Of a stretch of 31,392 bases of DNA, positions 1 to 31,392 are shown one piece after another. A program made the translations under genes and the position numbers. Within the stretch, counting starts at the first letter, position 1; each line of letters starts with the position of its first letter. Origin of the DNA: a virus; the IMG/VR virus record IMGVR_UViG_3300030104_002360, positions 1-31,392 of that record. One strand, 5' to 3'. Below the pieces are notes generated by a model. That model was not told the origin of the DNA, made no database searches, and saw nothing but the letters and a program-made list of their open reading frames with translations.

Positions 1-1
1 T

Positions 2-877
2 AGTAAGGCATACAATTTGCATTTACAAAACTACCCTCTAACTGTACAGGAAGCTTTCCTGAAAACAAAAGGTTCTAGGTTTGATATAGCATTGCTTAAT
101 CAGCAGAGGGCTAGGGTGCAAACACTAGCGCATCCAGAACAACACATTACAACTGGATGTCTTGATTGGGTAATAGACGATAATGGATTAACTAATGAAG
201 TTAAGTTTACGCCCCACCCTCATGGTCCTTATAAAATATTACACGAACCACAACCTCACCTTCAGGGATTAGATGTTGGTGGTATTGACTCGTATGATCA
301 AGACGAGGCTGGGGCATCAGAATCAATGGGTTCTGCAATTATATTTAGAAGAATAGCAGACACTAATCAACCTTATAGATTACCAATAGCTGAATATACT
401 GATAGACCTGAAACAGCAGATCAATTTTATGAGGGTTGCTTAAAGCTTGCAGTGTATTATAATGCAAAAATGCTAGTTGAATATACAAAAATTGGTATAT
501 TGGACTACTTTTTGAGAAATAGAGCTCAAAAGTATCTCAAGACTAAACCTAGATCAGCACATTCACCTGGTACTAAAACCAGAAACAATTATGGTGTGCA
601 TATGAATAAGCAAGTTAAAGCATATATGGAGTCGTTAATGTATGACTACATAAAAGAAAGAGGAGACGAAATCTGGTTTATAGACCTATTAGATGAGCTA
701 TGTGATTGGGGTTCACGCAACACGGATAGAGCAATTGCATTTGGTTTGTGTTTAATCCACGAAAATGATAACTTTGCAATTGAAGTTAAAGATAGAGAAA
801 AAGAATCTATAAAAGAAAGCGGATTTGTATATTATAAATACGATAATAATGGAATACCTGTTAAACACACAAGATAA
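2..877 (+). CDS. Terminase large subunit (TerL), C-terminal part, partial
   Basis: This is the 3' end of the packaging motor gene. The reading frame is open to the first bases of the window, so the gene starts upstream, and the TTG at 17 is an internal Leu codon rather than a start. NYPLTVQEAF just after the window edge matches the segment that joins the ATPase and nuclease domains of large terminases (P.t..EAF). The remaining 250 residues fit the RNase H-like headful nuclease: GGIDSYD (first Asp at base 287) would supply the first metal ligand, and NTDRAIAFGL near the end fits the third acidic motif. The ATPase Walker motifs lie outside the window. The stop overlaps the portal start by one base (TAATG), so translation is probably coupled. 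The family assignment is firm; the individual catalytic residues are inferred. Confidence 0.87.
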   Translation, partial: SKAYNLHLQNYPLTVQEAFLKTKGSRFDIALLNQQRARVQTLAHPEQHITTGCLDWVIDDNGLTNEVKFTPHPHGPYKILHEPQPHLQGLDVGGIDSYDQDEAGASESMGSAIIFRRIADTNQPYRLPIAEYTDRPETADQFYEGCLKLAVYYNAKMLVEYTKIGILDYFLRNRAQKYLKTKPRSAHSPGTKTRNNYGVHMNKQVKAYMESLMYDYIKERGDEIWFIDLLDELCDWGSRNTDRAIAFGLCLIHENDNFAIEVKDREKESIKESGFVYYKYDNNGIPVKHTR

Positions 878-3054
878 TGAAGAACTTTCCTAGTCAACTA
901 CTACCTGATTCTAAAAAAGATAAGAAGTGGTGTGAACATATGCTTGATGCAATTGTTAATCACACTGGTCATGTAGATAGTCCTGAGAACAGGTATCAAT
1001 TAAAAGATGTAAGAAATTACGACATATATAATGGTGACTTTAATCGAGATGATTATAAATACCTTACAGAGCAATATGGGTATAACTATCCAGCTCGACT
1101 AGTTAATTACCCAATAGTACAACCTAAAATAGATTTATTATTAGGTGAAGATTTACATAGACCTTTAGATACCAAAGTCGTAACCATAAACCAAGAAGCT
1201 ATTAATAGAAAAGAAGACCAGAAAGTAACTATGGTCATGAATAAGCTTTTAGGTGAAGTTAAAGAGGAGATGAAGAAGTTAGGTATGGATGTTAAAAATG
1301 AAGGGCAGGAAATTCCTATCCCAGATGACATCGATACTTTTATGAGGTACAACTACAGAGAGTCTATAGAAGAAGCTGTTCAAGATGGATTAGAGTTTTT
1401 AACTAATAAATATAAGATTAAAAACAAATTCAAGGAGGGCTTTAGGGATCTACTAATAACTGGTAAGGAGTGCTATCGCGTAGAAATTAAGGATGGCGAC
1501 CCACAGGTTAGGCGCGTAGACCCAAGGTCACTCTGTTATGACTTGACTAGTGAGACTGACGATTTAGGTGAGGCTAACTGGGTAACAGAAGAAAGGTGGT
1601 TATCACCCAGTGATATTATAGATGAGTTTGGCGAGCAGTTAGATGATAAGCAAATACGTCTTATAGAATCTATGTCTCAGCAAAACAAAATAGATCAGCA
1701 TTCTGAATATAGAAATTGGTATGCTAGAGGTGAGTCGGGTGAACTTAGGGTAAAAGTTGTTCATGCTGAATGGAGATCTTTAAGAAAGATACAGTATAAG
1801 TTAAGCCCTAACAAACATGATAATGAGAAGCCGTTTAGAAAGATGGTTTCTGATAAATATAGAAAACGTAAAGGTGAAAAAGTTCGTAAAGTTGTTGTTG
1901 ATGACATTTGGCAGGCTACAAAGATTGGTGGTTCGATTATGGTTAATTGTCAGCGAGTTCCTAATCAAGTACGTTCTTTAGATGACCCTAGTGCGGCTAA
2001 CTTAAGTTATATTGGTGTAGTAAGAAATCATACAACAGGTAATCCTGTTTCTATGGTTGACTTACTTAAAAATGTGCAAATGCTTTATAATATTACTATG
2101 TATCACATAGAGTTATCTATGGCTAGATCAGGTGGTAAAGCAGTTGTTTATGATGTAGCTCAAATGCCAGCCAATCTTGGAATGAATATGCAGGATATAA
2201 TGTATCATATTAAAAATGATGGTATTATACCTATTAATTCTAAGGATGAGGGTTTACAGGCGCAAACATTTAATCAATTCCAGCAAATAGACTTTACATT
2301 GTCTAATTCTGTACAGCAACTTATAAATTTAAAAGTTATGCTGGAAGATATGGCTGGTCAAGTGTCTGGTGTTACTAGACAGCGTGAAGGTCAGGTAGAG
2401 CAATACGAGCAAGTTGGCAATCAACAAAGAGCTGTTGTACAATCCGCAACTATTACTCGATCTTGGTTTTGGTCACATGACATGGTTAAACAAGATGTAT
2501 TAATGCGTTGCGCTAACCTTATGAAAATATGTTGGAGTACAGGCAAAAAAACTGCAACAGTATTTGGTGATGGAACTTATAAGTTTATATCTATATTACC
2601 AGAAGTATCCTTAAATGACTATGGTGTATTCTTAGGTGATGGAGGTAAAGACGAAAGAATGAAAGAAGCTGTAACTCAATTAGCTCAATCCGCTCTTCAA
2701 GGTGGTCAAATAGATATGTTAGATGTTGTAAGAATATTTAAATCTGATACTTTAACTGAAGCGGAGCATATATTAGAAAAAGGCTTAGAGGCTGCAAAAG
2801 AAATGCAAGCTCAACAGCAACAAGCAATGCAAGAGCAGGCTCAAGCAGAAGCTGAAGCTAAAGAGCGTGAATTACAAATAGAAGTTGAAATGAATCAGCT
2901 TGATAATGATACTAGAATTAAGGTTGCTGAAATTCAGCATCAGTCTAAATTAGAAACAGCAGAAATACTTTCTGATGACCAGTATGGTACAAGAAAAGCT
3001 GATGCTGCGCTAAACCAAATGGAAGGACAACTTAAAGGACAGATTAAAAATTAA
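877..3054 (+). CDS. Portal protein
   Basis: This 725-residue protein directly follows the terminase and precedes the scaffold-like and capsid genes, which is the standard position of the portal. The portal forms the dodecameric ring through which DNA enters and leaves the capsid. The N-terminal half has motifs common in podovirus-type portals: NYPIVQPKIDLLLGED near residue 80 and a long mixed alpha/beta stem and wing region. The last 90 residues, from about 640, are rich in Gln, Glu and Ala (QAQQQQAMQEQAQAEAEAKE) and should form a coiled coil, as in portals with a long C-terminal barrel. The length is typical of crAss-like portals. The start is the ATG in the TAATG overlap with terminase. I assign it from position and overall character; no single motif is diagnostic. 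Confidence 0.85.
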   Translation: MKNFPSQLLPDSKKDKKWCEHMLDAIVNHTGHVDSPENRYQLKDVRNYDIYNGDFNRDDYKYLTEQYGYNYPARLVNYPIVQPKIDLLLGEDLHRPLDTKVVTINQEAINRKEDQKVTMVMNKLLGEVKEEMKKLGMDVKNEGQEIPIPDDIDTFMRYNYRESIEEAVQDGLEFLTNKYKIKNKFKEGFRDLLITGKECYRVEIKDGDPQVRRVDPRSLCYDLTSETDDLGEANWVTEERWLSPSDIIDEFGEQLDDKQIRLIESMSQQNKIDQHSEYRNWYARGESGELRVKVVHAEWRSLRKIQYKLSPNKHDNEKPFRKMVSDKYRKRKGEKVRKVVVDDIWQATKIGGSIMVNCQRVPNQVRSLDDPSAANLSYIGVVRNHTTGNPVSMVDLLKNVQMLYNITMYHIELSMARSGGKAVVYDVAQMPANLGMNMQDIMYHIKNDGIIPINSKDEGLQAQTFNQFQQIDFTLSNSVQQLINLKVMLEDMAGQVSGVTRQREGQVEQYEQVGNQQRAVVQSATITRSWFWSHDMVKQDVLMRCANLMKICWSTGKKTATVFGDGTYKFISILPEVSLNDYGVFLGDGGKDERMKEAVTQLAQSALQGGQIDMLDVVRIFKSDTLTEAEHILEKGLEAAKEMQAQQQQAMQEQAQAEAEAKERELQIEVEMNQLDNDTRIKVAEIQHQSKLETAEILSDDQYGTRKADAALNQMEGQLKGQIKN

Positions 3055-3065
3055 AAAAAAATTCG

Positions 3066-3077
3066 TAATATTGCAAA
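3066..3077 (+). promoter_or_regulatory. Promoter-like motif before the acidic gene
   Basis: TAATATTGCAAA ends directly before the ATG at 3078. It differs by one base from the Bacteroidota -7 element TAnnTTTG and resembles motifs before 4203 and 30220. No clear -33 box is visible. If it were a promoter the message would be almost leaderless, so a role in translation initiation is also possible. Confidence 0.25.
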
Positions 3078-4112
3078 ATGGAAGAAACAATGGAAAAAAA
3101 AGAGACATTAAGCGAAGAAGTAAAGGAATTTAATCCTGAAGCCTTTGCTGGGCTTGACAACTTAGTAGAACAAGTAGGTCAAGTTGATGAGCAAGAATCT
3201 AATAAAGAAGAGCCTACAGCTCTAGTAGATGAAACTGAAGCAGAAACTGAAACAACAGAAGAGGCGACTCAAGAAGTTGAAGAAGATGATGATTCAGATT
3301 TTGATTGGGGAGTAGAAGAAACTGAAGAAGAAACTAAAGCTGAAGTAGAGGAAGTAGAAGATGACTGGGATTTTGAAGATAAGCCAGAAGCTAAAGAAGA
3401 AACTGAAGAAAAAACTACAGAAACCAATGAGGTTAATTGGGATGCAGTAGCAGAACAACTTGGAATAGAAGGAGCGTCTAAAGAAGATATTGTTAAAGCT
3501 TTAAGTTCTAAGAACGAACCTGAAGCTAGCAATGATACTACAGAAAAGTACGAAGGATACCTTAAACTAACAGACAGAGAACTGTTGTCGGCTGACATGA
3601 AAGCTACAGGTATGGATGAGTATGACGTAGATGAGTCTTTAGATAGAATGGAAGATTCTGGAATGCTAAAGCATGAAGCTCTTAAAATTAGAAAGCAATT
3701 AAGAAATGCTATTCGAACTGAAAAGACTTCTATTCAGAATAAGCAAGAAACTGAAACGCAAGAAAAAGCCCAAGCTCAAGAGCAAGCAAGAAAAGACTTG
3801 CAGTCTGAGTTAAAGGGATTTAAGAATTACCTTGGAGGTAAGGTAACAGTACAACAAAGAAAAGATCTGTATAAATATATAACAACTGGGAATTTCAACG
3901 AAGACATTTATAAGACTCATGCCAATGTTGCGGAGGCTGCGTTTCTTTGGAAGAACAGAAAACAAATACAGAAAATGTTGAGGTCGCAAGGCTTCGAAGA
4001 CGGAAAGGGTAGTGTATTAGACAACCTTTCAAACAGAGGAGGTAGAGGAAACAGTAAACCTAAAAGAAATACAGGTACTGGGTTCGATCCTTCAGCATTT
4101 ATGGGCGATTAA
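3078..4112 (+). CDS. Acidic protein between portal and capsid genes, putative scaffold
   Basis: This 344-residue protein sits between the portal and the major capsid protein, where many tailed phages encode the scaffold. The first 120 residues are extremely acidic and low in complexity, with runs of Glu and Asp mixed with Thr and Val and two similar DFDWG/DWDFED patches. The centre (about residues 160-300) is predicted to be helical and rich in Lys, Glu and Gln. The C-terminus is short, basic and Gly-rich, ending in GTGFDPSAFMGD, which could bind capsid or portal. No protease motif is visible. A second in-frame ATG lies four codons downstream. Scaffold is an inference from position and composition; a packaged capsid-lining protein is an alternative. 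Confidence 0.55.
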   Translation: MEETMEKKETLSEEVKEFNPEAFAGLDNLVEQVGQVDEQESNKEEPTALVDETEAETETTEEATQEVEEDDDSDFDWGVEETEEETKAEVEEVEDDWDFEDKPEAKEETEEKTTETNEVNWDAVAEQLGIEGASKEDIVKALSSKNEPEASNDTTEKYEGYLKLTDRELLSADMKATGMDEYDVDESLDRMEDSGMLKHEALKIRKQLRNAIRTEKTSIQNKQETETQEKAQAQEQARKDLQSELKGFKNYLGGKVTVQQRKDLYKYITTGNFNEDIYKTHANVAEAAFLWKNRKQIQKMLRSQGFEDGKGSVLDNLSNRGGRGNSKPKRNTGTGFDPSAFMGD

Positions 4113-4186
4113 TTTTAATGCTGTCAAGGTTACGTTTTAAAAGAATAAAGAAGTAAATGCAATTTTTAAATAATTATTAATATTTC

Positions 4187-4202
4187 TAAATTGTAAAAAG
4201 AA
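4187..4202 (+). promoter_or_regulatory. Promoter-like motif before the capsid gene
   Basis: The 90-base gap 4113-4202 is very AT-rich and holds no gene or strong hairpin. TAAATTGTAAAAAGAA ends directly before the capsid ATG. It is one T short of the Bacteroidota TAnnTTTG box and shares TTGTAAAAA with the site before 30220. A separate promoter for the capsid gene would make sense because the product is needed in large amounts. No -33 box is clear. Confidence 0.3.
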
Positions 4203-5738
4203 ATGAAAACAACATCTGGAACGTTTGGGATTGATACTCAAGCGTCAAATTCGTTGGTAAGTGCTATGTTAAAGTATCCTGAAATTGGATCTACTTTAAT
4301 TCAGCAATACCCTCGTTTTGCACTAACGTACTTATTAGAAAGAACAGGTCGTTTTGCAAACGTAAAAGTAATGGGCGATAAATCTTTCGAGTGGAAAGTT
4401 TTAGGTCGTTCAAATCGTGAAATTAAATTAGCTGATATTACAACTATTACAGCTGCAGCAGCAAGTGCAACAACTGTACTTTTACCTGTCCTTAATAGAG
4501 ATTTATCTATTAATGACGTAGTAATGATTGGTAACGCTGTTGGTACTGTAATTGGCCATACAGAAGATGATGGTACAACAGTAAAAACAGATACTAATAA
4601 ACCGCCTGTTGGTCAAGCATTAGCTGCTCAACTTCAAGGTCACACAATTGCTACAGCTGATGCGTGGGGTTATCAAATTAGATTCTCTAAGGGTTATGGT
4701 GCTAGTGCACTTGCTTCTGGCGCTATTGTTGCTCGTTTAGGTTCTGCTTTTGGTGAAGGTTCTTTAGGTACTTCTGTATCTGAAAGCACTGCTTACCCAG
4801 AAACTCATAAAAACTGGTTAACATTAAACAGACGTAAGCAATCTATTACAGGTTCTGCTTTAACTGATGTTACTTGGATTGAAAACAATGGATCTAAATT
4901 GTGGTACTTTACTGCAGAGAAATTGTTTACTGATGAGTTTATGTATCAATTAGAGCTTCAACGATGGTTCGGTAGAAACAACGTTGGTACTGCTGTTGAT
5001 GCTTATACTTTCCCAGGTCACGCTGGTGCTGTTGATGCTAGTGCTTCTGCCTTAATGGGTGATGGTATTTTAGCTCAAATCGAAGGTTCTATTGATATGA
5101 CTTACAATGTTGGTAGTGCTGCTGGTGAGGGTCTTACAGAAGACAAATTAGCTCGATTTATTGCAGAGCTTTCTCGTAACGCTAAATCTCCTGAAGGAAA
5201 CGAATGGGTAGTATTTACTGGTACAGAAGGTCGATACCAATTCCACAGAGCTATGAAAGATATTTCTGTTGGAGCTTCTGTTGTTAGTGGTGCTGCTGGC
5301 GCTGCTTCTGGCGGATCTATGCAGTCTATGAAAACTGGTTCTGATGTATCTTTAGGTGTTAACTTTGTATCTTACTATGTATTAGGTAATAAACTTACTA
5401 TTGCTTACTGCCCAGTATTTGATGACGTTAATGCTTTTGGTGCTGAAGCTGGTGCTGGTGGAGATGGTTCTGGTGGAACTATGTCTGGTAAAATGGTATT
5501 CTTAGACTTCTCGTCTGTAGATGGTGTACCTAACATTCAGTTAATTGCTAAAGGATCTGATGGTCTTAACCGTAACTATGTGAAAAAATACATTCCTGGT
5601 ATGGTTAACCCTTACGATCAAAAATCAATGTTGGCTGCTAACGGTGACGACTCATTCACATGTCAAATCATGTCTGAATCTGGAATTATTGTTCGTAATC
5701 CTTTGTCTTGCGGTATTTTAAGTGCTGTACATGCATAA
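4203..5738 (+). CDS. Major capsid protein
   Basis: This 511-residue protein forms the icosahedral shell. Its place after portal and scaffold-like genes, its length (close to the roughly 490-510 residues of crAss-like capsid proteins) and its composition (rich in Gly, Ala, Ser and Thr, few Cys) all fit an HK97-fold capsid protein. The N-terminal 70 residues contain LKYPEIGSTLIQQYPRFALTYLLE, an arm-like helix, followed by a beta-rich region (FEWKVLGRS) resembling an E-loop. A Gly/Ala/Ser-rich stretch lies at residues 355-375 and another Gly-rich loop at 415-430. The C-terminus, IIVRNPLSCGIL, resembles the P-domain ending common in phage capsids. Codon use is more optimised than in its neighbours (many GCT, GGT and TCT codons), as expected for an abundant product. 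The HK97 fold is inferred; I cannot model it here. Confidence 0.85.
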   Translation: MKTTSGTFGIDTQASNSLVSAMLKYPEIGSTLIQQYPRFALTYLLERTGRFANVKVMGDKSFEWKVLGRSNREIKLADITTITAAAASATTVLLPVLNRDLSINDVVMIGNAVGTVIGHTEDDGTTVKTDTNKPPVGQALAAQLQGHTIATADAWGYQIRFSKGYGASALASGAIVARLGSAFGEGSLGTSVSESTAYPETHKNWLTLNRRKQSITGSALTDVTWIENNGSKLWYFTAEKLFTDEFMYQLELQRWFGRNNVGTAVDAYTFPGHAGAVDASASALMGDGILAQIEGSIDMTYNVGSAAGEGLTEDKLARFIAELSRNAKSPEGNEWVVFTGTEGRYQFHRAMKDISVGASVVSGAAGAASGGSMQSMKTGSDVSLGVNFVSYYVLGNKLTIAYCPVFDDVNAFGAEAGAGGDGSGGTMSGKMVFLDFSSVDGVPNIQLIAKGSDGLNRNYVKKYIPGMVNPYDQKSMLAANGDDSFTCQIMSESGIIVRNPLSCGILSAVHA

Positions 5739-5755
5739 GGTTCAATACTATATGT

Positions 5756-5773
5756 GGGAGGAGTAATCCTCCC
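5756..5773 (+). terminator. Hairpin with GTAA loop after the capsid gene
   Basis: GGGAGGAGTAATCCTCCC forms a perfect 7-bp stem closed by a GTAA (GNRA-type) loop, 17 bases after the capsid stop. No U-tract follows (the next bases are CATTAGAACG), so it is a poor intrinsic terminator. It may protect the 3' end of the capsid message or mark a processing site. A similar hairpin lies at 7101-7125. Confidence 0.55.
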
Positions 5774-5809
5774 CATTAGAACGCAAACAACAATTAAAAA
5801 AAGAGAAAA

Positions 5810-6472
5810 ATGAAACATCCAGTTATTGTAAGGGTTAAAAAACCCAAAAGATTTGTTTATTTAGGTTTAGGTTCAAGTTATAAAGATCCAAAAGATCGAG
5901 GTAGAAGAAGAGACTTAAAGGACATAAATGGTGAGACATACGATTTTGTTATGAGAAGCACTGCCACTGTTTTTGACTTAAATGATGAGCATGATAAGCA
6001 TGTTCACGATTGGTTAAAGGATTATCCTGGTATTAGTAGGCATTTAATTTTTGAAGATACCATAGAGCAAGAAATGATTTCTACAGAAGCAATGGTTGAA
6101 TCAGCAGAAGCAATTCAAATTGCTGTTGCAATGACAGATAAAGAAATATTAGATTTCTGCAAACTAACAGGTATTAGAACTAAAGATAACTCTATTGAGT
6201 TTGTTAAGGCTCAGGTTATTAAAATGGCTAATGATGATCCTAATAGATTCTCTAAAATAATTAATGATAGAGATAAGGATTATAGAGTGTTTATTGAGCA
6301 TGCTATTGACGCAAAAAAGATTAACTTTGTAAATGGAACTTATAAGTACAATACTGAAACTATAGGCCTAACAGAAGACCAAGTAGTATTGTGGCTTAAA
6401 GATAATAAAGACATTCACGCATTATTGCGAAAAGAAATGTCTGGTAATAAAAAGGCAAAAGCTAAGAAATGA
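5810..6472 (+). CDS. Unrecognised capsid-adjacent protein
   Basis: This 220-residue protein follows the major capsid gene after a 71-base gap that contains a hairpin. The first 45 residues are strongly basic and may be beta-stranded (VIVRVKKPKRFVYLGLG, then KDRGRRRDLKD). The middle is helical and acidic. The C-terminal 90 residues look like a small helical or winged-helix domain (KKINFVNGTYKYNTETIGLTE, then a helix ending in LLRKEMSG), with a Lys-rich tail. Position suggests a virion part, such as a capsid accessory protein or head-tail completion factor. I do not recognise the family. The ATG is preceded by AAAAAAAGAGAAAA, an A-rich leader typical of Bacteroidota. The stop overlaps the next start by four bases (ATGA). 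Confidence 0.75.
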   Translation: MKHPVIVRVKKPKRFVYLGLGSSYKDPKDRGRRRDLKDINGETYDFVMRSTATVFDLNDEHDKHVHDWLKDYPGISRHLIFEDTIEQEMISTEAMVESAEAIQIAVAMTDKEILDFCKLTGIRTKDNSIEFVKAQVIKMANDDPNRFSKIINDRDKDYRVFIEHAIDAKKINFVNGTYKYNTETIGLTEDQVVLWLKDNKDIHALLRKEMSGNKKAKAKK

Positions 6473-7074
6473 CATACGCACAGGCGCAATCACATATAGA
6501 TAACTTGTTAGATAAAACAGGTACAGCATATTTTACTACAGATGAAAAAAATCAATTTATTGATTTAGCTGTAATGGAATACACTAAAGGTTTAGTAAAC
6601 ACTTTAGAGTCTGATGCTCAATCTATGGAAAAAATAGCGCCTTTAGTAAAAAAATCTAGTTCGTTATCACAGACTAGTGGATCTATTACTTTGCCTACTG
6701 ATGATCCTGTGTACCATATATTGAGAGCGTATACAGCAACAACTGGATATAATATTAATATTATGGGATATGGTGAGTATGCTTCAGCTAAAAATGATCC
6801 TTATCACAAACCCAACTCTGAAAACCCAATAGGTTTACTTAGAGGTGGTAATTTAGATATTATAGGTACAACAGAAAACATATATGTAGAATATATTGAG
6901 GTCCCTGTACTTTCAGATGAGGGAACAGTTTCTGGGTCTACTCAGTTTTTAGGTGGGTATGATTTAAACTCCTCTGATGAGATAGTAAATATTGCAGTTA
7001 GAAAGATGATGTTATCGTTGGAAGATCCACGGTATCAGCTTCAAAATAATGAGCTAACCGCTGACAAGCGTTGA
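6469..7074 (+). CDS. Ring/head-tail adaptor-type protein 1
   Basis: This 201-residue protein begins inside the stop of the preceding gene (ATGA), so the pair is translationally coupled. The N-terminal third is helical (AQAQSHIDNLLDKTG, then TTDEKNQFIDLAVMEYTKGL). Next comes a beta-rich part containing ITLPTDDPVYHILRAYT, which resembles the 'LPxD' core of head-tail connector and adaptor proteins that form a ring beneath the portal. In crAss-like phages several proteins of about 200 residues stack as neck rings, and this gene's size and place fit one of them. The protein ends with a helix (NIAVRKMMLSLEDPRY). The specific ring position is not determinable from the sequence. It is followed by a hairpin-bearing gap. 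Confidence 0.62.
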   Translation: MTYAQAQSHIDNLLDKTGTAYFTTDEKNQFIDLAVMEYTKGLVNTLESDAQSMEKIAPLVKKSSSLSQTSGSITLPTDDPVYHILRAYTATTGYNINIMGYGEYASAKNDPYHKPNSENPIGLLRGGNLDIIGTTENIYVEYIEVPVLSDEGTVSGSTQFLGGYDLNSSDEIVNIAVRKMMLSLEDPRYQLQNNELTADKR

Positions 7075-7100
7075 TGACTCTCTTTTTTCCTGCGTTAGAT

Positions 7101-7125
7101 TGGGTGGTAGAGTAATCTACCCCCA
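7101..7125 (+). terminator. Second GTAA-loop hairpin, in the neck gene gap
   Basis: A 10-bp stem with one bulged T (base 7105) and a GTAA loop (7112-7115) lies between two ring protein genes. T7101-G7104 pair with C7122-A7125, and G7106-A7111 pair with T7116-C7121. ATTCTTTT follows, a weak T-rich tract, so partial termination is possible here. The loop and the trailing CCCCATT are shared with the hairpin after the capsid gene. Confidence 0.55.
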
Positions 7126-7144
7126 TTCTTTTAAAAAATAAAAT

Positions 7145-7768
7145 ATGACTTTAAACGAAATTGTTTACAACATTAAAAATTTAGCCGAAGGTGGTTATTC
7201 AACTGACGACAATAAGCTTAGTACTCGTCAAATTAAAGCTTGGGTAAACTATCATAGGTTAAATATTTTGGAGTCATACACTAATAATGGTAAAAATATA
7301 CCTCAAGGTGCAACACAAAATATAGGCACTTTTGTGGTACCAGATGAGGGTGAATATTTAACTTTACCTAGAGTTGCCTCTTACGGTGATACAAGGGGTA
7401 TAACTAGCGTTACATCTATTGATGGTAATATGATTTTTGCTAGAACAACTCAAGATAAAATATCTTACCAAGAAGAAAGTAGGTTTACATCTGCAATACC
7501 TAAATTTTTATTAGAAGAAAGCGTTAAGCTTTACTTTTATGGATCTGGTGGTGGTGAGCAAGTAAAAATAGTAGGTGTATTAGAAGACCCTACATCTGCA
7601 TCATCCTGGAGTGGAGATGATGATAATTATCCTTTACCATCTCAGTTGGTTAACCCATTAATTAAAATGGTTGCTGAAGTAGAACTTAATATTACTCTTA
7701 AAGCTCCTGGAGATTTAATTAATAATGAGGTAGAGGCAGATAGAGAGGTACAAACAGGTAAACAATAA
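7145..7768 (+). CDS. crAss-type ring/neck protein 2
   Basis: This 207-residue protein resembles a neck protein family that is common in phages of Bacteroidota. It begins with LNEIVYNIKN and a short GGYSTDDNKLSTRQIKAWVN segment. A helix with YHRLNILESYT follows, then beta strands around LPRVASYGDTRGITSVTSID. It ends with IVGVLEDPTSA, YPLPSQLVNPLIKMV and a final helix with LKAPGDLINNEVE. The pattern of 'EDP' followed by 'YPLP' and 'P-D-x-x-N' is one I associate with crAss-like ring proteins placed between portal and tail tube. This gene opens a tightly linked run (7145-8791), and its stop overlaps the next start by one base. The assignment rests on recalled family patterns plus position. Confidence 0.68.
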   Translation: MTLNEIVYNIKNLAEGGYSTDDNKLSTRQIKAWVNYHRLNILESYTNNGKNIPQGATQNIGTFVVPDEGEYLTLPRVASYGDTRGITSVTSIDGNMIFARTTQDKISYQEESRFTSAIPKFLLEESVKLYFYGSGGGEQVKIVGVLEDPTSASSWSGDDDNYPLPSQLVNPLIKMVAEVELNITLKAPGDLINNEVEADREVQTGKQ

Positions 7769-8181
7769 TGTATATAACATATAAAGATATTTACAATAAA
7801 ATATCTAAAAGAGTAAGAGTAGAAGCGTCTGGCAGGAAAAAGACTAAATCTATACCTTACTCTTTGTATTTTAAAATAGTCACTAAATTCTTTGAAATCC
7901 TAGTTAGGGATTTAATAATAAGAAAACAGAGAATTTTCTTACCTTTGAATTTAGGATTTTTGTATGTAGAAAAGAAAGAGCATACTAGAGCTTTCCATAT
8001 ACGAAAAGATATTGTAGAGTCTAAGATAAAAGGTGAACCTGTTAGGTATAAGGTTCCTATACTAGATAATTATTACTACAAAATAAGCTGGGCTAAAGGT
8101 GGTAAAAGCTTGCATAAATGCAAACTGTATCCAGCAAAAAAAGTTAGAGAACTATTAAAAGATACATATAATGCAAATTAG
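7768..8181 (+). CDS. IHF/HU-like structural protein
   Basis: This 137-residue basic protein matches the small IHF-subunit-like protein found in the structural block of crAss-like phages. Residues 30-70 carry the recognisable core: a helix (YSLYFKIVTKFFEILVRDLI), then KQRIFLPLNLGFLYVEKK, which corresponds to the HU/IHF pattern of a long helix followed by 'G..V.l...G.f.v'. The rest is Lys- and Tyr-rich (YKISWAKGGKSLHKCK). In cellular IHF this fold bends DNA; in these phages the protein is thought to be part of the neck or tail, so its role is probably structural. The canonical Pro-tipped DNA-binding arm is not obvious. It starts in a TAATG overlap, ends with TAG and overlaps the next gene by 11 bases. 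Confidence 0.66.
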   Translation: MYITYKDIYNKISKRVRVEASGRKKTKSIPYSLYFKIVTKFFEILVRDLIIRKQRIFLPLNLGFLYVEKKEHTRAFHIRKDIVESKIKGEPVRYKVPILDNYYYKISWAKGGKSLHKCKLYPAKKVRELLKDTYNAN

Positions 8182-8791
8182 CGTTAAAAGAATAATTGGA
8201 AATGTAGCTCGTAATTTAGGGCTTAACAATCCGTCAGAGCATTTAGAGTCATTCATAGAATGGGCTTTTGAGGCTGAACAAAAAATTGGAAGCTTTAGCA
8301 CCTTTACAGATAAAGAAGCTGCGTTAACTGTTACTACTAACAAGGCTTTATTACCGACAGACTTAATAAAACTAGTCGATGTTAAAAATAGCAATGATGT
8401 TTTAATGGAGCCAACGCAAAAAACTTTTAAAGGTGACGCGTCAGGAGACAAGTATTGGGTCGTTGGTAGTTACATACACTTTGTTAGTATATCGGATGGA
8501 ACTGCTCATATAGCATACAAAGCTTTAGATACGGATTCAGATGGATTTCCTACAATTAAGCAAGGACATGAAGATGCTGTTGCTCAATACATAATGTGGA
8601 GATTCAAATCTATAGAATATTATAATGGTAAAACTGCTAGATATATAGTTAAAGATTTAGAACAAAGATGGTATTGGTTGTGCGCTCAAGCAAGAGGTAA
8701 TGATAATTTACCTTCTGAATCTGAAATGAGAAACATAGCAAAATATTGGAACACTTTAATACCAGAAAGAGAAGATGGCGGAGCAGTCTAA
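8171..8791 (+). CDS. Tail tubular protein (P22 gp4/T7 gp11-like adaptor)
   Basis: This 206-residue protein starts 11 bases before the stop of the IHF-like gene. It has the layout of tail tubular or gateway proteins: an N-terminal helix pair (VKRIIGNVARNLGL, then LESFIEWAFEAEQKIGSF), a LLPTDLIKLVDV strand (the 'lP.D...i..v' core of this family), a beta sandwich with KYWVVGSYIHFVSISDGTAHIAY, and helices ending in YIMWRFKSIEYYNGK and LEQRWYWLCAQARGNDNLPS. In crAss-like phages the gene between the IHF-like and stabilization genes encodes this adaptor, which joins portal/ring layers to the tail. The stop overlaps the next gene by 17 bases. Confidence comes from both the motifs and the gene order. 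Confidence 0.75.
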   Translation: MQISVKRIIGNVARNLGLNNPSEHLESFIEWAFEAEQKIGSFSTFTDKEAALTVTTNKALLPTDLIKLVDVKNSNDVLMEPTQKTFKGDASGDKYWVVGSYIHFVSISDGTAHIAYKALDTDSDGFPTIKQGHEDAVAQYIMWRFKSIEYYNGKTARYIVKDLEQRWYWLCAQARGNDNLPSESEMRNIAKYWNTLIPEREDGGAV

Positions 8792-11700
8792 ACCTAACAC
8801 TTTTGGTAATGGTATGATGACGGACTTAGATCCTGGATACCAACCAAAAGATTCATACTTTACAGGATTAAACATTAGAGTTATAACTAATGGTTATCAA
8901 TCTTATTCTTTAGAAAATATTAAAGGCCCTAAAAGAATTTATGATCTAGACGCAAAAAAAACAGATCCAGAATTTCCCAATCCTAATGCATTTTTAAGTA
9001 GTACTGACAGGTATTTAATACATGGAGCTGTAGTTGTTGATAATTATATAATAACAATAGAATGTCAAAATTCTTCTTCTAGCACTAAAAATTGGAAAAT
9101 AAGAAAATATTTAGTTTCTAGTAATGGGGTTATAACAAACGAACAAGGATTTGGTAGTACTTCTGGACCAGGTGAATTATGGTCAGGATCTAATTTGTTT
9201 AGTTCTGATGCGGGAGAAATAGAGTTAGAATCTATAGTTGAAACAGAAACAATACATAGAATATATGCTACTGATGGTATAGGGGAATTGTTGTCTATTA
9301 ACGTAAAAGACTCAAATTTATCTAGTAAAACTATAACAGACTTTAAAGCTTTTAAACCTAATATTATGGTTCAAGCTAATTTGTCTGGGTATAATGATGT
9401 AGGTGGAGGATTGAAATACGGGTCTTATAGTTATACATATAGATTAGCATCAAGAGGTCAATCTAATTATTCTGACTGGGCACCTATATGTAGACCTATT
9501 AATGTTGTTAATGGTAGTATATCTGGAAACGATAATCTTACTATAAAAGGGGAGACAAGCTCAGAGACATCCAATAAATCTATAAAGCTTTCTATAACAG
9601 GAATATCTACTGAATACGAAGTAATAGAAATTGCATCTATACATTATAGTAGTAAAAATGTTTCTACTATAGAGGTTATAGAAACAGGGTCTGTTAGTTC
9701 TTCTACTTATGAATTAGTTCATAGCGGTTTTGAAACGACTACTGTTGTTTCTGGAGGAATAGCATCTGTAGTGATTAGTAATAAAACTTGGAATACTTGT
9801 AAAACACTTGCGCAAAAAGATAATAAATTATTTGCAGGTAACTTAACAAGCACGCCAATGGATATAAGTATTAAGTCGGCACCTAAAGCAAGTGATGATT
9901 TAGATACATTAACTAGTTATAAGTTAAAATCTTATAAAATCACCGATAGTTCAGAAGGAGACGAAACTTCTAGTGATTACAGTACTTTAATTTTTACTAG
10001 TGATAAATTTCAAACTCATTCTGAAGAGGCTAACCCACACAGACATCAAAACGGTAGTGCTGGACAAAGAATATTTGATCACACAAATCTTAGTAACGAT
10101 AAAAATCACTATAAGTTTTTAGGAAAAAATTTTGGAAGCACAATGAGTCCAACATATTGTCTTGGGGCAGAAACTCCAGGATACAGTCATGATTCTAATA
10201 TTTATGGTTTTAGATTAACTTTTAGTCAAACAGGATATAAAATTAGTGACTCAGCAAATCACACTACATATGCTGGTGCCACTGGAGGAGACTCTAATCA
10301 AGAATATGAAGCAATACCTTATAGCATTGGTGTAGATCAAAATAGCTCTAGCTTTGGTGGAGGGAAGCCAGGTCCACATAACCCTGTTTGGGATTTTAAA
10401 TACAGAAGTTTTAAAAGGGGTGAGTGCTATAGATTTGGTATAGTATTTTATGACTTAAAAGGTGTTCCAGGTTTTGTTCATCATTTAGGTGATATAAAAA
10501 TGCCCGAAGCAATGGATCAAAATTATTACCAATTAGCGCCTCCTGGTAGTGGCGGTAGTGGTTTAGAAGGGAACAAAACTAGGTTAAGTAATGGATCTAC
10601 ATTAACTAGTGCACATATTGACCATATAATACCAGGTTGGCAACCTTTTAGTCAAAAAAAGGGAAATCAAAATCATTATGGTTGGGCGTTAATACCAAAA
10701 ATAGAAATGAGATTGCCTGCTAGTATTACAAGTCAAATATCTGGATATAAAATTGTAAGAGCTGAATTGCAAGACAATGATAAAACTATTATAACTCAAG
10801 GTGTTTTAAATCATTGTGTTGTTCACCACTCTTCTCAAGGTTTAGGCTCTTTAAGAGGTAAAGCTTTACCAAAGCCATGGCCTTATTCTGTTGTAGAATA
10901 TGATGATGCTAGCTATACTAATGCTAACGCTAATCCTTATCAAATTCATAATAACGCATGGACTTTAGATACTCCAGATGTAACTATAGGTGGTAAATCT
11001 TATAATTTTTCTGATGGTGGTTATGACATAAGAAATGTTTGCCCAATTATTATGGGTAATGAACATATGGATATAAACACAATTACTTATGGTACAAGTT
11101 ATAATTATGACACATTAGTTTGGGGTGGTGGAATAGTGTTAAATGATGGTCTTGCAAATGCAAGCTACTCTAGTGGTAATGGAAGTGTAAATATGTATAA
11201 AACAGCTGTTGGTTTTAGATACAGATGGATGACTTTAAATGATGTAGGTCTTACTACAGATGATGAAGATGCTTTAATGATAACACAGCTATTTGCGTCT
11301 AATGGTTCTGGTTTATTTATGTCCTATCATAATATTGATTTTGGTAAAACTGTAGTAAACGGTGAGCAAGTAACTACATCTGAGTCTGGATTAAGTGAAG
11401 TTTTTGAAAATGTAATCCCAGAAAATACAAACTCAAATACAGGTACAGGACTGCAGGCTTATTCTGGTGAAGCAAGTATTACAGCTAATGAACGTCATAG
11501 AGCAGATTACAAAGGAAATGCTGTTACAACAATACTGTTAAAATGCTCATCAACATCTCCTGCTAAAATAGAATATGAAGGCGCATATGATCATGTCGGT
11601 CAGGCTTTAGGATATATTAATAATAGTGGAGGTAGTGATTGGAATAACGGTAAACGTTATAATAATATTAACAGTAAATGGATTTCTGAAATAGTTAGAG

Positions 11701-13280
11701 ATACTAGTTCTGGTTTTGAGCAATATGGTGGATACAATGATTCAGCTATAGAAAACACTAGATTTTATGATTGCAGTAATTATCAAGATAAGTCTGTAAC
11801 ATTATTTGAAATTACTGGTGGTGATACTTTTTGTGATTATTACACATATAAAAATAGATGGCCTAGCGGAGATACAGGAACCCCAGGAGAAAATCCAGAC
11901 CCAAATACAACAGGTTTAGCTTATTATTACAATACAGCTGTACCTTTAGAGTCTCCATACAATACTTCATTAAGATATGGAACTTATTATGGTTCGTCAA
12001 AAATATTAACACAACCAGGAGAAGATAATTATTCTTACAATACAGCTTATAGTCAAGAAACTAACTTGGTTGGCTCCGTCACTAAACCTTTGTATTGGGA
12101 TAATAATAATATATTTAAAAATAAAATTGCTGCATCTAGAACTAAAATACCTGGAGAGCCATTTGATGCATGGACGCAATTTCCTGCAAATGATTTTATA
12201 GAGGTAAATTTACAGCAAGGTAAAGTAACGGATTTAGTAAATTATAAAAATAATTTGTACGCAATACAAGATCAGGGTGTTGCTGTTTTATCCGTAAACC
12301 CTAGAGCTTTAATATCAGGTGAGGGTGCAGCAGCAGACATACAAATTGTTTCTGGTTCTGGTATCGCAATAGAAAGATTTGATTATATAACAAGTAAATA
12401 TGGATCTCAGCATTTTAATAAATCTCTAGTAACCCCTACTGGGTTTTACTTTTTAGATGCACAAAATAGTGAAATTATAAAATTTAATGAGAAAGGCATT
12501 AATCCTTTATCATTAAGTAATCAGTATAAAAGCTACATAACAGGTTTCACTAAAAACAAAGATATACCTGTAAGTTTTAATAACAACCTTGGTAGTTTAA
12601 CTCAAGGTATTTACTCTGGCTACGACAACGAGTTTAGAGAATGTTATTTTACAATAGCAAATTCAGATGATGAAAAAAATAGTTTTGTAATTTCTGATTT
12701 AGACGGAAAGCTTATAACAGAATTAGATTTAAGAGATAAAACTAGGGCTTCCACTAATGGTGGGGTATTTTTTAAAAAATATGTGTCGTATCAAAATAGA
12801 CTTTATGGTATAGGTCATCAAGTTATTTCTGGTACTCAAACACAAATTCATGGATCGACTATCTCGGGTGGTAATACTGCAACTGGATATAATAATGATG
12901 CTATATTTTTATTCAATAGTGATGTGTATCAAAACTTTAATGTTGGGTTTGTAGTAAATGATAATGCTGCAATAAACAAAGTTTTTGATACATCAGAGAT
13001 AATAAGTGATGTAGAAAATACAACAGATAAGTTTGGATCTCACTCCATACAAGATTCAAATGGATTTGTATTTAGCGCTGGAGGTACAGAAGAAAGAATT
13101 AGAGAGGGTATTCATAGAGTTTATTTAAGAAACGAATCAGTCTCGCAAAGAGCTAGAGGAAGCTGGATGAAACACACTATAGCATACTCTCAGGCTCTTA
13201 CTTCTGAATTAATTAATCCAGATGCTGACAAAAAATTCAATATATTTGCAGTAAACACAAGATATAGACAATCAAGATAA
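8775..13280 (+). CDS. Tail stabilization (muzzle-type) protein, 1,501 residues
   Basis: This is the large beta-rich tail protein that follows the tubular protein in crAss-like phages. The N-terminus has the family's opening, FGNGMMTDLDPGYQPKDSYF followed by TGLNIR and LENIKGPKRI (a 'GM..D..p....Y....N.r' pattern). The rest is rich in Ser, Asn, Gly, Thr and Tyr, with many short predicted beta strands. Around residues 1150-1340 there is a propeller-like region (VTDLVNYKNNLYAIQDQG, then TGFYFLDAQNSEIIKF). The last 50 residues contain RARGSWMKHTIAYS. Length and position match the protein thought to form the tail nozzle and guide DNA exit. I see no enzymatic motif. The start lies 17 bases inside the previous gene. 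Confidence 0.8.
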   Translation: MAEQSKPNTFGNGMMTDLDPGYQPKDSYFTGLNIRVITNGYQSYSLENIKGPKRIYDLDAKKTDPEFPNPNAFLSSTDRYLIHGAVVVDNYIITIECQNSSSSTKNWKIRKYLVSSNGVITNEQGFGSTSGPGELWSGSNLFSSDAGEIELESIVETETIHRIYATDGIGELLSINVKDSNLSSKTITDFKAFKPNIMVQANLSGYNDVGGGLKYGSYSYTYRLASRGQSNYSDWAPICRPINVVNGSISGNDNLTIKGETSSETSNKSIKLSITGISTEYEVIEIASIHYSSKNVSTIEVIETGSVSSSTYELVHSGFETTTVVSGGIASVVISNKTWNTCKTLAQKDNKLFAGNLTSTPMDISIKSAPKASDDLDTLTSYKLKSYKITDSSEGDETSSDYSTLIFTSDKFQTHSEEANPHRHQNGSAGQRIFDHTNLSNDKNHYKFLGKNFGSTMSPTYCLGAETPGYSHDSNIYGFRLTFSQTGYKISDSANHTTYAGATGGDSNQEYEAIPYSIGVDQNSSSFGGGKPGPHNPVWDFKYRSFKRGECYRFGIVFYDLKGVPGFVHHLGDIKMPEAMDQNYYQLAPPGSGGSGLEGNKTRLSNGSTLTSAHIDHIIPGWQPFSQKKGNQNHYGWALIPKIEMRLPASITSQISGYKIVRAELQDNDKTIITQGVLNHCVVHHSSQGLGSLRGKALPKPWPYSVVEYDDASYTNANANPYQIHNNAWTLDTPDVTIGGKSYNFSDGGYDIRNVCPIIMGNEHMDINTITYGTSYNYDTLVWGGGIVLNDGLANASYSSGNGSVNMYKTAVGFRYRWMTLNDVGLTTDDEDALMITQLFASNGSGLFMSYHNIDFGKTVVNGEQVTTSESGLSEVFENVIPENTNSNTGTGLQAYSGEASITANERHRADYKGNAVTTILLKCSSTSPAKIEYEGAYDHVGQALGYINNSGGSDWNNGKRYNNINSKWISEIVRDTSSGFEQYGGYNDSAIENTRFYDCSNYQDKSVTLFEITGGDTFCDYYTYKNRWPSGDTGTPGENPDPNTTGLAYYYNTAVPLESPYNTSLRYGTYYGSSKILTQPGEDNYSYNTAYSQETNLVGSVTKPLYWDNNNIFKNKIAASRTKIPGEPFDAWTQFPANDFIEVNLQQGKVTDLVNYKNNLYAIQDQGVAVLSVNPRALISGEGAAADIQIVSGSGIAIERFDYITSKYGSQHFNKSLVTPTGFYFLDAQNSEIIKFNEKGINPLSLSNQYKSYITGFTKNKDIPVSFNNNLGSLTQGIYSGYDNEFRECYFTIANSDDEKNSFVISDLDGKLITELDLRDKTRASTNGGVFFKKYVSYQNRLYGIGHQVISGTQTQIHGSTISGGNTATGYNNDAIFLFNSDVYQNFNVGFVVNDNAAINKVFDTSEIISDVENTTDKFGSHSIQDSNGFVFSAGGTEERIREGIHRVYLRNESVSQRARGSWMKHTIAYSQALTSELINPDADKKFNIFAVNTRYRQSR

Positions 13281-13284
13281 TATT

Positions 13285-13818
13285 ATGCCAGAAAATTTAT
13301 ACGGCTCTTTATTGCCACAAAATAATAGTATTTACAATACAGGAGAAACAGCATTGCAAAGTGACGCAATATCAGGTCAAATTTTTGGAGGCACAGCTAG
13401 CCAACAAGAAGAAGCTGCTGGTTTAATGGGTAATAGTGGAGGTGGATTAAATGTTGGTAGTGCTATTAACCTGGGGTTGGCTACTGCAGATCAATTAATT
13501 CCTGGAGCATCAAGTAATCCTTATCTAAATGCAGCTAAAAACAATCCTTTAATGAAGGCTGGATTAAAAACAATGAATCCTTTTATTATAGGTGCTGGTT
13601 TAGTTACTACTGTTGCTATGGGAGGTAGGGAAAAGAAAAAGCAAGAGATGATAGATAAACAAGCAGACATTAACAATCAAAATAAACAAGTTTTAGCTGA
13701 GGGCATGCAATCAAAAAAACAAGAAGTTTCTGATTTTTACGCAGGCCAAAGAAAGGCTGCTGGTAATGCTTACGGTGTAGGTGATATAGATAATTTTTTA
13801 ATTAAAAACAGAGTATAG
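13285..13818 (+). CDS. Small Gly/Ala-rich internal virion protein, putative
   Basis: This 177-residue protein begins four bases after the stabilization gene and leads the run of likely ejected proteins. The first 90 residues are rich in Gly, Ala, Asn and Gln with low complexity. Residues 97-113 (NPFIIGAGLVTTVAMGG) form one hydrophobic stretch that could insert in a membrane. A charged helix follows (REKKKQEMIDKQADINNQNK), and the end is YGVGDIDNFLIKNRV. This layout resembles small ejection or pilot proteins of podoviruses such as P22 gp7, though I see no specific homology. The gene ends with TAG, and the next ATG follows two bases later. It may be co-packaged with the 854- and 653-residue proteins. 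Confidence 0.6.
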   Translation: MPENLYGSLLPQNNSIYNTGETALQSDAISGQIFGGTASQQEEAAGLMGNSGGGLNVGSAINLGLATADQLIPGASSNPYLNAAKNNPLMKAGLKTMNPFIIGAGLVTTVAMGGREKKKQEMIDKQADINNQNKQVLAEGMQSKKQEVSDFYAGQRKAAGNAYGVGDIDNFLIKNRV

Positions 13819-13820
13819 TC

Positions 13821-16385
13821 ATGAGTTTACCAGCAATACCAGTAGGAGGTAAATACCTAAGTAAAAGTCAAATAAATAAAAATAGAGACTTATTTTTAAA
13901 AGAGCCAGGAGTTGCTAAAAGAATAAGTCAACTATCTAAATCTTTAGGTGTTAGTCCTGAAGAAATACTTTTTGTTTTTGAAAAAGAAACTGCAGGTAGT
14001 TTTTCTCCGTCTCAGAAAAATTTAGGAGGAGGAAATGCTGTAGGTTTAATTCAGTTTTTAGATACAGATGATGACGCAGGAAAAGGCGGTAAAACTATAA
14101 ACGGTAAATTTTACAAGCATTCTGACTTAGAAAAAATGTCAACACTAGAACAGATAGATGTTGTTGATGAATATTTTAAAGAAAATTTTACATCTAAAAA
14201 TGGTATACCAGGACAGCTATATTTATCTATTAGTAGACCAGCTTCAGTAGGTGCAGATCCAAATGATATAGCATACGCTGCAGGAAGTGCAGAAGCAAAT
14301 CAAAACTCAGGATGGCAAAATTCTAATGGAGCTGTTACTGTTGGGTCTTTGATGAAGTTTGGAAGTAAACCAGAATTTGCTGATTGGGTTCCTGAACCAG
14401 AGAAACCATATGATGTTAAAAAATCAAGCGCTGGTGAAGCTTTAGATTTAATAAGAAAAATAGGTGATTACAACGTAAAATATAATATACCTGCTGTAGT
14501 TGATGGTGACAACACATATTTTATGGGTAGTTCATTAACATATAAAACAGAATCTAGATTACCTGTTGAAGAAAGAGAAGACATTAAACAAAAATTGTTA
14601 GAATATTCTCAAAATTTTACAGAGGATCTTTCTTATAGATTTATGGATTCTGGTGGTGATAAGAAAAGAGGTACAAAATACTTAGATGGAGTAAAAGAAT
14701 TATTAGGTTTAAATGAATTAGATTCAAGTAATCCTGATGATCAACTTAAATTACAGAACACTGCTTTATATGTAAATAAATTAATTAGAGATCCTGAGTT
14801 CAAATCATTAGCTATAGAAAATCATCCAGATGATCGTAAAGGTGAAAACTTTACTGACATGCTTGAAGATAGGTCTTTTGATTTGGATAAAGTTTGGGGT
14901 GGTTTAGGCGCTCCTAAATTAGGCCCTCAATATAGAGGTCCATATAAAGGCCCAAAATTCGCAGATTATAAACAGCAATTAATTGATGAGTTAAAAAATA
15001 ACGAATACGTTAGAGAAAATTTTAGACAAACTAAAAGATACGATTCTAATTTTTATCCTGTATATGATGGTGAAAAAGGAGATATTGACTATAAAAACAT
15101 ACAGAATTGGACTAGTAGTATTTCTGAGAAAATTAAAAATGACAAAGTTCCTTTATTAGAAGATACACCTTTAACTCCAGAAGTACAGAAAAAAGAAACT
15201 GTTTTAACTGAAATACTTGAAGAAGAATCTAAAACATCTTTATTGGATTTAGATAGTGAATTAGAATTTGATAAAGAAGCTTTAAATAATTTAGAAAATT
15301 TAGATCTTGAAGATGACGATACTGAAGAAGAGGAAGAATCTATGGAATCTTTGGGGCTCAACGAAGATGGCTCTCCTAAAGTTAAAACCTCTAATAAAAA
15401 AACTGAAACTTTTAATGATGCAATGGGTAATGATAATGCCGCATTTGAAGAAACGTTTTTAGACAAGATAGGTGGTGTATCTTCATTAATAGGTTTAGCG
15501 ACTGGTGTTGTAGGCTTAGGTCAGGCTCTTAAAGAAGTAGATATACCTAAAGACCCAAAGCTTGGCCCTGCATTTCAACAAAGATTAGAAGAGTCTAAAC
15601 GAATGGCTCAACAAGGTTTAACACCTTCTGAATTAGCTAAAGCTCATAATGAGTTAGACTCATCTTACGCTACAGGTATAGAAAACATTGTTAGGGGTTC
15701 TGCTGGTAATAGAGCTCAGTTTATGGCTGGGCTTGGTGGTCTTGATGTTGCACGTCAATCTGCATTAATGGACATTGCAGTAGCAGATGCGCAAATGCAA
15801 AGACAGAACCAAGAAAAGTATGATGGTATGATGATGATGAATGAGCAATATGAAGCTGCTAGAGAATCTAAATACAACAATGCTAAGTTTGAGCAAGACA
15901 TGATGAATAAACAAGCAGGAGCTGCTCTTGCTGGATCTGCACTAAGTATGGTTGCTGAGTCTATTGGAGATAGACAATTAAACCAACTTAGAAAAATGCA
16001 GACACAGAAAATGATGAGAGACATGGGTTATGTCCCTGACTCAAAAGGTAATTCTGCTCAAGATAAATTGGGTACAGATAAAGACGGAAATGATTTGCTT
16101 TCAGATATAAATTCTCTTACATCTGAAGGCTCTCAAAGAACTGGCTTAATAGAGGGTATAAAAAATAAGTTAAATTTTAAAAAGCAACAAAAAAATAACG
16201 ATCCAATAAGCTTACCTTCTATAAATTATACAGCACCAGCTAATACAGGTTTAATTGACACAAGAGATCAATTAAATAAAAACTTACAAGAATCAGAAAA
16301 ATCATTAGCAAATCAATTAAAACAACAACAATTATATAATCAGCAAAGTTTTCAAACTTTTGATCCTTGGTTAAATTTAAAATAA
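13821..16385 (+). CDS. Internal virion protein with N-terminal lytic transglycosylase domain
   Basis: This 854-residue protein probably digests peptidoglycan during DNA entry. Residues 45-80 carry the transglycosylase pattern: FEKETAGSFSPSQKN, where Glu56 aligns with the catalytic Glu of 'FESgGtFSPs..N', followed by AVGLIQFLD, the 'A.GL.QF' motif. Residues 80-350 complete a lysozyme-like region plus unrecognised sequence. Residues 455-530 are acidic and low in complexity. Residues 550-570 (VSSLIGLATGVVGLGQAL) are hydrophobic. The segment from about 580 to 740 is helical and rich in Ala, Met and Gln (RGSAGNRAQFMAGLGG, then MMMMNEQYEAARE), a pattern seen in phage internal core proteins. The C-terminus is Gln/Asn-rich. 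The enzyme assignment is good; virion packaging is inferred from position. Confidence 0.74.
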   Translation: MSLPAIPVGGKYLSKSQINKNRDLFLKEPGVAKRISQLSKSLGVSPEEILFVFEKETAGSFSPSQKNLGGGNAVGLIQFLDTDDDAGKGGKTINGKFYKHSDLEKMSTLEQIDVVDEYFKENFTSKNGIPGQLYLSISRPASVGADPNDIAYAAGSAEANQNSGWQNSNGAVTVGSLMKFGSKPEFADWVPEPEKPYDVKKSSAGEALDLIRKIGDYNVKYNIPAVVDGDNTYFMGSSLTYKTESRLPVEEREDIKQKLLEYSQNFTEDLSYRFMDSGGDKKRGTKYLDGVKELLGLNELDSSNPDDQLKLQNTALYVNKLIRDPEFKSLAIENHPDDRKGENFTDMLEDRSFDLDKVWGGLGAPKLGPQYRGPYKGPKFADYKQQLIDELKNNEYVRENFRQTKRYDSNFYPVYDGEKGDIDYKNIQNWTSSISEKIKNDKVPLLEDTPLTPEVQKKETVLTEILEEESKTSLLDLDSELEFDKEALNNLENLDLEDDDTEEEEESMESLGLNEDGSPKVKTSNKKTETFNDAMGNDNAAFEETFLDKIGGVSSLIGLATGVVGLGQALKEVDIPKDPKLGPAFQQRLEESKRMAQQGLTPSELAKAHNELDSSYATGIENIVRGSAGNRAQFMAGLGGLDVARQSALMDIAVADAQMQRQNQEKYDGMMMMNEQYEAARESKYNNAKFEQDMMNKQAGAALAGSALSMVAESIGDRQLNQLRKMQTQKMMRDMGYVPDSKGNSAQDKLGTDKDGNDLLSDINSLTSEGSQRTGLIEGIKNKLNFKKQQKNNDPISLPSINYTAPANTGLIDTRDQLNKNLQESEKSLANQLKQQQLYNQQSFQTFDPWLNLK

Positions 16386-16386
16386 T

Positions 16387-18348
16387 ATGGCTATAGACTA
16401 CGGAGCTATGCAAGCTCTAACACAAATATTTCAAGGAACATCTCAAGCAAGAAGAGCAAGAAGACAGGAAGTCGCTCAATTGCAAAACGAGATGTACCAA
16501 ATGGAGCAAAGAGAATTGCAAAACGCAAATCTTGTTGCTAGCGAGCAGGCTACAATAGAAAAGTCTAGACAAGATTACTTAAAAACTGTTCATAACATCC
16601 CTCACATGAGGGATTACGTCAACAACTTTTTTGACGAAAAGTCTGCTGAATTTAAAGGTATACTTAAAGAATATAATGGTAGATATTCTAGCGCTATGTC
16701 TAGTGGTAAAGTTTTAGACTTTAGAGATGGTATTATGGCAGATTTACAAAGAACAGATAAATATCAAAAAGCTGTTAGGTCTGCTTCTGCGTTAGCAAAT
16801 TTTGATGCATACGAAGTAGGTAAAGACGGTAGAGGTGTTTCTACAAAAGGATTATTATCTGAAAGAGATAGAGAGCGTAGAGCTGCGTACTTAAGAGGTG
16901 AGTTAGATGAGTTTTCTCTAACTGGCTTAAGAACTGAATATGATGCAGTAGAGGCTGCAGATCATTATCAAGGAACTAAACCTGACTTTGATGAGATATA
17001 TAGTCAACAATATCAGGCTGTAGTACATAACTATATGACTGAAACTGGAGATAGAGATTGGTCTGCTTTACAAAAATGGGCAGACACAGACTTTGATGGT
17101 AATACACAAGAAGCTTTAAAAGCCTGGGCTAAAAGAGATATGGGTATGGCTGGTGCTTACGATCAAAACATGAAAGGTACAAAAGAAATTCCTGTTATTG
17201 AGCAAGAAGCTAGAATGAGGAACATTTTAGACACTACTTACGATAATAAATATAAAGCAATTGATGGCATGGACTTTATTATAAGTCAGCCAGCCATGCA
17301 ACAAATGGGAGTAAGTTTAACAGGTATAGAAAAAAAGGGTGATGTACAGCTTTATAGTAAGGGTGTTTTTACTGATTTTCCAGAATCTGTTTTACAAGAA
17401 ATAATAAAACAACGCGGGGCAATAAATGGAATAAAAAGTAACGGAGATGGATCTTATGAGCTTGCTAATATAAAAAATTGTTTTGACGCTAATGGTGCTT
17501 ATGTTGATGGAGCAGAAGCTATTGATAAACATACAAATATGAATTTTGCTGGTATGTATGTAGCAACTAAAGCTGTGTTTGAAATAGAAGGTCCTAACGG
17601 TGAAATAATTAAAAAAGAACAACTAGTTGGAGATACAAGAGATAAAGATTTAAGAAAATCATTAGAAAAACAGTGGGGAGTAAAATATGAAAACATAAAA
17701 ATGGTTCCTACTTTTGTTGCTACATTTGAACACGACAACACTTTAGGTGCTGGATTTGAAGATATGAGATGGTGGGATAAACAAGTTCATATGCAAATAA
17801 ATCCTAAAAGCGGAATGCTAGAAAGAATTATGGATAATACAGGCGTAGAAGAAAGCCTTCAAGCATCACAAAAAAGTGAACAGGTTGTTAATAAGATGCA
17901 AAAATCTAAACAAGAAGAAATACAAAATCATTTAGATTCTAGAAGAGATCAGCAGATGAAACCTGCAAATGAAATATATAATACTCAACAAACAAGTGAC
18001 GGTGAAGCTGTAACTATGACGTTTATGGATGATTATATAACATCATATGCAGATGTTAATTCTTCTGATAAAGCTAAAAAGAATCACTCAATATTAATGT
18101 CTATGGCGTCTCTTAGTGCTATAGATAATAATGACGGTGATTACCCTGGGCAAGTTAAAGCATACTACAGTGCTTTTGATGGGCTGCTAAATGGATCAAG
18201 CAATAACGCAATTAAGTTCCAAAAAGCAGTAGAAGGTGGTAATAGAAAAACTATCTTTGAACTTGTAAATTCAATGTTTAAGAATGTTAGCTTCGATTCT
18301 GAAAAAGCTGAAAGTTTAACTCAGACTTGGTCTAATTATAGAAAATAA
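16387..18348 (+). CDS. Putative cargo/internal virion protein, unrecognised
   Basis: This 653-residue protein starts one base after the transglycosylase gene and ends three bases before the giant gene. The first 80 residues are helical and charged (RRARRQEVAQLQNEMYQMEQ), suggesting a coiled coil. The centre is mixed alpha/beta, including GDRDWSALQKWADTDFDGN (Asp-rich, but not a convincing EF-hand) and a pair of strands around AVFEIEGPNGEIIKKEQLVG. The last 150 residues are helical and polar. I recognise no enzyme motif and no membrane segment. In crAss-like phages, packaged cargo proteins are encoded next to the virion RNA polymerase, and this gene's position suggests the same role, for instance as a partner or chaperone of the giant protein. 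That role is inference only. Confidence 0.58.
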   Translation: MAIDYGAMQALTQIFQGTSQARRARRQEVAQLQNEMYQMEQRELQNANLVASEQATIEKSRQDYLKTVHNIPHMRDYVNNFFDEKSAEFKGILKEYNGRYSSAMSSGKVLDFRDGIMADLQRTDKYQKAVRSASALANFDAYEVGKDGRGVSTKGLLSERDRERRAAYLRGELDEFSLTGLRTEYDAVEAADHYQGTKPDFDEIYSQQYQAVVHNYMTETGDRDWSALQKWADTDFDGNTQEALKAWAKRDMGMAGAYDQNMKGTKEIPVIEQEARMRNILDTTYDNKYKAIDGMDFIISQPAMQQMGVSLTGIEKKGDVQLYSKGVFTDFPESVLQEIIKQRGAINGIKSNGDGSYELANIKNCFDANGAYVDGAEAIDKHTNMNFAGMYVATKAVFEIEGPNGEIIKKEQLVGDTRDKDLRKSLEKQWGVKYENIKMVPTFVATFEHDNTLGAGFEDMRWWDKQVHMQINPKSGMLERIMDNTGVEESLQASQKSEQVVNKMQKSKQEEIQNHLDSRRDQQMKPANEIYNTQQTSDGEAVTMTFMDDYITSYADVNSSDKAKKNHSILMSMASLSAIDNNDGDYPGQVKAYYSAFDGLLNGSSNNAIKFQKAVEGGNRKTIFELVNSMFKNVSFDSEKAESLTQTWSNYRK

Positions 18349-18351
18349 TAA

Positions 18352-21300
18352 ATGCAAGAAGATTTATTAAATTACGCAGATCCTTCATTAATCAATCAAG
18401 GAACAGCTTCACAACCAGAGCAAAGTGAATTAGGTGCAAATCCAATGTTGTCTTCAGATGATTCTGATTATTTAGCACAACAAGCTGCAATTAGTGGAGT
18501 AGAAGAAACTATTAATCCTTTAACATCTGGCTTACAAAAAAGAGATGAACAAGCTACCAATCAAGGCTACGTTGATCCTGAGTTAATGTTTGAAGGCAAC
18601 CTTGAAAAAGGTGCTAAAAGCTTAGTAGCAGGTGTTGGTATTGTTGTTAACGATATAGGCAACATGATTGATTACGCTGCAATGACAATGTTGCCAGATG
18701 AAGTTAGAAAGTCTGATACGTTTATGAATCTTGCAGAAAGATTGCCAAACTTTCATGAGTATGGTGATGCTTTACAAAAATGGGGTGAGGTACACCAATC
18801 TCCAGGTCTTGATGAGTTTACTTTAGATGATATGTTTAAAGCTGAGTTTTGGTTTACTGACGTAGCAAAAACTCTTCCCTACATGGCTGCTATGTTTATT
18901 CCAGGAGCACAAGGTGCTGGTATAGCAAGAGGCCTTATGATGGCAGGAGCAAAATCTGCAGCTAAAAGAGGTTTGTTTGGTTCAGCTAAAAGAATGCTTG
19001 GCGTAAGAGCCGCACAAGAAACTGCTAAAGCAGCAGCTAAAGGCGGAGCAAAAGCTGTTGCAGGTGCTGCAGCAACAACAGGAGGAACAGGTTTGATGGG
19101 TGCACTAGCAACATCTACTGCGGCAGGCGAAATAGGTTTAACATCTTTAGGTTCTGGCCTTGCTACATGGTTGGGTGCTGGTACAGCAAGTACAACTGTA
19201 ATTGGTGCAGGTCTAGCAGGAGACGTGTATAATAGAGCAGTAGATATGGGTATGACTGAAGAAGAGGCTGGTGAAGCTGCTCATGGTACGTTTATAGATA
19301 ACATGGCTTGGATAGGTCTTAATGGTTTATCTTGGGGTGTTCAATTTGGTGGAGTTTCTGGTAGAGCATTTAGAGCTTTTAATAAAATGAAAGGTGGAGC
19401 TCAAACAGCTAATCAACTACAAAAAACTTTTGGGCAAAGACTTATGCAACATGCTCGTAGAGGTGCAGCATCAGGGACGTTTGAAGGTACAGAAGAAATG
19501 TTTCAAGAAACATACGAAACTTGGGTGCAAGAGAAAAATTTAGCAGAAGCTAGAGGTGAAGAGTTTATTTCCTACACAGACTTTTTAACGTCAGACGAAA
19601 ACAGAAAAACACTAGGTGTATCGTTTGCTGCTGGTTTCCTTATGGGGGGTCGTGGTGGATTTATGAATAGTGTTGCAGAAAATGGTAGGAGAATTTTTAA
19701 TAAAAGAGTTTCTATTGATGACGACATTAACATGTATGAAAACATGACTGAAGCTCAAAGAAAAATTAGAACTCTTGAGATTATAGAAGCTGCTGTTAGA
19801 GAAGATCAACTGGATGGTCTTAATGGTACGTTAGACAAATTGCAAAAAGCAGGTAAAATATCTGCAGAAGAAAGAGTTGATCTTGACAATATAATTGTTG
19901 AGTACGCTGAAATAGCAGCTACCCTTCCTTTTAAAGAAAAACTAACAGAGGTTGGACAACAAACTTTGTTTAACTTAAAAGTTAAGCAAAATCAAAATAA
20001 TAAAGCTAAAGCAAATTTAGAAGCTTTAAAAGACAAAAGTTTACAAGAAGCAAATGACAATTTAACTGGTAAAGTCTTAAATGATCAAATAGCTTTAATA
20101 GAAGCAGAGCACGTTGTTAACATGACAAATCTCGAAAACGAGATGAATGAAAATAACGAGGCTGTAGCTAAATTGCTTACTGCTAAAAAATATTCTGAAA
20201 AGAGTAAAGCAGTTGATCAAAAAAGAGTATCAGAAATAAATAAGTTTGTAGAGACTGAGGAGTATGCTAATATGTCTGACTCAGCAAAACAAGATTTATT
20301 ACAAGAAAGACAAAACCTACAAGAAAGAATTAAAGAAGATTCTTATGTAGTTAATGATGCTCTTTCTATGACAGAGTCTGAGTTTCAACAATTTACTACA
20401 GAAGGTGCAGAGCAAAAGGCTGTTGCCGATAAAGAAGCTGCCGAAGCTGCAGGTTTAAAAGCAGAACAAGCAGCAGAGAAAAGTAAAGAAAAAGCTAAAT
20501 CTTTATTTGAAAAAGGTAAAGAGTTATTTGGTAAAGCATATAATGCAACTAGAGATTTTGCAAAAAAGCAAGCACTATCATTTAAAGAAAGTTCAGCTAT
20601 AAAAAGAGTTACTAAGCCTATAACTGAAGATATACAAAAACTTGTTGATGAAGGAAAGTCAGCAGAAGAAATATCTGAATTTATAAAAAGTAAATTAACT
20701 CCTGAGCAAATAGAAAAATCTGGCCTTACAAAAGAAAGATTAAATGAGCTTATAGATGAAGCATCTGTATTTTATACTGGTGCTAAACCTGAAGGTGAAG
20801 CTGTAGAAGTTGAGGCAGAAGAAAAGTTAAAAACAGATCCTAAAACACCTACAGTTACAGACGATGAAGTCTTTGATGAAATAAAAAGAAGACGTAAAGA
20901 AGCTGGTAAGAAAGGTAAAGGATCTGGTATAGAAGGGGTTACAACGCAAGAAGAAGTAGATGCTGTAAGAGAAGAATTAATTAAAGCTAAACAAGATGCA
21001 GAAGCAGAATCAGTTATCCCAGAAGGACAAGAACAAATTAACCCAGAAGAGGCAGAGAAAGAATCACAGAAAAGCGCTGAGCAAGCTAAAGAAGAGTCTC
21101 AATCGACAGTAGATAGTGTTTTAGAGTTTGCTAAAAATGTAGCTAAGAAAAGTAAAAAACTTTTATCTCGAAAAGAAAATAAAGAGTTAGACAAAGCTAT
21201 TACTGATCTAGGTAAAAAGTGGAAAAAAATTCTTCCAAAAGTAAAAAGTAAAAAACTAAAAGTAGAAGACGAAACGACTAAAGGTACTTTGTCTTATTAC

Positions 21301-24300
21301 GCTTCTATAAATCCAGGTCTACACGGAGCAGTTATGGATGCTGCATCAAAAAAGTTTCCTGACAAGCAATTGTTAATATTACGAAACGTTATTGATGAAT
21401 ATGGAGAGCAAGTTGGTGGTTACGCTATGGGTTCTGCTGTATTAGCAAAAGAAGGATCTGATCTAGCTCTTAGAATAATGCACGAGTATGGTCACGTTTA
21501 TTACGATATGCTAAAAGACAATCCATCTTTTATGCGTGGAGTAAATAAAATTATAGGAAGTGATATTTATAATGATGTTAAAAAACAATACCCAGAATTA
21601 ATTTTATATAAAACATCTGACGGAAATATTGTTAGTGCTGGAGATTTAATAACTCAAGTAGAAAGTAGTAGACTTGTAGAAAATAAAAAATACAAAGAAA
21701 CTATTGAGGCGTTTAGAGAAGCAGTTAAAAGTGGTGATGGAGAGGCTATAAATTCTTTGGCTAATAATCTTTTAAATAAATTACAGGAAGATGGTGTTGC
21801 AAAAGTTTTACCAGATGAGCAACAAGTAGACATTATAGAAGAAGCGTTTGTTACATCATTAGCTCCTCAGCTTGCTACTAAATTAGATTTGTTATTTGAA
21901 AAACCTGCAGAAGCTAAAGAGTATAAGTCTTTTATTAGAAGAACTACAGAAAGAGTTGCAAAAATGTTTACTCCTTCTGATTCTAAAAAAATATTATCCG
22001 AGGTAGATAGAAGTTTTGAAAATCTTACTACAGATGAAATGTATAGTAAAATAGCAGATGATTTTGCTAAAGGTACGCAGGGCGGTAGTTTAAAATTCCA
22101 AAAATCTAGATCGAAAAGATTAAAGTTAAATAGAACATTTTCAGCGTCAATAGCCGTTGCGATGAATAAGATGACTCCAAATATGTATAACACAATGAGT
22201 ATACAAGAGTTATCTAAAACAGCGATTGATTTTGCTACACAATACTCTAAGTCTGTTGGTGAAGAAGTAAAAATTACAAAAGAACTTAGAGAGGAAGTTG
22301 AAAATAGATTACTTAGACATCAAGAAGCGTTAAAAGGATTTTCTTTATCTCCTTCTGGAAAAACTAATGGTGTATCTGATATTTATAAAGCAGCGGGAAT
22401 GAAACAAAATCTTCCTAGCGATTCAGAGCAACAACAAGAAAACTTTGAAGAAGTAGAAACTTTATTAGAAGATTCTGATTTAGGTTCTGATTGGTATATG
22501 TCCCCTGAAAAAGCAATGGACAATTCTACATCAACTTTTATTACTGCTATAATGAAAATAGCAAATCCTAATAGTAAAGGAGTGTACAAAAAATCAAGAC
22601 TAGAGGCAGGGTTATTAAGTATGGCTCATGCTAATAGAGATAACGTTAATGATTTTACTAGATCTTTTATGAGTTCAAGTGATCCTCATATTAAAAAAGC
22701 TAGAGAGATAATGAAGGAAAGACTTTCTGAAGGAGAAATGCTTTCTGCTATTAGAGATATTCACAACAACTACAGAAATAAATTTATAGAGTCAATATTA
22801 AATACAACTGTAACTAGTGATGGTGCTATATCTGAATCTGTAGCTATACATGATTCTGAAAGAAATAGAGTTAATACTATGAAGAGAAGAGGTAATGAAA
22901 TTTTCTTCAAAGGTAAATCTATGTTAAAAAGTGTTGTATTAGATAAAATATCTGCAGCACAAGCAAAAATAAAAAAAGGTCAAAAACTATCTCAACAAGA
23001 AAGTGTAGAGATTGCAGCGGCTATTTTAAGATCAGTAGAAGGTGTAGATAATTATTTAGATTATGATCAACTAGCAAACATAAGATTGTATAGAGGTAAT
23101 AGACTTTTAAATATACAAGACTACATAACTGATATTATATCAGATAAAAGTTTGATTGACAAAAAGACTGGTAAAACTTATTTATCTCAAGGAAAAATTC
23201 CTGTTATGAATATGGTTCCTTTATTTAAAAGTATGGTTATAGCGTCTAGAGGTAAAAATGCTATTAAATCTGTTTTAGATGTTAATGGTAATATGACTTT
23301 AGGTTTTAATTATAATAACAATTTACTTAATAGTGTTGATGTTATAATTAACATGGCTAAAAGTCCAGAAGGTAGAAAAAAATTAGCGCAAAAATATTTA
23401 AAGAAAAGAAAAGGTAAGCTTGTTGGTAATCCATTTATTGAAATGGTTATTGGTCTTGGTGTTAATGGTATGGCAGACCAAGCTTATCAAATAGGTTTTG
23501 ATGGTGGCGTTATTTCTTACAGAGATGGTGACGGTAAAGGTGTAAAATTTGAGCAACAAACTAAAGATGATATTGTTCAGTTTGATATGGAAAAATTTGC
23601 GTCTAATTGGGATTCAAGAAAGCCTGGAAAAACTAGAAGCTTTTACACTCAGCCAATAGCAATTTTTGCAAACTCAAAAAGAAGATACTCTATTGCTGCT
23701 CCAATGGCTACTACTGAAGCACAAAAACAAAAAGTAATAAGTGGTTTAATTGCAAAAAAAGATCACAAAGTAAAATATAAAGATGGTGAGTTAGCTTTAG
23801 GTTTTGAAATAAAAGCTAATGGTAAGTATGATATTTCTCCAGAAGTTTCTAAAATGAAACAATGGTTTTATGGCAACCCTAATTTAATTAAATCAAACAA
23901 AGTTTTATCTAAATATGCAACTGTTTCTGGTGATAGAGTTACAATAACATTAGAAGGAGAGCAAATGATAGAAGACTATGTATTTAATTACATGGTAAAT
24001 AGTTATTATACACAACAGCTTTTTGTTGGTAAACACGCACAAGCAAAAAGTCAATCTGATTATATAAAAAGAGCTACAGGAGCTATAGCAAGACACGATG
24101 GTTCTATGAGGGGAGTTGCTATTGAGCCAATGATATATAAAGATGTAGATGAAAATGGTGTAAATGCCACTGATGCTGGTGCATTCATATTACCTGAAGA
24201 CGTTCCTATGATCCAGGACAGAGTTAGTAATAATGTCGGTAGAGGATTTAAGTTTGTTTATTATGGTAGTGATATGCGTGTAGATGATGAAAACACAAAC

Positions 24301-27300
24301 ATGGTTGGTGATGAATCAATAGCAGATCAAGATTATTATTTTAAAACATATGTGCATGTACTAGACCCTGAGTTTATTGCAGATTCTCCAGAATTACAAA
24401 AAATAGAAAGAGAATTAAGAGCTAGAAAGAAATTTAATAATAACCAACAAAACATGTTTGGTGAAGTATTAAATATAGCAATGTATGAAAGCGCTGCTAA
24501 AAAAGCTCCAGCAATACATGGGACATCAGCGTCTGCTGAAAGTTTTGAAGAAGGCTCAGAAGCTTGGAATCAACTTAATGACGCTTATATGTCTGGAGAT
24601 AAAGTTGTTGGTATTGATGGTGCTAACATGGGTATACAATTACCTATGGATAAATATAGAGAAGAGGTTGTAGAGCCAACACAAATGTCTGCAGCAGACT
24701 TAAATGAATTGACACCTGAGCAAGTTGAAAACATGCAGGAAATATTAAAGCTAAGACAAGAAGCTTTAGATTTAGCTCTTGAAGAAGCTGCAGGGGATAT
24801 TTTATCTGAAGGAATAGATGCTACTCCAGAAGCACGAGCTAAGAGTAAAAAAGCAGTTACAGATAAAATAAGTAAAAGTTCTGTAGCCTCTACATTTAAT
24901 GGTATAGCAAGATACCAAGCTATAACAAATCCTAGAGTAAGTCAAAACTTGCCTTCACTATCTAAGTTTTATGGTAATAGCATTAGAAGTTCTGTAAAAA
25001 AATCTTCTAAAGTTATGACCGCTGGTACAATAGCGATACAAGGTGTTGCTGTAGGTAAAGGATTAAAAGGGTATTTTGATGAGAATGGAAATGAGTACAT
25101 AGGTATGAGATATGAAGTTCAGCCTGATGGTACTACAATTAAAAAACGTGCTATACTGCCAGCAGAAGCAATTGTTCCAGCTGGTTTAAAAGGTAAATAT
25201 TTTGCTAGAGTTGATAAAGAATTTAATAACGAAACTGAAGCAAAAAGATACGCTGATAGTTTAGTTGTAGATAGAGCAGCGTCTAGCAATGTAGACAAGG
25301 CTGGTGTTAGAATAAAAGGGTTAAATAGAAAATTTCCTAGCGCAAGAGCAGCTAAAGAATTTTTATACAATAAAATTGCTGTTCAGCCTGATGGTAAATT
25401 TATTATTCTTGGTGATGAGTTTTTTGGACCTCGTGTTCCTGCTCACGGAAAACAATCTAAACCTATTATGGAAATTAAAGGTTTCCAAAAAGAAGTTTTA
25501 GATAAGAATGGTAAACACTTAAACAATCATATACAAGTTTCACCAGAAATAAATAGAATATTAGGTTCAGATCATGATGGTGATAGTTTGTTTATAAATT
25601 TACCTTATGATAATCCTAAAACTAAAAGACAAGAAAAAGTAAACGAGCTTTTAGATAAGCAGTTTAAGTTCTACAGAAATGTTGCAATGTTTGATTTATT
25701 GACCGCATCAATGGAATATGAAGCTGATGTTGAGGCTAGAATAAAATCTATAGAAAAGAAAAATCCTAACAGAGCAAAACGATCTTCACAAACATCGCCT
25801 ATAGGTGCTTCTGAGTTTTTTGAAGAAAATGTTCAAGGTAGTGGAATGATTGGTACTATTGCTGCTCTTAATAACGGTATGTCTTATACTGCAAGATATG
25901 GTGTTGAGTTAGGTGTTGAAGGCGGTATAACTGTAGATGGTAAAACTGTAGAAAAATTTCAAGACGACACAAGCCGTATAGGTAAAGAATCTCTTTCTTT
26001 TAAAAATGCAGTATTATTAAACATAGCGCTAGATAATACAAAAAATCAACACGCAACTGCTTTAGGTATGAATCCTTCCACTATAAGTGCTGTAGCTCTT
26101 ATGACTAGATTAGGATTTGATAGTTCTTCTTTAGATTCTATATTTACTTCTAAAGCTTCAGAATTGTACGCTAAATTTAAAGGTAAAAAAGCTTTAAAAG
26201 ATCAAACGTTTATTAATACTAATGAAACAAGCGCTGCGGTATTAGCATATATGAATATGTTTGGAGGTACAGCAGAACAAGCAAGAAAAGCTCTTGATAA
26301 CGCTATTGCTTTAGGAGGTATTAATATAGACACATCTTTAATTACAGGTAAAGATATTGATCAAATGACATCAGATGAGAAACAACAAATGGTTTCTATA
26401 CTTGCGATGTTTGAAGTATCAGAAGGTGTAACTAAAGATATTTATGCTATTAATAACATGCTTGGGCAACACAAAAACGTTGCTTACAATGAGCATGAAG
26501 CAAATAAACAAATTTCAGATTTTAATGACATTATAGGGGGTAGAAGTTCTCTAAAAGGTAATGGTTTAACAGAGCTCAACAATAACCCTATAATAAAATC
26601 TTATAAAGATAGATTAACAAAAACATCTGCTATATATCAAAGTAATAATATTACAGGTACAAATCACGCATCTAGGACTATGGAGTTAATAGAAAACTTA
26701 ACTGGTAATGAAAATATAGCTAGAAGAGATGGTGACGAGCAAAGTAAAATTGTTAGAGATGTATTTACTAATACTCTTCAGAATACAGTTCCTATGTTTA
26801 AAAAGACATTAAAACATTTAGGTAATTTTGAAGGAGATCGACCAGAGCCAAAGGTTAATAAGGTTGTTAGAAACTTACAAGAAAAAATCCAAGAAAGAAA
26901 TTTGGAAGACAATTTATTTATTCAAGCAATTGAATTTGGTTTTTATGAAGGTTATGGTAATAACATGGATAAATATACTTTAAAACCAAATGTAGATTTT
27001 ATAAATGAGTATACTACTGACGGTGAAATTTTAGCAATAAGAAAAGCTTATAGTGAATTACCGTTAGACGTTCAAGAAGATATATTTATAGTTGATTCTA
27101 TAGTTAATGAGTTAGGATATAGAAATACATCTGTTCAACCTTTGTTTGATATGAAGACTTTAGAAAAGTTAAGCGAGGAAATTGATACAGTACATCAAGA
27201 AGTTTTAGATGATCTTTCTGACATAATTAGTCCTGAGTTAATGGCTGAGTCTATTATATTAGATAATCCTGAAATTATACCTACAGCCGCAAGAATACAT

Positions 27301-30186
27301 GCTGGGACTTCAGGTTCTAAATTTATAAAAGGATACGGAACAATAGCTAGAATAGGGACAGAATTAAGAAATGGTATACCTGTAAGAATTAAGGCAGTAG
27401 ATGTGGCTAATAAAGCACAGAAAGATTTGATGATAACAAATCAACCGCACTACGTTAAAATAGGAATACCAGGAAAAGGGATTGCTGTTTATAAATACAA
27501 ACCATTTAATGAAGCTAAAGTAAAAGGCGGAAAAGCAAGTAAACTTGATCAAGCTAAAAAATATGGTTCGTATAAGTTAGTTGATGTTGTAAAACCAGAC
27601 CCTAAAAAACGTAAACAAAAAAGAAGTGAAGGAACTAATCTTTTGAAGATGCAAAACATGGCAAAGAAAAAGCCAACAATAGCTAAATCTAAAAAGATGA
27701 AATTCTCACACAGTAGAAGTTCTGAGTTTACTGGATACAGCTCTGCTGATGCAGAAATGTTTAGCTTTGAAGAGTACCTTGAAGATAAAGGACATAACGT
27801 CAGGAGCGTTATGAAGAACAAGGTCTTAAAAGAAGCAATGGAGTCGCTCTATAAAAACTATGTCGCAAATTTTAATTTAGCCCAGGAGTTTGACCGAACA
27901 ATCATTCAAACTGGGAGAATTAAAACACTCTCAGAAGAAAAACTATATGATTACGCATCGGTTATGCAAAAGCTTGATCCTAGCGCGTTATCTTTTGCTC
28001 ACAAGGCTGTTGTATTAGAATTAGCTAAACGTGCATCAGAAGCTCAGAAAGCGTCTCGTAATGGTATAGACTGGACAGATAAGGGTGACATATCTTGGTT
28101 GCATGCTTGGTTTGGGTCAAACAATATTCCTGGGCACAGACCAGAAATTCAAAACTTAGTTCGTACTATGGAAAAAGAGTACGGAAAGTTTATGGAAGAA
28201 AATATTAAATTTCAAACTGAACTTGATAGGCTTACTAAAAATCTTATTAGAAGTAAGATAGCAGAAGGTGTAGGTCCTGCATCTAAAGTAGCTGAAGGTT
28301 TTAGATGGATTATGGGTTCTTATCCTAGCTGGACTGGGTACACCCAAAAAATGTATGAAAACATGTACGATAAAGTAGATGTTGAAATGAACGGAATAAA
28401 AACTCAAGAGTTAAAATTAAAAACAACAAAAGATTTTTTAGCTACAAAACCAACACAGGCTGAGGTAGAATTTTATACGTTCTTTAAAGAAACTACAAAC
28501 AAGTATGGTAGAGTAACACAACAAGCTCTTGGTGAAAGATATAAAGAAGGTTATATTCCTCATATTAAAATGGGGCTTTTTGGCTCTATAAAACAACGAG
28601 GTCTGTTTGGCCTTTATGATTATATGCTTCAAGGTACTGGAGATATTAATCATGTAAAAGTTAAAGGATATAATCCTATGACTGGTAAGCAAGAGATTTT
28701 ACCATTCCACCAATGGAAATTGGTATATTATTCTGCTAAAGGTACAAAAGGTGGGCTTAAAAGCTTAGTAGATAAAAAGCAATTTAAATCTGCTGCAAAA
28801 TTAGATATAATTAGAAAGCGTGCTGAAAAATTAGCAAAGCAAGGTAAACACGATGATGGAAGTAATATATCTATGACTGAACAGGAAGTTCACGGTACTA
28901 TGGGTACTAATTTAATGTCTAGGTTTACCAAGTCAAGAGGTGTAAGATCGGCAATGTTTGCTAGTGAAGATTTAGGAATGGCTCTTTCTCAGTATGTTAA
29001 CACTACATTGTTTACATATGGTAATGAAAACTTCAAAGGTTTTAAATCTATGACACCATTATTAGACGGTGTAATAGAATATAATAAAACCAAAGGAAAT
29101 AAAAATGCAGTTACATATTTAGAAAATGTTTGGAAAAAAGGATTTTATACATTTAAAGATAGTCAATTTGGATTAGGTAGATTAGGTGATAATGCGTTAC
29201 ATCAGCTAGTTAAATTAACTCGTATTAGATATTTATCTCTTGGAGTAGGTGGAGGTTTTGGAAACTTAATGGTCGGTAAATACAATGAGTTTAGGTCTAA
29301 AGGTGGTAAAAATTTCTTAAGAGGAGAATCAAGATATTGGGGTCAACGTAAAAAGGCTTGGGCATTAATTAAAAAACAATTGAACCCTGAGAAATTTGCA
29401 TATGACTTAATACAGGGTAATGATTCATCAGGTCTTGATACAATACTTATGTCTCCATATATAGGTTCAGAACACTATATTCAGGGTTCTGGATTTGTTT
29501 CTCAATTCACAGAAGAAGAATGGAGCAGAATAAGTGAAGACGGAGAAATACCTGCAGACCTGCAAGATAAAGTTGATCTTTATGTAGATAACGTAACAAG
29601 ACAACAAGGTTACGGTTACTCTAAAGTAGATCAAATTGGTATTGCTACTTATTCTTGGGGTAAAGCAATTATGCAGTTTAAGAAATGGATGCCTACATCT
29701 ATAGCTGAAAGATTCCAAAAAGAAACTATAGATAGATTTGGTGAGATGAGATCTGGTAGCAATAGAGAGGCTTTTATATTTGGAGCTGATTTTACTAGAA
29801 AATTAATAGCAGGAGAAGAGTCTATTAGTAATTTTAGAAAAAGATTTAATGAGCTTCCTAAAACAAAACAGGAATCTGTAAAAACATTCTTTAGAGGTAT
29901 GCAAGTTGTAAGTGCTTTAACTGTTCTTTCTATGCTATTTGGAGAATCAGATGACGAAGAATTAAGAGGTTTAGCAAGCGTAGCATCAGACACTAGAGAT
30001 GACATAATGTTTATGACAGATCCTAGAAGATTAAAGTATATGGCAGAGCCTGCATCTTGGAGTCTTGTAGAATCTGGCGCAACAATGGCTGTAGGTATCG
30101 CTACTGTAGATGAAGCTAAATTTGTTGGGGGGCTTAGAGGTGTTAGCTGGACTGCCGCTCAAGTGCTTCAAGAGTCAAAAAGTTAA
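18352..30186 (+). CDS. Giant multidomain virion RNA polymerase polyprotein (3,944 residues)
   Basis: This gene fills 38% of the window. Residues 175-345 are Ala/Gly-rich and hydrophobic, possibly membrane-active. Residues 457-780 are charged coiled coil, and 807-920 are acidic. Residues about 980-1215 hold a zincin-like peptidase with HEYGH (1044-1048) and a possible third ligand at Glu1163/1164. A KFxxSRS motif follows at 1248-1254. The RNA polymerase part has a beta-like NGVNATDAGAFI (1936-1947) and KKSSK (2216-2220). Its beta'-like RVPAHGKQS (2361-2369) and DHDGD (2407-2411) align with the RAPTLHR and NADFDGD blocks of cellular beta'; the three Asp residues would bind catalytic magnesium. 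A second KFxxSRS lies at 3117-3123, within a basic stretch, followed by 820 unrecognised residues. Virion RNA polymerases of crAss-like phages (phi14:2 gp66) transcribe early genes after ejection. Whether this one is cut into parts is unknown. Confidence 0.84.
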   Translation: MQEDLLNYADPSLINQGTASQPEQSELGANPMLSSDDSDYLAQQAAISGVEETINPLTSGLQKRDEQATNQGYVDPELMFEGNLEKGAKSLVAGVGIVVNDIGNMIDYAAMTMLPDEVRKSDTFMNLAERLPNFHEYGDALQKWGEVHQSPGLDEFTLDDMFKAEFWFTDVAKTLPYMAAMFIPGAQGAGIARGLMMAGAKSAAKRGLFGSAKRMLGVRAAQETAKAAAKGGAKAVAGAAATTGGTGLMGALATSTAAGEIGLTSLGSGLATWLGAGTASTTVIGAGLAGDVYNRAVDMGMTEEEAGEAAHGTFIDNMAWIGLNGLSWGVQFGGVSGRAFRAFNKMKGGAQTANQLQKTFGQRLMQHARRGAASGTFEGTEEMFQETYETWVQEKNLAEARGEEFISYTDFLTSDENRKTLGVSFAAGFLMGGRGGFMNSVAENGRRIFNKRVSIDDDINMYENMTEAQRKIRTLEIIEAAVREDQLDGLNGTLDKLQKAGKISAEERVDLDNIIVEYAEIAATLPFKEKLTEVGQQTLFNLKVKQNQNNKAKANLEALKDKSLQEANDNLTGKVLNDQIALIEAEHVVNMTNLENEMNENNEAVAKLLTAKKYSEKSKAVDQKRVSEINKFVETEEYANMSDSAKQDLLQERQNLQERIKEDSYVVNDALSMTESEFQQFTTEGAEQKAVADKEAAEAAGLKAEQAAEKSKEKAKSLFEKGKELFGKAYNATRDFAKKQALSFKESSAIKRVTKPITEDIQKLVDEGKSAEEISEFIKSKLTPEQIEKSGLTKERLNELIDEASVFYTGAKPEGEAVEVEAEEKLKTDPKTPTVTDDEVFDEIKRRRKEAGKKGKGSGIEGVTTQEEVDAVREELIKAKQDAEAESVIPEGQEQINPEEAEKESQKSAEQAKEESQSTVDSVLEFAKNVAKKSKKLLSRKENKELDKAITDLGKKWKKILPKVKSKKLKVEDETTKGTLSYYASINPGLHGAVMDAASKKFPDKQLLILRNVIDEYGEQVGGYAMGSAVLAKEGSDLALRIMHEYGHVYYDMLKDNPSFMRGVNKIIGSDIYNDVKKQYPELILYKTSDGNIVSAGDLITQVESSRLVENKKYKETIEAFREAVKSGDGEAINSLANNLLNKLQEDGVAKVLPDEQQVDIIEEAFVTSLAPQLATKLDLLFEKPAEAKEYKSFIRRTTERVAKMFTPSDSKKILSEVDRSFENLTTDEMYSKIADDFAKGTQGGSLKFQKSRSKRLKLNRTFSASIAVAMNKMTPNMYNTMSIQELSKTAIDFATQYSKSVGEEVKITKELREEVENRLLRHQEALKGFSLSPSGKTNGVSDIYKAAGMKQNLPSDSEQQQENFEEVETLLEDSDLGSDWYMSPEKAMDNSTSTFITAIMKIANPNSKGVYKKSRLEAGLLSMAHANRDNVNDFTRSFMSSSDPHIKKAREIMKERLSEGEMLSAIRDIHNNYRNKFIESILNTTVTSDGAISESVAIHDSERNRVNTMKRRGNEIFFKGKSMLKSVVLDKISAAQAKIKKGQKLSQQESVEIAAAILRSVEGVDNYLDYDQLANIRLYRGNRLLNIQDYITDIISDKSLIDKKTGKTYLSQGKIPVMNMVPLFKSMVIASRGKNAIKSVLDVNGNMTLGFNYNNNLLNSVDVIINMAKSPEGRKKLAQKYLKKRKGKLVGNPFIEMVIGLGVNGMADQAYQIGFDGGVISYRDGDGKGVKFEQQTKDDIVQFDMEKFASNWDSRKPGKTRSFYTQPIAIFANSKRRYSIAAPMATTEAQKQKVISGLIAKKDHKVKYKDGELALGFEIKANGKYDISPEVSKMKQWFYGNPNLIKSNKVLSKYATVSGDRVTITLEGEQMIEDYVFNYMVNSYYTQQLFVGKHAQAKSQSDYIKRATGAIARHDGSMRGVAIEPMIYKDVDENGVNATDAGAFILPEDVPMIQDRVSNNVGRGFKFVYYGSDMRVDDENTNMVGDESIADQDYYFKTYVHVLDPEFIADSPELQKIERELRARKKFNNNQQNMFGEVLNIAMYESAAKKAPAIHGTSASAESFEEGSEAWNQLNDAYMSGDKVVGIDGANMGIQLPMDKYREEVVEPTQMSAADLNELTPEQVENMQEILKLRQEALDLALEEAAGDILSEGIDATPEARAKSKKAVTDKISKSSVASTFNGIARYQAITNPRVSQNLPSLSKFYGNSIRSSVKKSSKVMTAGTIAIQGVAVGKGLKGYFDENGNEYIGMRYEVQPDGTTIKKRAILPAEAIVPAGLKGKYFARVDKEFNNETEAKRYADSLVVDRAASSNVDKAGVRIKGLNRKFPSARAAKEFLYNKIAVQPDGKFIILGDEFFGPRVPAHGKQSKPIMEIKGFQKEVLDKNGKHLNNHIQVSPEINRILGSDHDGDSLFINLPYDNPKTKRQEKVNELLDKQFKFYRNVAMFDLLTASMEYEADVEARIKSIEKKNPNRAKRSSQTSPIGASEFFEENVQGSGMIGTIAALNNGMSYTARYGVELGVEGGITVDGKTVEKFQDDTSRIGKESLSFKNAVLLNIALDNTKNQHATALGMNPSTISAVALMTRLGFDSSSLDSIFTSKASELYAKFKGKKALKDQTFINTNETSAAVLAYMNMFGGTAEQARKALDNAIALGGINIDTSLITGKDIDQMTSDEKQQMVSILAMFEVSEGVTKDIYAINNMLGQHKNVAYNEHEANKQISDFNDIIGGRSSLKGNGLTELNNNPIIKSYKDRLTKTSAIYQSNNITGTNHASRTMELIENLTGNENIARRDGDEQSKIVRDVFTNTLQNTVPMFKKTLKHLGNFEGDRPEPKVNKVVRNLQEKIQERNLEDNLFIQAIEFGFYEGYGNNMDKYTLKPNVDFINEYTTDGEILAIRKAYSELPLDVQEDIFIVDSIVNELGYRNTSVQPLFDMKTLEKLSEEIDTVHQEVLDDLSDIISPELMAESIILDNPEIIPTAARIHAGTSGSKFIKGYGTIARIGTELRNGIPVRIKAVDVANKAQKDLMITNQPHYVKIGIPGKGIAVYKYKPFNEAKVKGGKASKLDQAKKYGSYKLVDVVKPDPKKRKQKRSEGTNLLKMQNMAKKKPTIAKSKKMKFSHSRSSEFTGYSSADAEMFSFEEYLEDKGHNVRSVMKNKVLKEAMESLYKNYVANFNLAQEFDRTIIQTGRIKTLSEEKLYDYASVMQKLDPSALSFAHKAVVLELAKRASEAQKASRNGIDWTDKGDISWLHAWFGSNNIPGHRPEIQNLVRTMEKEYGKFMEENIKFQTELDRLTKNLIRSKIAEGVGPASKVAEGFRWIMGSYPSWTGYTQKMYENMYDKVDVEMNGIKTQELKLKTTKDFLATKPTQAEVEFYTFFKETTNKYGRVTQQALGERYKEGYIPHIKMGLFGSIKQRGLFGLYDYMLQGTGDINHVKVKGYNPMTGKQEILPFHQWKLVYYSAKGTKGGLKSLVDKKQFKSAAKLDIIRKRAEKLAKQGKHDDGSNISMTEQEVHGTMGTNLMSRFTKSRGVRSAMFASEDLGMALSQYVNTTLFTYGNENFKGFKSMTPLLDGVIEYNKTKGNKNAVTYLENVWKKGFYTFKDSQFGLGRLGDNALHQLVKLTRIRYLSLGVGGGFGNLMVGKYNEFRSKGGKNFLRGESRYWGQRKKAWALIKKQLNPEKFAYDLIQGNDSSGLDTILMSPYIGSEHYIQGSGFVSQFTEEEWSRISEDGEIPADLQDKVDLYVDNVTRQQGYGYSKVDQIGIATYSWGKAIMQFKKWMPTSIAERFQKETIDRFGEMRSGSNREAFIFGADFTRKLIAGEESISNFRKRFNELPKTKQESVKTFFRGMQVVSALTVLSMLFGESDDEELRGLASVASDTRDDIMFMTDPRRLKYMAEPASWSLVESGATMAVGIATVDEAKFVGGLRGVSWTAAQVLQESKS
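21481..21495 (+). other. HEYGH zinc metallopeptidase motif in the giant protein
   Basis: Residues 1044-1048 read HEYGH within LALRIMHEYGHVYYDML, which matches the HExxH zinc-binding helix with hydrophobic flanks. Glu1045 would be catalytic. The acidic pair at 1163-1164 (IIEEAFVTSLAP) lies about 115 residues downstream and could provide the third ligand, as in several phage polyvalent-protein peptidases. Confidence 0.65.
22090..22113 (+). other. Junction motif 1 (LKFQKSRS) in the giant protein
   Basis: Residues 1247-1254 sit in a basic stretch between the peptidase region and the polymerase region. The same pattern recurs at 27697-27720 as MKFSHSRS. It is a candidate linker or processing site; no cleavage is shown by the sequence. 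Confidence 0.4.
24169..24180 (+). other. Beta-like barrel motif (TDAG) of the RNA polymerase
   Basis: Residues 1936-1953, NGVNATDAGAFILPEDVP, resemble the GYNxEDS/A segment of the cellular beta subunit and the TDAQ segment of phage giant polymerases. This would mark the first double-psi beta barrel. KKSSK at 2216-2220 may give the conserved Lys residues. The alignment is by eye. Confidence 0.45.
25570..25584 (+). other. DHDGD catalytic motif of the RNA polymerase
   Basis: Asp2407, Asp2409 and Asp2411 form DxDGD, the metal-binding signature of double-barrel RNA polymerases. It follows RVPAHGKQS (bases 25432-25458) at a spacing close to that between RAPTLHR and NADFDGD in cellular beta', and is followed by SLFINLPYD, which matches QMAVHVPL. 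Confidence 0.82.
27697..27720 (+). other. Junction motif 2 (MKFSHSRS) in the giant protein
   Basis: Residues 3116-3123 close a Lys/Arg-rich linker (from about 3084) between the polymerase part and the C-terminal 820 residues. It repeats the KFxxSRS pattern of junction motif 1. The sequence then changes to an acidic start (DAEMFSFEEYLEDKG) resembling a new domain N-terminus. Confidence 0.4.
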
Positions 30187-30198
30187 CAAAAATAAATG

Positions 30199-30206
30199 TA
30201 TATTTG
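30199..30206 (+). promoter_or_regulatory. Bacteroidota-type -7 promoter element
   Basis: TATATTTG matches the Bacteroidota -7 consensus TAnnTTTG exactly and lies 13 bases before the ATG at 30220, in the 33-base gap after the giant gene. No strong -33 TTG box is seen at the usual distance (GTTAAC near 30182 is the nearest). It could drive the tail-fibre genes separately from the long upstream unit. Confidence 0.45.
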
Positions 30207-30219
30207 TAAAAAATAAATA

Positions 30220-30765
30220 ATGGCAGATAACACTTTAAATACAGATGTTGCAAAACAACTTAATATAACTGCAAGAAGAAATGATACTTTTCAAATGCAA
30301 TTAGAAATTAGAGATAGTAATAACTCTTTAATTGATTTTAGCGCAACTGCTGACACAGGTAGAAGAATTTATCAAGCTAAAATGACTATTGCAAATACTG
30401 GCGGAGATAAAATTTTAAATTTATATACAGAATATTGGAGAGACACAGCTGAAAGCGCTACAGTTACAGACCCTGACGGGACTGGTACTGGCAACTATAG
30501 CCATCCTGCTGATCTAGCGCCAGAAACAACAGCTGAAGGACATTACACTGGGAGTCAAGCAAACCCGTCAATAAAATTGCACGCGCAAACAACTAGCGGT
30601 AAAGCGCTTATATCTGTCCCTTATAGTTATATGGATTTTCAAGCAGGAACTTATAATTATGATTTGCAAATAAGAAAAAAAGAAAGCGCTGCAAGCGCAG
30701 TAGAGTATACTACTTGGCTTTATGGAACTTTTACTTTAAAATCTGATATTACAAAACTTGGTTAA
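30220..30765 (+). CDS. Beta-rich baseplate/fibre-attachment protein (BppU N-terminal-like)
   Basis: This 181-residue protein looks like the immunoglobulin-like N-terminal domain of phage upper baseplate and fibre-anchor proteins. The pattern is NITARRNDTFQMQLEIRDSN, then a LIDFSA turn, YQAKMTIANTGGDKIL, a strand ending in KALISVPYSYMDFQAGTYNY, DLQIRKKE, and a final LYGTFTLKSDIT. That is the 'rgDt....i.d..g.pidls...~..G.Y.YDlqi......~~.G.f.v..Dit' layout. Such proteins usually attach receptor-binding fibres to the tail. It is the first gene after the giant polymerase gene and has a candidate promoter of its own. Its stop overlaps the next start by one base. The family match is from remembered pattern, not a search. 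Confidence 0.6.
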   Translation: MADNTLNTDVAKQLNITARRNDTFQMQLEIRDSNNSLIDFSATADTGRRIYQAKMTIANTGGDKILNLYTEYWRDTAESATVTDPDGTGTGNYSHPADLAPETTAEGHYTGSQANPSIKLHAQTTSGKALISVPYSYMDFQAGTYNYDLQIRKKESAASAVEYTTWLYGTFTLKSDITKLG

Positions 30766-31392
30766 TGCCACATAATTATAATATACAAATATCTGATGCT
30801 ATAGAAACCCTTAATATAGGGTATTATCCTCATGGATTAATAAGGCTTAAAGAGAGTAGTGAAAGTGTTATTGTAGATACAACTCCAAATCAAACTACTG
30901 TTAATATAAATAGTGTTGAGTCATTTAATATAACAAATAGTATTGGGTCAGATAATTTATCTTTTGACACTTCAAATGCGTTAAGCGTTACATTAGGAAC
31001 GATATTGTCTACACCGCTATTGCAAGAGCTTGATGCTTACAAATATAGTTTAGAAGGTTTTACAATAAATAACGCAAGCACTTTTACAACTGGAGATATT
31101 GTGTATTTTGAATTTAGTGACGGAGCAAATGCTTACAATAGTATAATAAAAAAAGCAGACGTTCAAAATGTTGCAAAAGGTGCATATATGAGTTTAATGA
31201 TTTTTTTAAGCTACAATAATGGTTTATTAAAAGTTATGCATAAGGGTTACTTTGATTATGAATCAACAAATACTACAAACATAAATGGATGGAGTGTTGG
31301 TAGGACAATATATTTAGATCATACAAATAAAATAAACACAATACCAACATCAAGTCCAGGTCACTGGGTTAGATCTTTAGGTTTTTGTGTTC
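30765..31392 (+). CDS. Tail fibre-like protein, N-terminal part, partial
   Basis: An open frame runs from the ATG in the TAATG overlap at 30765 to the window end, giving at least 209 residues with no stop. It begins MPHNYNIQISDAIETLNIGYYPHGLIRL. The later part, GDIVYFEFSDGANAYNSIIKKADVQ followed by NVAKGAYMSLMIFL, GRTIYLD and PGHWVRSLGFCV, resembles a small beta domain found in fibre and receptor-binding proteins ('G.~vy~....g......A.....a.G......~G..vYl......t...P...g..vr.lGf.~'). Together with the preceding protein it suggests the start of the host-recognition gene module. The C-terminal receptor-binding part is beyond the window. Confidence 0.62.
   Translation, partial: MPHNYNIQISDAIETLNIGYYPHGLIRLKESSESVIVDTTPNQTTVNINSVESFNITNSIGSDNLSFDTSNALSVTLGTILSTPLLQELDAYKYSLEGFTINNASTFTTGDIVYFEFSDGANAYNSIIKKADVQNVAKGAYMSLMIFLSYNNGLLKVMHKGYFDYESTNTTNINGWSVGRTIYLDHTNKINTIPTSSPGHWVRSLGFCV

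Follow-up and report, generated by a model that had tools for sequence, protein, structure and literature searches.

The window analyzed here, a 31,392-nucleotide stretch of viral DNA, encodes a giant protein of 3,944 residues (18352..30186, + strand) that, by sequence comparison, is a single-chain fusion of three cargo proteins encoded by separate genes in phages phi14:2 and crAss001. The three modules are an amino-terminal module A that contains a zincin-like metallopeptidase region, an RNA polymerase (RNAP), and a carboxy-terminal module C. In relatives that carry the modules as separate genes, the protein ends that face a gene break almost always bear a cysteine, and the near-absence of cysteines elsewhere points to A-RNAP-C being kept as one covalent chain, held by a peptide bond or a disulfide. 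This pattern suggests that selection keeps the modules linked, not separated. We read the giant protein as a single-chain transcription cargo, with its modules linked as A-RNAP-C and probably left uncut in the virion of the window's phage, and assign this reading a probability of roughly 0.68.

The window is a 31 kb fragment of a crAss-like phage. Its major capsid protein, which is of the Crassvirus type (4203..5738, + strand; Pfam PF23898, E 8e-36), places it in the crAss-like phages (Crassvirales). Its portal protein (877..3054, + strand) is ~27-31% identical to crAss-like portal genes in tblastn comparisons and matched 135 records, crAss-like for the most part. The giant protein has no cysteine. 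The products of the 854- and 653-residue genes that precede it (13821-18348 of the window) are also nearly free of cysteine (0 and 1, respectively), versus six cysteines in the portal protein and 11 in a 1,501-residue protein.

Profile comparisons match the modules of the giant protein to three separate proteins, with the RNAP in the middle. The conserved amino-terminal part of module A (aa 60-460; 18529..19731, + strand) is related to phi14:2 gp078, and an hhalign alignment joins aa 158-696 to gp078 residues 155-722 with 96.8% probability. The zincin-like metallopeptidase region (aa 985-1240; 21304..22071, + strand), recognized by alignment, contains HEYGH at 1044-1048 and a conserved Glu pair at 1163-1164 (E1163/E1164). 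The HExxH motif is kept in 58 of the 60 fused homologues that have this region. Two fused homologues (L026, HEYGGH; L091, HEYTGH) have HExxxH in its place, a variant mentioned also for the zincins of polyvalent proteins (PMC5512222).

The RNAP core (aa 1880-2600; 23989..26151, + strand) is related to phi14:2 gp077 and crAss001 gp50. Aligned by hhalign, with aa 1873-2609 placed on gp077, it reaches probabilities of 98.1-98.6%, and its profile homology to the phi14:2 virion RNAP (gp66, which is gp077 in KC821624) and to crAss001 gp50 has E values of 9e-14 and 9e-16, respectively. The catalytic DxDxD-type motif, DHDGD (aa 2407-2411; 25570..25584, + strand), lies in a GSDHDGD stretch at 2405-2411 whose D positions are invariant across 10 aligned homologues. 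A predicted model of aa 2385-3580, which covers the carboxy-terminal RNAP part, matches the phi14:2 structure 6VR4 (E 4e-7) over 721 columns, a number close to the distance from the start of the model to linker J2 (see below). Module C (aa 3134-3944; 27751..30183, + strand) is related at its end to phi14:2 gp076 and crAss001 gp49 (aa 3604-3941, 96.6-98.2% probability by hhalign), the stretch placed on gp076 being aa 3615-3940. The RNAP and C profile matches extend to Suoliviridae and Intestiviridae. Other searches returned no significant or relevant match: Pfam and PHROGs for the giant protein, tblastn of its aa 1-2990 against annotated phages, a fold search of a model of aa 975-2135 against the PDB, and a search of the A6 profile against PDB sequences. 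On profile homology and catalytic motif, the window's polymerase is predicted to be a crAss-like two-barrel virion RNAP.

Between the modules lie two linkers, J1 (aa 1241-1259; 22072..22128, + strand) and J2 (aa 3108-3133; 27673..27750, + strand), both predicted to be disordered (pLDDT <50) in AlphaFold models built on alignments of ~50 homologues. An initial annotation of the window had noted a KFxxSRS motif at these places, occurring as LKFQKSRS (residues 1247-1254; 22090..22113, + strand) and MKFSHSRS (residues 3116-3123; 27697..27720, + strand), and had described the two sites as basic linkers that flank the RNAP, the first just after a metallopeptidase-like region. This description is borne out. 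Both motifs are present in the ORF, HEYGH and the Glu pair precede the first, and the sites fall at the borders between modules that match different proteins. The very low AlphaFold confidence at 1241-1259 and 3108-3133 indicates that both motif sites probably lie in flexible linkers between folded modules. J1 and J2 are the best candidates for the positions of the gene breaks in split relatives, although these positions are approximate, as the detectable homology does not extend into the linkers. The idea that translation also starts internally, at M3116, found no support: ATG occurs at J2 in 23 of 54 cases versus 0.46 in random windows, and is thus not enriched.

The same modules are arranged among crAss-like phages in four gene plans, which can be written A/R/C, AR/C, A/RC and ARC, with R for the RNAP and a slash for a gene break. 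The division of the modules into separate genes, which the initial annotation had suggested looking for in relatives, is indeed seen in phi14:2, crAss001 and others. In phi14:2, the genes of gp078, the RNAP gp077 and gp076 lie side by side, and proteomics underlies the annotation of their products as virion proteins. In crAss001, gp47, gp49 and gp50 (262.5, 154.5 and 276.9 kDa, respectively) have been detected in virions by mass spectrometry (PMC10172136). The wider family assembled from IMG/VR comprises 66 non-redundant giant proteins, most of which carry A, the zincin, the RNAP and C in a single ORF. Read with table 11, the annotated giant genes of two relatives (cr60_1 and cr4_1) contain 55 and 38 in-frame stops, respectively, which indicates that a stop codon is read as an amino acid there.

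Cysteines are scarce in the fused family, which contains 13 in 237,491 residues, and none was found in J1 (60 linker windows) or J2 (54 linker windows). The split relatives were scored over the last 14 residues for carboxy termini and the first eight for amino termini. Among 22 public genomes, all 28 upstream carboxy termini that face a break have a cysteine, as do 27 of 29 break-facing amino termini as annotated, or 28 of 29 with one start corrected (that of the bajarodcaudo C protein, which begins MAKSC). The RC protein of crAss002 lacks an amino-terminal cysteine. Outer termini have none (0/20 amino termini and 0/21 carboxy termini). The only four cysteines in the 5,398 residues of the phi14:2 proteins, at gp078-1797, gp077-3, gp077-2179 and gp076-3, all face a break. 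Similarly, crAss001 gp47 has a single cysteine at position 2339 of 2341 residues and gp49 a single cysteine at position 5, the facing ends of gp50 carry C5 and C2404, and seven aligned Steigviridae RNAPs have an invariant cysteine near each end.

Two scans of IMG/VR added 159 loci, including a small number that duplicate public genomes (L174, for instance, is crAss001). Among the 77 non-redundant RNAP ORFs with another giant ORF after them, 75 have a carboxy-terminal cysteine, compared to 1.36 expected from their own cysteine counts, and in 72 the last cysteine lies within five residues of the end. The protein that follows the RNAP has an amino-terminal cysteine in 73 of the 77 cases; of the four exceptions, one has a cysteine at residue 9, one has no start that would be plausible there, and two (L305 and L322) come after RNAP ORFs that look broken. 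The outer carboxy termini of C proteins have a cysteine in only 2 of 69 cases, and it is absent from the carboxy termini of all seven ORFs of more than 5,000 residues that have no giant gene after them and are presumably fused to C. At the A-RNAP breaks, 27/33 and 28/33 ends carry a cysteine; these counts become 27/29 and 28/29 with the post hoc exclusion of four fused AR genes that come after another kind of cargo gene, of ~920 residues. For comparison, the other ORFs of the IMG/VR loci contain 0.81% cysteine, and in 11.6% of them a cysteine falls among the last 14 residues.

The rule also holds where A is encoded on the opposite strand (crAss001, cr128_1 and DAC17), and is thus not a translation signal. 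A nucleotide-level or translational signal behind the terminal cysteines was rejected on this ground, and also since the cysteine lies at variable distances from the stop, from one to nine residues. As a control, an endonuclease ORF interrupts the RNAP of bajarodcaudo in an intron-like manner, and the ends so created have no cysteine. Relatives with break-facing cysteines and few elsewhere are L028, L029, L032-L039, L162-L173 and L174-L332. The literature searched, to which the main phi14:2 paper (Drobysheva et al. 2021) did not belong, holds no report of terminal cysteines or disulfides in crAss-like cargo and, to our knowledge, the cysteine rule is new.

Several other cysteines in the cargo region were noted. 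A smaller cargo-region protein of Fpv3 (ANB40432), which starts MKKKCATKKK and has its only cysteine at residue 5, is possibly another tethered end. Only two cysteines, eight to nine residues apart, occur in cargo protein C1 and in the products of genes at similar positions (L028 gp45, 390 and 398; L029 gp080, 369 and 378; L163 gp030, 224 and 232), and they perhaps form an internal bridge. A thioredoxin-like gene is annotated near the transcription block in four split-type neighborhoods (L163, L168, L172 and L173).

We propose that the cargo travels as one linked chain, both when it is packed into the capsid and when it is threaded through the narrow tail, and that the linkage would preserve the order A-RNAP-C. 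In fused phages a peptide linker would join the modules; in split phages a disulfide between terminal cysteines would replace the peptide bond, and the reducing cytoplasm of the host would open the disulfides and free the polymerase. The KFxxSRS motif would be part of the linker, and the window's chain would stay uncut in the virion. We lean somewhat towards extending this scheme to the Crassvirales, in which the ejected transcription proteins would form one covalent train, A-RNAP-C, with disulfides that form during or after assembly and are reduced in the host, and with linkers in place of the dropped cysteines in fused forms. The pairing of A with RNAP and of RNAP with C follows from the order of the fusion, as all facing ends bear a cysteine. 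We know of no phage for which a redox-releasable tether for protein ejection has been described. The bacterial cytoplasm is reducing during assembly, so cargo disulfides could form only at a late stage. The tail channel measures less than 50 Å across (PMC10172136), and the cargo is therefore thought to pass partly unfolded. Disulfides between other virion proteins of crAss001 have been seen by cryo-EM, and the crAss001 paper discusses them only for gp57 and the tail proteins, with none between cargo proteins (PMC10172136). Cysteines are multifunctional and no bond has been seen here, so the terminal cysteines, the rule for which is itself solid, may instead serve to bind metal, to carry a lipid or as a docking point for another protein of the virion. 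We regard this as unlikely, as the presence of one cysteine on each facing end, and of none at outer ends or fused junctions, fits a bond between two partners better.

A point against an uncut chain is the zincin, whose active site is conserved and must therefore do something, self-cleavage being an obvious candidate. The linked-chain reading argues against cleavage in the virion and is still compatible with later clipping. The chain may, for instance, be delivered uncut, after which the zincin would clip J1 and J2 in the host and free the RNAP, as the counterpart of disulfide reduction. Such clipping would explain why linkage is selected for and why HExxH is conserved, it would act on disordered and hence accessible linkers, and it is among the roles proposed for zincins of this kind (PMC5512222). 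It is nevertheless rather unlikely, in our estimate, since phi14:2 gp078 lacks HExxH and the P23-45 virion RNAP is part of a fused protein (PMC10770324).

The repeat of the motif exceeds chance weakly at best. KFxxSRS is absent from all other + strand ORFs of at least 150 residues in the window. Within the giant protein, 183 pairs of 7-mers share at least five residues, compared to 131-170 when the sequence is shuffled as a whole and 121-145 when it is shuffled in 60-residue blocks, and shuffling only J1 and J2 of the window gives 5/7 identity in 4.7% of trials. Homologues at 50-92% identity to the window protein were compared at the two sites, and only the nearest relative (L006, 92% identity) keeps KFxxSRS at both. 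In relatives at 50-60% identity, site 1 reads KFKTGKAK or ALQSSKSK, or is deleted, and site 2 reads LKFSNTKT, MKMNNTRS, MKLNTTKS or MKFYNSKS. In the fused family outside the window's clade, KFxxSRS was not found at these sites. Recurrence of the motif at the domain borders of relatives, which the initial annotation had looked to as support, thus fails, and lack of conservation was an outcome that it had itself named as counting against its proposal. The near-chance statistics and poor conservation make it probable that the repeat arose by coincidence in linkers rich in Lys and Ser, without function of its own, which is compatible with the linked chain proposed above. The retention of K-[FML]-x-x-[ST]-[KR] at site 2 in relatives at 50-60% identity, with flanks that vary in length, is less easily explained in this way.

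The initial annotation had gone further and proposed a possible self-processed polyprotein. On such a reading, the zincin or another virion peptidase would cut J1 and J2 during maturation and release A, the RNAP and C, and KFxxSRS would be this clade's form of a fast-evolving cleavage site. The peptidase and the modules of that proposal are real. The zincin lies directly upstream of J1, self-processing has been proposed for polyvalent proteins that contain zincins, and DdrB of phage P1 is processed before packaging (PMC5512222). In addition, matching J1/J2 elements occur in other clades: PRGRFSRS/PRGRFKRN in L089 (near 1268 and 2989), NYKRKLF/NYKRNLY in L099 (1162 and 2708), FYLKTAEQS/FYLKSEDQS in L136 (1092 and 2968) and KRAKKAAF/KRAKKAF in L152 (1306 and 3088). 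These elements were found nearly only at the two linkers, RAKK of L152 occurring once elsewhere too, and they hint at a site common to both. Across 18 clades, the similarity of a protein's own J1 and J2 exceeds that of cross-clade pairings (permutation p 0.006). However, p is 0.07-0.08 after normalization, narrower windows give 0.11 or 0.01 according to the null used, and the similarity is nothing special for the window itself. In the KAKK clade, a PSSM of J2 ranks J1 among the top eight positions in 12 of 14 proteins, which is not counted as proof because the 14 are close relatives. A general cleavage signal shared by J1 and J2 stands out in a few clades and is not robust across them, and was therefore retained only as a rival. 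KFxxSRS is unconserved, its repetition is near chance, the terminal cysteines of the split relatives suggest that the parts are held together rather than cut apart, and the N4 virion RNAP, which contains a zincin as well, is packaged unprocessed (PMC5512222). Taken together, cleavage in maturation appears quite improbable.

How a polymerase of 250-450 kDa is packaged, passes along a tail channel of less than 5 nm and is refolded in the host is a question for both crAss-like and N4-like phages. The near-universal two-cysteine rule makes a linked ejection train directly testable on the cultured phages crAss001 and phi14:2. It also offers a reason why all combinations of split and fused genes are found for the same three modules, and recasts the earlier prediction of cleavage as a clear contrast, between modules held together and modules cut apart.

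Among known systems, phi14:2 has the same three modules in the same order (gp078, the virion RNAP gp66 and gp076), as three genes with terminal cysteines, whereas the window has one fused chain that is free of cysteine. The crAss001 proteins gp50 and gp49 are homologous to the window's RNAP and module C, and gp47 has the order of module A, with HExxH in its carboxy-terminal part, although it has no significant sequence match to the window protein. Unlike the window, crAss001 encodes the modules as separate genes, with A on the opposite strand and a cysteine at each inner end. Giant delivered RNAP proteins are also known from N4 (~3,500 aa, with a zincin), whose polymerase is unrelated and has other fusion partners, and from P23-45, whose differently built polymerase is fused to a tape measure protein (TMP) instead (PMC10770324). 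These two serve as precedents for large virion RNAPs that are left unprocessed or occur as fusions. DdrB of phage P1 and polyvalent proteins with zincins resemble the window protein in having a zincin within a multidomain delivered protein (PMC5512222); the window protein differs in that it has no conserved cleavage motif.

Fused RNAP genes and zincins have already been described in crAss-like phages. The fused RNAP genes of Yutin et al. 2021 (PMC7886860) join proteins of the transcription block, as in the window, and the Carjivirus annotation 'RNAP catalytic subunit fused to unknown RNAP subunit' likewise denotes a fusion within this block. Those examined are two-way fusions (AR or RC), whereas the family of the window, represented by dozens of non-redundant environmental proteins, is fused three ways. 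The three-way fusion in the window is thus a new form.
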